Source: Opitutaceae bacterium EW11
GTDB taxonomy: Bacteria > Verrucomicrobiota > Verrucomicrobiia > Opitutales > Opitutaceae
Length of the DNA stretch: 64,000 nucleotides
Assembly (NCBI GenBank): GCA_003054665.1
Contig: QAYY01000009.1
Coordinates: forward strand, 1-64,000
Direction of reading: 5' to 3'
Positions 1 through 64,000 of this stretch are shown piece after piece (within the stretch, counting starts at the first letter, position 1; every line of letters starts with the position of its first letter). The notes below the pieces were generated by a model. It worked only from the letters and a program-made list of their open reading frames with translations. It was not told the DNA's origin and did not search any database. A program made the translations under genes and the position numbers.

Positions 1-145
1 TCTGAACTATGGCGCCCAGGCAAAATCCCAGGAAGAGGTGGCACGAAGGTCCGTCCGCATTCGCAACATCGGTAGCGCCGGCAATGAACCCACATCCATG
101 CGGGCCGGCCGCATAGATCGAGATGCTGCACCCGACGTTCATACC

Positions 146-185
146 TGCCTTTGCTGTGGAGCCTGCTGGCTCCACAGCAAAGGCA
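146..185. repeat. Perfect 18-bp inverted repeat
   Basis: The arms 146-163 and 168-185 are exact reverse complements, separated by the 4-base loop TGCT. No T-run follows on either strand, so a simple intrinsic terminator is not obvious. It could terminate the toxin-antitoxin transcript on the minus strand or be a REP-like element. Confidence 0.6.
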
Positions 186-285
186 ACTCTCGGGCTGCTG
201 CTCTAGCTCCACTTCCATCAGCACCTCAGGCTTGCTGTGCACCCTCAGGAGCCGATACCCCTTCATCGTTAGCTCTATCATCGCA

Positions 286-321
286 GGGGACATGTCTGCT
301 GGTTCTCAGCGGCATGTCCCC
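286..321. repeat. Inverted repeat built on GGGGACATG
   Basis: GGGGACATG at 286-294 pairs with CATGTCCCC at 313-321. Pairing continues inward with one bulge (TCTGCT against AGCGG) around a short loop. Hairpins of this kind are often dispersed REP-like elements, but only one copy was noticed in this window. Confidence 0.45.
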
Positions 322-378
322 ATTCTTTGATGAAGAGCCAGAATAGCCTGCTGGGAAAGTCGTTGGGAACGAAACAAC

Positions 379-774
379 TCAGCTAGATCGGCGGCACACC
401 TTCCGCAACAGAGCGGCTACACTCGCTCTGTCCATCCGCCTTTCTGCAATGCCGATCATGGCATCGTATAGCGCATCCGTGGCTTCCGGAACACACACAC
501 CGTTGCCTTCAAGAAACACCAAAGCCGCACTCATGCCGGTACGTTTGTTGCCATCGATGAACGCTTGAGATTGCGACACATGGAAGGCGTAAGCAGCGGC
601 CACGTCGAAGAGGTCGCCCTGGCCGTAGAACCAAACGTTGCGCGGCTGCATGACTGCACTATCGAATGCAGCCCGATCTCGAATCCCGACTTGTCCACCG
701 TGCCGTTCAAGGGACATGCGGTGCAGGAGCTCGACCTGCTCGGCTTCGAGGAACGCCGGTTCCTCCTCGTTCAT
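379..774 (-). CDS. Doc (death-on-curing) family toxin
   Basis: 131-residue Fic/Doc-fold protein, the usual size for a Doc toxin. Known Doc enzymes modify a translation target (P1 Doc phosphorylates EF-Tu). The signature loop is clear at residues 72-79 (F-I-D-G-N-K-R-T), giving the nucleotide-binding N76-K77-R78. Two residues before the F, where the family normally has the catalytic histidine of HxF, there is Q70. The nearest histidine, H65, is seven residues before the F. The start overlaps the stop of a 59-residue gene by 4 bp (ATGA), the usual antitoxin-toxin arrangement. Activity is uncertain because of H-to-Q; it may be a glutamine subfamily or an attenuated toxin. Confidence 0.85.
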   Translation of the reverse strand: MNEEEPAFLEAEQVELLHRMSLERHGGQVGIRDRAAFDSAVMQPRNVWFYGQGDLFDVAAAYAFHVSQSQAFIDGNKRTGMSAALVFLEGNGVCVPEATDALYDAMIGIAERRMDRASVAALLRKVCRRSS

Positions 775-950
775 TGGCTAAGCCTGCGCATCAGCTCAGC
801 ATGCCGGTCAAACACCTGCTTGGACGCTTGGTCAAAGGTCTGCTTGTTCATCGTTTTGACGCGCAGTTCCTTCGTCACAAAGTCAACCACCTTCGCCCGC
901 TCTTGCGGCGGCAAGGTTTTGATCTGCTGGATGACTTCATGCGCAGTCAT
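771..950 (-). CDS. Small antitoxin partner of the Doc-like toxin
   Basis: 59-residue protein starting MTAHEVIQQIKTLPPQERAK. It is charged, predicted helical and contains no cysteine. Its stop codon overlaps the toxin start codon (ATGA, 771-774), so the two are translationally coupled with the antitoxin first. The N-terminal pattern of a short helix followed by LPPQERAKVVDFV resembles DUF2281/AbrB-like antitoxin N-termini, in which the C-terminal tail wraps the toxin. That assignment is inference; the support is position, size and overlap. Confidence 0.7.
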   Translation of the reverse strand: MTAHEVIQQIKTLPPQERAKVVDFVTKELRVKTMNKQTFDQASKQVFDRHAELMRRLSQ

Positions 951-1536
951 GGGTGTGGCCAGATGTTACTGAACCATATTCTGCGAGACGTCCGCTACGT
1001 TGGCAACTGCCCAAACGGTTTGCCCCAGAATTGGCCGAATTCCACGGTGCGATCGCATATGAGCTGACGTCGCGTTCCACACCCGCGCGTGGGCAACTGC
1101 GGCTAATCCCGATAATCAGGAGACTTGATGCTCCGTGCCCTCGTTTGCACCGGGACCCTGTCGGTCCGAATTTCAGAGCATCACTCTTGCGCTCATGGCC
1201 CGTGCATCCGTTCCACCTAGCCCTGCCTGAAATCGAGCCCAGGGGTCATGCTGCGCTCTCAGCTTGGCGGGCACCCTTCGGCTGCGCAGTGAACTCGGCC
1301 CACACTCCCCTTTTTCCAGCGCAGCGAACGCTGTCGACAACCGCGCGACCGAGGTCATCCACGCGAGGAAGAGACTGAGCTGTCATGCTGACCGAACGAT
1401 GTCGACGAAGCTCGCGCACGGGCGCCGCCTCGCGGGCGCCCGTCTCGCCGCGCTGACATCTGGGTCGCGGCGAAACGATTACCGTCGCCGCAAACAGCCC
1501 TTCACAAATCCCGCGCTGAATCTCGGCGCGGCGCGG
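951..1536. other. Intergenic stretch
   Basis: Nothing coding is supported; the frames open here are short and compositionally random. It lies upstream of the antitoxin gene (whose promoter must be here, reading leftward) and downstream of the membrane-protein gene ending at 1537. A GC-rich hairpin at 1418-1443 is the only recognisable structure. Confidence 0.5.
1418..1443 (-). terminator. Hairpin downstream of the cimA-membrane protein pair
   Basis: ACGGGCGCC (1418-1426) pairs perfectly with GGCGCCCGT (1435-1443) around an 8-base loop, about 95 bp past the stop of the minus-strand gene ending at 1537. There is no T-run, so termination is inferred from position. Confidence 0.35.
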
Positions 1537-3417
1537 TCAGGCCACCGACTCGGGGCCGCGAAACCACGCGCGCAACGCAAGCGCACCTCCCAGCACCAGG
1601 AACGCGGCGCCGGAAAACCAGACGGCCGGAGCCAGCTTCAGTAGTTTTCCCGCCCACCACGACAAGCGCGCGGTTTCGACCGGTTCGGAAAACGCCATCC
1701 AACGCGTCGCACTCGCGTCCCTAGCCGCGAGCCGGAGCGGACCTCCGGGATTCTCGAAGTTGATTCTGACCCACCGGTCGGTCGCGTTCACCCGCTCGGC
1801 CAGAGGCGCCACGCGTCGGCCGTCCCCCGCGACGAGCGCCAGCTCGGTGGAATCCGGAGAAAGCTCTCCCGCGAACCACAGGGACAAATACGGCGCGTCG
1901 GAACGGAAGACCCCGCTCAAAAACTCGCCCTGCCCCAGGCCGCCTGACGGGCTCCACGTGCCGAGTACGGGCAGTCCCCGGGGACTGTTGCCCAGCGCGG
2001 GCGCCCCTTCGGCCGTGAATCCGCGCGCGCCAGCATCCCCAGCGGCGTCGCTTCCGTACGGAAGCCCCAGACGTATTCCAGCCGGCAATACCCGCTGAAA
2101 CTCCGGGAGGGAAAGCACCGACGCCAGCACGTCCGCGTTGGTCTCGGTGACCGGCTCGGCCCGGCGCAGGACTCCGATGTCGGAAGTCCGAAGATACTCG
2201 CGGATCGCGGTCGCCCTCGCCTGGTCCCGCGCGTCCTGCAGCCGGAGCGTCGCGTTTTCGCTCGTCCATTCCTGGGCCCAGACACCGCTCAGCACAAAGC
2301 TGAGCCAGACCGCTCCCAAAAAGACTTGAGCCTGACGGAGTCGTCCGGCGGCTGGCAGCTCCCACCAACAAAGCACGTTGGCCAGCAAGCCGAGCACCGC
2401 GAGATCGACATACCGCGATGCCATGCCGCCGCGGCTGAACGCCAACGCCACCAGATGAACGAGGCTTAGGACAGCCAGGCCGAAAAAGAACCGCGTGCGC
2501 GCATCGTCCGCCGGACGAACCAGCCGCCACCCAAGAAACAACAACACCGGCGCGTACATCAGGATTCCGAGCGCCGGACGGTCGAGCGGCCAGCTGGCGA
2601 TCTGCCCCAGCGCCGTCACCCCGCGCGCCAGGGTCAACGTATCCGCTCCGGCATGCGGCACCGCGTGCGGCAGGAGCAGGAGGCCGAGCGCGACCAGGGC
2701 GGCGTTCCAGACGGCGAGCGCCATTACCCCGGGCGAGCGGCTCCGGCAGAAGACCCGCTGGTACACGGCCACTCCGGCGACCGCCGCGGCGGAGAACAGC
2801 CCCCCGGCCATCGTGAACAGGTTGAAAAAACCGATCGCTTGAGCGCCCCACCATCGCTTCGAAGACGCCGGCGCAAGCAGGGAGCCGGCGAGGTGGGCGA
2901 ACGAAAACAGCAGCATGAAATAGAACTGGGACTGGAAACACCCGAGCGTGTTTTCCCACGACGCGGAGCTGCCGAAAAGGACCGCGGCGAGACCGGCCAC
3001 CGCCAGGAACCGCAGGCGCGGAAGAATCTTCCGTAATGCGAGCAGCACTACGGCGAGGGCGGCGGCGTGCAGGCCGGCGTTGAAAACCTGCTCCAGCCGG
3101 GCGTCCCACTGGCCGTTGGCGGCGAGGAGGAAAAGGCTCTCCAGGCGGGTGAACACCACGCGGTGTTCGTTGTGCGCCGCAAAGAGATCGGCCCAGCCGA
3201 GCGTGCCCCTGAGATAGGGCAGAAGAACGGCGGCGGCGTCTCCCGACCACGGGTCTCCGCGCGGAATATCGGAGCCAAAATAGCCGATCTGCCGAAGCTT
3301 CGCCGCGACGGCGAAAAGGACCGCCCCGGCGGTCAGAAGCGGCGTTTCCCAACGCTCCCCTCGCGCAGCACGCCCCGTCTGCTCGGACATCGGCGCCGGC
3401 TGGACGGTCTGCGGCAT
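1537..3417 (-). CDS. Polytopic membrane protein of unknown function
   Basis: 626 residues. The first two-thirds alternate about ten hydrophobic segments with short loops, and one more membrane helix lies near the C-terminus (about 590-615). Between them, residues ~390-585 form a soluble, probably extracytoplasmic domain. An early loop carries AHNEHRVVFTRL; a similar NEHR motif recurs in large uncharacterised bacterial membrane proteins that look like lipid-linked-sugar glycosyltransferases, but I cannot assign a reaction. Met10 (position 3390) is an alternative start. The gene follows cimA by only 22 bp on the same strand, so the two are probably co-transcribed although no functional link is apparent. 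Confidence 0.7.
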   Translation of the reverse strand: MPQTVQPAPMSEQTGRAARGERWETPLLTAGAVLFAVAAKLRQIGYFGSDIPRGDPWSGDAAAVLLPYLRGTLGWADLFAAHNEHRVVFTRLESLFLLAANGQWDARLEQVFNAGLHAAALAVVLLALRKILPRLRFLAVAGLAAVLFGSSASWENTLGCFQSQFYFMLLFSFAHLAGSLLAPASSKRWWGAQAIGFFNLFTMAGGLFSAAAVAGVAVYQRVFCRSRSPGVMALAVWNAALVALGLLLLPHAVPHAGADTLTLARGVTALGQIASWPLDRPALGILMYAPVLLFLGWRLVRPADDARTRFFFGLAVLSLVHLVALAFSRGGMASRYVDLAVLGLLANVLCWWELPAAGRLRQAQVFLGAVWLSFVLSGVWAQEWTSENATLRLQDARDQARATAIREYLRTSDIGVLRRAEPVTETNADVLASVLSLPEFQRVLPAGIRLGLPYGSDAAGDAGARGFTAEGAPALGNSPRGLPVLGTWSPSGGLGQGEFLSGVFRSDAPYLSLWFAGELSPDSTELALVAGDGRRVAPLAERVNATDRWVRINFENPGGPLRLAARDASATRWMAFSEPVETARLSWWAGKLLKLAPAVWFSGAAFLVLGGALALRAWFRGPESVA

Positions 3418-3439
3418 GGGAGCGTGGCGCGCAGCGGAA

Positions 3440-5002
3440 TCAGCCGATCATCAGCTTGTATTCCACCGCGTCGCGCAGGGCTTCCCAGCTCGCGTCGATG
3501 ATATTGTCGCTCACGCCCACCGTGCCCCACATCTGTCGGCCGTCGGTGGATTCGATGAGGACGCGCGTCCGGGCGCCGGTGCTCTGCTTGCTGTCGAGGA
3601 TGCGCACCTTGTAGTCGCTCAGCGAAGTGGTCCGGAGAATTGGATACACGGGCTCGAGCGCGCGGCGGAGCGCCTTGTCGAGCGCGCCGACCGGACCCGT
3701 GCCTTCGGCCACGGTGTGATACTCCTGGCCGTCGACCTTCAGCTTCACCGTCGCCTCGGAGAACAGCTCGTTGTCGTGGCGCTCGACGATCACGCGGTAG
3801 CTGGCGATTTCGAAAAACGTCTTCCGTTTCCCGACGGACTTCGCGAGCAGGAGCTTCAGCGAGGCGTCGGCCGCCTCGAATTCGTAGCCGCGAAACTCGA
3901 GTTCCTTCAGCTCCTCGATCAGCGCCTTCATCGCGGGCGATTTTTCGTCGAGCTCGAATCCGAGCTCCTTCGCCTTCATCGACACGCTGCTGCGGCCCGC
4001 CATGTCGGAGACGAGGACGCGCGTGCGATTTCCGACCAGTCCGGGGTCGATGTGCTCGTAGCTGCGCTTCACCTTCTGCGCGGCGTTGGCGTGGAGGCCG
4101 CCCTTGTGGGCAAACGCACTCGCGCCGACATACGGCGCCTTCGTGTCCGGGCGCAGATTGGCCAGCTCGTCGAAAAGCAGCGAAAGCTCGCGGAGCTGCC
4201 CGAGATTCGGCGCGCAGTGCGCCGTCTTGCCCATCTTGAGAAACAGGCTCGGCAGGATGGTGACGAGGTTGGCGTTGCCGGTGCGCTCGCCGTAGCCGTT
4301 GATCGTGCCCTGAACGAGGCACGCGCCCGACGCGATGCCGCCGAGCGAGACCGCGACGCCGAGGCCGCTGTCGTTGTGGCAATGCACGCCGACTTTGTCG
4401 CCGCCAAACTCCTGCACGACACGCCCGACGATCGACTTGAAGTCGTCGACCAGCGTGCCGCCGTTGGTGTCGCAGAGCGTCAGATTCGAGGCTCCGCCGC
4501 GCAGCGCCGCCGCGAGCGTCTTGAGTGCGTAGTCGGAGTTGTTTTTGAAGCCGTCGAAGAAGTGCTCCGCGTCGTAGACCACTTCCCTGCCCTCCGAGAC
4601 GAGGTAGCGGACGGAGTCCTCGATCATCGCCAGATTCTCCTCCGCCGTCGTGCGCAGGATCTCCGTCACGTGCAGCATCCAGGTCTTCCCGACGAGGGTC
4701 ATGACGGGCACGCCGCTCTCGAGCAGCGTCTTCAACTGCGGATCCTCGCTGGCGTTCACGCCCGCGCGGCGCGTCGAGCCGAACGCCGCAATGCGCGCGT
4801 GCTTCAACTTCAGGTTCTTCGCCTCGGCGAAATAGGCGATGTCGCGGGGGTTCGAACCCGGAAATCCGCCTTCGATGTAATCGACGCCAAACTGATCGAG
4901 CCGCTCCGTAATCAGGAGTTTGTCCGTCACGGAAAAGCTGATGCCTTCTCCCTGCGTGCCATCGCGGAGAGTCGTGTCGTAGATTTTGACGGCGTTGCTC
5001 AT
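3440..5002 (-). CDS. cimA: (R)-citramalate synthase
   Basis: 520 residues. It condenses pyruvate with acetyl-CoA to (R)-citramalate, the threonine-independent entry to isoleucine. The N-terminal HMGL/DRE-TIM barrel opens with KIYDTTLRDGTQGEG, carrying the catalytic Arg-Asp pair. The metal-binding GVHCHNDSGLG motif follows, and the C-terminal ~150 residues form a LeuA-type allosteric domain. The IYDTTLRDGTQGEG start and the length are typical of CimA rather than 2-isopropylmalate or homocitrate synthase. The frame stays open 125 codons upstream, but that extension is low-complexity and antisense to the neighbouring gene. The ATG at 5002 precedes the conserved domain directly and is preferred. 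Confidence 0.93.
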   Translation of the reverse strand: MSNAVKIYDTTLRDGTQGEGISFSVTDKLLITERLDQFGVDYIEGGFPGSNPRDIAYFAEAKNLKLKHARIAAFGSTRRAGVNASEDPQLKTLLESGVPVMTLVGKTWMLHVTEILRTTAEENLAMIEDSVRYLVSEGREVVYDAEHFFDGFKNNSDYALKTLAAALRGGASNLTLCDTNGGTLVDDFKSIVGRVVQEFGGDKVGVHCHNDSGLGVAVSLGGIASGACLVQGTINGYGERTGNANLVTILPSLFLKMGKTAHCAPNLGQLRELSLLFDELANLRPDTKAPYVGASAFAHKGGLHANAAQKVKRSYEHIDPGLVGNRTRVLVSDMAGRSSVSMKAKELGFELDEKSPAMKALIEELKELEFRGYEFEAADASLKLLLAKSVGKRKTFFEIASYRVIVERHDNELFSEATVKLKVDGQEYHTVAEGTGPVGALDKALRRALEPVYPILRTTSLSDYKVRILDSKQSTGARTRVLIESTDGRQMWGTVGVSDNIIDASWEALRDAVEYKLMIG

Positions 5003-5113
5003 GGAAATTCGCAGGTTTGTCGCTCGCGAGGTGGCTGGCAAGGGGCCATTTCGAGCACAAAACGCAAGCGGGCCCGAGTTTTCCGGCGTGAAAAAAAGCC
5101 GGGGCTCGGCTGA

Positions 5114-6208
5114 ATGGCCGGCATGCGTTTCCCCGCCGCTGTTTTCGTCCGGCGCGCCGTCGCGCTCCTCGCGCTTGCCTTGCCGGCCGCCGCACAGGAA
5201 TCGTCCGGCGGATTCTCGCTTCCGGCGCTGCCTCCTCTGTTCGAAGCGACCGCGGCTTTCGCCTCCTCCGCCAATCTGCCGGTGGGCGTATTCGATGCGG
5301 TCACCGACGCCGGTGTGCAGCCCGGTGACCGCGCTGTCGCCGTTGTCACCCTCGAGGACAAAAACCGCCAGGTGCAATGGCTGGTGGAGGTCGCCATCGT
5401 CCCAACACCGCCCGAGAAGACGAAAGCGTTTCAGCAGTCAAAACCGCTCGTGATCTATTCCAGCACGGGAAACCGGCTCGAATACTCGAACGACTGCCGG
5501 ACCGTCCGACTCACGACCCATGGCCCCTTCGCGCCCGAACCGAACAACGCGGCGCCGCCGCGATTGCGCACCTCGGAAGCCGTCGTCAATTCGGATCACC
5601 TGCTGCTCGGGCTCGACCGGGCCTGCGCCACGTTCATCCGGCTGCATCAACAATCGGCGCGCGAACCCAACGATCCAAAATGGGGGTTGAGTTACTCTAG
5701 TTCGCCGTTTTCGCCCGAAGCCCTTCGGAGCATGCCCAAGCTCCCGGCCTCCCTTACGGTGTCGGTCGACGACGAGCGCGCCTTCGCCGGCAGCATGCCC
5801 GCCTTGATCAGCTTCTTCCAGATCGCCCAGTCGACTCCCGGAGTGCAGGACGCTCTCTCGGAGGTGCTCGACCTGCCGATTTGGTCGATCATCGCCCACG
5901 CCGGACAGGTCAGCCCGTACTTCAAGATGGACGGCGATCACATCCTGCGGCTCGCCGACGGCGCGGGTCATGTATCCCGTTACCTGCTACCGATGGATCT
6001 GCTGCTCAACGGCAAGTTAGCGCTCCGGCTCAACGTGGTCGCCGTGTCTCCGCGCCCGCCCTACGCAAGCACCGCAGGCATTCTGGAGGTTCGCGCGCAG
6101 AACCCGAAAAACCCGTCGCTGCGCGCGTTCATCCAGGTGCTCGGGGCCCAGCGCGCCGCCTCCGCCGCGGCCGCCGCGACGAATGGTCCGTCGTCCGCCG
6201 GCAGCTGA
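5114..6208 (+). CDS. Secreted protein of unknown function
   Basis: 364 residues with a clear N-terminal signal peptide (VALLALALPAAAQ, cleavage near residue 28). Met4 at 5123 is an equally good start. The mature part is a mix of beta-like segments with no motif I recognise, no lipobox and no membrane helix. It ends in a low-complexity Ala/Ser tail. It is transcribed divergently from cimA (111 bp apart) and convergently with the gene ending at 6249. The gene pair gives no functional clue; I would call it a conserved periplasmic or exported hypothetical. Confidence 0.65.
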   Translation: MAGMRFPAAVFVRRAVALLALALPAAAQESSGGFSLPALPPLFEATAAFASSANLPVGVFDAVTDAGVQPGDRAVAVVTLEDKNRQVQWLVEVAIVPTPPEKTKAFQQSKPLVIYSSTGNRLEYSNDCRTVRLTTHGPFAPEPNNAAPPRLRTSEAVVNSDHLLLGLDRACATFIRLHQQSAREPNDPKWGLSYSSSPFSPEALRSMPKLPASLTVSVDDERAFAGSMPALISFFQIAQSTPGVQDALSEVLDLPIWSIIAHAGQVSPYFKMDGDHILRLADGAGHVSRYLLPMDLLLNGKLALRLNVVAVSPRPPYASTAGILEVRAQNPKNPSLRAFIQVLGAQRAASAAAAATNGPSSAGS

Positions 6209-6248
6209 CGCACGCGACGGGAACCGGGCACCCGGCAGCCCCCGGCGA

Positions 6249-7223
6249 TCATTCCTTCACGTCGAACCAGAACGGCGCGTATTCGTCGCGGCCGTCGATC
6301 CGCACCTGGGCCCAGATGACGTAGCGGCCCGCCTGCGGGATCGTGACCTTGAATTCGAGCATCGACACCGCGGCCTCGCCTTTTGCCGGATCGGTCAGCT
6401 GCGTCGGGTGAAGATGCGCGAAACCGCTGCGGTCGCTGTCGACCGCGACGAGGTGCGCGTAGGCATCCATCACCGGCTCGAGTTTCACCGGCCCTCCCGA
6501 CGCACGTCGGACGGCAAACGAGAAATCCGAAATCTGCCGGGCCTTCAGCGAGCTCGTCTTGGGAAGCAGGGAAAAAACCAGCCCGTCGCGTTCCACCTCG
6601 AGCGCTCCGTCGGCGGCCCGGCGCATTTCGGGAGCCTTCGGTGCCGAAGCGCCTCCCGGACCGGGAGCAACGTCGAGGTCCGCGCTCGCGTACAGACCGC
6701 GTCCCGTGGCCGCCGGCGTGAAATCGGCGAAAACGCGGTACCGGCCGGAGTCGTGCGGGGTGAACGTGAAACTCCAGTCGCCCGGTTTGGCTCCCGGCGT
6801 CGGATGCACGTGCTGGTAGTCCCGGAGCGCCGGATCGAAGACGAGCAGGTGCAGCTTCTCGGTGTGCGTGACGAGCAAGTCCTCCGGACCGATCGGTTTG
6901 CCGGAGGCGGTCACGAACGTCGCGGTGGCCCGGACCGATTGCCCCGCAACGGCCGGGATCGATCCGGCCACCCGCATCGTCACCGGCGATTGCACCGCGA
7001 CAACGGGGATGAACTGCGGATTCGCCGGGTCGCAGAACTCGATCGAGTTGCCGTTGGAGACTCGGAAATCCAGGTGGCTCAGGTTTGTCCCCGTCGGTAG
7101 TTGACGAATCCCTACATAGAGGGCGAGCGCGATCCCGGTGAGGAGCGCAATCTGGAACGCCGGAGCCCGCGCGCGCTTGGCGGGCGCCGCGGATGCCAGG
7201 GGTTTCGGAGGGGGGGACTTCAA
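6249..7223 (-). CDS. Membrane-anchored periplasmic protein, YtkA-like, in a copper/oxidase context
   Basis: 324 residues. One N-terminal membrane anchor (about residues 22-40) is followed by two beta-rich halves. The first half holds HTEKLHLLVFDPALRDYQHVHP, the second SDRSGFAHLHPTQL; these paired His-rich HxHP strands are typical of YtkA-like periplasmic domains. Such proteins often accompany SCO and copper-trafficking genes, and the histidines could bind copper (inference). The gene is 94 bp downstream of the SCO gene on the same strand, so the two are probably one transcript, divergent from the oxidase genes. The reaction is unknown; a metallochaperone or oxidase-assembly role is the most economical guess. 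Confidence 0.65.
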   Translation of the reverse strand: MKSPPPKPLASAAPAKRARAPAFQIALLTGIALALYVGIRQLPTGTNLSHLDFRVSNGNSIEFCDPANPQFIPVVAVQSPVTMRVAGSIPAVAGQSVRATATFVTASGKPIGPEDLLVTHTEKLHLLVFDPALRDYQHVHPTPGAKPGDWSFTFTPHDSGRYRVFADFTPAATGRGLYASADLDVAPGPGGASAPKAPEMRRAADGALEVERDGLVFSLLPKTSSLKARQISDFSFAVRRASGGPVKLEPVMDAYAHLVAVDSDRSGFAHLHPTQLTDPAKGEAAVSMLEFKVTIPQAGRYVIWAQVRIDGRDEYAPFWFDVKE

Positions 7224-7317
7224 GCGGCGCCCCTATTCTCCCGGCCTGCCGGACAAAGGCCGCGAAGAGTCCATTGGCGGTCGTTCGTCCCCGCAGGAAG
7301 TGCACGGGTCCGCATCG

Positions 7318-8250
7318 TCAGGCCTTTTTCATCTTGTCGATGAACTCCTTCGGCTCCCAGCGGCTGCCGTCCACGCGGTGGACGATGCGGCCGTGTTCGT
7401 CGATCAGCACGGTCGCGAGCGTGTGGTTGAGCAGCTCGCCCTGAAACGACACCAGCACGCCGAACTGAGCGAGCAGGCTTTTGATCGCGGACTCCGGCCC
7501 GGTGAGGAACGAGTAGTTGCTCGTGTCGATCCCGCGCGCCGTCGTGTAGGTCTTCAACACTCCCGGCGTATCGTAGGCGGGATCCATCGTGACGGAAATC
7601 AGCTCCAGGTTTTTGACCCCCGCCTCCCGCGCCTGCCGCTGCGTCTGCTGGAAGCGCGCGACGGACGCCGGGCACATCGTCGGAACCGGGCAGCGCGTGA
7701 AAATGAAGTTGAGCATGATCTGCTTGCCGCGAAACCGCGCCGTATCCACCACCCGCCCGTCCTGATCGTAGAGGGTAAAATCGGGCGCGGCTTCGCCCAC
7801 TTCGCGGTACGCGCCGTTGCCTCGGGCGACGGTATCCTGCACCAGGGCCTTCGACGCGGCGTCGACGGCGGCCTTCTGGGCGGCGTCGTCGACCCAGATC
7901 TTCTCGAGACGGAAGTCGCCGTTGCCCTCGGTCACGAGCTCTGCGCGGATGCGCTGTCCCACCTTGGCGTTGGCGGCGTCGCCGGGGGTGACGGAGAACT
8001 CCATCGTCATCGCCGGCATGTAGCCTTTCACCTCTTCGTGCCGCACGGTCAGGACGTTTTGCGCGGCGTCGATGCCGAGGATTTCGCCGGTGAGCGGAAA
8101 ACGTTTCTCGTTGGGATTCTTGGACGAAGCCGATTTGGAACACCCGACGAGCAGCAGCCCGAAGGCCAGCGGGAGCAGTGCCAAGCACCGCACCCAAACC
8201 CTGCCGATGCGCCGGGAAACCGGCGCCGGATGAGAAAGGATGTTCGCCAT
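7318..8250 (-). CDS. SCO1/SenC-family lipoprotein with fused CusF-like copper domain
   Basis: 310 residues. A lipoprotein signal ends in LLVGC (Cys37). Residues ~52-120 form a CusF-like domain; its V-K-G-Y-M-P-A-M-T-M stretch (74-83) resembles the family's Met-rich copper site. The C-terminal ~160 residues are a thioredoxin-fold SCO domain, which delivers copper to the CuA centre of cytochrome oxidase. Its two cysteines are C187 and C193 in TRCPVPTMCP, a CX5C spacing instead of the usual CX3C, and the third copper ligand is H276 (LNHT). It is divergent from ctaA and next to the whole caa3 cluster, which fits CuA assembly. The unusual spacing may mark a sub-family. Confidence 0.88.
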   Translation of the reverse strand: MANILSHPAPVSRRIGRVWVRCLALLPLAFGLLLVGCSKSASSKNPNEKRFPLTGEILGIDAAQNVLTVRHEEVKGYMPAMTMEFSVTPGDAANAKVGQRIRAELVTEGNGDFRLEKIWVDDAAQKAAVDAASKALVQDTVARGNGAYREVGEAAPDFTLYDQDGRVVDTARFRGKQIMLNFIFTRCPVPTMCPASVARFQQTQRQAREAGVKNLELISVTMDPAYDTPGVLKTYTTARGIDTSNYSFLTGPESAIKSLLAQFGVLVSFQGELLNHTLATVLIDEHGRIVHRVDGSRWEPKEFIDKMKKA

Positions 8251-8332
8251 GCAGTACCGATCCGCCGGAGGAAAGATTTGTCAAAGGGTTTGCGTGCGGA
8301 GGCATCCCGCATTTCTTGCGCGTGCTTTTCCG

Positions 8333-9397
8333 ATGAGCGTCGCTTCCCCCACAGCACGAACCTCCGCCTACCGTCCCGCCCTCGCCTGGTTCGCCGTCCT
8401 GGGAAGCCTCTGGGTGTTTGTCCTCGTGATGCTCGGCGCGTTCACCACCAGCATCGGCGCCGGCATGGCGTTTCCCGACTGGCCGCTGTCCAACGGTTCG
8501 CTCAATCCCCATGGCTGGCTGACGAACGTCGCGATGTTCGCCGAGCACTCGCACCGGCTATCCGGGACAACCATGGGGCTCGTCACGATCGCCCTCGCCA
8601 TCTGGCTTTGGAAAACGGAAGCGCGAGGCTGGCTTCGCAAACTCGGCGGCTGGGCGCTCGCACTCGTGGTCGTCCAAGGCGTGATCGGCGGCCAGCGCGT
8701 GCGCCTCGATGGCTGGTACCCGGCGGGAATGACCATGAGCGTCGGCCAGATGCTGCGGATCCCGCACGGAATCCTGGCGGAGATTTTCGTCATCGTCCTT
8801 TTCGCAATCGCCGCGGCGCTCTCCCGGCGCTGGACGAGTTCCCCCGTCGCGGAGTTCGCGTCGACGCCCCGGATTCGGCGTCTGGGAATTCTCTGCACCG
8901 GCCTGGTGCTCGTCCAACTGGTGATCGCCGCGACCATGCGCCACCTGCACGCGGGGCTGGCGATTCCGACGTTCCCGCTCACGCCGGAGGGCGGGCTGAT
9001 TCCGGCGCAGTGGAGTTTCCCCGTCGGCATTCATTTCGCCCATCGCGCCATGGCTCTCGTGCTTTCGATCGCGCTGCCCTGGTTCGGGATCGCCGTCTGG
9101 CGCGCACCGGGCAGCTCGAACCTCCTGAAAAACACCGCGGCGCTGATGCTCGGCTTCCTCGTCCTGCAGGTGCTCTTGGGTGCGTCGATCATCTGGACGG
9201 CGCGCGACCCGTACGTCACCACGGCGCACGTCATCGTCGGCGCCATCACGCTCGCGGTCACGTTCCTGCTCACGTGGTTTGCCCACCGCAACGCAGTCGA
9301 GGGAAAACGCGCGGCCGAAATGGTCCGGAAAGATGTCGCCGACGAACAAACCAGCCCCTTTCACCCCAACGATGCCCGTTCGCCCCAGCAGTCATGA
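8333..9397 (+). CDS. ctaA: Heme A synthase
   Basis: 354 residues with eight predicted membrane helices. It oxidises the C8 methyl group of heme O to give heme A. The Cox15/CtaA layout is clear: MAFPDWPLSNGSLNP after helix 1, then heme-ligand motifs EHSHRLSG, RIPHGILAE, HFAHRAMAL and TAHVIVGA. The frame is open 31 codons further up, but the ATG at 8333 starts just before the first helix and the extra N-terminus lacks family character. The stop overlaps the ctaB start by 4 bp. It is the first gene of a ctaA-ctaB-DUF420 set and shares an upstream region with the divergent SCO gene. Confidence 0.9.
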   Translation: MSVASPTARTSAYRPALAWFAVLGSLWVFVLVMLGAFTTSIGAGMAFPDWPLSNGSLNPHGWLTNVAMFAEHSHRLSGTTMGLVTIALAIWLWKTEARGWLRKLGGWALALVVVQGVIGGQRVRLDGWYPAGMTMSVGQMLRIPHGILAEIFVIVLFAIAAALSRRWTSSPVAEFASTPRIRRLGILCTGLVLVQLVIAATMRHLHAGLAIPTFPLTPEGGLIPAQWSFPVGIHFAHRAMALVLSIALPWFGIAVWRAPGSSNLLKNTAALMLGFLVLQVLLGASIIWTARDPYVTTAHVIVGAITLAVTFLLTWFAHRNAVEGKRAAEMVRKDVADEQTSPFHPNDARSPQQS

Positions 9398-10317
9398 GTG
9401 ACGTTGTCCGCCCCCTCAGCCCCTCTGCCGCCGCGAGCCTAGCCGTTCCGCGGGCCCGCTTCGGCGACTACCTCGAGCTGACAAAGCCAAGGCTCAGCCT
9501 GCTGTCCGTCATCACCGCGGTCGTCGGGTATTTCTCGGCGCTTCCGAAATGGGATCCGGCGAAGTTCCTTTTCATGATGGTGGGAACCTGCCTCTGCGCC
9601 GCCGGCGTGGCCGCGCTCAACCAGTGGATGGAGAGCGACACGGACGCGTTGATGAAGCGCACCGCGGATCGGCCGATCCCGTCGGGCAAAGTCCCCACCG
9701 GCTCGGCCTTTGTCCTCGGCTGGGCCTGCTGCGCCCTCGGTCTGGCTCTCCTGTTTTCCCGCGTGAACGGCTTCGCGGCGGTTTTCGCCCTGGCGACGAT
9801 CGTCAGTTACCTTGCGCTCTACACGCCGGCAAAACGCTGGTCTCGCTGGTCCACCGAGATTGGGGCCGTGGCGGGCGCCTTTCCGCCGCTGATCGGCTGG
9901 GCGGCGAGCGAACACCACAACCCGGTCCTCGGCTGGGTGCTCTTCGGCGTGCTCTTTTTCTGGCAGGTGCCGCACTTCATGGCGATCGGCTGGATGTACC
10001 GCGCCGACTACGAGGCGGTGCATTTCCCGATGCTCCCGGTGCGCGACGCCGGCGGCGGCAAGGTCGCGCGCTGGTCCTTCTTCAACGCCGTCGCAGCCGT
10101 GGTCATCTCGGCCGTCCCCGCGTGGACGGGCCTGGCGAGCGGGTATTACCTCGCGGCGACGCTGCTGTTCGGCGCGTGGTTCGTCGCCCGCGCGGCCCGG
10201 TTCCTGCGCCCGCTCGGGCGCGAGGCCGCGGCGAAAAGACTTTTCCTGGCGTCCATCGGCTGGCTCCCCCTCCAACTCGCCGCGCTGGTCCTGGATCGCT
10301 GGATACGCGGAGCATGA
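9394..10317 (+). CDS. ctaB: Protoheme IX farnesyltransferase (heme O synthase)
   Basis: 307 residues, a UbiA-superfamily membrane prenyltransferase that adds farnesyl diphosphate to heme B to give heme O. The diagnostic motifs are present: NQWMESDTDALMKRTADRP (first Asp-rich/NxxE-type loop), YTPAKRWSRWSTEIG, FFWQVPHFMAIGW and YRADYEAVHFPMLP. Its ATG overlaps the stop of ctaA and its own stop overlaps the next start, both ATGA, so the three genes are translationally coupled. The product feeds CtaA. Confidence 0.93.
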   Translation: MSDVVRPLSPSAAASLAVPRARFGDYLELTKPRLSLLSVITAVVGYFSALPKWDPAKFLFMMVGTCLCAAGVAALNQWMESDTDALMKRTADRPIPSGKVPTGSAFVLGWACCALGLALLFSRVNGFAAVFALATIVSYLALYTPAKRWSRWSTEIGAVAGAFPPLIGWAASEHHNPVLGWVLFGVLFFWQVPHFMAIGWMYRADYEAVHFPMLPVRDAGGGKVARWSFFNAVAAVVISAVPAWTGLASGYYLAATLLFGAWFVARAARFLRPLGREAAAKRLFLASIGWLPLQLAALVLDRWIRGA

Positions 10318-10751
10318 CCGTCCACGACATTCCGGCCCTCAACGCCTCGCTCAACGCGGTCTCCACCGCCTTCATGACCGCGGGCTTCGTCTTCATCTCC
10401 CGGCGCAACGTCGTCGCACACCGCGCCTGCATGCTTTCGGCGGCCGTCGTTTCCGCGGCGTTCCTGATCGGCTACGTCACCCACAAGGCCCTCATCCACG
10501 GCGTGCACACGCCCTTCGGCGGCGAGGGGCCGATCCGTACGGTATATTATGTGATGCTCGCGACGCACATCGTGCTCGCGATGGCGATCGCCTTCCTTGT
10601 GCCCAGGACGCTGCTTTTCGCGGTGCAGGGGCGCTTCGACCGGCATCGGGCGTGGGCCCGATGGACATTTCCAATCTGGTATTACGTGAGCATCACGGGG
10701 GTGCTGGTCTACCTGTTCCTCTACCGCTGGTGGCCGGCGCATCCGGCCTGA
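10314..10751 (+). CDS. DUF420 membrane protein, oxidase-assembly associated
   Basis: 145 residues with four predicted membrane helices. Scattered conserved histidines occur (HKALIHGVHTPFGGEG, ATHIVLA, HRAWARW), as in the DUF420 family. The family includes Staphylococcus CtaM, needed for maturation of heme-A oxidases. Its position directly after ctaA and ctaB, with a 4-bp ATGA overlap, supports a role in heme A handling or oxidase assembly. The biochemical function is not established in the sequence. Confidence 0.8.
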   Translation: MTVHDIPALNASLNAVSTAFMTAGFVFISRRNVVAHRACMLSAAVVSAAFLIGYVTHKALIHGVHTPFGGEGPIRTVYYVMLATHIVLAMAIAFLVPRTLLFAVQGRFDRHRAWARWTFPIWYYVSITGVLVYLFLYRWWPAHPA

Positions 10752-11026
10752 GAATCCCGCCTACCTCCCGCGCCGATCCTTCGCGGCCCGGGGAGAAAAC
10801 GGCCTGACCGCCGCGGCGCCGCCTGCGCGTTGCATAACATTTCCTGCTCGTCCGCCAAGCCCGTCCCCGAGAACTCCTAATACTCTCCTGCCCGCTGCCG
10901 CCTCGGCGCGAACCGGAGGCATTTTAGAGACCGTTTATTTCCTTGAAACGCCGCCCGCCCTTTGGACTCATCACGCCCAGTGGTGTGCATTTTTTGTCTT
11001 CCCCTGCTCGTTTTTTGTCCACCCTC

Positions 11027-12307
11027 ATGATGCCCGTTCTGCCGATTCGCCCCCTTCTCCGACGTGCTCTTCTTGGCCTCGCAGTGACCGCGATGCCCCT
11101 CGTGTTCGGCGGCTGGAGCTGGCTTGAGGGCCCTCAATCCACGCTCCAAACCGCGGGTCCCGTCGCGGCGGAGCAGGCCAAGGTCTTCTACGTCACCGTG
11201 TGGGTGACGATAAGCATCTTCGTGGTCGTCGCCGGCACGCTGGCCTACGCGACCCTCCGCTTCCGGGCGCGCAACGCCGCGGACGAACACGTTGCCCCGC
11301 CCGAGCAAAGCCATGGCAATCCGCTGATCGAGCTGAGCTTGATCGCGGCTTCCGTGCTCGCGCTGGTCATCATCGCCGTCCCGACGTTGCGCGCCATTTG
11401 GTACAGCTACGACGTGCCCGAGGAGGAGAAGGCGAACATGTACGAGGTGAACGCCACGGGGTACCAGTGGTGGTTCCGGTTTGAATACCCGAAGGAGCAG
11501 ATCGACGGCTCCGGGACGCTCGTCGCGGCCAACGAACTCGTCATCCCGGCGCACCGCCCGGTGCGGGTGAACCTCCGCACGACCGACGTCATTCACAGCT
11601 TCTGGGTCCCGAAGCTCGCGGGCAAAGTGGACATGATCCCGAATCGCGGAAACCACCTTTGGCTCAACGCGGACCAGCCCGGTTACTACTGGGGCCAGTG
11701 CGCGGAATACTGCGGCGAATCGCACGCCGTGATGCGCTTCCGGGTGATCGCCCTCGACGAAAAGGATTTCGCCGCCTGGCTCACCCATCAAAAGCAGCCG
11801 GGCCGCACGGTCGCGGCCGCGGCGATGGCGGACGAGCGCCCCAAGGCGCAGTTCGCCAGCTACAAATTCACCCCGGTGCGGCGCAACGCGCCCGGCTGGA
11901 CGGAGCAGTTCGACGCCGATCCGTTCGGCCACTGGAAACAGCAGCAGCAGCCGGATCCGGAGGAGGATCCGGTCCTGATCGCCAAGGGACGCCAGCTGTT
12001 CACCCAGAAAACCTGCGCCGGCTGCCACACGGTGCGCGGCCAGGAAGGCGCCGGGCGTATTGGCCCGGACCTTACACACGTCGGTGCGCGCACGACGATC
12101 GCAGGCGGCCTGCTGGAGAATTCCCCGCAGAATCTCCATCGCTGGATCACCGATCCGAACAACGTGAAGCCGGGAAACAAGATGTACTACGGCACCGGCG
12201 GCATGCAGGGCTACGTGAAGCGGAACGGCGAAACCTGGGAGCAGAACATCACCGTGAGCGATGAGGAAGCTCACGCCCTCGTCGCGTACCTGCGCAGCCT
12301 CAAATAA
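11027..12307 (+). CDS. ctaC: Cytochrome c oxidase subunit II with fused cytochrome c (caa3 type)
   Basis: 426 residues. A signal/anchor region is followed by two subunit-II helices (~52-78 and ~102-122). The cupredoxin domain has a complete CuA site: H190, C225, E227, C229, H233 and M236. After a linker, a C-terminal cytochrome c domain carries C330-A-G-C333-H334 with Met at 385 or 393 as likely sixth ligand. This fusion defines caa3 oxidases, which take electrons through their own heme c. I prefer the ATG at 11027, ahead of a normal signal sequence; the frame also opens at a TTG at 10943. The preceding 275 bp (10752-11026) are non-coding and probably hold the promoter for ctaC-G. Confidence 0.92.
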   Translation: MMPVLPIRPLLRRALLGLAVTAMPLVFGGWSWLEGPQSTLQTAGPVAAEQAKVFYVTVWVTISIFVVVAGTLAYATLRFRARNAADEHVAPPEQSHGNPLIELSLIAASVLALVIIAVPTLRAIWYSYDVPEEEKANMYEVNATGYQWWFRFEYPKEQIDGSGTLVAANELVIPAHRPVRVNLRTTDVIHSFWVPKLAGKVDMIPNRGNHLWLNADQPGYYWGQCAEYCGESHAVMRFRVIALDEKDFAAWLTHQKQPGRTVAAAAMADERPKAQFASYKFTPVRRNAPGWTEQFDADPFGHWKQQQQPDPEEDPVLIAKGRQLFTQKTCAGCHTVRGQEGAGRIGPDLTHVGARTTIAGGLLENSPQNLHRWITDPNNVKPGNKMYYGTGGMQGYVKRNGETWEQNITVSDEEAHALVAYLRSLK

Positions 12308-12334
12308 CCGGCCGGTTCCAAATCCCTTTCGCTC

Positions 12335-14311
12335 ATGGACGCACTCGCACGCTCAAACTTCATCGGCAAGGAGGCCCAGCCCGACGCCGCACGGCCGTGG
12401 ATTTTCACGCGCCCAACGGCCAAGACGGGAATCGTCAGCTGGCTCACGACCGTCGATCACAAGCGGATCGGGCTTCTGTACGGCATGTCGGCGCTGTTCT
12501 TCTTCCTCGTCGGCGGCGTCGAGGCGCTGATGATCCGCATCCAGCTCGCGGTCCCGAACAACACGTTCGTCAGCCACGCGGTTTACAACGAGCTGTTCAC
12601 CATGCACGCGACCACGATGATCTTCCTCGCGGTCATGCCTCTGTCGGCGGCGTTCTTCAACTACATCATGCCGCTGCAGATCGGGGCGCGCGACGTGGCT
12701 TTTCCCCGGCTCAACGGCTTCGCCTACTGGGTGTTTCTCGCCGGCGCGATCATCCTGAACGTCGGCTGGTTCATGCGCTCCGGCGCGCCCGACATCGGCT
12801 GGTTCGGCTACGCGCCGCTGACGTCGAAGGCGTTTTCCAATCAGTTCGCGTCCGACGTTTCGACCGACCTCTGGATCATGGGCCTGCAGATCCTCGGCGT
12901 CTCCTCGATCATCGGCTCGCTGAACTTCATCGTCACGATCATCAATCTGCGCGCGCCGGGCATGACGATGATGCGCATGCCGGTGTTCACCTGGATGACG
13001 CTGGTCACGGCGTTCCTCATCATCCTTTCCTTCCCGGCCATCACCATCGCGCTGGTCGAGCTGATGATGGACCGCTCGTTCGACACGAACTTCTTCGAGG
13101 TCTCGAAGGGCGGTCTCCCGATCCTCTGGCAGCACCTGTTCTGGGTCTTCGGTCATCCCGAAGTGTACATCCTGATCCTGCCGGCGATGGGCATCATCTC
13201 GGAGATTCTGCCGACCTTCTCTCGCAAGCCGCTCTTCGGTTATCCGATCGTGGTTTTCTCCGGCGCCTGCATCGGGTTCCTCGGCTTCGGCGTGTGGAGC
13301 CATCACATGTTCACCACCGGCATGGGCACGGTCGCCACCGCGGCGTTCGCCCTCATGACCATGGCGATCGCGGTGCCGACCGGTGTGAAGATCTTCAACT
13401 GGATCGGCACGCTCTGGGGCGGCCACCTGTCGATGCGCACGCCGATGATGTTCGCGCTCGGTTTCGTCTGGATGTTCATGATGGGCGGCTTCTCCGGCAT
13501 CATGCACTCGGCGGCGCCGGCCGATTCCCAGCAGCAGGACAGCTATTTCGTCGTCGCCCACTTTCACTACGTGCTGATCGGCGGTTCGGTTTTCGCCCTG
13601 CTCGCCGGCATCCACTACTGGTTCCCCCTCGTGTTCGGCCGCAAGGTCAGCGAGCTCTGGGGCAAGCTGTCCTTCTGGGTCATCTTCATCGGCTTCAACA
13701 CCACGTTCTTCCCGATGCACTTCCTCGGGCTGAACGGCATGCCCCGCCGCACCGCGGTGTACGACGGCAACATGGGCTGGAACACGCCCAACTTCATCGC
13801 GACCGTCGGCGCCTTCATCCTCGCCGTCGGCATCGGCATCTATTTCGCGGTGATGATCTACACCTACTTCAAGGGCGAGAAGGCCGGGCGCGATCCGTGG
13901 GACGGTCGCACGCTCGAGTGGTCGCTTCCGAATCCGCCGCCCGAATACAACTACGCCGTCATTCCGACGATCCACGCCCGCGACGCCTACTGGTACGAGA
14001 AACACCACCGGGATGAGATCGCCCGCGAAAACGCCGAACACGCGCAGGCCGAAGCCAGCCACGGCGGCATCCACATGCCGAGCCAGTCCTGGTTCCCGCT
14101 CGTCACCGCGCTCGGCCTGCTCGGCGGCGGACTCTGCTTCGGCTGCAAGGACGCGATCAACGCGACGATGTCGGGCTGGGGCATGACCGGCCACAACTTC
14201 GGCATCCTCTTCGCGATCGGCTTCGGCGTGATGGTCTTCCTCGGCGCCCTGCTCTGGGCGCTCGAAGCCCCCGGCGGCTATCACGTCCACGCGGAGGAGG
14301 AAAAACACTGA
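12335..14311 (+). CDS. ctaD: Cytochrome c oxidase subunit I
   Basis: 658 residues, about twelve or more membrane helices; the catalytic subunit that reduces O2 to water and pumps protons. Metal ligands are all visible: heme a at H91 (TMHATTMIF) and H411; heme a3 at H409; CuB at H274, H323 and H324. WVFGHPEVYIL supplies H274, the D-channel glutamate E276 and the cross-linked Tyr278, so this is an A1-type oxidase. A soluble C-terminal tail (~545-658) contains another helix near 635-650. It lies 27 bp after ctaC and 91 bp before ctaE. Confidence 0.95.
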   Translation: MDALARSNFIGKEAQPDAARPWIFTRPTAKTGIVSWLTTVDHKRIGLLYGMSALFFFLVGGVEALMIRIQLAVPNNTFVSHAVYNELFTMHATTMIFLAVMPLSAAFFNYIMPLQIGARDVAFPRLNGFAYWVFLAGAIILNVGWFMRSGAPDIGWFGYAPLTSKAFSNQFASDVSTDLWIMGLQILGVSSIIGSLNFIVTIINLRAPGMTMMRMPVFTWMTLVTAFLIILSFPAITIALVELMMDRSFDTNFFEVSKGGLPILWQHLFWVFGHPEVYILILPAMGIISEILPTFSRKPLFGYPIVVFSGACIGFLGFGVWSHHMFTTGMGTVATAAFALMTMAIAVPTGVKIFNWIGTLWGGHLSMRTPMMFALGFVWMFMMGGFSGIMHSAAPADSQQQDSYFVVAHFHYVLIGGSVFALLAGIHYWFPLVFGRKVSELWGKLSFWVIFIGFNTTFFPMHFLGLNGMPRRTAVYDGNMGWNTPNFIATVGAFILAVGIGIYFAVMIYTYFKGEKAGRDPWDGRTLEWSLPNPPPEYNYAVIPTIHARDAYWYEKHHRDEIARENAEHAQAEASHGGIHMPSQSWFPLVTALGLLGGGLCFGCKDAINATMSGWGMTGHNFGILFAIGFGVMVFLGALLWALEAPGGYHVHAEEEKH

Positions 14312-14402
14312 GCCGCAGGCTTTCCAGCGATGCCCCGGCCCCGCGTGTGAATCCCAATCCTCCCACCTTTCAGCCCTTCTCTCCTTCAGCCCTTTGCCAT
14401 TC

Positions 14403-15263
14403 ATGAGCAGCCAAGCGGCCACCCTCGCAATCGACCATCACCACGATGCGACCACCTCGACGGGCATTCCGAATAAGAAGCTCTTCATGTGGGCGTTTCT
14501 GGCGTCGGACTGCATGTTTTTCGGGGCGTTGATTTCGACGCACCTGATCTATCGCCTGCATCCGCCGCCGGGTTCTCCGTCGCCGCGCACCATCTTCAGC
14601 ATCGAGCTGACGTCCTTCTCGACGTTCATCCTGCTGATGTCGTCGCTCCTGATGGCTCTCGCGGTGAACGCCATCCAGCGCGGGGACGTCCGCAGCACGA
14701 GGAGAAACCTGCTCGGCACGATCTTCTTCGGTCTGATTTTCCTCGGGTGCCAGGTCTACGAGTTCAATCACTTCGTCAGCGAAAAGGGCCTGACGCTCTC
14801 GAGCAGCATCTTCGGCTCGACCTTCTACACCCTCACCGGAACGCACGGCTGCCACGTGGCGATCGGCGTGCTCTGGCTCACGTTGATGTACGTCCGCACG
14901 TTCAAGCCGGCCGAGGCCGACAGCGGGGCCCAGCCGTGGCTCACGAGCACGTTTGCCCACCTCGTCCTCTTCGCCCTGGCGATCGTCTCCTGGATGTACC
15001 TCGTTCTCGCCCTGATTCACGGCGTGCAGGAAACCGGCCTCGGGCTCGCTACGCTCGGCCACTGGGCCGGTGAACATGTCGTGGTGCTCGGAGCGGGCAT
15101 CGTGCTCGCCGTCGCGCTCAACGTCATGGGACGCGTCCGCGGCGCGGTCGATTTCGGCCAGGCCAACGCCATCGATGTCGAGGGAGCCGGACTGTATTGG
15201 CACTTCGTCGACATCGTCTGGATCGTCATCTTCACCGCCGTCTACCTGCTCGAATACCTCTGA
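14403..15263 (+). CDS. ctaE: Cytochrome c oxidase subunit III
   Basis: 286 residues, about seven membrane helices. Typical COX3 features are KLFMWAFLASDCMFFGALIS, the GCQVYEFNHF helix and GTHGCHVAIGVLWL, ending with WHFVDIVWIVIFTAVYLLEYL-type sequence. The ATG at 14403 is preferred over a TTG three codons upstream. The 91-bp gap before it carries a CTTTCAGCCCTTC-type repeat also seen elsewhere in the window. The ctaF start follows two bases after the stop. Confidence 0.93.
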   Translation: MSSQAATLAIDHHHDATTSTGIPNKKLFMWAFLASDCMFFGALISTHLIYRLHPPPGSPSPRTIFSIELTSFSTFILLMSSLLMALAVNAIQRGDVRSTRRNLLGTIFFGLIFLGCQVYEFNHFVSEKGLTLSSSIFGSTFYTLTGTHGCHVAIGVLWLTLMYVRTFKPAEADSGAQPWLTSTFAHLVLFALAIVSWMYLVLALIHGVQETGLGLATLGHWAGEHVVVLGAGIVLAVALNVMGRVRGAVDFGQANAIDVEGAGLYWHFVDIVWIVIFTAVYLLEYL

Positions 15264-15265
15264 TC

Positions 15266-15616
15266 ATGTCCGACGTCACCACCTCCGTCGCCGACGTCCA
15301 GCCGGCCCACCACGAAAGCAAATTCCACGTTTTCGTTCAGATCGCGATGATCCTCGCGATCATCACCGGCGTGGAGATCGTCATCGTCTATCTTCCGCTG
15401 GCGCGCTGGCTGATCGTGAGCGCCCTCGTCACCCTCTCCGCGGTGAAGTTCATGATGGTCATTTTCTACTTCATGCACCTGAAGTGGGACAAAATCTTCT
15501 GCACCATCCTCTTTTTCATCGGGCTCATCCTCGCCGGCGGGACCGCGATCGCGCTGCTCGCGCTCTTCTCCGTCGGCGACAGCCATCCGCTCGACGGCGG
15601 CGTTCCGCCGTTCTGA
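15266..15616 (+). CDS. ctaF: Cytochrome c oxidase subunit IV (prokaryotic)
   Basis: 116 residues with three predicted membrane helices (about 24-44, 50-70 and 80-102). The KFMMVIFYFMHLKWDK segment is characteristic of the small COX4_pro/CtaF subunit of caa3 and bo-type oxidases. It starts 2 bp after the ctaE stop, so it is co-translated with subunit III. The subunit stabilises the oxidase and holds no cofactor. Confidence 0.88.
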   Translation: MSDVTTSVADVQPAHHESKFHVFVQIAMILAIITGVEIVIVYLPLARWLIVSALVTLSAVKFMMVIFYFMHLKWDKIFCTILFFIGLILAGGTAIALLALFSVGDSHPLDGGVPPF

Positions 15617-15755
15617 GCCGGCGATCCCGAAAGCGCAGCTTGGTCCAGAACGATACGATCACGGCCGGAGGGCCGACCGCGTTCGTTTCCGGGCGCGGAA
15701 GGCCGCGGTGTCGTCCAAAGGGATTCCGTGAAGTCGGCAGAATCCGCTCCGCCCC

Positions 15756-16550
15756 ATGATCGACTGGCGCCATTGGCACAATGAGCCGTTCCTCATCGGA
15801 GGGCTGATTTTCTCCGCCTGGCTCTACGCCGTGCTCACCGGCCCGCTCCGCGCCCGCTTCGAGGCGTCCGCGCCGTATCCGAAACGTCACGCGGTTCGCT
15901 TCTACGTCGGCCTGGTCGTGTTCTATCTCGCGGTGGGCTCACCGCTCGACCAAATCGGCGAGCGCTTCCTGCTCAGCGCGCACATGGTGCAGCACCAGCT
16001 GCTGGTGTACGTCTCCGCGCTGCTCTGCCTCACGGGGCTTCCCCCGTGGCTCTTCGCGGGCCGTCCGCATTCGCCCGCGGGCCGGACCTTGCGCGCCGTC
16101 CTGCTTCATCCGGCCTCCTGCGCGATCGTCTATTCGGTCGTGCTTTCGGCCTGGCACGCGCCGGGCCTCTACGACTGGGCACTCCGGGACAAGACCGTGC
16201 ACGTGCTCGAACACCTGATGTTTTTCGGCGCCGCGGTGTCTTATTGGTGGCCGCTGGTCAGCCCCGATCCCGGCCATCCGCCGATCCGTTTCGGCGCCCA
16301 GATCATCTACGTGTTTTCCGTCGCCGTCGCGATGACGCCGGTCTTCGCCTTCCTGGCGTTTGCGGACAACGTGCTTTATCCGACTTACGAATACGCTCCC
16401 CGGCTCATCACGGACTTTTCGCCCGCGAGCGATCAGCTCCTCGGGGCCGCGATCATGAAGACGGGCAGCATCGTCGTGACGCTCGTCGCGATGATCATCG
16501 CCTTCTACCGCTGGTATCAGTCGTCGGAACGCCGCACAGGTCAGGTGTGA
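15756..16550 (+). CDS. ctaG: Cytochrome c oxidase assembly factor CtaG (caa3_CtaG family)
   Basis: 264 residues with about seven membrane helices. Family features are SAHMVQHQLLVYVSALL, SAWHAPGLYDWAL, HVLEHLMFFGAAVSYWWPL and the YPTYEYAPR loop. Bacillus CtaG is needed for active caa3 oxidase and probably for copper insertion into subunit I. It follows ctaF after 139 bp in the same direction, completing the oxidase cluster. It is unrelated in sequence to the Cox11-type protein that is also called CtaG. Confidence 0.88.
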   Translation: MIDWRHWHNEPFLIGGLIFSAWLYAVLTGPLRARFEASAPYPKRHAVRFYVGLVVFYLAVGSPLDQIGERFLLSAHMVQHQLLVYVSALLCLTGLPPWLFAGRPHSPAGRTLRAVLLHPASCAIVYSVVLSAWHAPGLYDWALRDKTVHVLEHLMFFGAAVSYWWPLVSPDPGHPPIRFGAQIIYVFSVAVAMTPVFAFLAFADNVLYPTYEYAPRLITDFSPASDQLLGAAIMKTGSIVVTLVAMIIAFYRWYQSSERRTGQV

Positions 16551-16707
16551 GTTCTCGGAAGCAGCGGTCCGACCCGCCCTTCTTCGCCGATAGACGAATG
16601 TAACAACCCCGGGGAATCCGGTATTTTCTACTTACCAGGGGCTCGGCGGCCTTTCATACTGCCGTCCGTTCAACCCCTGCTCTTACCGAGCAAAACACTC
16701 CCCATAA

Positions 16708-17649
16708 ATGAAACACGCACTCTGGCTGCTCGTGGCAGCAGCTGCTTTTGCCATTCCTTCCGCTCGCGCGGAAAAAAAAGCGCCTCCTCCGGCGCCTCCT
16801 GCTGACGCCGCGAAGGGCGGTCTCCGATACACGATCGCGGTGAACAAATTCGAGAACAACTCGAACTTCTCCGGACAATTCGCGATCGCGGATACGTGGG
16901 GCGCAATCCTCACGGACTCGCTGCAGCAGTCCGGTCGTTTCATCGTCCTGGGCGAATCCGACATGCGCGGAGCCGCGCTGGCGGAGCAGGATCTCGCGAA
17001 ATCGGGCCGCGTCGCCGGAGGAGACAAGGCCCCGGTCACGGGAAATCTCTCTCCCGCCCAGCTGATCGTGAAAGGTGAAATCACGCATTTCCAGGCCAGC
17101 ACCACCGGCGGGCAGGGCGGCCTGCGGATCAAGGGCTTCAACATCGGCGCGGGCGGCGACAAGGCCGAGATCAACGCCGTCATCTACGTCGTCGACTCCA
17201 CCACCGGCCAGGTCGTCGCGTCGAAGCGCGTCGTGGGCGAAGCGAAGACCGGCGGGCTCACCGTCGGCTTCAGCGATCGCGACTGGGGAGCGGACCTCGG
17301 CGGCTTCAAGAAAACCAACGTCGGCAAGGCCGTGGAGGCCGCGATCGACGAGGCTGTCGCCTTCATTTCCGCCCAGGTGAAAGACCTACCCTGGACCGGC
17401 ACCATCATGGTGGTGAAAGACAAGCAGGTTTACATCAACCGCGGCAGCCGCGAAGGCGTCACCGCCGGTCAGACGTTCAAGGTCGGCCTCTCGGAAGTCC
17501 TCCGCGATCCCGGCACCGGCGAGACGCTCGACATCAACTTCACCGAGAAAGGCCAGATCAAGGTCGATTCCGTGAAGGAGAAGATCTCGATCTGCTCCAT
17601 CACCTCCGGGGAAGGCATCGAGCGCGGCATGGCCGTGACGTTGCCCTGA
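16708..17649 (+). CDS. CsgG/HfaB-like exported protein
   Basis: 313 residues with a cleavable signal peptide (AAAAFAIPSARA, about 21 residues) and no lipobox. The fold pattern follows CsgG/curli-assembly-like proteins: YTIAVNKFENNSNFSGQF (beta strand, glycine-rich), WGAILTDSLQQSGRFIVLGE, LIVKGEITHF, then a strand rich in Thr/Gly. The C-terminal third resembles the FlgT-like domain often attached to this group (IMVVKDKQVYINRGSREGVTAGQTF). No curli subunit gene is nearby. It may be an outer-membrane lipoprotein-like transporter component or an envelope protein of unknown role. A hairpin 12 bp after the stop probably terminates transcription. Confidence 0.75.
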   Translation: MKHALWLLVAAAAFAIPSARAEKKAPPPAPPADAAKGGLRYTIAVNKFENNSNFSGQFAIADTWGAILTDSLQQSGRFIVLGESDMRGAALAEQDLAKSGRVAGGDKAPVTGNLSPAQLIVKGEITHFQASTTGGQGGLRIKGFNIGAGGDKAEINAVIYVVDSTTGQVVASKRVVGEAKTGGLTVGFSDRDWGADLGGFKKTNVGKAVEAAIDEAVAFISAQVKDLPWTGTIMVVKDKQVYINRGSREGVTAGQTFKVGLSEVLRDPGTGETLDINFTEKGQIKVDSVKEKISICSITSGEGIERGMAVTLP

Positions 17650-17661
17650 TGTAGCCGCTCA

Positions 17662-17685
17662 CCGAAGCCGCGGACGCGGCTTCGG
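17662..17685 (+). terminator. Hairpin after the CsgG-like gene
   Basis: CCGAAGCCGCG (17662-17672) pairs perfectly with CGCGGCTTCGG (17675-17685), 12 bp past the stop. It lacks a T-run but its position between convergent genes suits a terminator. Confidence 0.5.
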
Positions 17686-17687
17686 GG

Positions 17688-17823
17688 GAGTTGGAATTTG
17701 GTAGTTGGAAGTTGGTTCGGAAGCGCCCGTTTCGCGCGAGCGAAGCAACGAGTTGAGCGTCGCCCGCGAACGGCAAGCGAGGACTACGTCCCGACAATTT
17801 CGAATTTCCGAATTCCAACTTCT
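17688..17823. repeat. Dispersed repeat with TTGGAAGTTGG and GCAAGCGAGGA words
   Basis: The interval between two convergent genes contains TTGGAATTTGGTAGTTGGAA-type repeats at 17690-17715, GCAAGCGAGGA at 17773-17783 and CCAACTTC at 17815-17822. The same two words occur in the same order and orientation at 28837-28886 near murJ. The outer TTGGAA and TTCCAA segments are inverted to each other, so the region can fold. Confidence 0.45.
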
Positions 17824-17846
17824 CCGCGCCGGTCGGCGCGGGGCAT

Positions 17847-19286
17847 TCACCCGACCTGGGAATGTGCCGCGGGAGCGAACTCCGCGAAGGGCGTGGCGGT
17901 CTGCCAGCGCTTCCGTTTCCGATAGAGCGTCGAGCGATCGATCCGGAGAATGCGGGCCGCGTGCTCCAGGCTGGCGGCCCGGGCGACGACTTGCCGGATG
18001 TGCTCCTCGACGAGCGAATTGACGCTGACGAATTCCCCCACCCTCGGGCCGGGCGCCTGGGGCGCGGAGGCCGCGAGCTGCGAAAAATCCGCCACGTCCA
18101 GCGTCTCGCGGTCGGTGAGGATCGCCGCGCGTTCCACGGCGTTGCGCAGCTCCCGGACATTTCCGGGCCACCGGTAATTCCGAAGCGTTTCGCACGCGAG
18201 TTGACTGAAGCCGCGCAAGCTCCGGCCGAGGCTTCGCGACATGTTGGCAAGGAAGTGCTCGGCCATCGGCACGATGTCCTCGACCCGTTCGCGGAGCGGG
18301 AGCACTTCTACGGATACGACGTTGAGGCGATAGAATAGGTCTTCGCGGAAACGCCCCGCCTTCACCTCCATCTGAAGGTCCCGGTTCGTCGCCGCAATCA
18401 CACGGATATCGGCCGTCCGGGAAGTCGTCTCGCCCACCCGCTCGTATTTCCGCTCCTGCAGAAGACGGAGGAGTTTCGGCTGGATCGACAGCGGCAGGTC
18501 GCCGATCTCGTCGAGGAAGAGCGTGCCCCCCTCGGCCGCGGCAACCTTGCCGTGCGTGTCGCTCACCGCGCCGGTGAACGAACCCTTCACGTGGCCGAAC
18601 AATTCGCTCTCGAGCAGCTGCTCCTGGAGGCAGGGGCAATGCACGGTGACAAAGGGAGCCTGTCTGCGCTCGCTGCGGCGATGTATCGCACTGGCGAGGA
18701 CGTTTTTTCCGGTGCCGTTCTCGCCGAGGATGAGAACGCTCGCGGGAGTGGGCGCGACGCGCCACGCGATCTCCAGCATGCGCTGCATCACCGGGCTGCG
18801 CGTGCCGAACTCGACGCCCTGGGCGGCGGCATCGTCCTTCGGTGCGGAGCGTTTCGCCGGCGCGGTTTCCACCGGAGCGGGGGCGGCTGCGGGGTCCGAC
18901 GCCTCGGCTATTTCCGCCGGCGCCGGGGCCGCGACCGGAATCGCATGGCGTTCGAGCGCGGACCGCAGTTCGTCGACGTCCACCGGCTTCAGGAGGCAAT
19001 GCACGGCTCCCCGGGCTCGGGCCGCAGTGGCGGCATCCGGGTTTGCCGCCATCGCCACGACCGGCAGAAGCGGCGCCTTGCGGCGGAGCAGGGCCATCGC
19101 TTCTGCGGCGGAGTTCGTCCGCATTTCCCAATCGATCAGCGCGACAGAGAAGTCGCGGTCGAGCGGCTGCCCGTTCAGCTCCTCAAGTGAGTTGACGGCA
19201 GTGCACAAGCCGAACTCCGGATCGCCCAGACCGAGGGAGAGGAGCCGGCGGCATTTTTGTTCGTCACCAATAAGAAGGAAGCGCAT
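17847..19286 (-). CDS. NtrC-family sigma-54-dependent response regulator
   Basis: 479 residues. A receiver domain (1-115) has the acidic D8-E9 pair, phospho-acceptor D52 (ALIDWEM) and K100 (LLKPVD). An Ala/Pro-rich linker follows, then the AAA+ domain (~158-395) with Walker A GENGTGK at 188-194, the sigma-54 contact loop as GSFTGA at 235-240 (usual form GAFTGA), and Walker B LFLDE at 256-260. A Fis-type helix-turn-helix closes the protein (RAASLEHAARILRIDRSTLY). It should activate sigma-54 promoters on phosphorylation. No partner kinase is adjacent; the nearest kinase at 20549 has its own regulator. Confidence 0.9.
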   Translation of the reverse strand: MRFLLIGDEQKCRRLLSLGLGDPEFGLCTAVNSLEELNGQPLDRDFSVALIDWEMRTNSAAEAMALLRRKAPLLPVVAMAANPDAATAARARGAVHCLLKPVDVDELRSALERHAIPVAAPAPAEIAEASDPAAAPAPVETAPAKRSAPKDDAAAQGVEFGTRSPVMQRMLEIAWRVAPTPASVLILGENGTGKNVLASAIHRRSERRQAPFVTVHCPCLQEQLLESELFGHVKGSFTGAVSDTHGKVAAAEGGTLFLDEIGDLPLSIQPKLLRLLQERKYERVGETTSRTADIRVIAATNRDLQMEVKAGRFREDLFYRLNVVSVEVLPLRERVEDIVPMAEHFLANMSRSLGRSLRGFSQLACETLRNYRWPGNVRELRNAVERAAILTDRETLDVADFSQLAASAPQAPGPRVGEFVSVNSLVEEHIRQVVARAASLEHAARILRIDRSTLYRKRKRWQTATPFAEFAPAAHSQVG

Positions 19287-19848
19287 GGGAAATCGGGTTC
19301 ATGTGGCCCGGACGATCGGAGTTCCGAGGTCGTCCGTCCGGTATCCAGTTACAGGAGACACACCTCCGGGCCACCCCGCGGCGGGGACGCGGTTTGCCGG
19401 GTGTCCCGGCGCGGCGGTTCGTGGTGTGATGTTCATCAGGCGTTGCCACAGTATGGCTCCAACTGCGGGCGGTCGGAATCGGGCCCGGCGTGGTCGAAGC
19501 GGTGGTGTTTACTCCGGAGACCCGTCGGGAGATTTCCGGACGCGTCCCGCGGATTCGCACGGAAAGCGCGAGCGCCCGGTCGGGGCCGCCACAGCGCGGC
19601 CATGAATCCAGCGGAGAGGCGCGAACAACACCGTCCCCAAGGCTCACCTCGGCGGATTCCACACCTTCTCGCCGCGAGAAAACAATCCATCCCTCTTGAA
19701 CCCGCACGTTGCGCTCGCAGATCAACGCGGGCGGCGAGGCGTGGTCATATTGCCGGAATGCGCCGCCTCACCCGCCAGTCCCTCTCCAGGAGTCACGCGC
19801 CGCGAAGCGACGCGTGCTCGATTATTCGGAAGCCGACTCCGGGAGGGG
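19287..19848. other. Intergenic stretch upstream of the sigma-54 regulator
   Basis: 562 bp between two minus-strand genes with no supported coding region. It must carry the promoter of the regulator starting at 19286 and the transcript end of the kinase-regulator pair ending at 19849. I saw no clear hairpin with T-run, repeat or RNA gene. Confidence 0.4.
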
Positions 19849-20565
19849 CTAAACGATGTTCTCGCTCTTCACCCACTGAATGGCGTGGCGGACGAGGTCC
19901 GCGCCGGTCTCGAGGCGGAGCTTCAACTTCAGGTGCTCGCGATAGGAGTCGATCGTCTTCGCGCTCAGGTTGAGCGTCGCGGCGATCTGGCGTGTGCTGA
20001 AGCCGTTTCCGATCAGCTGGAACACCTCCATCTCACGGTCGCTGAGGCTGTCGATCGAGAAGACCACCTCGTCGCCCTTCTTGTTGTTCACGAGGCGATG
20101 GAGCATCTTCTCCTTCATCTTCTCGCTGAGATAGAGTTCGTTTTGGAGCACGCGGCGGATGGCGGTGAGGATCTGCTCGCTCGCCTCCTGTTTCATCACG
20201 TAGCCCCGGGCGCCGGCGCGCAGAGCCCGTTCGGCATAGAGACTCTCGTCGTGCATCGACATCACGAGGACGGGGAGCTCGGGCATCATCACCTTCAGAT
20301 TCTTCATCAGCTCGATGCCGCTGATCGTCTTCAGGGAGATATCCACCACGGCGAGGTCGGGCTTCAATTTCTGGATCATGTCCAGCGCCTTCGGGGCTGT
20401 GTCCGTCTCGCCGCAAACAATCAAGTCGGACTCCTGGTTGATCAGCACGGCCACGCCCTGGCGGGTCACGGGATGATCGTCGACCAGAAACACCCTGCGC
20501 TTCGTGGAGGCAGGCTTTTCTTTCTCCGCGACCGCTGGAGCGGCAGGTTCATTTCGAGTTTTCAT
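19849..20565 (-). CDS. NarL/FixJ-type response regulator
   Basis: 238 residues. After a charged 22-residue lead, the receiver domain has the D29-D30 acidic pair, phospho-acceptor D75 (LAVVDISL) and the KQEAS lysine at ~125. A LuxR/GerE helix-turn-helix fills the C-terminus (SLSDREMEVFQLIGNGFSTR, then IAATLNLSAKTIDSYREHLK). It overlaps the upstream kinase gene by 17 bp, so the pair is a two-component system. Targets are unknown. Confidence 0.93.
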   Translation of the reverse strand: MKTRNEPAAPAVAEKEKPASTKRRVFLVDDHPVTRQGVAVLINQESDLIVCGETDTAPKALDMIQKLKPDLAVVDISLKTISGIELMKNLKVMMPELPVLVMSMHDESLYAERALRAGARGYVMKQEASEQILTAIRRVLQNELYLSEKMKEKMLHRLVNNKKGDEVVFSIDSLSDREMEVFQLIGNGFSTRQIAATLNLSAKTIDSYREHLKLKLRLETGADLVRHAIQWVKSENIV

Positions 20566-22615
20566 GGGTTGAAAGGTCTTTGGGAAACGTGCACTCGACG
20601 CATACCCCGCCGCCGGGACGCGGGCTGATGGAAAAAGTTCCTCCGATAATCGCGGCGCGGTAATTCATAAGCCTCAAACCCACGCCTGGCGAGGCCCGTT
20701 CCTGAGCGGGATCGAAGCCGATTCCGTTGTCCTCGACGACAACCTTGCACGTCGAGCCGTTGCTGATGAGCGCGACGTCGACCGACTTCGCTTCGCCGTG
20801 GCGGATGGCATTGTTGATGGCTTCCTGCGTGATCCGGTAGACGTGCATCGCGGCGTCGTGGCTACAGCTCGGCGGCGTTCCGACGGCGTTGAACCTGCAG
20901 TTCACGCCGCTGAGGAGCTGCACCTGGAAGGTCAGATCCTCGAGGGCGGACGGCAGACCGGTCTGCTCGAGCTGCACGGGGCAGAGGCCGCGCGCCAGGG
21001 CCCGGCACTGCGCGATCGCGTCGTTGACCAGGCTAGCGATGGAGTTGGCCTGCGCCGCCTCCTTCGGATTCGTCTGCTGCAGGCGGTCCCGCAGAGCGGT
21101 AGCGAAAAAAGCGATACCGGTGAGGTGCTGGCCCAGGCCGTCGTGAAGATCGGCGCCGATGCGCTGCTGCTCCGCGTCGGAGATGCTGAGAATCCGGCGC
21201 TCCAGCCATTTCCGCTCCGTCACGTCGCGGCCCAGGAAAATCGCGCCGGATTTGTTCTGGGCGTCGAAAAAGACGAAGAACTCCGCGTCCCACTCGATCC
21301 CGTCGTTCAGGCCCGAGAGCGTCAGGCCGACCGACTCGCCGGCGAGCGCCCGCGCGACTTCGTCGACGCTCTGCGGATACACGTCGGAAAACTTGCGGCC
21401 CAGCAGGCTGGCCGGCTGGAAGCCCCGGGCGGACAGACCCTCGCCGTCCGCCTCGACGATCCGGCCTTCCGCGTCGAGCCGGCCGACCACGATGGGGAGG
21501 TTCTCCAGAATGCCGGTGAGCAGCTGGCTGTGGCGGTTGCGGGCCATCTCGGCCTCGACCCGCGCGGTGATGTTGACGGAGAAACCGATCGCGCCCTCCC
21601 CCTGCGCTTCGTCGAAGCGGAAATAGTTGTCGTAGTAATGCGTCCGGCCGTTCTGCGCGATGCTCGCGACGAAGTTCACCTCGCCGCCTGCGAGCGCCTC
21701 ACGCACCGACGCGGCGTGCAGGGGGTACATCTCGGAGATGTGCTGCCCCGCCAGCGCGTTGTCGGACTGCCCGATGTCGACGAGCCCGCGGCCGCGGCAC
21801 TCTTCGATGTGCCCCGTGGCGGACAAGCGGGTCGCAATGACGGGCAAGCTGGACAGAATGCCGGTCAGGACCCCGGTCGTGCGACGAAGCATTTCCTCCG
21901 CCTCCACCCGCCCCGAAATGTCGATCGCAGCCGTCCCGCGAAGATGCCTCCCATGGGCGTCCACCATCGGGAACGTGTTCACGAGCCAATGCCGCTGCCC
22001 GTCGAAGTATGGGCGCGCCTCCTCGAGTTTCTCCGTCGGCGGCTCGGCCAGCGCCGCCGGGTTGAACTGCTCCTGGAAGAGCTCGTTCTTGAAAAGATAG
22101 CCGCCCGCGTCGTCCTGGATCGCGATCGCGCAGGGCACGTTCCGCATGAAGAGCTCCAGCTGCTGCTGGCTCTTGCGTACGACCGAAAGCATCGCGGCCT
22201 GCCGCAGGGAATAGCGGATGGAGCGCTCGAGCTGCGTGGCGCTGAGCCCGATCTTGCAGAGATAGTCGGCGGCACCGTTTTCCAGCGCCTCGCGGTCGAT
22301 CTCCGGGCTGTCGTGACCCGTCAGCAGGATGAACGGCATCTCGATCCCGGTGTTGATCGCCTCGCGCAGCAAATCCATGCCCGTCCTCGCGCCGAGTTGG
22401 TAGTCGAGCAGGGCGACGTCGTGCTCCCGCCGGCGGATCGCCGAGAGACCAGCCTGAAAACTCGACGCCCACTCCACCACATAGGTCGCCGCCGTGTTCC
22501 TCTGGAGCAGGAAACTGAAGTAAAGAAAGTCCTCCTCCCTGTCCTCCACGATCAGCACGCGTATCGGACGCGTCGCTACAAGGTTGGTGTTAACTTCTTT
22601 GAGGATGGACTCCAT
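20549..22615 (-). CDS. Soluble hybrid histidine kinase: receiver, PAS repeats, HisKA_3
   Basis: 688 residues and no membrane helix, so a cytoplasmic sensor. An N-terminal receiver domain (~17-135) has phospho-acceptor D71 and K121. Three PAS-type modules follow (~155-240, ~250-360 and ~365-470); two begin with near-identical LLTGILENLP / VLTGILSSLP segments, suggesting duplication. The kinase core is HisKA_3, with H491 in ADLHDGLGQHLTG, then a HATPase_c domain with the N-box ITQEAINNAIRHG. This NarX/DegS-type core matches the NarL-type regulator encoded just downstream with a 17-bp overlap. The start at 22615 (MESILKEVN) precedes the receiver directly; an upstream extension is Arg/Pro-rich and unlikely. 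Confidence 0.9.
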   Translation of the reverse strand: MESILKEVNTNLVATRPIRVLIVEDREEDFLYFSFLLQRNTAATYVVEWASSFQAGLSAIRRREHDVALLDYQLGARTGMDLLREAINTGIEMPFILLTGHDSPEIDREALENGAADYLCKIGLSATQLERSIRYSLRQAAMLSVVRKSQQQLELFMRNVPCAIAIQDDAGGYLFKNELFQEQFNPAALAEPPTEKLEEARPYFDGQRHWLVNTFPMVDAHGRHLRGTAAIDISGRVEAEEMLRRTTGVLTGILSSLPVIATRLSATGHIEECRGRGLVDIGQSDNALAGQHISEMYPLHAASVREALAGGEVNFVASIAQNGRTHYYDNYFRFDEAQGEGAIGFSVNITARVEAEMARNRHSQLLTGILENLPIVVGRLDAEGRIVEADGEGLSARGFQPASLLGRKFSDVYPQSVDEVARALAGESVGLTLSGLNDGIEWDAEFFVFFDAQNKSGAIFLGRDVTERKWLERRILSISDAEQQRIGADLHDGLGQHLTGIAFFATALRDRLQQTNPKEAAQANSIASLVNDAIAQCRALARGLCPVQLEQTGLPSALEDLTFQVQLLSGVNCRFNAVGTPPSCSHDAAMHVYRITQEAINNAIRHGEAKSVDVALISNGSTCKVVVEDNGIGFDPAQERASPGVGLRLMNYRAAIIGGTFSISPRPGGGVCVECTFPKDLSTHENSK

Positions 22616-23125
22616 GGGAGACGAAACGCGCTCCGTCGCTCTGGTCAACGCGTGCGCCGGCAAGGCGGCGACGCGCGCAGGGCGCGGTCGAAAAACTGCA
22701 CGGGAAAACGGTCGGGTGACGGCTTGGCGCAGGCGGCGCCCTGCACCCGGAGCGCCGCTTGCGGATGGACATGGCACCTCATCTCACCGTTCGCAACGGG
22801 TCGAACGGAAAAAGTTTGGGTAAACCCCTCCGGCAAATTCCCTATGCGGGCCGCCCGGCGCCGAGCCTGCCGGGCCAGGCCCGGACGGGCCCGTTCTGCC
22901 GCGCCCGCACAGCGTCGCTACTCGGATACCATTCCCGCCCGTTCCGGTGTGGCGCGAGAAATCCCTCGGGCCCAAGTCGGGAGCCGCTCCCCGAGAAATC
23001 TCTGGCGGGCCGCCCGAGGCCCGTGCCTGAGCGCCGCTTTCACGAAAACCCGGTGAGGCAAACCGAGGCCGCCTCGCTACCGCCGCCAGCAGTCGGTTGT
23101 TACCCTGTGGCCGACAAACCCACCT
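22616..23125. other. Divergent intergenic region with imperfect repeats
   Basis: 510 bp between the kinase gene and the BON-domain gene; no coding region supported. GCGGGCCGCCCG occurs at 22846-22857 and again at 23005-23016. A related word, CGAGAAATCyCTsG, appears twice about 35 bp apart near 22960 and 22992. Both divergent promoters must be here, but I could not place them. Confidence 0.4.
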
Positions 23126-23461
23126 ATGAAAAAATTCATCGTATCCCTCCTCGCCTTCGCGTCGCTGGCGGCGGCGCCCCTCGTCCTTTCCTCCGGCTGC
23201 GCGGCGACCGCCACGCGTCAAAGCACGGGCGAGTACGTCGACGACACCGCCATCACGGCCAAGGTGAAAACGGAGCTCATCCGCGACCCGGTCGTGAAGG
23301 CGCGCCAGGTCGACGTCACCACCTTCAAGGGCACCGTTCAACTGAGCGGGTTCGTCGACAGCGAAGAAGCGAAGACCCGCGCCGCCCAGATCGCACGCTC
23401 CGTCAACGGCGTGCACGACGTGCAGAACAACATCTCGGTCAAGGCCGCCACAACTCCCTGA
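23126..23461 (+). CDS. BON-domain lipoprotein, OsmY-like
   Basis: 111 residues. A signal sequence ends in LSSGC (Cys25), a plausible lipobox. One BON domain fills residues ~38-106 (DDTAITAKVKTELIRDP, VDVTTFKGTVQLSGFVDS, GVHDVQNNISV). BON domains bind phospholipid surfaces; OsmY-like members protect the envelope under osmotic stress. It is monocistronic, with a strong terminator 23 bp after the stop. It lies back to back with the KGG-repeat stress protein gene, so a shared stress theme is plausible. Confidence 0.88.
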   Translation: MKKFIVSLLAFASLAAAPLVLSSGCAATATRQSTGEYVDDTAITAKVKTELIRDPVVKARQVDVTTFKGTVQLSGFVDSEEAKTRAAQIARSVNGVHDVQNNISVKAATTP

Positions 23462-23484
23462 CTTCGGGCAACGTTTCGCGCTGC

Positions 23485-23514
23485 GGCCGCACCGCTTTCC
23501 GGTGCGGCCTTTCT
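23485..23514 (+). terminator. Intrinsic terminator of the BON gene
   Basis: GGCCGCACCG (23485-23494), loop CTTTC, CGGTGCGGCC (23500-23509), then TTTCT. A perfect 10-bp GC-rich stem followed by a short T-run. Confidence 0.85.
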
Positions 23515-23539
23515 GTCGGCGCGCGAGTCATCACTCCGG

Positions 23540-23577
23540 AAAAACGAACGGCCCGCGTCGGTGCAGACGCGGGCCGT
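23540..23577 (-). terminator. Intrinsic terminator of the KGG-repeat gene
   Basis: ACGGCCCGCGTC (23548-23559) pairs perfectly with GACGCGGGCCGT (23566-23577). On the minus strand the stem is followed by TCG and five T residues, about 50 bp past the stop of the gene ending at 23628. Confidence 0.85.
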
Positions 23578-23627
23578 AGTTTCTAGCTTGTGAGTTTTTC
23601 AGTCGCGCTGTGCTGCAGTCGCAAGGC

Positions 23628-23945
23628 TCAGGACCGTCCGCCCTTCTGGCCGATGTTGGCCATGTGTTCCCGGTCCCGACTGACGGCCTCGCCACCTTTG
23701 CGGCCGATGCTGGCCATATGCTCGCGGTTGCGGCTGACCGCCTCACCGCCCTTGCGGCCAATGGCGCTCCGTTGTTCCGGGGTGAGATTGTCCCGACGGC
23801 GGCCATCCTCTCGCTTGGGCTGCCCCGCCTGGGCGGTCGCGGTGCCAGTGTTGGCCTCGGCTCCTTCCGTGCTGGCACGTTCAGGCTGAGGCTTCATGGA
23901 TTCCGCATTCGGCTGGGGTCGCTCGGTTTCGTGTGTCTCTGGCAT
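23628..23945 (-). CDS. KGG-repeat stress-type protein
   Basis: 105 residues, very hydrophilic and probably disordered. The C-terminal half holds three KGG units exactly 18 residues apart (KGG at 65-67, 83-85 and 101-103), each within IGxKGGEAVSRxREHMA. This is the stress-induced KGG repeat of GsiB- and LEA-like proteins, linked to desiccation and general stress. I chose the second ATG (23945): AAGGA lies six bases ahead of it, whereas the first ATG, two codons up, would touch the same site. A perfect intrinsic terminator follows. Confidence 0.88.
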   Translation of the reverse strand: MPETHETERPQPNAESMKPQPERASTEGAEANTGTATAQAGQPKREDGRRRDNLTPEQRSAIGRKGGEAVSRNREHMASIGRKGGEAVSRDREHMANIGQKGGRS

Positions 23946-24307
23946 GATCATTCCTTCGCTTTAGGGTTCTACGTCGATACTTCGTCAACGCTCCCAATCT
24001 ACCTCACTTTCGCGCGTCTTCCATCATACGAACGGCCGATTGCTGGGTGGGAAAGGACCGAAAATGAGCCGGGCGGTAATTTCCGGGTTCGGACCACCGG
24101 GAATTTCCCTCGTACGCAGGGTACCAATTAAACGCGATTGCAGTTACTCCTACGTAAGTTGCTGTCTGCTAATAATTCACGGCCGCCTGCTTGGAGCACC
24201 CCGAATGTATGCAAAACCGGATACAGTCGCTCGCTTGACGTATCCAGTACGCCCGCCTGCTCGCCGGATTGGGCGGCTATTTGCGGCGCTTATTTACACA
24301 CCGTCAA
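23946..24307. other. Intergenic, relatively AT-rich
   Basis: 362 bp without a supported gene. The stretch 24120-24190 is clearly richer in A and T than its surroundings. A TTGACG word at 23983-23988 (minus strand) could be the -35 region of the KGG gene, but no good -10 is spaced correctly. Confidence 0.4.
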
Positions 24308-25309
24308 TTAACTCTGAGGCACTTCCACGACGATTTTTCCGAACTGCCCGCCGCGCTGCATAAGCTCGAACGCTTCCGTTGCCCGTTCCAACGGGACCAC
24401 GTCGCTGACCACCGGCCGTATGCCGTGAAGGGTGACGAACTTCACCAAGCTCACCCAATCGTGGGGGCTGCCCATGGTGGTGCCGAGCAGCGTGAGCTGC
24501 CTCCAGAAAACCTTGCGCATCGGAAGAACCGGAGGATTTCCCCTCGTGGCTCCGTAGAACACGATGCGTCCGCCCGGGGCCGCCGCATCCACCAGGCGCT
24601 CGAAACCCTCTCCTCCTGCGCTGTCGACGATCACGTCGAAAAGCCCGGGGACCTCTGCGGCCCGGGAGGCCCAATCGGGCTCGGTATAGTTGAATCCCCC
24701 CGAGGCTCCCAACGCCATGGCGCGCTGGATCTTGTCCGCGGAGCTCGAGGTCACCCAGACCTGCACGCCCACTGCCCGGGCAAACTGTAGTGCCGCGAGC
24801 GCTACACCGCCGCCGATGCCGGAGACGAGAAGCCGGTCTTCCTGCTTCAGCATCGCCCGGGTGAAAAGCGCCCGGTAGGCGGTCAGGCCGGCGAGCGGCA
24901 GGGCCGCCGCCTCCTGCCAGGAGAGGTGTGCGGGTTTCGGCGAGAGCTGCTCGGCGGGCACGACGATCTGCTCGGCGAGCGTTCCGTCGCGGGGAAGCCC
25001 GAGGATCGTGAACTGATCCCCCTGCGCCCGCGCCTGTTCGCCCCAGTTGAAGGAGGGGTTGATGATCACCTCGCGGCCGATCCAGCCGCGATCGACGCCC
25101 GAGCCCACCTCGCGGACGACCCCGGCACCGTCCGATCCGGGGATGCAGGGAAATTTCAGCCCCGCATATTGGCCGAGTTTGATCCAGACGTCGCGGTGGT
25201 TGAGCGCCGCGGCCCTGATGCTGACCAGCACTTCGCGCTCGCCGACCACGGGGTTCGGCATCTCGCGCACTTCGACTCGGTCCTTTTCCGGGATGACTAC
25301 GGCTTTCAT
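24308..25309 (-). CDS. Zinc-type alcohol dehydrogenase / quinone oxidoreductase-like (MDR superfamily)
   Basis: 333 residues. An N-terminal GroES-like domain (MKAVVIPEKDRVEVREMPNP, then AALNHRDVWIKLGQYAGLKFP and PGSDGAGVV) is followed by a Rossmann domain with LLVSGIGGGVALAALQFA. The catalytic-zinc cysteine of true alcohol dehydrogenases is replaced (NHRDVW), and the structural-zinc Cys cluster is absent. It is therefore more like the NADPH:quinone reductase / YogA branch. The substrate cannot be told. The frame extends six codons upstream, but MKAVVI is the family start. It is the last gene of a minus-strand run after a nitroreductase gene (71 bp). Confidence 0.85.
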   Translation of the reverse strand: MKAVVIPEKDRVEVREMPNPVVGEREVLVSIRAAALNHRDVWIKLGQYAGLKFPCIPGSDGAGVVREVGSGVDRGWIGREVIINPSFNWGEQARAQGDQFTILGLPRDGTLAEQIVVPAEQLSPKPAHLSWQEAAALPLAGLTAYRALFTRAMLKQEDRLLVSGIGGGVALAALQFARAVGVQVWVTSSSADKIQRAMALGASGGFNYTEPDWASRAAEVPGLFDVIVDSAGGEGFERLVDAAAPGGRIVFYGATRGNPPVLPMRKVFWRQLTLLGTTMGSPHDWVSLVKFVTLHGIRPVVSDVVPLERATEAFELMQRGGQFGKIVVEVPQS

Positions 25310-25380
25310 GCCGCAGTCAGTAATCAATCCGTCCGATCACGCAACCGTCCCTGGGACGGACCAAGGCAGGACAGCTCGGA

Positions 25381-26043
25381 CTAGACGTGCACGATCACGT
25401 CTTTGGCGGCGAACCGGACTTTCTCGTAGCGCGAGTATTTGTCGTCCGCTCCGCGATAACCCGCGGCACAGGCGACGACCGTGCGATATCCCGTGCCGGC
25501 GAGCGCCAGGACTTCGTCGAATCTCTCCGGCGCGAGGCCTTCCATCGGGCAGGTGTCCACTCCGAGCAGCGCCGCAGAGGCCATGAATTGCCCAAGCGCA
25601 ATGTAGACCTGGTGAGTCTGCCACTCGTTGAGCCGGCCTTTCGCCGCCGCCTGCTCCAGGCTGGTGACCAGCAGCTTCCTGAAACCGGTCAGGGTCTCGC
25701 GGCTGACTTTCCGCACTTCCACGATGCGATCGAGATAGTGGTCGACATGCTCCGCTCCGAGGTCGCGCCGGACCGCAAACACCACGAAGTGCGAACACTC
25801 CGTCACCTGCGTCTGGCCCCAGGCGTGGGCCTGCAGTTTCTCCCGCACTCCGAGATCGCGCACGACGAGAAATTTCCACGGCTGAAGTCCGTACGACGAC
25901 GGGGAGAGGATCAGCGCCTCCTCGAGCGCCTTCCAGGTTTCGTCCGGGATTTTCTTCACCGGATCGAAACGCTTCGTCGCGTAACGCCAGCGCAACGAGG
26001 CCAGCAGTTCGCTCGCGGAAACTCGCGGTGGATTCGTAGTCAC
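25381..26043 (-). CDS. Nitroreductase family protein
   Basis: 220 residues from a GTG start (VTTNPPRVSASELL); the frame continues upstream but would overlap the transporter gene and adds Arg/Ala-rich sequence. FMN-dependent NAD(P)H oxidoreductase fold: RYATKRFDPVKKIP and LSPSSYGLQPWKFLVV near the start, GVDTCPMEGLAPERFDEVL and VACAAGYRGADDKYSRYEKVR at the end. All are typical of NfsB/YfkO-like nitroreductases. Likely role: two-electron reduction of quinones or nitro compounds. It sits between a BASS-type transporter gene and an MDR oxidoreductase gene. Confidence 0.9.
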   Translation of the reverse strand: MTTNPPRVSASELLASLRWRYATKRFDPVKKIPDETWKALEEALILSPSSYGLQPWKFLVVRDLGVREKLQAHAWGQTQVTECSHFVVFAVRRDLGAEHVDHYLDRIVEVRKVSRETLTGFRKLLVTSLEQAAAKGRLNEWQTHQVYIALGQFMASAALLGVDTCPMEGLAPERFDEVLALAGTGYRTVVACAAGYRGADDKYSRYEKVRFAAKDVIVHV

Positions 26044-26122
26044 GCCGGAAGCCAAGCGAGGAACGGCGGAGGACGCAAACGCGCGCCGCTCGCCGTCGAG
26101 CCGGCCGGCCGCCGCGGTCGCC

Positions 26123-27088
26123 TCACGCGGGCCGTCGCGACCAACGGGCTGCGAGGATCCCCGCCAGGACGAGTTGCAGGGCATGGTAGATCAAGACCGG
26201 GAGAACCACCATGCCCAGGATCGCGCCGCCTCCGAACATGAGCTGCGCCATCGGCACGCCCGTCGCCATGCTCTTCTTCGAAGCGCAAAACATCGCCGCG
26301 ATCCGGTCCGCCGAATCAAACCCCAACCGGCGTCCTATCGCCGCCGATACGACCATCACCACGGCGAACAGGGCCGCGCTCAGAACGACAAGGAACAGGA
26401 TTGTCCGCGCGCCGTGCGAGGACCAGACGCCCTCCAGCACCGAATCGCAGAAGGAGGTGTAGACCAGGAACAGGATGGTCATTCGGTCCACCACGTGAAC
26501 GCCGGACTTGTGCCGGTTGACCCACGTCGCCAGCCACGGGCGCAGGAGTTGTCCGATCACGAGCGGAAGCACGAGCCACCGGCACAGGTCGAGCACCACG
26601 CCGCCGAGGCTCGAGCCGGTCTCGCCGGCTGCCGTCACGGCGCTCACCCAGAGGGGCGTGATCACCACGCCCAGCAGACTGGAAATCGTCGCGTTGAACA
26701 GCGCCGCAGCGACATTGCCGCGGGCCGCCGCGGTCATCGCGACCGAAGACGACACGGTCGACGGCAACGCGCAGAGGAAAAAAATCCCGATGCGCAGGTC
26801 GCGTTCCACGCTTCCGGAGAGGCCGAGATACAGCGCGCCCCCGAGAAGCGGGAAGAGCACGAAGGTGCAGCACTGCACCAGCAGGTGCAGGCGCCAGTGC
26901 AGCGTCCCCGCCTTGAGCGCTTGAAACGAGAGGCCGATGCCGTGGAGCAGAAAAATGAGCGCAACGCCGAGCTTGTTGGTCAGCTCCGGATGCAGGATGC
27001 CTTCGCGCGCCCCGAGATGCGGATAGACCGACGCCGCCACGACGGCAGCCACGAGGCCGAGCAAAAACCAATCGAATTTCAGCTTCAT
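26123..27088 (-). CDS. BASS/SBF-like membrane transporter
   Basis: 321 residues and about nine or ten membrane helices. It belongs to the SBF-like branch of the bile acid:sodium symporter superfamily. Recognisable stretches are ALIFLLHGIGLSFQALKAG, CALPSTVSSSVAMTAAARGN and CASKKSMATGVPMAQLMFGG, the last two being the crossover regions that bind Na+ in structurally known members. The natural substrate in this branch is not known; small organic acids are plausible. It follows murJ by 91 bp on the same strand. Confidence 0.85.
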   Translation of the reverse strand: MKLKFDWFLLGLVAAVVAASVYPHLGAREGILHPELTNKLGVALIFLLHGIGLSFQALKAGTLHWRLHLLVQCCTFVLFPLLGGALYLGLSGSVERDLRIGIFFLCALPSTVSSSVAMTAAARGNVAAALFNATISSLLGVVITPLWVSAVTAAGETGSSLGGVVLDLCRWLVLPLVIGQLLRPWLATWVNRHKSGVHVVDRMTILFLVYTSFCDSVLEGVWSSHGARTILFLVVLSAALFAVVMVVSAAIGRRLGFDSADRIAAMFCASKKSMATGVPMAQLMFGGGAILGMVVLPVLIYHALQLVLAGILAARWSRRPA

Positions 27089-27179
27089 TCAGGCAAAACG
27101 TCCAAGCTCGCGGGGCCATGCAGGATGCGGACCAGGAGCCGCCCATCTGCGCGACGGGTCCACGGTCCGGGCCTCGCCC

Positions 27180-28784
27180 TCAGCCGTTCACCTTGCGCAA
27201 ACCGAGCTTTCCCGCAAAGCGAGCGAGCAGTTGTTCGATGTCCTTGCGGCCTTCGATCCGGAGCGCCCAAACCACCGCAGCGTACACAGCCACGCCGATC
27301 GTGATCAGCACCGCGATGCCCACCGCGTCGTGGGTCACGCTCGCGCCGATCCATCCGGACCAGACGCGCCAGCTCAGCGCCACCGCGAGCGACATGGCGG
27401 CCGTGGCGATCAGGATCTTGGTCAAGTCCGGCCAGAGGTGGCCCACCGCAAAGTGCGCGCCCTTCCGCGTCAGGCGCACCTGCAGATACCAAGCCTGCAC
27501 CACGATCGCGAGGTTGCTCGCCAGCGCGAGGCCGACCGTGCCGAGCCAGTTCATCAGCACGAGACTGAGCACGATGTTGACCAGAAAACTGAGCACCGCC
27601 GCGCGCACGGGGGTGATCGTGTCCTTTTGCGCGTAAAACGCCCGAAGCACGAGGTTCACAAACGAGAAGAACGGCAGCCCGAACGCGAATACCGCGAGGA
27701 TCGGCATCATCAGCGCCGTGTCGCGCCCGTGAAACGCGCCGTGCTGGAAAAAGAGCCGGATGATCGGCTTCGCCAGCAGCGCCAATCCGGCCGCAGCGGG
27801 GATGTTGATCATCAGGATCAGGCGCATGCCCTTCCGGTAGGCCGCGCCGAGGTTCTCAAAATCGCCCTGCCCGGCGTACCGCACGATGAGGGGGAATATC
27901 ACCGTCGAAACCGCCACGGCGAAGACGCCGATCGGAAGCTCCATCAGGCGCTGCGCGTAGGTGAGCACGGACACGGCGGCGTCGTTGAGCGAGAGGCCGA
28001 TGAACCGCGACACCACCATGTTGATCAGGTAGATCGACGAGCCGAGCACCGTCGGCGCCATCAGGCGCACGATCATCTTCACGGGCTCGCTCCACGTGAG
28101 ATCGAACCGCGGGCGCCATCCCTCTCGCGTCAACGCCCAGGCCGGCACGGCCATCTGAAGCACGCCGCCCAGGAGGACGCCTCCACAAAACCAATACATC
28201 CGGCCCATTTCGCCGCCCTGCGCCCAACGAAGGCCGGCAAGCAGCGCGCCGATCATGCACAGATTGAGCCAGATCGGAGACAGCGCCGGCTCGAGGAAGC
28301 GGTTGAAGGTCTGCAGTGCGGCGCTGAAGACCGCGGCCAGGCAGACAAACACGAGGTAAGGGAAAAGGATCACCGCGAGCTTCGCGGCCAGAAGCCAGCG
28401 GCCGATGGTGTCGGGCTCCGCTCCAAACAGTCGACCGATCCCCGCGAGCCAGGCGGGCTGGCTGAGCAAGATCATGGATACCGCCACCAGCGCTCCGGAA
28501 ACGACGAAGAGCCAGCTCGTCACCTGGCTGATCAACACAAACGCGCCTTCGCGGCGCGTCTTCTCGATTTCGTCGTTCAGCGTCGGCACAAACGCCGCCG
28601 TCATCCCGCCCTCCGCGAGCAGCCGGCGGAAGAGATTGGGCAACTGAAAGGCCGTCGAATAAGCCGAGGCCAGGGCGCTCGTGCCGAACACCGCCGCAGT
28701 CAGACTCTCGCGGACAAGGCCGAGGACGCGCGAAGCCATCGTGGCCGATGCGACAACGCTGATGTTCTTCAGGCTTTTCGACAC
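27180..28784 (-). CDS. murJ: Lipid II flippase MurJ
   Basis: 534 residues from a GTG start (28784), about fourteen membrane helices. It moves lipid II across the cytoplasmic membrane for peptidoglycan synthesis. MATE/MVF-family hallmarks are visible: VVASATMASRVLGLVRESLTA, the lumenal-gate FRRLLAEGGMTAAFVP stretch, LMELPIGVFAVAVSTVIFP, and FALRAFYAQKDT-like sequence. The frame stays open more than 400 codons further upstream, but that part is antisense to pta and shows no homology. The GTG before SKSLKNIS fits both the family length and the divergent pta start 190 bp away. Confidence 0.93.
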   Translation of the reverse strand: MSKSLKNISVVASATMASRVLGLVRESLTAAVFGTSALASAYSTAFQLPNLFRRLLAEGGMTAAFVPTLNDEIEKTRREGAFVLISQVTSWLFVVSGALVAVSMILLSQPAWLAGIGRLFGAEPDTIGRWLLAAKLAVILFPYLVFVCLAAVFSAALQTFNRFLEPALSPIWLNLCMIGALLAGLRWAQGGEMGRMYWFCGGVLLGGVLQMAVPAWALTREGWRPRFDLTWSEPVKMIVRLMAPTVLGSSIYLINMVVSRFIGLSLNDAAVSVLTYAQRLMELPIGVFAVAVSTVIFPLIVRYAGQGDFENLGAAYRKGMRLILMINIPAAAGLALLAKPIIRLFFQHGAFHGRDTALMMPILAVFAFGLPFFSFVNLVLRAFYAQKDTITPVRAAVLSFLVNIVLSLVLMNWLGTVGLALASNLAIVVQAWYLQVRLTRKGAHFAVGHLWPDLTKILIATAAMSLAVALSWRVWSGWIGASVTHDAVGIAVLITIGVAVYAAVVWALRIEGRKDIEQLLARFAGKLGLRKVNG

Positions 28785-28836
28785 GCGCAGACCCGCGTCC
28801 CGCGGGCAGTTAGGAGGCTGAACTGGTGGAGATAGC

Positions 28837-28886
28837 GCAAGCGAGGAGACCGTACGGCGACGCCTCCAACTTCCAACTTCCAATTT
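28837..28886. repeat. Second copy of the GCAAGCGAGGA / CCAACTTCC repeat
   Basis: GCAAGCGAGGA at 28837-28847 is followed by three partly overlapping TTCCAA units at 28864-28886, in the murJ-pta divergent region. It matches word order and orientation of the element at 17773-17822. This suggests a small dispersed family; it may overlap the promoters here. Confidence 0.45.
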
Positions 28887-28973
28887 GCACCGTCTGCAAT
28901 CGGCGCGCGCGGCGTCGCCCAACCTCGCATTGACGCAGTCCCGGGCCGACTGCACCCTCCCCCTTCGCCTGTC

Positions 28974-30005
28974 ATGCCGATCGTCCCCAAAGTCATCGAG
29001 AAACTGCAGCGCCATCCGAAGCGCGTGGTGTTCCCCGAAGGGAATGATCCGCGTATCCTTCAGGCTGCGCGGCAATGGGTGACGAGGCGCATGGGAGCTC
29101 CGATTCTTCTCGGCGACCGCGCGCTGATCAAAGCGACCGCCGCCCGCCTGGACCTCAACATCCAGGGCATGCGGATCATCCAACCCGAGCAGAGCGAAGA
29201 CTTCGACACGTTCGCCGGCCAGCTCCTGCAACTGCGTCGCGACCGAGGCATGACAGCCGACGAGGCGCGCGCGCTGACCCGCGACACCAATTACTACGCC
29301 ACGCTGATGCTGGCCAACAGCCAGGCCGACGCGATGGTCGGCGGAGCCACGCGCACGGCGTCGAGCGCCCTGCGTCCCCTTTTCCAGATCATCCCGAAGC
29401 AGGAGCACGTCGAGACGGCGTCCTCCCTGATGATCATCGATTTCGACGAGCAAAAGGTCGGGAGCGACGGCACGCTCTTTTTTGCCGACTGCGGCGTCAT
29501 TCCCGATCCCACCGCCGAACAGCTGGCCGACATCGCCGTGACCACCGCGAATGTCGCCCGGCATCTGACCAACGACCTGCCGCGCGTGGCCATGCTCAGC
29601 TGGGCCTCGAAAAGCGACTCGCAGAATCCATCTCTCGTCAAAGTCCGCACCGCCACCGAACTCGCCCGCCAGAAAGCCAAGGCCGCCGGCGTGGAGCTGG
29701 AGATCGACGGCGAAATCCAGGTGGACGCCGCGCTCGATGTCGCCGTAGCGGAAACCAAGCGCGTCGGCGGTTCCGTCGGCGGCCGCGCCAACGTGCTGAT
29801 CTTTCCCGATCTCAACAGCGGCAACATCGCCTTCAAACTCGTCCACATCCTGGCCGGCGCGAACACCTACGGCCAGATCATCACCGGGCTCCAGCGTCCG
29901 GCCGCCGAAATCAGCCGCGGCGCCAGCGCCCACGATGTCTTCGGAGCCGCTGCAATCGTGGGCTGCCAGGCGATCGATCGCCGGCTGCTCTACCGGACGG
30001 TGTAG
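28974..30005 (+). CDS. pta: Phosphate acetyltransferase, catalytic domain protein
   Basis: 343 residues, the size of a single PTA_PTB domain. It interconverts acetyl-CoA plus phosphate and acetyl-phosphate plus CoA. Typical stretches are RVVFPEGNDPRILQAA, NYYATLMLANSQADAMVGGA, FADCGVIPDPTAEQLADIA, VAMLSWASKSD, and ANVLIFPDLNSGNIAFKLV. The BioD/DRTGG regulatory half found in long Pta enzymes is missing here but is encoded by the next gene. No acetate kinase gene is in the window. Confidence 0.93.
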   Translation: MPIVPKVIEKLQRHPKRVVFPEGNDPRILQAARQWVTRRMGAPILLGDRALIKATAARLDLNIQGMRIIQPEQSEDFDTFAGQLLQLRRDRGMTADEARALTRDTNYYATLMLANSQADAMVGGATRTASSALRPLFQIIPKQEHVETASSLMIIDFDEQKVGSDGTLFFADCGVIPDPTAEQLADIAVTTANVARHLTNDLPRVAMLSWASKSDSQNPSLVKVRTATELARQKAKAAGVELEIDGEIQVDAALDVAVAETKRVGGSVGGRANVLIFPDLNSGNIAFKLVHILAGANTYGQIITGLQRPAAEISRGASAHDVFGAAAIVGCQAIDRRLLYRTV

Positions 30006-30132
30006 CGAAGACACCTCCGATCCGCACTTTCGTCAGCTTCACCGATCGCCATCGCCGCCACTCACCACGCCACGATGCCGCTCCCGGCGTTTCGACGGCG
30101 TCCTTCAGCGAGCCAGCGGCCCACCTCCGCCC

Positions 30133-31290
30133 ATGCCAGTCCCACATCCTGCTGATCTGCCACCGCTGCCGCTCCTGAAGGCGCCCACCAACACGGTCAC
30201 AAAGCGCATTTTCGTCGCGGCGACGCGCATGAACGACGGCAAGACGACGACCTGCCTCGGCCTATTCGCCGCGCTGCAGTCGTTGTATCCGCGCGTTGGT
30301 TTCATCAAGCCGGTCGGCCAGCGCTACATCGAGGTCGACGGCCACCAGGTGGACGAGGACTCGTTCCTCCTCGACACGATTTACAACGTCCACGTGCCGC
30401 TCGAGAGCATGAGTCCGGTGACGGTCGACGGCGGCTTCACCCGCCGCTTCCTGCGCAACCCGGACATCGTCCGGCCCGAGTTGGAGGATCGCATCTGCCG
30501 CGCTTTCGACCGTGTCTCCTGGGAAAAGGATTTCACGCTCATCGAGGGCACCGGCCACGCCGGCGTGGGCTCGGTTTTCGATCTCTCCAACGCCCAGGTC
30601 GCAAAGCTCCTCAGCGCGAAGGTCATCCTCGTCACCCCCGGCGGCATCGGACGGCCCGTGGACGAAGTGGCGCTGAACAAGGCGCTTTTCGACAAAGAGG
30701 GCGTCGAGGTCATCGGCGCGATCCTCAACAAGGTCGAGCCGGACAAGATCTCGGCCGTCCAGGAATACGCCGGACTCGGCCTGAGCCGCCTCGGAGTCCC
30801 CCTCCTCGGCGTGCTCCCCGTGCAGACGATGCTGTCCGCGCCCAATCTTTCCCAGATTGCGGCGGAAATCGACGGGCGCTGGCTCAATGCCCGTCGCGGC
30901 GGCGCAAAACAACGCGTCACCCGCGTCGTCGTCGGAGCCATGACCGCCAAGGGTGTAGTGGATTACTTATTACCGGGCGTCCTGATCATCACTCCCGGCG
31001 ACCGCGACGACATCATTCTCGCCGCGATTTCCAGCGCCCAGCTTTCCCCGGACCGCTCCATCGCGGGCATCATCCTCACCAACGACATTCCGCCGCATCC
31101 GAAGCTGCTCGAACTGCTCGCGCAGACCGACATCTCGGTCATCGCCGCCAAGGAGGAGAGCTACACGATCACCTCGAAGATCAACGCGATGACGGTGAAG
31201 ACGCAGCCGCAGGACACGGACAAGATCCCGGTGATCAAACAGCTCATCACGGATCACGTGGACATGAAGCGCCTGCTCGACGCGTTTTAG
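30133..31290 (+). CDS. BioD-like/DRTGG protein, detached Pta N-terminal half
   Basis: 385 residues. An N-terminal P-loop domain (~22-215) has TRMNDGKTTT at 31-40, a dethiobiotin-synthetase-like Walker A, and IEGTGHAGVGSVFDLSNAQVAKLL. A C-terminal DRTGG domain (~215-325) contains VDYLLPGVLIITPGDRDDII. In enterobacterial Pta these two domains precede the catalytic domain and mediate allosteric control and oligomerisation. Here they form a separate protein encoded 127 bp after the catalytic gene, in reverse order relative to the fusion. I infer that it regulates Pta in trans. The start at 30133 excludes a compositionally odd upstream extension. Confidence 0.85.
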   Translation: MPVPHPADLPPLPLLKAPTNTVTKRIFVAATRMNDGKTTTCLGLFAALQSLYPRVGFIKPVGQRYIEVDGHQVDEDSFLLDTIYNVHVPLESMSPVTVDGGFTRRFLRNPDIVRPELEDRICRAFDRVSWEKDFTLIEGTGHAGVGSVFDLSNAQVAKLLSAKVILVTPGGIGRPVDEVALNKALFDKEGVEVIGAILNKVEPDKISAVQEYAGLGLSRLGVPLLGVLPVQTMLSAPNLSQIAAEIDGRWLNARRGGAKQRVTRVVVGAMTAKGVVDYLLPGVLIITPGDRDDIILAAISSAQLSPDRSIAGIILTNDIPPHPKLLELLAQTDISVIAAKEESYTITSKINAMTVKTQPQDTDKIPVIKQLITDHVDMKRLLDAF

Positions 31291-31464
31291 CAGACAGCGT
31301 CGGAGCCCCAAAAAACACGCGAGCCCAGCGCCCGGATCGCAAGCCGCCTCGCCCGGGCAAGCTTCCCCACTCGAGCCATCACGCTTGCGGGCGGATCGGC
31401 GCGTCCCCGCGACGACACCAGCGCCCCGCCCGCGCTCAGGATCATCCGGCAGAACTTCGCCACT

Positions 31465-31488
31465 GGGCGCGCTCCGCGGAGCGCGCCC
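31465..31488. terminator. 24-bp perfect palindrome between convergent genes
   Basis: GGGCGCGCTCCG followed directly by its reverse complement CGGAGCGCGCCC, lying between the convergent stops at 31290 and 31509. It could act as a bidirectional terminator after loop opening; no T-run is present. Confidence 0.45.
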
Positions 31489-31508
31489 GACTCGAACCGC
31501 ACCGGTTC

Positions 31509-33080
31509 TCAGCGCTCGCCGGCCAGACGTTCCTCTTTCACCTCCGAACGGCTCGTATCGGGGATTCCGCGACAGTCTTTCACCGAGAGATCGCTCACCT
31601 GTTTGAGCACAAAGAGATCCTTGCCGCCGTCGCCGCGCAGATCCACGTGCCGGAACTGCGCGCCTTGCGCGTGCTCGAGGACGATGCGCGGGCGTTCGTC
31701 CGCTTCCTTCAGGTCGACCCGGAGATCGTTGACCAGGAGATCGTGCACGTGCCGTGCATACATCGCCGAGGATGGCAGCAGGCCGAACATGCTCGGCTCC
31801 GGGTAGGCCTTGGGCCGTTCCGGTACGGCAAACGGCTCGCGCGGCCCGGTTACGCCGGGCTCGCCGCCCCGAAGGAAGAACGGATTGACGCGCGTCTTCG
31901 GCTGCTCCGCGACTTCGCTCATCTTCACCCCGCCCTGCGATACGATCGCGATGTCGCTCAACCGCACCTGCTCGATCCGGTGTTCGGGCATGCCGACGAG
32001 CAGGATGGGATAGCGCGGATCGACGCCCGAGGCGACGATGTGGCTGATGTTCACGCGGCGGATCCAGCCGACGCGGGTGCCTTCCGGACCGCGGGCCCGG
32101 TTGCCGAGGCGGAGGAAGATCGGCGCGTTGGTCACGTCGCGCATCGCGATGTTGTTGATCGCGATGTCTTCGATCTCGGCGCCGTCCACGCTCTCGATCG
32201 CGATGCCGCGGCTGCGTTCGAACACGCAATTGGAGATCGCGATGTTTCGGAAGGGACCGTTCGACTCCGTGCCGAGCTTGATGCGCCCCGTCGGGCCGTC
32301 GCCGTCCGGCGCCTTCCAGTCGTGGCGCTTGAACGTGCCGTCGAGAAACGTGCCCACGTCGTAGCCGCTCACCTGGCAGTTGGTGATCGTCACGTTCTCG
32401 GTGGCGCGGAGCTCGCCCAGCGCGTACGAGGTTTTTAGCACGATGGCGTCGTCATTGGGCGTGTTGATCGAGCAGTTCGAGACACGGACGTTGCGGCAGC
32501 AGTCGATGTCGAGACCGTCGCGGTTCGTATCCACCTTCACGTGATCGATCGTCAGGTTGTCGACTCCGGTCGCGAGGAGGGCGAAATGCCCGCCCATCAG
32601 CACGGAAAAATCGCGCAAGAGGACGTTGCGGCAGCGCTTCAGCGCGATGGCCTTGTTGCCGCAGGCGGGCCGCGGCACGAGCCCGCGCGCCAGTCCCTTG
32701 CCGTCGATCCGCCCTGGACCGACGATGGAGACGTCCTCGAGGTCCTCGCCCCAGATCAGGCTGTTGTGCCAGTGGCTGTGTCCAAAATCCTGGTACCGGT
32801 GCACGTCGCCCCAGTCGTTCGGCTCGGCCTCGTCGTACCCTCCGGAGGGATGACCCGGCACGGGCTCGGCCGCCAGGATCGTGCTGCCCGCCTCGAGGAG
32901 AAGCGTGACCTTGCTTTTCAACCGGATGGAAAAGCACCGGTACGTGCCCGCCGGGACGCGAACCGTGCCGCCCCCGCTTTTCGCGGCGGCCTCGATGGCG
33001 CGGTTGATGGCGTCGGAGTCGGCGGCGACACCGTCGCCGACTGCGCCGTACTGGGTGATTTCGTAGGAGGAGGGAGTCAT
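31509..33080 (-). CDS. Glycoside hydrolase family 28 (polygalacturonase-like)
   Basis: 523 residues, right-handed parallel beta-helix. The start YGAVGDGVAADSDAINRAIE is the standard GH28/pectate-lyase-like opening. The catalytic aspartates are visible as D188 (TNRDGLDID), D210 and D211 (NTPNDDAIVLK), and an RIK motif is present (GRIKLGTES). The usual G-H-G histidine site reads G239-Y240-D241, so the conserved His is missing. No signal peptide is apparent, unlike many polygalacturonases, so it may act on imported oligosaccharides. A secreted esterase is encoded immediately upstream on the same strand, suggesting one plant-polysaccharide unit. GH28 activity is likely but its substrate is uncertain. 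Confidence 0.82.
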   Translation of the reverse strand: MTPSSYEITQYGAVGDGVAADSDAINRAIEAAAKSGGGTVRVPAGTYRCFSIRLKSKVTLLLEAGSTILAAEPVPGHPSGGYDEAEPNDWGDVHRYQDFGHSHWHNSLIWGEDLEDVSIVGPGRIDGKGLARGLVPRPACGNKAIALKRCRNVLLRDFSVLMGGHFALLATGVDNLTIDHVKVDTNRDGLDIDCCRNVRVSNCSINTPNDDAIVLKTSYALGELRATENVTITNCQVSGYDVGTFLDGTFKRHDWKAPDGDGPTGRIKLGTESNGPFRNIAISNCVFERSRGIAIESVDGAEIEDIAINNIAMRDVTNAPIFLRLGNRARGPEGTRVGWIRRVNISHIVASGVDPRYPILLVGMPEHRIEQVRLSDIAIVSQGGVKMSEVAEQPKTRVNPFFLRGGEPGVTGPREPFAVPERPKAYPEPSMFGLLPSSAMYARHVHDLLVNDLRVDLKEADERPRIVLEHAQGAQFRHVDLRGDGGKDLFVLKQVSDLSVKDCRGIPDTSRSEVKEERLAGER

Positions 33081-33118
33081 GAAAGAATCAGTGCGGATGC
33101 CCGGGCCCCGGCCGACGT

Positions 33119-34033
33119 TCAGCGAGCCGGGGCGCCCGAGAGAAAACCTTGTTCGCCCGCCCAGGCCCGGAAAAGGTCCGGCCAGGAGCGGACCTCGCCG
33201 TTGGAACGGAGGGCGAAGCCGTGTTCGCCCTTCGAATACACGTGCAGCTCGGCGCGCACCCCCGCTTCCTGGAGCGCGCCGAACAGGACGACCGACGACA
33301 TCACGGGCACCTTCGAGTCGTCAGCGGCGTGAACGATAAAAAACGGCGGAAGCGGCCCCGCAAGGTTCGACCGGTCCGGCAGTCGGCCGCCGGCATACAC
33401 CAGCGCAACAAAATCCGGGCGATAGGCGGCCGACTCGGCGGCGGGCGCCGGCTCGAGCGTCAGTCGAAGGGCTAGATCCCCTCCCGCCGAAAACCCGATC
33501 GCGCCGACCTGCTTCGGATCGATCTTCCACTCCGCCGCCCGCCCCCGCAGCACGCGCATCGCCTGCCGGGCGTCGTCGAGCGTCGCCGCAAGCACGCCGG
33601 GAAGATCCTTCTTCTCGGGATCGCGGGTGCGGTATTTCAGCACCGCCGCGCTCATCCCGAGACCGTTCAGCCACCGCGCGACCTCCGTGCCTTCCTTGTC
33701 GAAAACCACGGTGCGGTAGCCGCCGCCGGGAAGCACCAGCACGCACGGTCCCGCCGTGTTTCGCTCCGGCGCGGGGAAAAACGTAAGGGTCGGTTCGCTG
33801 ACGAGAGAGTACGAACGGTTCGCCACCGCCGGATCACGCCGGTTGTCCTCCGCGACTTCGGCTTTCTCGGTGCGATAGCCCGACGGCGGTTGATCTCCCC
33901 AGAGACGCAGCGTCTGCTCCGCAAAGGCGGAGGGGCGGAGCAGGAAAAACGCGAGCAGCAGGCCCGCAGCGCGAAAGAGGCAAACTGGCCGCTGACGCTG
34001 CCGCGCAGCGGGGATAAAGAGCGACGGGGTCAT
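33119..34033 (-). CDS. Exported alpha/beta-hydrolase, carbohydrate-esterase like
   Basis: 304 residues with a signal peptide (RAAGLLLAFFLLRPSAFA, cut near 38). The alpha/beta-hydrolase triad is visible: Ser in GFSAGGD, Asp in HAADDSKVP and His in GEHGFAL. The oxyanion-type VLPGGGYRTVVF loop is also present. This combination is typical of exported acetyl-xylan/acetyl-esterase-like enzymes (BD-FAE/Aes group). It precedes the GH28 gene by 38 bp on the same strand, so it may deacetylate pectin or hemicellulose fragments before the glycosidase acts. Confidence 0.83.
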   Translation of the reverse strand: MTPSLFIPAARQRQRPVCLFRAAGLLLAFFLLRPSAFAEQTLRLWGDQPPSGYRTEKAEVAEDNRRDPAVANRSYSLVSEPTLTFFPAPERNTAGPCVLVLPGGGYRTVVFDKEGTEVARWLNGLGMSAAVLKYRTRDPEKKDLPGVLAATLDDARQAMRVLRGRAAEWKIDPKQVGAIGFSAGGDLALRLTLEPAPAAESAAYRPDFVALVYAGGRLPDRSNLAGPLPPFFIVHAADDSKVPVMSSVVLFGALQEAGVRAELHVYSKGEHGFALRSNGEVRSWPDLFRAWAGEQGFLSGAPAR

Positions 34034-34109
34034 GGAGCGCGAGGTGCGCCCGACGCTCTGCCAAGCCCCGAAAACCCGCGAGTACTTCTTCTACCGAACC
34101 GTCAGAACC

Positions 34110-34140
34110 GGAGCCCGTTTTCCCTCTGAAAACGGGCTCC
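34110..34140 (-). terminator. Perfect 13-bp hairpin
   Basis: GGAGCCCGTTTTC (34110-34122) pairs perfectly with GAAAACGGGCTCC (34128-34140) around a 5-base loop. It lies between two minus-strand genes, 18 bp past the stop of the upstream one. The T-rich lower stem could serve in place of a trailing T-run. It separates the small hypothetical gene from the esterase-GH28 pair. Confidence 0.6.
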
Positions 34141-34158
34141 AAACGGAGGTCGGCGAAT

Positions 34159-34467
34159 TCAGGCGACTCCAGCGCGGTCCAGGACGGGCTCCGGTTCGAT
34201 GAACCAGTCGATGCCCTCGGCTCGGGCGCGGTCGTAGGACCGCCGCAGACGTTCGCGGGTGGAGAACTGTTCGTACGCCACGTCGGTTTTGAAAAGCCGA
34301 AGGTCGTCGACCACCCAGCCGCTGCGTTTCAGCTCAAAAACGGCCTTCTCCAGCGAATCGAAAAGGTCGCGGCCCAGCGCGAGCACGGTCGCAATCCGGC
34401 GCTCCGGTTGCGAGCCCTCCTCGTTGGGCTGATAGACGGAAAGTTCGAGATAGTTGAGTACGCGCAT
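34159..34467 (-). CDS. Conserved-looking hypothetical protein
   Basis: 102 residues, no signal peptide or membrane helix. It opens with a beta-strand-like MRVLNYLELSVYQ and continues as charged helices (ALGRDLFDSLEKAVFELKRSGW, then TRERLRRSYDRARAEGIDWF). No family recognised. The start codon and codon use fit a real gene, it sits between a divergent flavin monooxygenase gene and a strong hairpin, and no other frame is plausible. Confidence 0.65.
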   Translation of the reverse strand: MRVLNYLELSVYQPNEEGSQPERRIATVLALGRDLFDSLEKAVFELKRSGWVVDDLRLFKTDVAYEQFSTRERLRRSYDRARAEGIDWFIEPEPVLDRAGVA

Positions 34468-34631
34468 GGGAAAACAGCCGATGCTACCGCTCTGGCCGGC
34501 GCGCGAAAATCAGGCGGGCTCCCGGGCGATGTCTCCACCGAATCGGTACGGCGACCCGGGAGGAACCCGACGGCCACATGGGGCGCTTCGGCGCCGGCTG
34601 GAAAACCCGCTCGCCGCGTGCATAGTTCCGG

Positions 34632-35633
34632 ATGGTTCCGTTTTCCGTCCTCGATCTCTCGCCGATCCCGCAAGGCAGCACCGCGGCCCAGGCCCTCCGC
34701 AACACGCTCGACCTCGCCCAGCACGCGGAGCGTTGGGGTTACCGCCGTTACTGGCTCGCCGAGCACCACAACATGCCGGGGATCGCGAGCGCGGCGACCG
34801 CCGTTGTCATCGCGCACGTCGCGGGAGGCACGTCGACCATCCGCGTCGGCTCGGGAGGCGTCATGCTGCCGAATCACTCGCCCTTGGTCATCGCGGAGCA
34901 GTTCGGCACGCTCGCTTCGCTCTTTCCCGGCCGGATCGACCTCGGGCTCGGACGCGCTCCGGGCACCGATCAACGGACCGCGCGGGCGTTGCGACGCGAC
35001 CGTATGAACAGTTCCGATACCTTTCCCCAGGACGTCGTGGAACTGCAGGCATATTTCCAACCCGCGGAATCCGACCAGACGGTCCGGGCCGTGCCCGGAG
35101 CCGGCTTGCGCGTCCCGCTCTGGCTGCTCGGCTCCAGCCTGTTCAGCGCCCAGATGGCGGCCGCGCTCGGTCTGCCGTACGCGTTTGCCGCCCATTTCGC
35201 GCCGGACGACCTGCTCGAAGCGTTTTCGCTTTACCGGAAAAACTTCAAACCCTCCTCCGAGCTCGACCGCCCGCGGGCGATGGTCGGCGTGAGTGTGGTC
35301 GCCGCGGACACGCAAACCGAAGCCGAGCGGCTGTTCACGTCCCTCCAGCAGCAGTTCGTCCAACTGCAGCGCGGCACTCCCGGTCAACTGCCGCCGCCCG
35401 TGGATACGATGGAGGGGCGATGGACCGCGCACGAGAAAGCGGGCGTCGGTCGGGCTCTCCGAAAAGCGATCGTGGGTGCGCCGGACAAAGTGAAGCGAGG
35501 ACTGGCGTCGCTCCTGGAAGAAACCGGGGCCGACGAAGTGATGGTCACCGCCCAGATTCACGATCACCGCGCCCGGCTGCGGTCATTCGAGCTGATCGCC
35601 GAGGTCCAATCGCAGCTGAGTGCGGCCGCTTGA
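34632..35633 (+). CDS. LLM-class flavin-dependent monooxygenase-like protein
   Basis: 333 residues, luciferase-like TIM barrel. Hallmarks of the YhbW/MsnO8-like branch are [22 protein letters not shown], the flavin-region [42 protein letters not shown] and [16 protein letters not shown]. This branch uses FMN and has no well-defined substrate. Its direct orientation is divergent from the 102-residue hypothetical gene. It is probably monocistronic, with a 172-bp gap before the receiver-domain gene. Confidence 0.9.
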
Positions 35634-35805
35634 TGCAAGCTCGGCATCAAATTATCCGTACGTGACTTATACAATCGTCCGCTCAATCCCTCCAAAACCG
35701 GCGTTGCTGGGGGCCCGTCCTGCCCACCGGGCGTTGGGCATGAAAATGCCTTCACTCACCTGAGTTTGCGCCGATGCTAGGGCCGCTGCACTTTGGCAGT
35801 TCACC

Positions 35806-36171
35806 ATGGCAAGGGTTCTCCTGATCGAAGATGATTTCTTTCTCCGTGCGATGTTGAAACACGCACTGGCGGAGTCGGGGCATACCGTGGTCGATGCAGC
35901 CAACGCCTTGGACGCCGAAACTCTCCAAATCGAGCACCAGTTCGAAGTGGTGTTGACCGATCTCATCATGCCCGAGCGGGACGGCTTCGAACTCCTGACC
36001 GCCTTTCGCCGCCGGTTTCCTCAGGTGCAGATTATCGCGATGTCGGCCGGCGGGCAGATTGCCGCCCCCAATTACCTGAAAATCGCCAAGACGCTCGGGG
36101 CGGCCGAAACGCTCATCAAGCCGGTCACCGAGGAACAGCTGGAGCAGGCCATCACGCGAGTCCTGTCCTAG
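35806..36171 (+). CDS. Single-domain response regulator (CheY-like)
   Basis: 121 residues, a receiver domain only. The acidic pair E8-D9-D10, phospho-acceptor D51 (VVLTDLIMPERDGFE) and K111 (TLIKPVTEEQ) are present. No output domain is attached, so it must act by binding a partner, as CheY or a phosphorelay intermediate does. No kinase gene is adjacent; the nearest kinase without its own regulator is the LacI-sensor kinase at 39637. A TATACAAT word at 35661-35668, 138 bp upstream, is a possible -10 element. Confidence 0.9.
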   Translation: MARVLLIEDDFFLRAMLKHALAESGHTVVDAANALDAETLQIEHQFEVVLTDLIMPERDGFELLTAFRRRFPQVQIIAMSAGGQIAAPNYLKIAKTLGAAETLIKPVTEEQLEQAITRVLS

Positions 36172-36175
36172 GGCG

Positions 36176-37483
36176 TTATTTCGCGCCGAGTTTTTCCAGC
36201 CGCTCGATCAGTTCGAAGCACGACCGGCCGTTGTGGTACGGGCATTTCCACAGGCTCACCTTCGGGCTCGCAACGACCTTCCCTCGCGCATCGACCGCCC
36301 TGAACCACTCGCCGTACTTGTGATCGACGAGCCGGGCATCGATGAAGCCCCAGACGCCCGCGGCCAGCTCGGCGTACCGCGGGTCACCGGATAGTTCATA
36401 CGCATTGAGGAAACCGACCGCCGCCTCCGCCTGCGGCCACCACTCCCGGCTGCGGTCGCTGACGCCTCGGGGCGTCGCCTCGTAGACCAGCGCGCCGTCG
36501 CGATCGACGCCCTGGTTCCGTACGGCGTCGGCGACTTGGAGCGACACTTCGCGGGCTTTCGCGAGCAGCGCCGGGTCGCCCTGCACTTCGGCGGCCTCCA
36601 CGATGAGCCAGCTGAACTCGATGTCGTGCCCGAACGAGATCTCGTCCGTGCGCGGCGTCCAGTCCTCGTCGAGAAAAAGCACCAGATGGTGCGTCTTCGG
36701 ATCCAGGATACGCGTCATCATCACCTCCATCAGGTCCCGGTGCGCCGACCGGAGGCCGCGGTCGGGCCAGACCCGCAGGAGATTGGTGTACGCCTCCATC
36801 ACGTGCAGGTGCGTGTTCTGGGATTTCGCGCCGAGCGGCTCCAGCGCGCTCCTCTTCAGGTTCGCCTCCCGCGTCCAATCACGGGTGCAGACCTCGAAAT
36901 ATCCTCCGTTCTTCGGATCGCGTGCGTGCGACTCCAGCAGCCGGTAGATCTGAATCGCCCGGTCGAGAGCGGCCTGCTCTCCGGTTGCCCGGAAGTACTC
37001 GCTGAGGGCGTAGATTCCGAAGACCTGTCCGTACACCTGCTTCATCACCTTGCGCGGGGCGCCCTCCGCCGAGGTCGACCAAAAAAGCCCCCCGAAATCC
37101 CGGTCCCAGAAACGGCTCATCAGGTCGTCGTACGCCCAGCGCGCCATCTGCAGGTCGGACGGATTGTGGTAGCGGCGGTAGGCCGCCGAGTAGGTCCACA
37201 GGATCCGCGAGGTCAGCAGCGCTCCCCGCTCGGCGTCGGCACTCACGCGAAGGTCGTTCGATATCTCCCCGAAAAAGCCCCCGCGCGCTTTGTCGACCGT
37301 GTGCTGTATCCAGAACTTCAGGATGTCGCCCCGGAGTTCGTGCTCCACCCGCTGGCGCAGTCCGTTCAGCGCCTCGGGAGCCGGCCGGGCCGAAGCCGCC
37401 GCGCCGTCCTCCGCCCTTCCTCCCACCGCGAGAGAACCCAGCAACGCGGCCAGAGAGAGGAGGAATCGAACTCGGGTGCTCAT
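36176..37483 (-). CDS. Exported AGE-family epimerase/isomerase
   Basis: 435 residues. An N-terminal signal peptide (FLLSLAALLGSLAVGGRA) precedes an (alpha/alpha)6-barrel of the N-acylglucosamine/cellobiose 2-epimerase family. Conserved catalytic-region motifs are all visible: THLHVMEAYTNLLRVW, SFGHDIEFSWLIVEA, EWWPQAEAAVGF and WKCPYHNGRSCFE. The set is closest to cellobiose 2-epimerases, which convert the reducing-end glucose of beta-1,4-linked disaccharides to mannose. Characterised members are usually cytoplasmic, so export is unusual. An alternative start at 37561 would hide the signal peptide and overlap the upstream gene. Confidence 0.85.
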   Translation of the reverse strand: MSTRVRFLLSLAALLGSLAVGGRAEDGAAASARPAPEALNGLRQRVEHELRGDILKFWIQHTVDKARGGFFGEISNDLRVSADAERGALLTSRILWTYSAAYRRYHNPSDLQMARWAYDDLMSRFWDRDFGGLFWSTSAEGAPRKVMKQVYGQVFGIYALSEYFRATGEQAALDRAIQIYRLLESHARDPKNGGYFEVCTRDWTREANLKRSALEPLGAKSQNTHLHVMEAYTNLLRVWPDRGLRSAHRDLMEVMMTRILDPKTHHLVLFLDEDWTPRTDEISFGHDIEFSWLIVEAAEVQGDPALLAKAREVSLQVADAVRNQGVDRDGALVYEATPRGVSDRSREWWPQAEAAVGFLNAYELSGDPRYAELAAGVWGFIDARLVDHKYGEWFRAVDARGKVVASPKVSLWKCPYHNGRSCFELIERLEKLGAK

Positions 37484-37541
37484 GGGGTCCAGCCTGGGAT
37501 TCGTCGACGTCTCTTCCAGCTGAAACCTCGTCCCGCAGCGC

Positions 37542-38894
37542 TCATTCGTGAGAGCGCTCAAGCGCCCCCGCCGCGCAGGCCTCGCGCACCTCCGCCGCGG
37601 CCCGTTCGCCCGAGTTGAGCGCCGCGCCCACCGTTCCCAACTCCTCCGCCGAGGCCGTCGCCTCGCCGGCGAAAAAGAGCGTGTTCTCCACCGGGGCGGC
37701 GAGTTCGGCCGGGCCGTCTTCCGCCCCAGCGACGGAAAAGCTGTATCCGCCGCGGCAGAACGGATCGGCGCTCCAGTCGTGCCAGAACGAACGATCGAGC
37801 GCCACCTCCAGCGAGGTGAGCGGGCAGAGGAAAATCTCGCTCAGCGAACGCAGCGCGAGGTCCACCACCTCCGGCTCCAGCCGGCCGGCCAGTCGCCGCG
37901 CCGCGGGTCCGCCCGCCCATCCGACCAGGACCGGCGAGGGTGCGTGCGACCACCAGACGGGGACCGAGGCCCCCGGCGCGTGCACGAAACCGAACTGCCG
38001 GCCCGACTCCGCCCGCAGCACATCCGGCACGAAGGCCTCCTGCCAGAAACCTTCCCGAAATCTCAAGACCACCCGGGAAACGTGGCCCATCTGCAGGCGA
38101 TCCCAGACCGCGCGCTTTTTCGGCAGGTCCGGCGAGAACGCGATCGCGCCGAGCTGCCCGGGCAGTGCCCTGAGCACGCCGAGCGGCACCGTCACGACCG
38201 CCGCACGCGCCCGGAAATCCCCGCCGGGCTGGCCGGGCCTGCCGCGAACGTCCAGCGCGACGGCCTGGGGCTGCCACCGGATTTCGGATACGACGGCGTT
38301 GAGATGAATCTGCACGCCCGCGGCGTGGCATTGCTCCGCCAACGTCAGGACCACGCGGTCGTAACCGTTGGCCACGCGCTGCTGGCTCTCGTCTGCCCCG
38401 CCGCGCGTCTCGTGCAGCGTCCGCGCGCTCATCGCGTCGATCGGGGCGGCGTGGAAGCCTTCCACAAAATCCTGGGCCAGCCTGCGATCCTCCGGGTTGA
38501 TCCCCACCGCGTGCTCCTTCAGCCAAGCGCCGAAGGAAGGCGCCTCCGACGGATCGACGCGGTCGAAGATTTCTCCCAGCTGCACCCAAAGGTCGTCCCG
38601 CAGGACCAGCTGGCGCACCGACATGGCCCACTGCGTTTCTGGCGTCGGCGCCAATTCGGCGGACGCCTGATGAATCAGCACGTTGAGCGCCTCGTTTTCG
38701 CCGTGGACAAACTCGGGACCGAGGTCGACAGCCGAGATTCCCTCGGGGCGCCGCGTCAGAATCCGTCCACCGATGCGCCCCCTCGCCTCGAGGATCGCAA
38801 CACGTTGCCCCGCCCGGGCGAGATCGCGCGCGGCAGCCAGGCCGGCGACTCCGGCCCCCACCACAATCACGTCGAAGGAATTCGAGTTTTCCAT
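37542..38894 (-). CDS. Flavin monoamine oxidase family protein
   Basis: 450 residues. The N-terminal FAD-binding motif VIVVGAGVAGLAAARDLARA is followed by ILEARGRIGGRILT, and the C-terminal FAD site reads NTLFFAGEATASAEELGTVG. This is the plan of the amine oxidase/polyamine oxidase family. The mid-protein AAVVTVPLGVLRA strand is also typical. No signal peptide. The substrate (polyamine, amino acid or other amine) cannot be told. It lies 58 bp upstream of the AGE-epimerase gene on the same strand. Confidence 0.9.
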   Translation of the reverse strand: MENSNSFDVIVVGAGVAGLAAARDLARAGQRVAILEARGRIGGRILTRRPEGISAVDLGPEFVHGENEALNVLIHQASAELAPTPETQWAMSVRQLVLRDDLWVQLGEIFDRVDPSEAPSFGAWLKEHAVGINPEDRRLAQDFVEGFHAAPIDAMSARTLHETRGGADESQQRVANGYDRVVLTLAEQCHAAGVQIHLNAVVSEIRWQPQAVALDVRGRPGQPGGDFRARAAVVTVPLGVLRALPGQLGAIAFSPDLPKKRAVWDRLQMGHVSRVVLRFREGFWQEAFVPDVLRAESGRQFGFVHAPGASVPVWWSHAPSPVLVGWAGGPAARRLAGRLEPEVVDLALRSLSEIFLCPLTSLEVALDRSFWHDWSADPFCRGGYSFSVAGAEDGPAELAAPVENTLFFAGEATASAEELGTVGAALNSGERAAAEVREACAAGALERSHE

Positions 38895-39002
38895 TTCACC
38901 ACTGACTCGCGGTTGACCGCCGGGTGCTCTCCAGAATCCGCCGCCGCCAACATCGGGAAAACGGCCCGGCTCCCTTTCGGAGACGCCTCGATCCGCGTCC
39001 GT

Positions 39003-39497
39003 TTAGCTGCTGCCGAGGAGCTGCGGCTTCAGCGCTTCAAGATCCGGATCCTCGAGCGCCGTGCCGCGCCAGTCCGAATCGAGCTGGCAGGCGCGTTCCA
39101 GCCTGCGCTGCGCTTCTTCAAGGTCGCCGAGGAGGCAGAAGTAGCAGCTGAGATTGTAGTGGAGCAGCCCGCACGCGTCGCCGAGTTCCTGCTCAGCCTG
39201 GAGAAGGATGTCGCGGGCCTCCTCCACGCGCTTCAACTCGCGCAGAGCGTACGCCCAGCCGATCCAGCCTCGTTCGCAGGCCGGGTGTTCCTGGACGGCA
39301 TGCGAGGCGGTCGCGATCACCTCGGACCATCGCTTCGCCTCCATCTCGATGTCCACCATCGCACTCAACGCGTCCATCGAACGCCGGTCCTTCGGATCCA
39401 GCGCTTCGATTTCCGCCCGGGCATCTTCCAAGAGGCCTAGTTCGAGAAAGCCTCGCGCGTATTCGACCCGCCTGCGAAGGGGAATAGACGACGCCAT
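39003..39497 (-). CDS. TPR-repeat protein
   Basis: 164 residues, all helical, with four to five tetratricopeptide-like units: RVEYARGFLELGLLEDARAE, SMDALSAMVDIEMEAKRWSE, ERGWIGWAYALRELKRVEEA and HYNLSCYFCLLGDLEEAQRR. Each shows the A/G-Y/L spacing of TPRs. No signal peptide from the ATG at 39497; a longer frame begins at 39554. TPRs mediate protein-protein contacts. Its place just downstream of the large kinase gene and upstream of the amine-oxidase gene gives no firm role. Confidence 0.82.
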   Translation of the reverse strand: MASSIPLRRRVEYARGFLELGLLEDARAEIEALDPKDRRSMDALSAMVDIEMEAKRWSEVIATASHAVQEHPACERGWIGWAYALRELKRVEEARDILLQAEQELGDACGLLHYNLSCYFCLLGDLEEAQRRLERACQLDSDWRGTALEDPDLEALKPQLLGSS

Positions 39498-39636
39498 GCA
39501 GGCATGCTCCCGATTCGAGCCATTCGGGCAACCCCAACGTTTCCAGCCGGCCACATAATTCCCCGTCGCTTCCCCTGCGAATCGGTCGGCAGTGCTCCTC
39601 GCCTCCCCCGCAGGCCAGACAGCCAGAGCCCGAGGA

Positions 39637-42543
39637 TCAAGCCACCGTGGCCACCTCCGCGGGCGTCGCCAGAGGAAGGTCGAGGATGAACGTCGCGCCT
39701 TTGCCCCTGCCCTCGCTCCTGGCTAACAGCGAGCCGTGCATCTCCTTGGCTGCCAATGCGCTACTATGAAGCCCGAAGCCGTGTCCGCCCGGTTTGGTGG
39801 TGAATCCGAAGGCGAAGATGCGCGTCAGGTTCTCCGGTGGAATGCCTTCGCCGTTGTCGGCCAGGATCACCTGCACGTGGTCGCCGGCCAGACGCGTCCC
39901 GACGTTGAGGCGCCGTTCTCCCATCGGCCGGACTTTCACCGCGTCCTTCGCGTTGTTGATCAGGTTGACCAGGATCTGCAGCACCTTCTGCCGCTGCACG
40001 CGCACCGTTCCGGTCTGGGCGAATTCCCGCGTCACCGCGATCTCGTGCCGGGCAAGCGACGCATCGCAGATTCGAAGCGCGTATTCGATCAATTCGCCCG
40101 GTTGAACTTCCTCGGTGATGCCCGCGACGTTGGCGTAACTCTGCTGGGCGGCGACGATCTGGTTCAAGTGCTCGATCTGCTCGCGGAGAAAATCGAACTC
40201 CCGCAGGCCGTCCGCCTGTTCGCCCTCGAGCGTGCGGCCGAGGCGCTTGAGGTAGTCCACCGTGCGCATGCCGCGCGGATCCGTCGTCAGAAATTCGGGC
40301 AGCCTCTCGCGGTGCTCTTCCAGGAGTTCGGCGATCTTTGTGACGTTGACCGCGCGGGAGTGGCGCACGCGGTCCGCGGCGATGCCGACCGCGGTGTTCA
40401 CGCTGTTGAGCGCGTTGCCCAGATTGTGGAGCACCCCTGTAGCCATCTCGGCAATACCGGCGAGGCGCGAAGTCTCCACCAGCTCCCTCTGCGCCACCCG
40501 GAGCATTTCCTCCGTCTCGCGGAAAACCGTCATGTCCCAAATCAGCACCTGCACGCCGAGGCAGGCGCCCTGCTTGTCGAGCAACGGAATCCGTTTCACG
40601 TGGAAATACCGTTTTTTTCCGCCCTCGACGGCCGACGACTCCTGTTCGAGCGCCGTTTGTTTCAGCATCACCTGCTCGTCGGCCAGGCGGTTCCTTTCCG
40701 CGATGTCCGGCGGATAGATGTCGGCGTCGGTCCGGCCCGCGATCTCCTCCGGGGCGCGCTGCACCGACTTTGCGAACACGCTGTTCACGTAGGTGAACCG
40801 CCCGGCGGTGTCTTTTCTCGCGATCGATTGCGGCAGGCTCTCCACCAGCGAATGGTAAAACAGCTCCGATTCGCGCAGCGCCTCGTAGGATTTGGCCAAC
40901 TCGGCGTTCGCTTTTTCCGAGGCCGCGCGAGCCGCCTCGAGATCGAGGTTGGTCTTCGCCAGCAACCGGTGCATGCGCGCGCCGTGCAAGGCCGCCGCGA
41001 GCTGCCCCAGCAGATCGGGAAAATACACGACGAACTCCGTGTCGGCCTGGAGGGCGAGCGTGCCCAGAGGAACGCCGCGATACTCGACCGGGAGGACCAT
41101 GAAGGTCTTTGCGCCGGGATTTGCGTCGAGGAGCTGTTTCAGCTCCGGAGCTTTCGCCGGAACGGGCGGCGTGTCGGCGCCCAAGTCCCACCAGGTGCCG
41201 GGCTCGTCGCCATTCTCCTGCGACACGAGGTGCAATCCGCCGATTCGGATGTGCAGCATCCCGAGGGCCGCCCGCAGGCGCGACACGATGACCGACGGTT
41301 CCACGCCCTCGAAACTGAGTTCGCGCAGGGGGAGCGACGCCGCGCCGAAGACAACGCCCCCCTCCAGCTGGCGTTTTTGCTCGTCCACCGCGGACGCCGA
41401 AAGCAGTTCCAGCGCGCGATTCAGCGCGTTGGAGGACGCGTCCCTCTCCGCTTCGTGCTCGAGAACCGAATACAGGCTGCTCGCGCTCACGCCCCGCCGC
41501 GCGGCCTCGTTGAGCAACCTCTGAAAAAGTCCCGCGAACTCCGGATCGCTCAGCCGGTGTCCGTCGAGCTGCGATAGCAGGCGTTTCGACTGCGCATCCT
41601 GGCGCAGCCTCTCGATCTGGGCCCTGCAGTAGAATTCGCCTTCCGTCCAGTCGGCCGCGATCGCCCGGAAGCCCGACGCCGACACGCTGTCGCGCGTCGA
41701 TTGCCGCGGGATGAAGGGCGCCGCCACGGCCGTTTCCTTCGGTACCGTTTCGCCCGCCACGCGTTTCATCAGCGCCTCGGCCGCAAGAAAGCCGAGTTGG
41801 TACGCCTGCATGTCGAAGGTCGACAGCGTCGGCGTCGACCAATGCGCCCGGGGCACGTTGTCGAAGCCGGTCACTTCGACATCGCCCGGCACGCGAAGCC
41901 CGAAGTCCCGAAGCACGTCCATCGCTCCAATGGCGGTCAGATCGTTCGTGCTGATCAGGGCCGAAAATCGGATGCCGGAGGTGAGGCGCGCGGCGATTTC
42001 GACCCGGCTCAGCTCCTCGCTGAGGTCCCCGGGAATCACAAGTTGGGGATCGTACGCGATCCCGCCGTCCTTCAACCCGTCCTCGTAACCGCGCAGACGC
42101 TCCTGCGCGCAGAGGTTTTCCGTCCCGCCTCGGATGAACCCGATCCGGCGATGCCCGCGTTTCGAGAAATTCAGAACCGCTCGGTGAATGGCCTCGTGGT
42201 TGTCGCAAATGACGCGAGGCACCTCGCCTGCACGACGGCCGACCAGTACCGTGGGGATTCCCTTTCCGTGGAGCTCCTCGGCATAGCGCTGAAACGAAGC
42301 GTTCGGAAAGGCGAAGACAAAGCCGTCCACGCCGTTCGCGGTGGAGGCCAGTCCGCCCGTGCTCGATTCCGTCAGATCGATGTGATCCGACGAGCTCGCG
42401 TCGCCGTACACGACCACGCGCGCGCCCTGCGCTTCGGCCGCCTGCACGACTCCGGACATGATCGGCCAGATCTTCGGCCAGTGCCAATGCCACGAGATCG
42501 GAATAAACAGCCCAAGGATCATCGCAGGGGGCGCCGCTTCCAC
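39637..42543 (-). CDS. LacI/PBP1-like sensor fused to PAS-histidine kinase
   Basis: 968 residues. Residues ~8-290 are a periplasmic-binding-protein-like type 1 domain of the LacI effector type (RRIGFIRGG, LISTNDLTAIGAMDVLRDFG, VEVTGFDNVPRAHWSTPTLST), without a DNA-binding headpiece, signal peptide or membrane helix. A helical and GAF-like middle (~300-545) and coiled coil (~545-575) follow, then a PAS domain (~575-690) and an atypical kinase core: H706 in GVLHNLGNALNSV, N-box NLINNAKDA, then NGEGIPPE and GHGFGLHSS. It should sense a sugar-like ligand in the cytoplasm. GTG 42543 and ATG 42522 are both possible starts. No regulator gene is adjacent. Confidence 0.85.
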   Translation of the reverse strand: MEAAPPAMILGLFIPISWHWHWPKIWPIMSGVVQAAEAQGARVVVYGDASSSDHIDLTESSTGGLASTANGVDGFVFAFPNASFQRYAEELHGKGIPTVLVGRRAGEVPRVICDNHEAIHRAVLNFSKRGHRRIGFIRGGTENLCAQERLRGYEDGLKDGGIAYDPQLVIPGDLSEELSRVEIAARLTSGIRFSALISTNDLTAIGAMDVLRDFGLRVPGDVEVTGFDNVPRAHWSTPTLSTFDMQAYQLGFLAAEALMKRVAGETVPKETAVAAPFIPRQSTRDSVSASGFRAIAADWTEGEFYCRAQIERLRQDAQSKRLLSQLDGHRLSDPEFAGLFQRLLNEAARRGVSASSLYSVLEHEAERDASSNALNRALELLSASAVDEQKRQLEGGVVFGAASLPLRELSFEGVEPSVIVSRLRAALGMLHIRIGGLHLVSQENGDEPGTWWDLGADTPPVPAKAPELKQLLDANPGAKTFMVLPVEYRGVPLGTLALQADTEFVVYFPDLLGQLAAALHGARMHRLLAKTNLDLEAARAASEKANAELAKSYEALRESELFYHSLVESLPQSIARKDTAGRFTYVNSVFAKSVQRAPEEIAGRTDADIYPPDIAERNRLADEQVMLKQTALEQESSAVEGGKKRYFHVKRIPLLDKQGACLGVQVLIWDMTVFRETEEMLRVAQRELVETSRLAGIAEMATGVLHNLGNALNSVNTAVGIAADRVRHSRAVNVTKIAELLEEHRERLPEFLTTDPRGMRTVDYLKRLGRTLEGEQADGLREFDFLREQIEHLNQIVAAQQSYANVAGITEEVQPGELIEYALRICDASLARHEIAVTREFAQTGTVRVQRQKVLQILVNLINNAKDAVKVRPMGERRLNVGTRLAGDHVQVILADNGEGIPPENLTRIFAFGFTTKPGGHGFGLHSSALAAKEMHGSLLARSEGRGKGATFILDLPLATPAEVATVA

Positions 42544-42574
42544 CCACAGGGGTGTGGGAAGCTGGCTGGACGGA

Positions 42575-42597
42575 ATATCGGCTCAAAAAGCCGAAAT
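42575..42597. promoter_or_regulatory. Inverted repeat in the kinase/ABC divergent region
   Basis: ATATCGGCT and AGCCGAAAT match as an inverted repeat at 8 of 9 positions around CAAAA. It sits between the divergent starts at 42543 and 42632, a typical operator position. Which protein would bind is unknown. Confidence 0.35.
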
Positions 42598-42631
42598 ATC
42601 AGCCCAAAACCGTCGGACTGGGGTATTTGCG

Positions 42632-44536
42632 ATGGAAGGCCGGGAGTCGTCGCGGTCCTCCCAAGGGAGTCGCTGCGTCGCCTTCGGCTTTGCTCCGCCC
42701 GTGAAACGGGTTTCCCCTTCCCGCGTGCCTGCGCCGTCGACCACCACGCCTGCCTCGAGGCCGCCGCCTTGGGATGTTCTGCTCGATGGGCGCTTCGATT
42801 CGAAGCACCCGGGTCGCACGCTCTGGGCCCTCTTTTCCGACCAGCGCCGCGCGGTGGTCAGCGCCGTCGCGTTGTACGTGGTCAAGCAGGCGCCGATGTC
42901 GCTGCTGCCGCTCTTCGTCGGGAAAATCGTCGATGCGCTCACCCCGGTCCGCGACGACTCCTGGCACCGCGTCGTCATCTTGACGGGCTTGTATCTGCTG
43001 CTTCTCGCCCAGAATCCCGTCGTCCACACGTTTTTCGTCCGCCTGATGAGCCGCGCGCTCCGGCAAATGCAGTTCGTGCTGCGCAGCGCGCTCGTCGAGC
43101 GTCTGCAGCAACTCGCCGTCACGTTCTACGACGCGAACCAGAGCGGCGCGCTCCAGACGAAGATTCTGCGCGACGTGGACGCGATCGACGGGCTCTGCCG
43201 CCATCTTCTCCACAACGGGCTCAACGGACTGTTGATCATCGTCTACGTCGCCTGCATCGCGCTCACGCAGCAGCCGATCCTCGCCCTCTATTTTCTTCTC
43301 ACCGTCCCCGCGGGCGTGGCGCTCCTGAAGGTTTTCGACCGGCGCTTCCGCAGCCACTACCAAGCCCTGCGCCTCGAAACGGAGCAGATGAACATCCGCG
43401 TCGGCGACATGCTGCAGATGCTGCCGATCACCCGCGCCCACGGCCTGGAGGATTTCGAAGCCCGCGACGTCCGCACGTCCTTTCACCGCCTCCGCAAGCG
43501 CGGGCTCCAGGTGGATACGATCACGGAGCTGTTCGCCGCCACGTCCTGGGTGACGTTCAGCCTTTTCCAGCTCGCCTGTCTGGTCTTCTCCGCCTGGCTC
43601 GTGATCCAGCACCGCCTCACCGTGGGCGAGGCCGTCATGTATCACACTTACTTCGGCATGCTGGTCGGTTCGGTGCAGCAGCTGCTCAGCGTGTTTCCCA
43701 TGTTGTCGCAGGGGACCGAGGCAATCCGCTCGATCGGCGAGGTCCTCGAGGCTCCGCAGGTCGACGACTACACGGGAAAACCTCCGGCGCCGACGCCCTT
43801 GCGCGGCGAGCTCGCGTTCGAGGACGTCAGTTACCACTACGCCCAGGGCCGCGAGGTCGCGCTTTCCGGAATCTCCCTTCGCATCGAGGCCGGCGAGACG
43901 GTCGCATTCGTCGGCGAATCCGGCGCCGGGAAATCCACCCTGATGAACCTGGCGCTCGGATTCCGCCAGCCGGACACCGGCCGCGTGCTGCTCGATGGGC
44001 ACGACCTTCGCTCGCTCGATCTTCGCACCTACCGCCGACAGATCGGCGTGGTGCCGCAATCGACCATTCTCTTCAACGGCACCTTGCGCGAGAACCTCTC
44101 CTACGGGCTGCCCACCGTGCCGGACGATCGTTTGTGGGGGATCCTGGAGGAGGCCAACCTGGCGGAGTTCGTCTGCCAGCTGCCGTCCGGACTCGACACG
44201 CCTCTGGGCGAGAGCGGCGCACGTCTGTCCGGCGGCCAACGGCAGCGGCTCGCAATCGCTCGCGCCCTGGTCCGGCAACCGCGGATGATCCTGCTCGACG
44301 AGGCGACGTCCGCGCTGGACACCGAGTCCGAGCGCCTGGTGCAGGAAGCGCTCGTCCGCCTCAGCCGCGGCCGGACCACCCTGATCGTGGCCCACCGGTT
44401 CTCCACCATCCGGCACGCCACGCGGATCGTCGTGCTCCGCAGCGGCCGTATCGTGGAAATGGGTACGCGGGAGGACTTGATGGCGCTCCGGGGCGAATTC
44501 CACAAGCTCGCCAGCCTCCAGGACGGAGCGCGCTGA
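42632..44536 (+). CDS. ABC exporter, fused membrane and ATPase domains
   Basis: 634 residues. A Pro/Ser-rich lead of ~70 residues is followed by six membrane helices of a type-1 exporter domain (~85-375) and then the nucleotide-binding domain. Visible ATPase motifs are Walker A GESGAGKST, Q-loop PQSTILFNG, signature [15 protein letters not shown], Walker B ILLDEATSALD and the H-loop AHRFS. It would work as a homodimer exporting lipids, peptides or drugs; the substrate cannot be told. ATG 42632 is the first reasonable start; the true one may be somewhat further in. It is divergent from the sensor kinase gene and upstream of ftsH. Confidence 0.88.
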   Translation: MEGRESSRSSQGSRCVAFGFAPPVKRVSPSRVPAPSTTTPASRPPPWDVLLDGRFDSKHPGRTLWALFSDQRRAVVSAVALYVVKQAPMSLLPLFVGKIVDALTPVRDDSWHRVVILTGLYLLLLAQNPVVHTFFVRLMSRALRQMQFVLRSALVERLQQLAVTFYDANQSGALQTKILRDVDAIDGLCRHLLHNGLNGLLIIVYVACIALTQQPILALYFLLTVPAGVALLKVFDRRFRSHYQALRLETEQMNIRVGDMLQMLPITRAHGLEDFEARDVRTSFHRLRKRGLQVDTITELFAATSWVTFSLFQLACLVFSAWLVIQHRLTVGEAVMYHTYFGMLVGSVQQLLSVFPMLSQGTEAIRSIGEVLEAPQVDDYTGKPPAPTPLRGELAFEDVSYHYAQGREVALSGISLRIEAGETVAFVGESGAGKSTLMNLALGFRQPDTGRVLLDGHDLRSLDLRTYRRQIGVVPQSTILFNGTLRENLSYGLPTVPDDRLWGILEEANLAEFVCQLPSGLDTPLGESGARLSGGQRQRLAIARALVRQPRMILLDEATSALDTESERLVQEALVRLSRGRTTLIVAHRFSTIRHATRIVVLRSGRIVEMGTREDLMALRGEFHKLASLQDGAR

Positions 44537-44728
44537 CGCCCGCGATCCGGCGGGGAGACCGAGAGGCCCGCGCGGCGCGACCCGCCACGGCCCGAGCCGC
44601 TCCGGCCGCAGCCGGCCGCAGGTTTTCGCGAACGGCCGTTCTTCCCCGCGAAATTTCGTCACCGGCATGCCGATACTTTCCTGGCTCAACGCGTCCACAG
44701 ACCAGGGACCGACCTGCCGTTCCGCATC

Positions 44729-46549
44729 ATGAACAAGTACGTTTTCGCCTCGCTGGCCGTCCTTATCGCGCTGGCGGTTTGGCTCACTCCCTCGGGTTCC
44801 CCCGCCGTTCGCGCCGCGGATGGACACCGCGTGGCGCTGTTCGAATTTCTAGCCGAAGTCCAGAACGGCAAACTTGTCCGAGGCACCGTCGCCTACGCCT
44901 CGGGCGGCTCCGATTACGCGACCGTCTCCGCTCAGCCTTCGCCCTCCGCGGAAATCGCCGCTCCCGAGCTCTGGATCGCTGAGGGAAAACTCACTCCCGA
45001 CGACGTCCGTCTCCTTCGCAGCGCCCATTTCGACGAGCAAATCGGCGGCCAGCAGCCGGCCGCCGCCCAGCCGCGCCGCGCGCTGCTCCGCGAGATCGCG
45101 CTCAACAGCGTTTACATCGGCCTCTTCGTCGCCGCCATCCTGCTGGCCGTTCCGCTCCTCCAGAAGAACATGGGGGCGCAACACACGCAGTTCACCGGCG
45201 CCCTCTCGAAGACAGGTCCGAACCCGACGCGCTTCGACCATGTCGCCGGCTGCGACGAAGCGAAGCAGGAGATTTCGGAAGTGGTCGAGTACCTGAAGAG
45301 CCCGGGGAAATTCGCCCGGACCGGCGCGCGCATGCCGAAAGGAATCCTGCTCGTCGGCCCTCCGGGCACCGGCAAAACGCTGCTCGCCCGCGCCGTCGCC
45401 GGCGAGGCGGGCGTGCCGTTCTTCAGCGTGAGCGGCTCGGACTTCATGGAAATGTTCGTCGGCGTGGGCGCGGCCCGCGTTCGCACCCTCTTCAAGACGG
45501 CGGCGAAGAAGTCGCCCTGCATCGTGTTCATCGACGAACTCGACGCCATCGGCCAGCAGCGCGGCTCCGGGCGCCAGGGCAACGACGAACGCGAGCAGAC
45601 GCTCAACGCCATCCTCGTCGCGATGGACGGCTTTGACGCTCATCTCGGCATCATCGTTTTCGCCGCCACGAACCGGCCGGAGATCCTCGACAAGGCGCTG
45701 CTCCGTCCGGGGCGTTTCGACCGGCAGGTTCACGTCAATCTGCCCGATCTCGACGGTCGCGAGCAGATCCTCCGCGTCCACACCGGCCGTCTTTCGCTCG
45801 ATCATGCGGTCGATCTCCGTGAAGTCGCCAAAGCCACCCCAGGCTTCTCGGGAGCCGACCTGGCCAACTTGGCCAACGAGGCCGCACTCCACGCCGCGCG
45901 CAAAAATCGCGACACGGTTGATCGTGCGGACTTCGACGAAGCTCGTGAGAAGATTTCCTGGGGGCGCGAGCAGCGGCGGGTGATGACGCTGCAGGACCGA
46001 AAAACCATCGCCTATCACGAGGCGGGGCACGCGCTCATGCAGGTGTTCTCCGCCGAAGAGGGACTCCGGCTTCACAAAGTGACGATCATCCCCCGCGGAC
46101 AATCGCTCGGGAGCACGCATTTCACGCCTGAACGCGACCGCCTGAATTACTCCGAGGCTCAGCTTCTCGCCCGGCTTCGCTGCCTGATGGGCGGACGCGT
46201 GGCGGAAGAAATCGCGCTTGGCCAGATCACCAGCGGCGCGGCCGGCGACATCGAGATGGCCTCGAACATCGCCCGCTCGATGGTCTTCGAATGGGGCATG
46301 TCTCCCCTCGGCTTTGTCGCCCTCACCCAGCGCGAGGCGCAGATGGCGGGCAGCAACGCGCGGCAAACCGTCGCCGCCGGCGAGACGATGGCCCGGGCCG
46401 AGGAGCACGTGCTCGCGCTCCTCCGCGATCAATACGCCGAAACCCGCCGCATTCTCACCGAACGTCGCCCCCAACTGGATACCGTTGCCGCCGCTCTCCT
46501 CGACCGAGAAACGCTCAGCGGCGAAGAAGTGATCCGCCTCTGCGCCTGA
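44729..46549 (+). CDS. ftsH: ATP-dependent zinc metalloprotease FtsH
   Basis: 606 residues, membrane-bound AAA+ protease that degrades damaged or short-lived membrane and cytoplasmic proteins. One helix at ~5-22, a periplasmic domain of ~100 residues and a second helix at ~125-145 are followed by the AAA module. This has Walker A GPPGTGKT (210-217), Walker [10 protein letters not shown] and the second region of homology GRFDRQV. The protease domain has zinc motif H430-E-A-G-H434 with D507 as third ligand (AAGDIE). The C-terminus is shorter than in E. coli FtsH. Divergence at the N-terminus suggests a secondary FtsH copy rather than the main one, but that is inference. Confidence 0.93.
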
Positions 46550-46686
46550 ACGAGGCGATCGGAGCCGCGGTTGCAGCAAATCCACCTGGATTCCGGGAAC
46601 CCCGAGCTAGGGACGCTGGCCACGACAATCGCATCTTTTCGGGATTCCGACTGGCTTGAAGCGGGCTCGCAAGCAATGTAGCGCGC

Positions 46687-47454
46687 ATGCCCTCGACGGC
46701 ACAGACGGAGACGCGCTCGGGCGAAACGGCCGCGCACCGACGGTTGAAGCAACTCTCGGCGGCGTGGGCTCTGGCGCACCGTCTCTCGCTCTGCTCCACC
46801 GAAGTCAATCTGCCCCGCTGCAACTACCGCGCCGACGTCGCCGCGAGCACGCCGCGCGTCACGGCGCCAAACGCGGTCACCGCGGTATTCGAGTGCAAGG
46901 CCAGCCGGAGCGATTTTCTGCGGGACGGCGCGGATGAGAAAACGGTGCTGGCGGAAATCGCCGCTCTCACGGTGCGCGTCGAGGCGTTGCGCCGACTGAT
47001 CGGCCAACACTGCCCCGATCTTCGCCGCGGCGAGGAACTTTTCCCGGAATTCGAGGCGATCGATCTCCGCGGCGTCCGGCACGAAACGCACCACCGCCTC
47101 ACCACGGCCCTTCGCATCGCGCAGAACAAGCGCCTCGAGGGCACGAAGTTTTCCCGTCTCGCCCGCTGGCGCTGCGCGAGCCTGTTTTACCTCGTCTGCG
47201 AACCCGAATTGGTGGCGCCTCACGAGGTGCCGGACGGCTGGGGTCTTCTCATCCGCGAGGGGGACGAACTCGCGCTTCACATCGCTCCCGTGCTCCACGA
47301 CACGACGCCCGAGCAGCGCATCGCTTTCCTGGAAAGGTTGGCTGCCGCGGCCGGACGCGACACGCGACGGGGTCTGGGACTGCTCGCGACGGCGGGCGGC
47401 AGGCAGGCGAGTCCCGGCTCAACCCTGCCGGCTGAACGCTCGGCCATCGGCTGA
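46687..47454 (+). CDS. Stand-alone PD-(D/E)XK nuclease-fold protein
   Basis: 255 residues. The N-terminal half shows the restriction-endonuclease-like core: a helix with possible E39 (CSTEVNLP), D50 (NYRADVA), then E69-C-K71 (AVFECKASRSDFLRD), matching the E-D-ExK pattern of MmcB-like and other small nuclease-fold proteins. No helicase, methylase or recognition domain is attached. The tail after ~215 is low-complexity and overlaps the convergent gene by 36 bp. The role is unknown; DNA repair or processing is the natural guess, and there is no cognate methylase in the window. Confidence 0.7.
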   Translation: MPSTAQTETRSGETAAHRRLKQLSAAWALAHRLSLCSTEVNLPRCNYRADVAASTPRVTAPNAVTAVFECKASRSDFLRDGADEKTVLAEIAALTVRVEALRRLIGQHCPDLRRGEELFPEFEAIDLRGVRHETHHRLTTALRIAQNKRLEGTKFSRLARWRCASLFYLVCEPELVAPHEVPDGWGLLIREGDELALHIAPVLHDTTPEQRIAFLERLAAAAGRDTRRGLGLLATAGGRQASPGSTLPAERSAIG

Positions 47455-47679
47455 GGCGGTCGTTCCAGCCCAGTCGCCAGCCAGCCGGTCCGTGCGCTGC
47501 TCCAGCTGGCCGTGCTGCATCTCCGGGGTGGACTTCGGCGGGTCGCGGAAGACGCGGTAGATCCAGACGCCTCCGAGCACAAAAAAGAGAACGATGGCCA
47601 CGATCATCCAGAGGTTCAGCTGGGTGGTCTTCCGGTGAACGTCGACCGTGAGTTTGGGTTCGTCGTGTTTGATATCCAT
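47419..47679 (-). CDS. Small single-pass membrane protein
   Basis: 86 residues starting MDIKHDEPKLTVDVHRKTTQ, followed by one strong membrane helix (LWMIVAIVLFFVLGGVWIY, ~23-41) and a polar tail. No family recognised. It begins 13 bp after the stop of the 310-residue membrane protein gene on the same strand, so the two are probably co-expressed and may form a complex. Its last 36 bp overlap the convergent nuclease-fold gene. Confidence 0.65.
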   Translation of the reverse strand: MDIKHDEPKLTVDVHRKTTQLNLWMIVAIVLFFVLGGVWIYRVFRDPPKSTPEMQHGQLEQRTDRLAGDWAGTTASADGRAFSRQG

Positions 47680-47692
47680 GGCTTCGGCAGGT

Positions 47693-48625
47693 TCAAGGTC
47701 CGACGTCTTCGTGTTTCGGATACACCGCGCCCGGTTCGCGGATCGGAGCTTCCAACGCCGCCTGCGCGCCCATGCGGCCGCCCACGCTCGCGGCGATCGC
47801 TCCGAGGAGAAACGCGACGAAGGTCCAGATCGCGCCCTGGGAGATCCCACGCGCCGCCTTCTCCGCAGCCTGGCGCGCGTTCTGCGCAGCCTCGTCGGCC
47901 ATCCGGCTCGCCTCGGCGCGCAACCGGCCCATCGTCTCCTCCCACCGCCGCACGGTGCCGTCCGCGTAGTCGCGCGGCGCTCCGGCCGCGGTGAGCGCGT
48001 TCACCAGGGCGGTGCGGTGATCCGGGTTCGGATCGGCCGCGAAACGGGCGAGAGCCCAGGATATCTCCTGCTTGTTCGCCGCCGAGATATGGTCCTGGTT
48101 CGGCAGCTTGAACTCGTTCGTCAGCCCCTGAACGACGTTCTGCGTCCATTGGTCGGCCGGAGCGCCCTGCGAGGCCCTGCCCCCCACCGCGCTCACCGCC
48201 TGGATCGCACCGCTCGCGCCCTTGCCCACGGCGCGTGCCGCGCCGCCCACGAGCAGACCCGCCCCGCCGGAAAGAAAGAGGAAAACCGCAACGGTCGAGA
48301 GGCTCCAGACGATGAAACCGTGGAGCCCGCCGGTTCGGCGTTCGCCCACGCTCACCGAACGCCCGGCAATCCATCCTCCGACCGCCATCGAGATCAACGC
48401 GCTGATCGTCCAGACGATTCCGGAGGCGACCGAAAAATCCGCCATCGGGTTGTCGTTCCTCATCGGGTCCACCAAACGAACGCCGACTCCGAGCCCCAGC
48501 ATCGTGAGGAGAATGTGGATACTCAATGCGGCGAAGCAGCCGCCGAAGATGGCGCCCCAGGAAAGCAGACGCGAAGGCCGCAGATCGGTGACGGACGGAA
48601 CGACGGGGGTGACGAGGGTGCTCAT
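47693..48625 (-). CDS. Membrane protein of unknown function
   Basis: 310 residues from MSTLVTPV; a longer frame exists upstream but lacks protein-like character. Membrane helices lie at ~22-45, ~70-88, ~103-130 and ~273-290. Two glycine-rich hydrophobic segments (LLVGGAARAVGKG, FLLGAIAASVGGRMGAQAAL) flank a ~130-residue charged, helical region rich in Ala, Arg and Glu (about 140-270) that probably forms a coiled coil outside the bilayer. This two-part plan recurs in uncharacterised proteobacterial and verrucomicrobial proteins, but I know no function. Confidence 0.65.
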   Translation of the reverse strand: MSTLVTPVVPSVTDLRPSRLLSWGAIFGGCFAALSIHILLTMLGLGVGVRLVDPMRNDNPMADFSVASGIVWTISALISMAVGGWIAGRSVSVGERRTGGLHGFIVWSLSTVAVFLFLSGGAGLLVGGAARAVGKGASGAIQAVSAVGGRASQGAPADQWTQNVVQGLTNEFKLPNQDHISAANKQEISWALARFAADPNPDHRTALVNALTAAGAPRDYADGTVRRWEETMGRLRAEASRMADEAAQNARQAAEKAARGISQGAIWTFVAFLLGAIAASVGGRMGAQAALEAPIREPGAVYPKHEDVGP

Positions 48626-48990
48626 GAGAGGCCAAAGTTGAGAGTTGGCGGAGAAGTTCGCCCTCGAGTTGCTTGAAGCAGACCAACTCCGCGAGCCGTG
48701 CGCAGGATGCGTCGCCGAGCTGACTTGCGTCGCGTCCGTCAGCTTCGGCCCGAGCGGGCGTTCCGGTGCAAACTGCATCCGCCCCTTGCCCGTCCCGCCG
48801 CAAAACACCGGTGCCGCTGCTGGTTCGGCCTTGCGGAATGTGGGTCAACCGCGTTCGGCCGCTCCCAAGGTCCGGCCGATAGTGTCCGCCTGACGCAGCA
48901 GTAGTTCGACGTCGCTTGAGACCATCTTTGACGGCGTCTCACCCGGGCTCGGGGGCCCCTTCTTCAGCCTTTCAGTCCTTCAGCCCTTTT
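48626..48990. other. Intergenic stretch
   Basis: 365 bp between two minus-strand genes with no supported coding region. Near its right end (48963-48990) lies a CTTCAGCCTTTCAGTCCTTC-type repeat similar to one before ctaE and one before the porin gene. The promoter for the membrane-protein pair should be here. Confidence 0.4.
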
Positions 48991-49758
48991 TCATTTCCCC
49001 TGCGTGCCCCAGCGGCGGTGCAGGAAGCGCTCCCACGGCGAGAACATCACCTTGTCGGCGAGAAGACCGATCACGACGATGACCAACATCACACCGATCA
49101 CCTGCTCCATGGCGTTGAGTTCGCGACCATAGTGCAGGAGGTGGCCCAAGCCGAAGCCGGTGAGGATCGTCACGTAAATCTCGGCGGCCATCAGCGAACG
49201 CCAGGCAAACGCCCAGCCTTGTTTCATGCCGCTGACGATGAACGGCAGCGCGGCGGGCAGCATGACCTTGACCCACGTGTGCAGGCCCTTCGACCCCATG
49301 GTGCGCGCGGCGCGGGCGTAGATCGGCGGGATGCTCCGCACGCCGTTGTCGGTCGCGATCACGACCGACCAGAGCGTGCCCATCACCACGACGAAGAACA
49401 TCGCGCTCTCGCTTTGGCCGAACCAGATCAGCGCGAGCGGCACCCAGCACACGCTCGGCAGCGTCTGCAGGCCGAGCGCCAGAAGTCCAAGGGTGTCCTG
49501 ACAGACCTTGAACCTCGCCGTCAGCAGACCGAGCGGCAGGCCGAGCACGATTCCGAAAAGGTAGCCGAAGAGCAGGCGCTTCAACGTGACGGCTGAAGCG
49601 TCGAGCAGCGTTCCATCTTCGATCGCGCCGAGAAGGTACTGGCCGACCGTGAGCGGGGACGGCACCAGCACGGGCGACCACAGGTGCAGGCGCACGAGCA
49701 CCTCCCAAAGTACGACGAGGCCGGCGAAAAATGCCGCAGCGGATAGAAACCGTTTCAT
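48991..49758 (-). CDS. ABC transporter permease, SsuC/TauC type
   Basis: 255 residues, six predicted membrane helices. The EAA-type cytoplasmic loop (ARAARTMGSKGLHTWVKVMLPAALPFIVSG) and the WAFAWRSLMAAEIY segment are typical of sulfonate/taurine/nitrate permeases. Its ATG overlaps the stop of the ATPase gene by 4 bp. It is the last gene of an rrf2-binding protein-ATPase-permease operon. Context with sulfate and cysteine genes argues for an organosulfur substrate rather than nitrate. Confidence 0.87.
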   Translation of the reverse strand: MKRFLSAAAFFAGLVVLWEVLVRLHLWSPVLVPSPLTVGQYLLGAIEDGTLLDASAVTLKRLLFGYLFGIVLGLPLGLLTARFKVCQDTLGLLALGLQTLPSVCWVPLALIWFGQSESAMFFVVVMGTLWSVVIATDNGVRSIPPIYARAARTMGSKGLHTWVKVMLPAALPFIVSGMKQGWAFAWRSLMAAEIYVTILTGFGLGHLLHYGRELNAMEQVIGVMLVIVVIGLLADKVMFSPWERFLHRRWGTQGK

Positions 49759-50564
49759 TCGCCCACCTCCTCCTGGCCGCCCAGATGCCCCTTCAGCGCT
49801 TTGGTGATCTGCGTCGACAGCTGCGCGAGCGTGACGCTGTTGATGTCGCGCGGCCGCGGCAGATCGACGCGGAACTGCTCCGCGATGCGGCCGGGGTGCG
49901 GGGAGAAGAGAACCACGCGATCGCCCAGGCAAACGGCTTCGCGGACGTTGTGCGTGACGAAGATGATCGTTTTCTTTCGCTCCTGCCAGATGCGCTGGAT
50001 GTCGCCGTAAAGCTGTTCACGGGTGAGCGCGTCGAGCGCCGCGAACGGCTCGTCCATCAGAAGAATCCGGGGGTTCGGAGCCAGGGCTCGCGCCAGCGCC
50101 ACGCGCTGCTTCATGCCGCCGGAAAGTTCGTGGATGTTGGCGTGGGCGAACTTCTCGAGACCAACGAGGCGCAGATAAAAGCGGGCGACCTCCTCGCGCT
50201 CGGTGTTGGACAAACCGGGCTTCAGCTTCAGCCCGAACAACAAGTTGTCCATCACGTCGAGCCAGGGAAACAGCGCGTGCTCCTGGAACATCACCATGCG
50301 GTCCCGGCCGGGGCCGCTGACCGGTTTTCCGTCGCAGAGCAGCGTGCCGGAATCCGCGGAGTCGAGCCCCGCGATGATGTTCAACAAGGTGCTCTTCCCG
50401 CAGCCGGACGGGCCGAGAAGGCAGACAAATTCGCCTTCCGCCACGTCGAGCGAGACGCGATCGAGCGCCTGCACGACGCGGCGCTTCGATTCGAAGCGTT
50501 TCGAGATCTCGCCCACCGAAAGCTTGGAGGGCGTGACATTGGCGAGTTCGGTCTGGACCGTCAT
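49755..50564 (-). CDS. ABC transporter ATPase, SsuB/TauB type
   Basis: 269 residues from MTVQTELANV; the frame extends upstream into the binding-protein gene. Walker A GPSGCGKST, Q-loop MFQEHALFPWL, signature [15 protein letters not shown], Walker B ILLMDEPFAALD and the H-loop THNVREAV are all present. The MFQEHALFPWLDVMDN segment is characteristic of sulfonate/nitrate/taurine importer ATPases. It couples ATP hydrolysis to uptake through the permease encoded downstream. Confidence 0.9.
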   Translation of the reverse strand: MTVQTELANVTPSKLSVGEISKRFESKRRVVQALDRVSLDVAEGEFVCLLGPSGCGKSTLLNIIAGLDSADSGTLLCDGKPVSGPGRDRMVMFQEHALFPWLDVMDNLLFGLKLKPGLSNTEREEVARFYLRLVGLEKFAHANIHELSGGMKQRVALARALAPNPRILLMDEPFAALDALTREQLYGDIQRIWQERKKTIIFVTHNVREAVCLGDRVVLFSPHPGRIAEQFRVDLPRPRDINSVTLAQLSTQITKALKGHLGGQEEVGE

Positions 50565-50571
50565 CGGAAGC

Positions 50572-51528
50572 TTACTGCGGGATTGCCAGGAGCCGGGAAA
50601 GATCGACCTGGTCGCGGATGAAGCCAAGGCCGCGAGCGTCGTCGACGACGCTCTGGATGGAGGGAAGCGCGATGGCGCTGTCGAAGGTGAGCCGTTTCCA
50701 GGAGGACTCGATCAGCTCGAGCTTGATCTCCCGTTTCACCTCCGCGCTCAGCCCCTTCTGCACGAGGCGGCGCGCCTCTTCCGGATTCGCGCGTATCCAT
50801 TCCGTGAGTTCACGATGGGCCTTGACGAATCTCTCCACCAATTCGCGCTGCGAGGAGAGAAAACCGACCCGCGCCACGAGGATGGTCGTCACCACGTCGT
50901 TCTGTTCCAAATACACTTTGCCGCCTGCCTCCCTCTCGATCCGGGAGACCCACGGCTCGACGGTCCACACCGCGTCGATTTTTCCCTGCTGGAACAGCCC
51001 GAGCTGGTCGGGATTCGCCGTCGGGAGCACGTGCACGTCGCCCCCGAGTTGGGTGATCTTGAAACCCTGGGCCTTCAGCCAGGCGCGCGCCGCCACGTCC
51101 TGGGTGTTGCCCAGCTGGGGGGTGGCTAGTTTTTTGCCCTTGAAATCGGCCGGCTTGTCGATGCCGGAGCCGGGACGCACCAGCAGGGCCGCGCCGCCGC
51201 GAGCGGAACCCGAGACAATCCGTATCTCCTCGCCCTTGGAGCGGATGTAGGCGTTGAGGGCGGGGTTCGGCCCGACATACGTCAGGTCGATCGAACCTGC
51301 GAAAACGGCCTCCATCGCGCTGGGCCCCGCGTTGTAGGTGAACCACTGGAGTTCCACGTCCGGCCCGAGGCGCTGTTCGTACCAACCCTTGCCCTCGGCC
51401 GCCATCGCCTTCGCGACAATGGCCTGGGCGTGGGTCACGTTCGGGAAATAGCCGATGCGAAGCGTCGTTTTGGCAGCGGCGAACGACGCCGCGAAAAGAG
51501 ACAGACCGACGAGCAGGATATGTTTCAT
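50572..51528 (-). CDS. ABC transporter substrate-binding protein, SsuA/TauA type
   Basis: 318 residues with a cleavable signal peptide (ILLVGLSLFAASFAAA). Residues TLRIGYFPNVTHAQAI and SAMEAVFAGSIDLTYVGPNP are the standard opening of aliphatic-sulfonate/taurine binding proteins, with the type II periplasmic-binding fold. Its ATG overlaps the rrf2 stop by 4 bp and the ATPase gene follows at 7 bp, so all four genes are one unit. Ligand: alkylsulfonate, taurine or sulfate ester; the sequence alone does not say which. Confidence 0.9.
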   Translation of the reverse strand: MKHILLVGLSLFAASFAAAKTTLRIGYFPNVTHAQAIVAKAMAAEGKGWYEQRLGPDVELQWFTYNAGPSAMEAVFAGSIDLTYVGPNPALNAYIRSKGEEIRIVSGSARGGAALLVRPGSGIDKPADFKGKKLATPQLGNTQDVAARAWLKAQGFKITQLGGDVHVLPTANPDQLGLFQQGKIDAVWTVEPWVSRIEREAGGKVYLEQNDVVTTILVARVGFLSSQRELVERFVKAHRELTEWIRANPEEARRLVQKGLSAEVKREIKLELIESSWKRLTFDSAIALPSIQSVVDDARGLGFIRDQVDLSRLLAIPQ

Positions 51529-52094
51529 ATGCCTTCGCGATAGAGGAACTCGCCCAGCCCCGTTTCGGAGACCGCGGCGCGTTTTGTTGCCGACTCGGTT
51601 TTGCCCTGACTCCCACGGGCACGCGGATTCACCGCGAACGGCAGGAGAATATTGTCCCGCCGCATTTTTCGGAGCGTGACTTCGACCACGTCCGCCAAGG
51701 TGTAGCGGTCCAGGATCGCCGCGATGGCGTTGCGCACGTCGAGCATCAGCATGCGAAGCCCGCAGTGAGCCTCGTCGGGACACGAACAACGCTCGTAGGC
51801 CGTCTGGCTGACGCAGCCGATCGGTGCCAGCGGACCGTCGAGAAACCTCACGACCTGCCCGATGATGATCTCTTTCGCAGGCCGCGAGAGGCGATAGCCG
51901 CCGTACTTGCCTCGCACGCTCTCCAGAAAGCCGCCTTGCTTCAGATCGATCAGGATCTGCTCCAGGAACTTGACCGGGATCTTTTCATTGCTGGCCAACT
52001 CATTGAGCTGCAGCAAGTCGCGACCAAGCTCTCGCGCGAGCCCGATATCGATCAGAGCTCTGAGACCGTATTCGCCACGTTTGGACAGCTTCAT
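51525..52094 (-). CDS. Rrf2-family transcriptional regulator, probable sulfur/cysteine regulator
   Basis: 189 residues. The N-terminal winged helix is typical (MKLSKRGEYGLRALIDIGLA, IPVKFLEQILIDLKQGGFLESVRGKYGGY). The effector region has four cysteines, C94, C103, C105 and C111 (IGCVSQTAYERCSCPDEAHC), a layout that could hold an Fe-S cluster as in IscR/NsrR relatives; CymR-type cysteine regulators lack them. A ~40-residue basic tail is unusual. Leading the sulfonate transporter operon, next to cysK and the sulfate genes, it is the obvious candidate regulator of the whole block. A palindrome directly before its start codon suggests autoregulation. Confidence 0.88.
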   Translation of the reverse strand: MKLSKRGEYGLRALIDIGLARELGRDLLQLNELASNEKIPVKFLEQILIDLKQGGFLESVRGKYGGYRLSRPAKEIIIGQVVRFLDGPLAPIGCVSQTAYERCSCPDEAHCGLRMLMLDVRNAIAAILDRYTLADVVEVTLRKMRRDNILLPFAVNPRARGSQGKTESATKRAAVSETGLGEFLYREGI

Positions 52095-52110
52095 AGTTGA
52101 CTAGCCGACT
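52095..52110 (-). promoter_or_regulatory. Imperfect 16-bp palindrome abutting the rrf2 start
   Basis: AGTTGACTAGCCGACT is symmetric at 12 of 16 positions and touches the rrf2 start codon, covering its ribosome-binding region. Another AGTT...AACT palindrome lies upstream of cysK. Both could be binding sites of the Rrf2 regulator; this is inference from position and partial similarity. Confidence 0.4.
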
Positions 52111-52232
52111 GAACAGAAGGGGATTTGCAAAGGCTCAGCTTCTCCGAAGCCGTGGCAAGCCCGGAATACGCACAATTCGTTTTGGCTTCGCGTGGGCCTC
52201 GCAAACACGCCCAGCGGGCACCTTCCGGGCAC

Positions 52233-52258
52233 AAAAAAGCCGGGGCAATCGCCCCGGC
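52233..52258 (-). terminator. Intrinsic terminator of cysK
   Basis: On the minus strand GCCGGGGC, loop GATT, GCCCCGGC, then six T residues; 25 bp past the cysK stop. It separates cysK from the rrf2 operon. Confidence 0.9.
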
Positions 52259-52282
52259 GGCAACGTCGGCAATCGACGCAAA

Positions 52283-53275
52283 TCAGGAAGCCGCTCCGGC
52301 AGGTGCGCCGAGCAGATCGTCGATCGAGTCGCTCTCCGCGCTGATGTCGGAGAAAAGCCAGGTTGAGAGGTACCGCTCGCTGGAGGAAGGAATGACTGCG
52401 ACGATCAGCTTGCCCTTGTTCTCCGGACGTTTCGCGAGTTGCAGGGCAGCCCAGACCGCCGCGCCCGAGGAAATGCCGATCGGGATGCCGTCGAGCTGGT
52501 TCACCTGTTTCGAAATCGGAGCGGAGTCCGCTTCCTTCACGCGGATCACCTCGTCGTAGATCTTCGTGTTCAGAACCGGAGGGATGAAGCCCGCGCCAAG
52601 ACCCTGAAGCTTGTGCGGACCTGGCTGGCCGCCGGACAGCACGGGAGAGGCGTCGGGCTCGACCGCCACGATTTTCACCGCGGGCTTGCGGGCCTTCAGC
52701 ACTTCGCCGACGCCGGTGATCGTTCCGCCCGTGCCGATGCCGGACACGACGATATCCACCTTGCCGTCGGTATCGCGCCAGATCTCCTCCGCGGTGGTCT
52801 TGCGGTGGATCTCCGGGTTGGCCGGATTCGAAAACTGCTGGAGGATGACGCTGTTCGGGATCTTCGACTGGAGTTCCTCGGCCTTCGCGATCGCACCCTT
52901 CATGCCCTTCGGCCCTTCGGTCAACACCAAGCGGGCGCCGAGAACCTTCAGAAGCTTGCGGCGCTCGAGCGACATCGTCTCGGGCATCGTGAGGATGAGT
53001 TTCAACCCTTTCGCCGCGGCGACGAACGCCAGCGCAATGCCGGTGTTGCCGGAGGTCGGTTCGATCAGAACTGTATCCTTGTTGATCTTACCGGTCTTCA
53101 GGGCGTCCTCGATCATCGAGAAGCCGATGCGGTCTTTGACGCTCGAGAGCGGGTTGAAAAACTCGAGCTTCAGCACGACGTCCGCCTGCGCGCCATGCGC
53201 GGCAGCGGTGCGGTTGAGGCGCACGAGGGGGGTGTTGCCGATCGTCTCGGTGATGTCGTTCAGGATCTTTGCCAT
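52283..53275 (-). CDS. cysK: Cysteine synthase (O-acetylserine sulfhydrylase)
   Basis: 330 residues. It is a PLP enzyme joining sulfide and O-acetylserine to give cysteine. The PLP lysine is K47 (NPLSSVKDR), the substrate loop TSGNTG is at 74-79, and the phosphate-binding GIGTGGT segment is present. The start ([19 protein letters not shown]) and the length are typical CysK. A short non-family tail ends the protein. It is the last step of the sulfate pathway whose uptake genes lie immediately upstream. An AT-rich 153-bp gap before it suggests its own promoter, and a strong terminator follows. Confidence 0.95.
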
Positions 53276-53335
53276 GGCGATATGAGTTCGAAGGTTTTCG
53301 GGTCGATCGAGCGAGCGGCTCAACCGTTTATCATT

Positions 53336-53351
53336 AGTTTCCAGGTAAACT
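53336..53351 (-). promoter_or_regulatory. AGTT...AACT palindrome in the AT-rich cysK upstream region
   Basis: AGTTTCCAGGTAAACT has perfect 5-bp arms (AGTTT/AAACT) and sits 60 bp upstream of cysK in the most AT-rich stretch of the gap. It resembles the palindrome before rrf2 in its end bases and length. Candidate operator or promoter element. Confidence 0.35.
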
Positions 53352-53428
53352 TACTTATTTGGTTACTCAAGCGCAAAGTTCAGAAAGAGCAGGTCCGCCA
53401 GCGGAGCGCCGAACCTGCTGGTGCGCCG

Positions 53429-54484
53429 CTAGATCGCATAGTCTTGCTCGAGGGCATGGGTCGGGCGCAGGCGGAGGAGGACGGGATCGTTGCCGCGAAC
53501 AGAAAGCGCCAGGAACTCCGCCCGCGAGAGTTCCACCTCCACCGGTTCCCGAGTCGAAAGGAGCTCAAGGCTGAGCTGCACTTGGGAGCCGGCGCCGTGC
53601 ACGTGCTTCAACACGGCCGGGACGCCAGCGGTGCCTGGCTGGTGAAGGTGAACCTCAATTTCGTGGGGCCGCACGTAGAGAAGCCCATCCCCCGCCAGCC
53701 GCCCGTTGTCGAGCACCGGGCCGGTCTCGGACCACGCCGTCACGTCTCGCAGGACGTTCACGTTTCCAAGAAACTGATACACGAACGGATTCGCCGGGCG
53801 GTCGTAAACTTCCTGGGGCGTGCCCACCTGCTCCACCCTCGCCTGGTTCATGATCACCACCTCGTCGGCGATCTCGAGCGCCTCTTCCTGATCGTGGGTG
53901 ACGAACAGCGTCGTCAGCTGCACTTCGTCATGGAATCGCCGCAACCAGCGGCGAAGATCCTTCCGCACCTTCGCGTCGAGAGCGCCGAAAGGTTCGTCGA
54001 GAAGCAATACCTTCGGTTCGACCGCGAGTGCGCGCGCCAAGGCCACACGCTGGCGCTGGCCTCCGGAGAGCTGGCTCGGAAATCGGCGGCCGAGGCCGTC
54101 CAGCTGCACGAGGCCCAGCAGGGATTCGACGCGCTCCGCGATCTCCCGGGAGCTGGGTCGCTGGTGCCGGCTTCGAACGCGCAAACCGAAGGCCACGTTT
54201 TCGAAAACGGTCATGTGCCGGAAAAGCGCGTAGTGCTGGAAAACAAACCCCACCCCGCGCTCTCCCGCCGGCTGCGTGGTCACGTCCTGCCCGTGAAACC
54301 GGATGGCCCCGCTCCCGGCGTCCGCATGCTCCAGTCCTGCGATGATCCGCAAGAGCGTCGTTTTGCCCGAACCCGATGGACCGAGCAGCGCGACGAGTTT
54401 GCCCTTGCCGACGTCGAGTGAAACGTCGTCCAGCGCGGTGTACCGGCCAAAGGATTTGGTGATGGAAGTGGCGGTGACGCTCAT
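53429..54484 (-). CDS. cysA: Sulfate/thiosulfate ABC transporter ATPase
   Basis: 351 residues. Walker [11 protein letters not shown]-loop [16 protein letters not shown], signature [15 protein letters not shown], Walker [13 protein letters not shown] and H-loop VTHDQEEA are all present. [14 protein letters not shown] with an N-terminal [21 protein letters not shown] is diagnostic for CysA, and a C-terminal TOBE-like regulatory domain follows residue ~240. It energises sulfate uptake with CysT, CysW and the binding proteins encoded upstream. Confidence 0.95.
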
Positions 54485-54545
54485 GCGAAATGGGAGGCTG
54501 CTCCGCGGATCAGGTGACCGGGAGTTAAGGAAACAGGATCATTCT

Positions 54546-55424
54546 TCATTCTGCATTGGTCTGGTGGTGCTTCCACTCGACCAGGCTTTTCAGGACGAGT
54601 GTGACGAGCGCGAGCACCGCGAGCAGCGATGCCACCGCAAACGCCGCGACGAAGTTGTACTCGTTGTAGAGGATTTCGATGTGCAGGGGCATCGTGTTGG
54701 TCTCCCCGCGGATGTGTCCGCTCACCACGGATACAGCGCCGAATTCGCCCATCGCCCGGGCATTGCAGAGGATCACGCCGTAAAACAGCCCCCATTTCGC
54801 GTTCGGCAGCGTCACCCGCCAGAAAGTCTGCCACCCGCTCGCCCCGAGGCTGATGGCCGCGTACTCCTCGTCGGTTCCCTGCGCCTGCATCAGCGGGATC
54901 AACTCCCGCGCGACGAAGGGAAACGTCACGAAGATCGTCGCCAGCACGATGCCGGGCACGGCGAAGATGATCTTGATGTCGTGATCCGACAGCCACGGCC
55001 CGAACCAGCCCTGCGCCCCAAAGACGAGGACGTAGATCAGACCGGAAATCACCGGCGATACGGCGAACGGCAGGTCGATCAACGTGATCAGGAGGCTCTT
55101 TCCCCGGAAGCTGAACTTCGCGATCGCCCACGAGGCGGCCACGCCGAAAACGAGATTCGCGGGCACCGAGATCGCCGCCGCCGTCAGGGTGAGTTTGATC
55201 GCGGAAAACGCATCCGGGTCGTTGAACGAGGCGAAATACGCCCCTAGCCCTTTCCGTAGGGCTTCGGCAAATACCGCGGCGAGCGGCAGCAGCAGGAAAA
55301 GCCCGAGGAAAGCCAGCGCGACGCCAGTCAGAAGCCAGCGAACCCAGACGGGGTCCTGCGTGGCGCGCGGCGCGGCGTACGCGGTTTCTCGGCGGCTATG
55401 GAGGGATGTGGCGACGGAGGCCAT
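54546..55424 (-). CDS. cysW: Sulfate ABC transporter permease CysW
   Basis: 292 residues with six membrane helices. The family pattern is clear: [43 protein letters not shown], then the EAA loop [48 protein letters not shown] is the CysW-specific ending motif. It pairs with CysT to form the membrane channel. It lies 61 bp before cysA. Confidence 0.93.
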
Positions 55425-55540
55425 GGGTCAGAAGTCAGATTTCAGAGGTCTTTGCCGGGAGCGCGGGCGTCCCCGCGCTCCCAGGAACGGCTGCGTCGAC
55501 GCCGGCGAAGTATTCGATTTCGTGATTCATAACTTTCCCC

Positions 55541-56371
55541 TCACACCCGGTGATACCGCCGGCTCCATTTCTGCAGCAGGTTGATGAGCAGCAGGAGGAC
55601 AAACGACGCGACGAGCATCACCACGGCGATCGCCGTCGCCCCGCGGTAGTCGTACTGCTCCAGCTTCGTGATGATGAGCAGCGGCGCGATTTCCGTCCGC
55701 ATGGGCATGTTGCCGGAGATAAAAACGACAGAGCCGTACTCGCCGAGAGCCCGGGCAAATGCCAGCGCGAAACCGGTGAGGAGCGCCGGGAAAAGCTGCG
55801 GCACGATCACGCGGCTGATCGTCTGCCAGCGGCCTGCGCCGAGCGTTGCCGCCGCCTCCTCGAGTTCGGGCTCCAATTCTTCCAGGACGGGCTGAAGTGT
55901 CCGGACCACAAACGGGAGTCCAATGAACGTCAGCGCGACAAAAACGCCGATCTCTGAGAACGCCACCTTGATGCCATGCGGCTCGAGGTACTGCCCCACC
56001 CAGCCGTTCTTCGCGTACACGGCCGTCAGCGCGATGCCCGCCACGGCTGTCGGCAGCGCGAACGGCAAATCGACCAAGGCATCGACGATCCGCTTTCCGG
56101 GGAACGGATATCGCACCAGCACCCAGGCGACGAGAAAGCCGAATCCCATGTTCACAGACGCGGCGGCAAACGAGGCGCCGAAGCTGACGCGATACGACGC
56201 AAGCACGCGCGGCGACGCCACCGCGGCGACAAACTCGCTCCACGTCATGCCGAACGTGCGGAGAAAGGCGGCTGAGAGCGGGACGAGCACGATCAGCCCG
56301 AGGTAGAAGATCGTGAACCCGAGCGTGAGCCCGAAGCCGGGGAGGACGGAACGTTGCGACCGAGAGGACAT
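55541..56371 (-). CDS. cysT: Sulfate ABC transporter permease CysT (CysU)
   Basis: 276 residues, six membrane helices. Signature stretches are [42 protein letters not shown], the EAA loop [22 protein letters not shown] and [19 protein letters not shown]. Order cysT-cysW-cysA is the standard one. It starts 28 bp after the M14-like gene. Confidence 0.93.
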
Positions 56372-56399
56372 GGGAATTGGATACGGAGCTCCGCGTTAC

Positions 56400-57200
56400 T
56401 CAGAGGCCCGCTCCGTAGGCGATGAAACGCCTGTAGCCGCCGAGCACCGACTCCAGCGCGAGCACGGTCGCCTCGACCTGAGCCCGATGGGGCGCCAGCG
56501 CCGGCGTTTCGAAAATCAGATCGAAGGGCTTCGGTTCCTGCTCGCGCGGCGCGCTCAGCACTCCGGGATAGCAGTCGCAGAGGATGCTCTGCGTCGCGGC
56601 AAAGCCGTCGATGTTCGCCCGCGGATCGCGCGATAACACCCGCTCACACGCGGTCAGCGCCGGACGAAGCAACTCTTCGTTCAGGAGCCGACCGTGAGCG
56701 AAGCCATAGATGCCTTCCGCCGTGTCGTCGGAGTGCAGCGTGATCAGCCCGTCGAAACGGTGCGCGCGCAACTCCGCCTCGAGGATGCGCACCTCGGGCT
56801 GCAGGGAGCTGCGCCAGAACTCCCGGTTGAGATCCAGTCCGACGCCGTTTTCGCGTGTGCCCACTTCCCAGCCTGTGGGATTGCACACGGGATAGACCAC
56901 CAGGTCGTAACCCTTCGCGAGCGCCGGCTGCTCCGTCAGCTTCATCAGGAGTTCAACAAGCGCCTCCGATCCCGCCGGCTCGTCGCCGTGAATCCCGGCA
57001 AAGAGCCCCACTCGGATCGGCTCATGCTCAGCCGGCGGGCCGGCGAAGATAAAGCGAGCCACGCCATACCGGCGACCTCCGTGCTGAAAAGATCCCGCCA
57101 TGCTGCCGATCAGCTCCGGGCAATGCTCCGCCAGCTCGAACAGCGGGCCGAGCAAAGCGCGCAGGTCGCGCGTATCCGCGGGAGAGATCCGTTGCACCAT
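56400..57200 (-). CDS. M14/AstE-family zinc carboxypeptidase-like protein with intact active site
   Basis: 266 residues, cytoplasmic (no signal peptide). The zinc site of succinylglutamate desuccinylase/aspartoacylase and M14 peptidases is complete: H71 and E74 (FAGIHGDEPAG), H156 (ITLHSDDT), with R126 (LDLNREFW) and the general base E231 (LIFETPAL). Known relatives cut amide bonds of N-acylated amino acids or peptides. Its place between cysT (28 bp) and a sulfate-binding protein gene (11 bp) implies a sulfur-related substrate, such as an N-acylated or gamma-linked cysteine or another organosulfur amide; this is inference. A frame-open upstream extension is antisense noise. Confidence 0.82.
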   Translation of the reverse strand: MVQRISPADTRDLRALLGPLFELAEHCPELIGSMAGSFQHGGRRYGVARFIFAGPPAEHEPIRVGLFAGIHGDEPAGSEALVELLMKLTEQPALAKGYDLVVYPVCNPTGWEVGTRENGVGLDLNREFWRSSLQPEVRILEAELRAHRFDGLITLHSDDTAEGIYGFAHGRLLNEELLRPALTACERVLSRDPRANIDGFAATQSILCDCYPGVLSAPREQEPKPFDLIFETPALAPHRAQVEATVLALESVLGGYRRFIAYGAGL

Positions 57201-57211
57201 GGCGGGTGAAG

Positions 57212-58231
57212 TTATTTGCGCTCGTAGATCTGGTCGAAGAGGCCGCCATCGCTGAAGTGCACCTTCTGCGCCTCGGACCAGCTGCCGGCGATCTCCTCGA
57301 TCGTGAACATCGGGATCGGTTTGAACTCGTCGGAATGCTTGGCCAGCAGCGCCGGATCGCGGGGGCGCAAGTGGTGTTTCACCGCGATCTCCTGCACCGC
57401 CGGGGTGTAGAGAAACTCCAGATACGCCTTGGCGAGCTTTTCGGTGCCCTTCCGTTTCACGACCTTGTCCACCCAGACGACTGGATTCTCCGCCAGGATG
57501 CTGACCGAGGGGACGACGACCTCCAGATTGTCCGAACCGAACTCCCTCAGCATCAGCGTGACTTCGCTCTCGAAGGTCAGGAGCACGTCGCCGATCGCGC
57601 GTTGCGCAAAGGTCGTCGTGGCACCGCGTCCTCCGGTGTCGAGCACGGGCACGTTGGCAAAGAGCTTCTGCACGAACTCGCGCGCCTTGCCCTGGTCGCC
57701 GCCGTTTTTCTTCAAGGCGTAACCCCACGCCGCAAGGTAGCTGTATCGTCCGTTGCCCGCGGTCTTCGGGTTCGGAATCACCACCGAGACGCCTGACCGC
57801 ACGAGATCGTCCCAATCCTTGATGCCCTTGGGATTCCCTTTCCGGACGATGAACAAAATCGTGGAGGTCGTCGGCGCGCTGTGTTCGGGAAGGCGCGACG
57901 ACCAGTCGGCCGGGATCAGCCCTGCGTTCGCCAGCGCATCGATGTCGAGGGCCTGGTTCATCGTCACGACATCCGCGGCCAGTCCGTCGATCACGCTCCG
58001 CACCTGCTTGCTCGAGCCGCCGTGCGATTGCTGGATGGTGACGGTTTCGCCCGTTCTGGTTTTCCAGTCCTGAGCGAATGCGGGGTTCACGTCCTTGTAG
58101 AACTCACGCGCAACATCGTACGAAACGTTGAGCAACGAAGCCGCCTGCGAGACTGCAGGAGCCAGCCACGTGGCGGAGAGGGAAACGAGAAGCGCGAGGG
58201 AGGAGGATTTGAGCAGTTTCACGGAATTCAA
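57212..58231 (-). CDS. sbp: Sulfate-binding protein (second copy)
   Basis: 339 residues with a signal peptide (LALLVSLSATWLAPAVSQA). The sulfate-binding family signature is clear: [74 protein letters not shown] and GRGATTTFAQRAIGDVLLTFE. It binds sulfate or thiosulfate in the periplasm. It is clearly a paralogue of the protein encoded at 59092. Its start overlaps the stop of the degenerate M14-like gene by 4 bp. Confidence 0.95.
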   Translation of the reverse strand: MNSVKLLKSSSLALLVSLSATWLAPAVSQAASLLNVSYDVAREFYKDVNPAFAQDWKTRTGETVTIQQSHGGSSKQVRSVIDGLAADVVTMNQALDIDALANAGLIPADWSSRLPEHSAPTTSTILFIVRKGNPKGIKDWDDLVRSGVSVVIPNPKTAGNGRYSYLAAWGYALKKNGGDQGKAREFVQKLFANVPVLDTGGRGATTTFAQRAIGDVLLTFESEVTLMLREFGSDNLEVVVPSVSILAENPVVWVDKVVKRKGTEKLAKAYLEFLYTPAVQEIAVKHHLRPRDPALLAKHSDEFKPIPMFTIEEIAGSWSEAQKVHFSDGGLFDQIYERK

Positions 58232-59043
58232 AGGTTCTGGCGGTACGCCTGGAGCGATCCTTGTCGCAGGATGAATTGCCGGAGCAGTTGCGGCACGGCC
58301 GCGTCAATTATCTCGGCCGACCACGCGTGCGGCAGACGCAGTGTGATTTCGTAGGGCCGGATCGGGAGGTCGTCGGCGATGCTGAGCGGTCCGTCTTCAA
58401 CTCGAGATTGCGGACGGCGATCAAGCTCCCATCTGACCGGCCACGCATCGAAATGAGCGGGATCGACTAGTTCCACCCGCCGGTCTGAAGCGTCGGGAGC
58501 CGGCAGGGTTCGCAGCCGAAGGGAAATGACGGATTCGGCGGAGTCCGATTCGATCCGCACGAAACCGTGATAGCCCCGCGACCTCGCATCTTTCGCGAGG
58601 AGCACCACCTCAGGATTGGCGTGGTCTCCCCAATGCGAGGTCGCCAAGTGCCGGCCGACCGCTTCGCCCTCGCTGCCGAGAGCATCGACGAGAGGGAAAA
58701 AGGACAGGTTCAGTCCCTGCGCGAGTTCGGGCTGCCCCGCCAGTCTCTCGACAAACACGAGCACCGCCGCCGCCGCTCGCAGATCGCGCACGTCGAAACC
58801 GCTCAACACGGCAAGCCGGAGCGATTCGTCATGGGTGTGCGGACCGAAGTAGACAAAGCGCGGCAAATGCCGCGCCCGGCCGCCGTGATGGAACGGACCG
58901 AGCGGCGAGGCGAAGACGTAGTTGGACTTCTGAGACCGCTCGTAGACGGCGGTCAAGCGGGCAGCCAGCTCGCCCACGCCCGCGGCCGCGGCGTTTGGGA
59001 CGACCCGCGCCACGGTGGAAAATCGCGTTGAAACCTCGTTCAT
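58228..59043 (-). CDS. Degenerate paralogue of the M14/AstE-like protein, zinc ligands lost
   Basis: 271 residues, no signal peptide. It aligns end to end with the neighbouring active-type protein: FHHGGRARHLPRFVYFGPHT against FQHGGRRYGVARFIFAGPPA, and AVLSGFDVRDLRA against GLFAGIHGDEPAG. The three zinc-ligand positions H71, E74 and H156 of the partner are D84, D87 and E165 here, so it should not bind zinc in the same way. It is translationally coupled (ATGA) to the sulfate-binding protein gene. It may be a pseudo-enzyme that regulates or chaperones its partner; that is inference. It is not a frameshifted pseudogene, as the frame is intact. Confidence 0.75.
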   Translation of the reverse strand: MNEVSTRFSTVARVVPNAAAAGVGELAARLTAVYERSQKSNYVFASPLGPFHHGGRARHLPRFVYFGPHTHDESLRLAVLSGFDVRDLRAAAAVLVFVERLAGQPELAQGLNLSFFPLVDALGSEGEAVGRHLATSHWGDHANPEVVLLAKDARSRGYHGFVRIESDSAESVISLRLRTLPAPDASDRRVELVDPAHFDAWPVRWELDRRPQSRVEDGPLSIADDLPIRPYEITLRLPHAWSAEIIDAAVPQLLRQFILRQGSLQAYRQNL

Positions 59044-59091
59044 GGAGAAACCTCCTCGATCGACGCCCGGCCGGCGCGGGCGCCAGAGGGA

Positions 59092-60096
59092 TCAGGGCGC
59101 CACGCCCTGGCCCGAATAGATCTGGTCGAACACTCCGCCGTCGGAGAAGTGGGTCTTTTGCGCCTTCGGCCAGCCGCCGAAGACCTCGTCGATGGTGAAA
59201 AGCTCGAGCTTCGGAAAGACGCTCGCGTATTTCGTCGCGGCAGCGGCGGACCTTGGACGGTAGAAATTCCGGCCGGCGATATCCTGTCCTTCGTCGGAAT
59301 AGAGGTACTCGAGGTAGGCGCGCGCCACGGCCTCGGATCCCTTCTTTTTCACGACCTTGTCGACCACGGCCACGGTCGGTTCGGCGAGAATGCTGATTGA
59401 GGGCACGACGATCTCGAACTTGTCGGCGCCGAACTCATTCACCGCCAGAAACGCCTCGTTTTCCCAGGAGATGGCGACGTCTCCGATGCCGCGCTGGACA
59501 AACGTGGTCGTGGCTCCCCGTGCCCCCGAATCGAGGACGGGAACGTTCTTGAACAGCTTCGCGACAAAGTCCTTCGCCTTCGGCTCGCCTCCGTATTTGC
59601 GAAGCGCATACCCCCACGCCGCCAGATAATTCCATCGAGCTCCACCCGAGGTCTTGGGGTTCGGCGTGATGACCGACACGCCCGGCCGGACGAGATCGTC
59701 CCAGTTGTGAACGCCCTTCGGATTCCCCTTCCGGACGAGAAACACGATCGTGGAGGTGTAGGGCGCGCTGTTGTCGGGCAGGCGCTTCTGCCAGTCGGCG
59801 GGAATCAGCTTTCCAAACGTGCTCAAGGCATCCACGTCGGCCGCGAGGGCCAACGTGACCACATCGGCCGGCAGACCGTCGATGACGGCGCGCGCCTGCT
59901 TGCCCGAGCCGCCATGCGACTGTTTCACCGTGACAGCGTCGCCCGTCTTGGCCTGCCAGTATTTGGCGAAGGCGGCATTGAAGTCGACGTACAGCTCGCG
60001 CGTCGGATCATACGACACGTTGAGAAGCTGGACCTCCTTGGCCGAAGCGAGCCCGGCGAACGCCAGAATCGTGAGAAGAAGCGTAAGTATTTTCAT
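59092..60096 (-). CDS. sbp: Sulfate-binding protein (first copy)
   Basis: 334 residues with a signal peptide ([16 protein letters not shown]). [66 protein letters not shown] and [21 protein letters not shown] are the Sbp signature. Two sulfate-binding proteins in one operon suggest different affinities or ligands (sulfate versus thiosulfate). It follows the porin gene by 20 bp. Confidence 0.95.
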
Positions 60097-60116
60097 GATA
60101 CGAACGGATTGACGGC

Positions 60117-61529
60117 TCAGAAGAGGAGCTGCAGGCGGGTGACGAGCGCGTTCTCGTCATCGGCGATGACAGACGTGCGGACGGGAGCGGCTCCCGCGGC
60201 ATAGTCGAAGTCCGCGTGGAAAACGTCCGCGGAGGCCCGGACGGCTCTGCTCAGATACCAATTCAATCCCACGCCGTACGTGCTGACTTTCTTCGCCGCG
60301 GCATTTGGATTGGCGAGCGAGAGGCTGCCGCCCGCGAACGCGTCGTCGCCGATTTTCCCCTGCCCGATCCTGCCGACGATTTCGAAAGCGCCCCAGGTGC
60401 CGCTTTCCAGCGAGAAGTTCGACTTCGGTGTGACGCCCTTGTAGCCGGAATCCTCGCCGGTGAGAACGTATCCAGCCGACAACTGCCACGCCTTGTTGCG
60501 CACGGTTCGGCGGTTCGTGCCGTTGGCCGCCTCAACCGAGGAGATCACGTACTCGCCCATCACTCCCAGCGGTCCGTAATAGTAGTAGGCTTGTGGAGAC
60601 AGGCGCCAGGTGCCGCCCGCCGCCACGGTGGTGGAGCGGTAGCTGAACCAGGTCTGCTGCGCGTCGGTGCGGTAGCCGCTGGTCAGTGCCGGAGTCGCGC
60701 CGGCGCCGGAACCCTGATGGCCGACGCTGCCCGCGATGCCGATCCCCAGTCCGGACAGGGCTCCCTCGGTGTTCTTGAACGGATGGGAGAAGAGCCGGGC
60801 AGCGACGTCCTTGTCGTCGTTGGTGTCGCTGTTGTTCGCGTTATTCGCTCCGTCGGCGACGCCATTGAACACGCCCACCGCATAGCTGAGCGTGCCGTTC
60901 AGGACATTCCCCGCCACCTGCACGCCGACATCGCGATTCGGCACGAACTGCGAGACGATGGATCGTTCGGCGAAAAACGCGACGGAGTCGGACTGTAACT
61001 GTTCCAGCCCTACAGGTTCACGGAAACGCCCGAAACGAATCTGGAGCCCGGGCTTTAGCGCGACATTGATGTTCGCGTCGAGGAGCGTGAGCGTGCCGTT
61101 TCCGCTCGTGCCGCCGAACTCGGGAACCAGCTGGTATTCGTAGATCTTGTTGAAACCGCCCTCGAAGATCAGGCGGGCTCGCCGAAGGAGAAAGGCGTCG
61201 TTGTTGCTGACGTGGTCGCCGAAGAACCAGCGTGAATCCGCCTGGAGCAGTGCCCGGAGACGGAGCGAATTGGCTGCGTCACCCGAGGCCAGGGTGAAGC
61301 CCTTGTCGCTCGCGCTCACCTTGACCGCGGCGTTCGCCTTGGAGGCAGCCTCTTCGTCGCGAATCTCCTGTTTGCGCTCCAGGACGCGGAGCTTCTGATC
61401 GAGCTGCTGAATCTGATCACGCAGCTGGCGAATCTCGTCGTCGCGGGAGTCCGCCCAGGCGGCCGGTGTTCCGGAAAGGAAGGTGCCGGCCAGGAGGATG
61501 GCGCCGATTGAAGAAGACACGGTTTTCAT
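60117..61529 (-). CDS. OprP/OprO-family outer-membrane porin
   Basis: 470 residues. After a signal peptide ([19 protein letters not shown]) comes a periplasmic coiled coil (~30-60, [20 protein letters not shown]) and then a beta-barrel ending in phenylalanine (LQLLF). [38 protein letters not shown] and [11 protein letters not shown] are hallmarks of the phosphate-selective porin family, whose members form trimeric anion channels. As the first gene of the sulfate operon it is most likely a sulfate or organosulfonate channel. The upstream region has a TATAAC word at 61537-61542. Confidence 0.9.
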
Positions 61530-61952
61530 GGGCAGGGTTATAGCCTAGCTGTTAAGTCGAGTATTTCTGAGAAAGGCTGAAAGAACGGGTTAGGCCGTAG
61601 CCTTCGCGTGCAAACCCGTTGGGAGCAAGGGACCGGAGGCGGAATACTCCCCGCTCTTCTTCTTGTTTGTCCATTGTTTGCGCGACCACCCTTCCAGATC
61701 CAGCTGTGTCGCTGAGGCTGTACGGGGGGTGCGGAGTGAAGGAGAGATCAAATTCATCTGTTTCAAACCTAAGATACTAGAGAATCGAAAGCAGACAGAA
61801 CGCGTAGGGATTAAACACAAGCCCTTTTTTCTCCCAACCCTCTACACATCGGGACGCACCTCCGGCTCCCGCAAAGATGTCGCCGCCGTTCGCCAGCGCC
61901 GCCTATGTTTCAGCGGCCTGCCGGCCCCCCGCCCACCCTCTCACCTTCGATG
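61530..61952. other. Intergenic region upstream of the sulfate operon
   Basis: 423 bp with no supported gene, though a 76-residue minus-strand frame is open. It holds a CTTTCAGCCTTTC-type repeat (61571-61583) and the TATAAC word near the porin start. No riboswitch or RNA-gene signature was recognised. Composition is more AT-rich than average. Confidence 0.45.
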
Positions 61953-62732
61953 CTACACGGTCACACGGAGCCCGTCATGAGCGAGGGTGATCCCTTTCGG
62001 CAGGCTGTCGCACGTGGGCTGATAATCCACCGCATGCGTGGTGTGGGTGAGGTACGTCAGCGGCGCGCCGATCTCGTGCGCCGCCGAGATCGCCTCCGAA
62101 ATACTCATGTGCGTCGGGTGCGGCTCGGGTCGAAGTCCATCCAGCACCACCACGTTCGCCGTCCGAGCGAGTTCCACCGCTTCCCGAGGCACCCGCTTGC
62201 AGTCGGTGTAGTACGCAAAACGTCGTCCGCTGCTCCGCTCGGTAAAAACGAGACCCAGCGTATTCACGCCGCCATGCGGCAGCAGCGTCGATTCGATCGT
62301 GCCCTGGGGCAATTCCAGCTTTCCGGGCATCTCCTTCAGCTGGAAGGCCGCGTAGCCTTTGACCACAGGGCGATCGAGGATCGCATACGGATAGGCGGCG
62401 AGAATGTGCCCCAAGCCGTCCTCGGTCGAATACACCGGCATGGCCGCGCCGCCGAGCAGGTCGCAGAAGCGCCGGAGGTCGTCCATTCCGCAGACGTGGT
62501 CCGCATGCCCGTGGGTGAGGATGAAAAGATCGATCCACGTAATGCGATTCGAGATACACTGGAGCCGGAACTCGGGCCCGGCGTCCACCTGCACGTGCAG
62601 CCCGTCCATGACGACGTGAATGCTCGGTCGTGTGCGCTTGTTGCGGGGATCCGAGGAGGTGCAGACCGCGCAGTCGCAGGCGATCATCGGGACTCCATGC
62701 GACGTGCCGGTGCCGAGAAAAACGACTTCCAT
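61953..62732 (-). CDS. MBL-fold metallo-hydrolase, PhnP/YycJ-like
   Basis: 259 residues. The metal-binding motif is LTHGHADHVCG (H74, H76, D78, H79), preceded by a Cys cluster (C19, C21, C24 in IACDCAVC) as in PhnP-like enzymes. LGTGTSHGVPM and THTTHAVDY complete the family pattern. PhnP itself is a cyclic phosphodiesterase, but related proteins have unassigned substrates. No C-P-lyase genes are nearby. The upstream open frame is low-complexity; ATG 62732 gives the normal length. Confidence 0.87.
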   Translation of the reverse strand: MEVVFLGTGTSHGVPMIACDCAVCTSSDPRNKRTRPSIHVVMDGLHVQVDAGPEFRLQCISNRITWIDLFILTHGHADHVCGMDDLRRFCDLLGGAAMPVYSTEDGLGHILAAYPYAILDRPVVKGYAAFQLKEMPGKLELPQGTIESTLLPHGGVNTLGLVFTERSSGRRFAYYTDCKRVPREAVELARTANVVVLDGLRPEPHPTHMSISEAISAAHEIGAPLTYLTHTTHAVDYQPTCDSLPKGITLAHDGLRVTV

Positions 62733-63053
62733 GGCTCTCGTTTGGCGTGGCCGGCGGGGCATGACACGGAAAAAAACACGCGGCGGAGCAGGGCCGCTTC
62801 GGCGGTCGGCGCAACGTCCGCCGCAAAACCCAGCCGTTTCGGATCGCCGGCCGCTGCAGGCCCTCCGCGGCTTCGATCTGCCCGCTGTTCCCTCCCCAGC
62901 CCCGCGGATCCGCGTACGTTCCCGCGCGGTGCGGCCACCGCGCCCACATTGAACCAGCCCTTTGGCCCGCTCTCCTGGCGGGCCGGAACGAGCCGCCACA
63001 GATTTTTTCGCGGTCCGGTAGCGGGTCGGTTGCGCCCGACTGTCTTCTAAGGC
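62733..63053. other. Intergenic stretch
   Basis: 321 bp between the divergent MBL-fold gene and the exported delta-60 protein gene. I saw no coding region, repeat or RNA gene. Confidence 0.4.
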
Positions 63054-64000
63054 GTGCGAGAGATCTTGGCTTGGAGACGTCCTTCCCTCGAAACCGTCGG
63101 CACCCGGGCTGCGCGTAGCTGCGACGCCGGGCCGCTGCATTTTCGCCGTCGAGGGGAAAGGCCTACCACTGCTGTCACGCTATTGGTCATCGCAGTCGCG
63201 AGCGCAGCAAGCACGGTCCTGTCCGCCCAGTCCCAGTCCGTCGTGGACCGCACGTTTGCCTCCCAGCTGACGGCGATCTCGAGTTACCGGTCCGCCAGCG
63301 TCCATCCGCTCGAGGACGGCAACGTGATCTTCGACCTGAGCTATTACGCGGGTGTCGGCGCCTATTTCGACACCCAGCGGCTTGACGCCACCGGTGCTTT
63401 GAAACCGCTCTGGACCAATTTTCTCTGGAAACCCGGCTTGGGCGACGGACCGGGGCTGTTGGCCGTACTCGACGACGACACCTATCTCATGGCGGCCGCG
63501 CCGGACCGCCGACGTGCAGATGGCACGGGCATCGCGGGCTTCAGCCTGGCGGTGAAGCCCCAGGAAGGCGGCCCCGCCACCAACTACGACCTGCTCAACA
63601 CGGGCAAAATTCTCGTCGTCCAAGGGGCTCGCCTCCAGCGTCTGAATACCAACGGCTCGGTGGACTCGTCATTCAACGATTCCTCTGCGGGGTTCGATTC
63701 GATCGACAGCGTTCGAGTCGACAGCCAGCAACGGCTCCTCGTGATCGGACACGACGCGGAATTCCGATATCGACTGATTCGCCTCACTCCCACGGGGAAA
63801 CTCGACCCGTCGTTTGCCACGATCACGTCCGACGCCCCTCTTGGTGCTGACCTTCTTTCGGACGGCAGCCTCCTCGTGAACAGGTGGAACATGGACGAGC
63901 GGATCAGCTACTACGCCCGCTATTCGCCCTCCGGGCTCAAAATCGAGGACTGGGACCTGCACCGCTGGAGCGGCGAAAAACGTGTCGCGCCTGACGGTCA
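63054..64000 (+). CDS. Secreted delta-60-repeat protein, partial (runs off the window)
   Basis: The frame is open from a stop at 63048-63050 to the window end, with no stop. The start is uncertain: GTG 63054 and TTG 63066 are candidates. After an Arg-rich lead comes a signal peptide (TTAVTLLVIAVASAASTVLS, then AQSQS). The mature part has three delta-60 (DUF5122-like) units: RLDATGALKPLW, RLNTNGSVDSSFN and RLTPTGKLDPSF, each followed by a strand with a DGS/DSQQRLLV-type turn. Such proteins are extracellular beta-propeller-like proteins of unknown function, common in Verrucomicrobiota and Bacteroidota. Confidence 0.72.
   Translation, partial: MREILAWRRPSLETVGTRAARSCDAGPLHFRRRGERPTTAVTLLVIAVASAASTVLSAQSQSVVDRTFASQLTAISSYRSASVHPLEDGNVIFDLSYYAGVGAYFDTQRLDATGALKPLWTNFLWKPGLGDGPGLLAVLDDDTYLMAAAPDRRRADGTGIAGFSLAVKPQEGGPATNYDLLNTGKILVVQGARLQRLNTNGSVDSSFNDSSAGFDSIDSVRVDSQQRLLVIGHDAEFRYRLIRLTPTGKLDPSFATITSDAPLGADLLSDGSLLVNRWNMDERISYYARYSPSGLKIEDWDLHRWSGEKRVAPDG

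Follow-up and report, generated by a model that had tools for sequence, protein, structure and literature searches.

In a 64,000-nt window of Opitutaceae bacterium EW11, we found that an M14/AstE-type zinc hydrolase with a complete catalytic site (P0001) shares a sulfate operon with a paralogue that has lost every zinc ligand (P0002). The occurrence of the pair in this operon is more than chance, because M14 recurs in such operons in several families of the phylum and the ligand loss is consistent. We tentatively favor the reading that P0001 acts in the cytosol as an N-acyl-amino-acid deacylase of a cysteine regulon and that P0002 is a derived, non-catalytic binding or regulatory protein. This reading is grounded in homology, predicted fold, residue loss, selection, operon linkage, and persistence without the enzyme, from which we infer the cytosolic location, the deacylase activity, the substrate, and the regulatory role. 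The literature search found, among the matches listed, no described role in sulfate operons for M14 or AspA/AstE proteins or for the zinc-less group of P0002 (psM14), in agreement with an earlier note on this DNA. The observation made in that note is partly confirmed and its interpretation partly supported by the results below.

The operon and its two M14-like proteins

The operon lies on the minus strand, and its genes are closely spaced in the ORF list. It begins with an OprO/OprP-type porin (60117..61529; PF07396) and the sulfate binding protein Sbp1 (59092..60096; NF008022, 550 bits), followed by P0002 (58228..59043; 271 aa), a second sulfate/thiosulfate binding protein, Sbp2 (57212..58231; TIGR00971, 455 bits), and P0001 (56400..57200; 266 aa). 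Then come the permeases CysT (55541..56371; TIGR02139, 421 bits) and CysW (54546..55424; TIGR02140, 423 bits), the ATPase CysA (53429..54484; TIGR00968, 385 bits against a cut-off of 342.75), the O-acetylserine sulfhydrylase CysK (52283..53323; TIGR01139, 455 bits), and an Rrf2-family regulator (51525..52094; PF02082). Downstream of Rrf2 is an Ssu-like ABC set with an SsuA-like sulfonate/NMT1-type binding protein (50572..51789, counted from the first TTG of the ORF; PF13379). Sbp1, Sbp2, CysT, CysW, CysA, and CysK each score above their NCBIfam cut-offs, which verified the sulfate-uptake setting. The ATGA coupling read earlier was not borne out: 48 nt separate the end of Sbp1 from the ATG of P0002, and the stop codon of P0002 (TGA, 58230-58228) shares bases with a potential TTG start codon of Sbp2 (TTGA). 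The Sbp2 start codon is uncertain, with GTG at 58222 as the alternative, and 11 nt lie between the end of Sbp2 and P0001. The earlier note did not mention this second binding-protein gene between the two M14-like genes; it is missing from the operons of many relatives.

P0001 (57200-56400) is an open frame in which every M14 catalytic residue is present, namely, the zinc residues H71, E74, and H156 together with R116, N125, R126, and E231; all but R116 and N125 had been named in the earlier note. It scored 38.1 bits against PF24827, the AstE/AspA catalytic domain (cut-off 25), which with the intact zinc site places it in this family, and 30.0 bits against PF00246 (cut-off 21.6). PF24827 was matched at E 0.01 or better by 69 of 69 members of the M14 alignment, while among 96 aligned M14 proteins the zinc ligands are complete in 95, N125/R126 in 95, and E231 in 95. 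Neither a signal peptide nor a hydrophobic N-terminal stretch was seen in P0001. Its predicted model (pLDDT 94.1) and that of P0002 both match M14 structures. The top PDB sequence-profile matches of P0001 are Shewanella proteins of about 270 aa (2qvp, 3b2y, and 3ieh), which are also among its closest structures (VIA Z 25.5-26.7), and a 103-residue piece of 2qvp scored 186 bits against NF052223, N-acetylornithine deacetylase. This Shewanella deacetylase (SO_3749), for which the available part of PMC3219624 gives a function from complementation, has a similar length and the same M14 fold and is the nearest characterised relative of P0001. However, the identity is about 21% in the structural alignment, and P0001 reached 31.6 bits against NF052223, where the curated cut-off is 400. 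Although the AstE/aspartoacylase domain score is over the cut-off, P0001 is under the AstE and AspA equivalog cut-offs (12.1 bits for succinylglutamate desuccinylase, TIGR03242, curated cut-off 305.65) and far under every equivalog cut-off in the NCBIfam search.

P0002 (59043-58228) is likewise an open frame, and the alignment places D84, D87, and E165 at the zinc-ligand positions, just as first read; none of the three ligands is left and the catalytic glutamate is replaced. With these residues and no Pfam or NCBIfam match, it falls outside PF24827, and 0 of 27 psM14 members matched Pfam. Nevertheless, P0001 and P0002 are true paralogues (28% identity, E 1e-15), as the earlier note held, and the profile-profile comparison (hhalign) of M14 with psM14 gave an E of 2.6e-36 over 248 columns. 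The P0002 model aligned with 3l2n over 244 residues (VIA Z 21.4, rmsd 3.4). The three zinc ligands are kept in 0 of 47 psM14 proteins versus 95 of 96 M14 proteins, and 39 of the 47 keep none. P0002 therefore has the properties of a pseudo-enzyme: homology and fold of an active family, and catalytic-residue loss conserved across orthologues. As to zinc ligands at other positions, which would have told against the earlier note, we saw no conserved His pair able to replace the lost ones in the psM14 alignment. We discarded the idea that D84, D87, and E165 generally form a new metal site, since the former ligand positions vary among the 47 copies (first D in 33, second D in 41, third E in 29); some members of the family may still have an oxygen-ligand site. 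Vertebrate and fungal M14 pseudopeptidases (AEBP1, CPXM1/2, CPD-III, and Ecm14) are described in the accessible portion of PMC11266112 as having the M14 fold with zinc or catalytic residues lost; these are eukaryotic, whereas P0002 is bacterial, probably cytosolic, and encoded in a sulfate operon.

Distribution and linkage among relatives

M14 genes recur in sulfate operons of several verrucomicrobial families. In 252 genomes of the window's family (Opitutaceae), psM14 is present in 52, M14 in 58, and both in 40, often as adjacent genes. The remaining 12 of the 52 have psM14 without the enzyme. M14 without an over-threshold psM14 was found in 18 of the 58, and two of these 18 genomes (G059 and G060) hold a weaker neighboring psM14 copy. 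Enough flank was available at 42 of the 80 scan loci; there, Sbp was linked in 38, CysT in 36, Rrf2 in 36, the porin in 35, and CysK in 26. The degenerate gene is thus conserved in the sulfate operons of relatives and linked to sulfate genes, and neither the absence nor the missing linkage that would have told against the earlier note was found.

The linkage partners differ at several loci. At L040, L103, and L104, the transporter is not nearby (CysT lies elsewhere in the genome) and CysK stays with M14; in G433 and G594, which have no CysT match in the genome, Rrf2 stays with M14. For G475, which carries M14, the genome gave no CysT match and the fetched stretch contained neither Rrf2 nor CysK. 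Numerous sulfate operons of the family lack M14 (e.g., G006 and L158), indicating that M14 is accessory. The plasmid search with P0001 returned five records with weak matches, and the viral-contig scan with P0002 returned no relative.

C-terminal tails and CysK

A C-terminal isoleucine is the known signature of CysK docking, in which the CysE tail enters the CysK active site. In these operons, Rrf2 ends in isoleucine in 69/71 cases and CysA in 60/66. The window genome carries candidate docking tails on Rrf2 (...LYREGI), on CysA (...LEQDYAI), and on a CysE-like protein ending in DWVI (149 bits against a cut-off of 210.65 bits). CymR, an Rrf2 protein, has had its C-terminus modelled in CysK, according to the available text of PMC5562914 and PMC11487621. 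The operon resembles the CymR-CysK and CysE-CysK complexes in that Rrf2 and the CysE-like protein share the terminal Ile of CysE, and differs in that CysA too has such a candidate tail.

Outside the phylum, 0 of 5 CysA proteins (E. coli K-12 and four plasmid-borne relatives) end in Ile. Ile tails and M14 are not strictly associated: within the phylum sample, none of the six CysA proteins from genomes that carry M14 outside the family (G325, G371, G376, G408, G460, and G469) ends in Ile, although CysA of G530 and G566 does. The Rrf2 adjoining M14 in G433 ends in EIQPH. The other Rrf2 of the window genome likewise has a terminal Ile (MYYI), which makes it unusable as a negative control.

Possible functions of P0001 and P0002

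According to the favored deacylase reading, P0001, whose clade is carried in the sulfate-uptake/cysteine-synthesis operon by several verrucomicrobial families, would most likely deacylate a small N-acylated amino acid that belongs to cysteine metabolism. An N-acyl substrate, as the earlier note proposed, fits the nearest characterised relative in what the consulted part of PMC3219624 describes. Our preferred guesses are N-acetylcysteine or N-acetylserine, the latter arising spontaneously by rearrangement of the CysK substrate O-acetylserine (PMC11329422, partial text). An acetylornithine deacetylase role is unlikely: an ArgJ-like gene is present in the window genome (263.6 bits, under the 298-bit cut-off, E 4e-78), which leaves no obvious arginine role for P0001. 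The B. subtilis N-acetylcysteine deacetylases ScmP, YhaA, and YtnL are similarly encoded in cysteine-related (salvage) clusters, but they belong to the M20 family and salvage S-modified cysteine, and no pseudo-enzyme is reported in the accessible part of PMC12757645. P0002 would have been born from P0001 by duplication, losing zinc and catalysis while its fold was retained under selection, and would now bind or regulate in the same pathway with no need of its enzyme partner; the survival of psM14 without the enzyme suggests such a regulatory job. Against this reading, catalysis is dispensable even among M14, since the second M14 copy in G469 lacks H156, N125, and R126 and the catalytic glutamate is Q in G371.

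That P0002 is simply a decaying pseudogene is highly improbable. The loss of all zinc ligands, the missing Pfam matches, and a psM14 match split between two frames in G256 would fit decay, but no stop was found inside the psM14 match in 52 genomes (a contig end truncates that of G173), the length is fixed, the same operon slot is kept, and the dN/dS of 0.11-0.25 (11 pairs) demonstrates that psM14 is under purifying selection. An obligate P0001-P0002 heteromer, with the inactive subunit controlling the active one, also appears unlikely. It would explain why 40 of the 52 psM14-bearing genomes also have M14, often as the next gene, and why both lie together outside the sulfate operon in one genome (reached twice, L047 and L159). 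However, the enzyme is absent from those 12 psM14 genomes, in eight operons psM14 precedes CysT without an intervening M14 (G201, among these, has an M14 elsewhere), and M14 stands without over-threshold psM14 in 18 of 58 genomes and at most loci seen outside the window's taxonomic order. The covariation check suggested in the earlier note gave a weak and uninformative mirror-tree signal (partial correlation of 0.18, 16 operons). Of the regulated complex that the note envisaged, the conserved, sulfate-linked copy stands, while an obligate complex is not supported.

It is improbable as well that P0001 acts as a peptidase, be it a murein-tripeptide amidase of the MpaA kind or one of the gamma-glutamyl-cysteine or CysO-cysteine type. 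By structure, REP34 (4oko, Z 27.1) ties with the Shewanella proteins (Z 26.7), with true carboxypeptidases close behind, which leaves room for peptidase activity; MpaA is the top NCBIfam match by score, MpaA chains are among the PDB matches, and ThiS/JAB/cysteine-synthase operons are known (PMC1779556, in part). Against this, the MpaA score (NF007897, 33.1 bits) is far under the curated cut-off of 157 bits, the context is one of sulfur genes, and no peptidoglycan or carrier gene was noticed in the operon; no ThiS/CysO-like gene was noticed there either, and the carrier processing proposed earlier has no support. A somewhat less remote but still doubtful proposal is that the operon is wired to CysK, which would bind the CysE-like Ile tails of CysE, Rrf2, and CysA and pass on the cysteine/O-acetylserine status both to gene regulation and straight to the sulfate importer, with P0001 and P0002 as further clients whose conserved function is tail docking rather than hydrolysis; evolution would then have kept the tail, not the zinc site, in the twin. 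The last residue is Leu or Ile in 94/96 M14 and 44/47 psM14 proteins, and the tail runs exactly 33 residues past the P233 position in 95/96 and 44/47. Model confidence drops at this tail in P0001 and P0002, solved homologues apparently end a few residues before it, CysK is among the linked genes, and CysA and Rrf2 bear Ile tails in many of these operons. However, P0001 (...AYGAGL) and P0002 (...AYRQNL) both end in Leu, as do 76/96 M14 and 40/47 psM14 proteins (Ile in 18/96 and 4/47), whereas Rrf2 and CysA use Ile, and a constant length directly after a helix could be structural. The tail is absent in four copies of G469, G408, and G371, is present in G556_x, whose fetched stretch has no sulfur gene, and CysA lacks a terminal Ile in all six M14-bearing genomes of the phylum sample outside the family. 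The fixed-length Leu/Ile ends are weaker evidence of CysK docking than the Ile tails of Rrf2 and CysA.

In several verrucomicrobial families, a deacylase-type gene adjoins Sbp/CysT/CysK, and in several lineages the dead paralogue persists where the enzyme is gone. If the deacylase reading is true, N-acetylserine clean-up or cysteine release from N-acyl forms would be an unrecognised step in cysteine metabolism. A direct link from CysK to the transporter becomes testable through the Ile tails of CysA and Rrf2. A second dead copy, at L098 (7814-8620), may have a separate origin or may belong with the other psM14. In a careful 41-row tree, it formed one group with the other psM14 in 0 of 200 bootstrap trees, but the AU test did not reject a single clade (p 0.295); in a quick 88-row tree, the p value was 0.848, and the one-clade constrained tree was even more likely than the unconstrained one.

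Operon layout and the two M14-fold proteins

In the window, the minus strand carries a porin gene (61529-60117), Sbp1 (60096-59092), the zinc-less paralogue P0002 (59043-58228), Sbp2 (58231-57212) and the active-type M14/AstE hydrolase P0001 (57200-56400), followed in order by CysT, CysW, CysA (53429-54484) and CysK (ending at 52283), then by Rrf2 (52094-51525) and an SsuA/SsuB-like set. Both sulfate-binding proteins, as well as CysT, CysW, CysA and CysK, passed the NCBIfam cut-offs. P0001 lies over the Pfam thresholds for PF24827 and PF00246 with a complete catalytic set, while P0002 matched nothing in Pfam or NCBIfam, and 26 aligned P0002 orthologues gave no Pfam match at E 0.01. At the sequence level, the homology of the two proteins is clear (pairwise E 1e-15; profile-profile E 2.6e-36), and the M14 fold is found in both AlphaFold2 models (pLDDT 94.1 for P0001 and 85.7 for P0002). 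The P0001 model superimposes on 2qvp (VIA Z 26.7, rmsd 2.7, 240 aligned), with REP34 4oko level with it (VIA Z 27.1), and the P0002 model on 3l2n (VIA Z 21.4, rmsd 3.4, 244 aligned). Both proteins are probably cytosolic, because neither the alignment of P0001-type enzymes (M14) nor that of P0002-type degenerate copies (psM14) shows an N-terminal hydrophobic stretch (top 15-residue mean 1.51, versus 2.55 in Sbp1).

The functions of P0001 and P0002 are ones that we infer. Our best guess for P0001 is an N-acyl-amino-acid deacylase, because its nearest characterised relatives are Shewanella proteins, among which SO_3749 rescues an E. coli argE mutant, and vice versa (passages of PMC3219624; also cited in PMC5764234). 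A PDB profile search returned 2qvp, 3b2y and 3ieh at the top, and NF052223 scored 186 bits against a piece of 2qvp. N-acetylserine would be an attractive substrate next to CysK and a CysE-like gene of the same genome (149 bits, under the 210.65-bit cut-off), because it forms spontaneously from O-acetylserine (passage of PMC11329422). N-acetylcysteine is the second candidate, by analogy with B. subtilis as described in a passage of PMC12757645.

Distribution of the enzyme and its zinc-less paralogue

The co-occurrence of M14 and a zinc-less paralogue in a sulfate operon, pointed out in the earlier note, is real, and its conservation is wider than could be foreseen from the sequence alone. Among 252 genomes of the family, psM14 (profile E <1e-60) was present in 52 genomes, and M14 (profile E <=1e-30) in 58. 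The proposed enzyme/pseudo-enzyme pair agrees with the 40 genomes holding both, but 12 of the 52 carry psM14 alone; the pair idea therefore needs loosening, because the dead copy exists by itself in several lineages. Nine of these 12 genomes have a completeness of 90% or more and a contamination of 5% or less (G006, G009, G046, G076, G080, G193, G200, G244, G251). The order Sbp1-psM14-CysT with no M14 between is found in G076, G077, G080, G193, G200, G244 and G251, and likewise in G201, which has M14 elsewhere in the genome. The sulfate operon of G006 lacks M14. M14 alone occurs in 18 genomes. In two of these, a more weakly matching M14-like gene (psM14-profile E 9e-26 in G059 and 2e-21 in G060) lies immediately before M14 (G059:C90:24299-24985, G060:C151:41093-41785); it was left out of the psM14 count and is possibly a very divergent psM14. 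No internal stop codon was seen within the psM14 match in the 52 genomes; the match spans two frames in G256 and is ended by the contig edge in G173. CysT was found in at least 93 of the 252 genomes by a search that missed some, for example G017 and G021, where CysT was observed. M14 is accessory in sulfate operons.

Linkage to sulfate genes also extends to other genomes. The named matches of a genome-contig scan were nearly all Opitutaceae or other Verrucomicrobiota, which points to Opitutaceae as the window's family. The scan gave 180 loci; among the best 80, 38 were dropped for short flanks, and the 42 with enough flank had as neighbours Sbp (38), CysT (36), Rrf2 (36), porin (35), CysK (26) and psM14 (14). 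Close M14 (E <1e-60) occurred in 25 of 387 genomes of a phylum sample, 15 of them outside the family. In the 13 out-of-family loci that were read, M14 stands with Sbp/CysTWA genes in eight, adjoining two Sbp genes in G336, beside Rrf2 only in G433 and in G594 (where the contig ends close by), and without Sbp, CysTWA or Rrf2 neighbours in G475 and G556. A genome-wide CysT match was not found in G475, G433 or G594.

Several other arrangements were observed. In L154 (G148; 5530-15048), three zinc-less copies accompany one M14 around a single sulfate/CysK cluster; L031 (G006; 9641-10441) is an orphan psM14 apart from that genome's sulfate operon. In L029 (G009; 9476-13799), psM14 lies immediately before CysK and close to a Cys/Met PLP enzyme; a PstS-like binding protein is encoded upstream, and the stretch lacks CysTWA. 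One genome, reached as both L047 and L159, shows a psM14-M14 gene pair beside an amidohydrolase gene, outside any sulfate operon.

Loss of the zinc site

Among 143 aligned proteins, a set that holds a few records reached twice (e.g. L112/G148, L096/G530), the three zinc ligands are kept in 95 of 96 M14, while among 47 psM14 none is kept in 39, one in eight and all three in none. The former zinc positions of psM14 are usually D, D and E, but variable. The subgroup L053, L056 and L062 retains the third His and appears intermediate. psM14 dN/dS was 0.11-0.25 (11 pairs of >66% identity; Nei-Gojobori script), a rough estimate with dS >1 in five pairs. On a quick tree of 88 rows, a single clade (SH-aLRT 100) takes in 38 of the 39 psM14 rows, and a long branch carries the copies of G371, G408 and G469. 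The remaining row, the second copy of L098 (7814-8620), may be an independent loss of the zinc site. This copy, from another lineage, adjoins an active M14 and CysK. The sulfate operon of L193 (G469; 6305-8033) has two degenerate M14-like genes, with no intact one in the stretch. H156, N125 and R126 are gone from the second, which retains its HxxE ligands.

C-terminal tails

Asking what the dead copy retains, we tallied the C-termini. M14 ends in Leu in 76 of 96 proteins (Ile 18, other 2) and psM14 in 40 of 47 (Ile 4, other 3), and the chain runs exactly 33 residues beyond the P233 position in 95/96 and 44/47, respectively. The 88-row tree, with 63 Leu, 18 Ile and 5 other ends, requires at least 11 changes of the last residue. 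In operon loci, some of them records reached twice, a terminal Ile is found in 69 of 71 Rrf2 and 60 of 66 CysA, preceded by unrelated sequences (EDYAI, PGRGI, GAGEHI); operon Rrf2 copies have tails of the GDYTI or GGEGI type, and in the window Rrf2 ends in REGI and CysA in DYAI. Terminal Leu or Ile was absent from CysK (0/49), and likewise from Sbp1 (0/79) and porin (0/68); 13 of 75 CysT have a terminal Ile, and the six commonest last residues of CysW, covering 58/75, include no Ile.

In an even phylum sample including the window, sulfate CysA above the TIGR00968 cut-off (48 fetched, 47 readable) has a terminal Ile in 23 of 47, compared with 0 of 20 related ATPases under it (20 of 26 rows read; the three closest to the cut-off are among the rest). 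The terminal Ile is missing from E. coli CysA and from four plasmid relatives. The same holds for all six CysA that the phylum sample contains from M14-bearing genomes of other families, and thus M14 and the CysA tail show no strict coupling.

The CysA tail resembles that of CysE, whose C-terminal Ile anchors in CysK and is mimicked by CdiA (passage of PMC5562914), and the Rrf2 tail recalls both this system and that of CymR, an Rrf2 protein acting with CysK (passage of PMC11487621); for these reasons, the Ile tails on Rrf2 and CysA look like CysK-docking tails. By the same analogy, the operon Rrf2 tails suggest a CymR-like control through CysK. As a sign of CysK docking, the mostly Leu tail of M14 and psM14 is weaker evidence than the Ile of Rrf2 and CysA; CysK binds peptides ending in Leu more weakly. 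The second Rrf2 of the window genome ends in MYYI.
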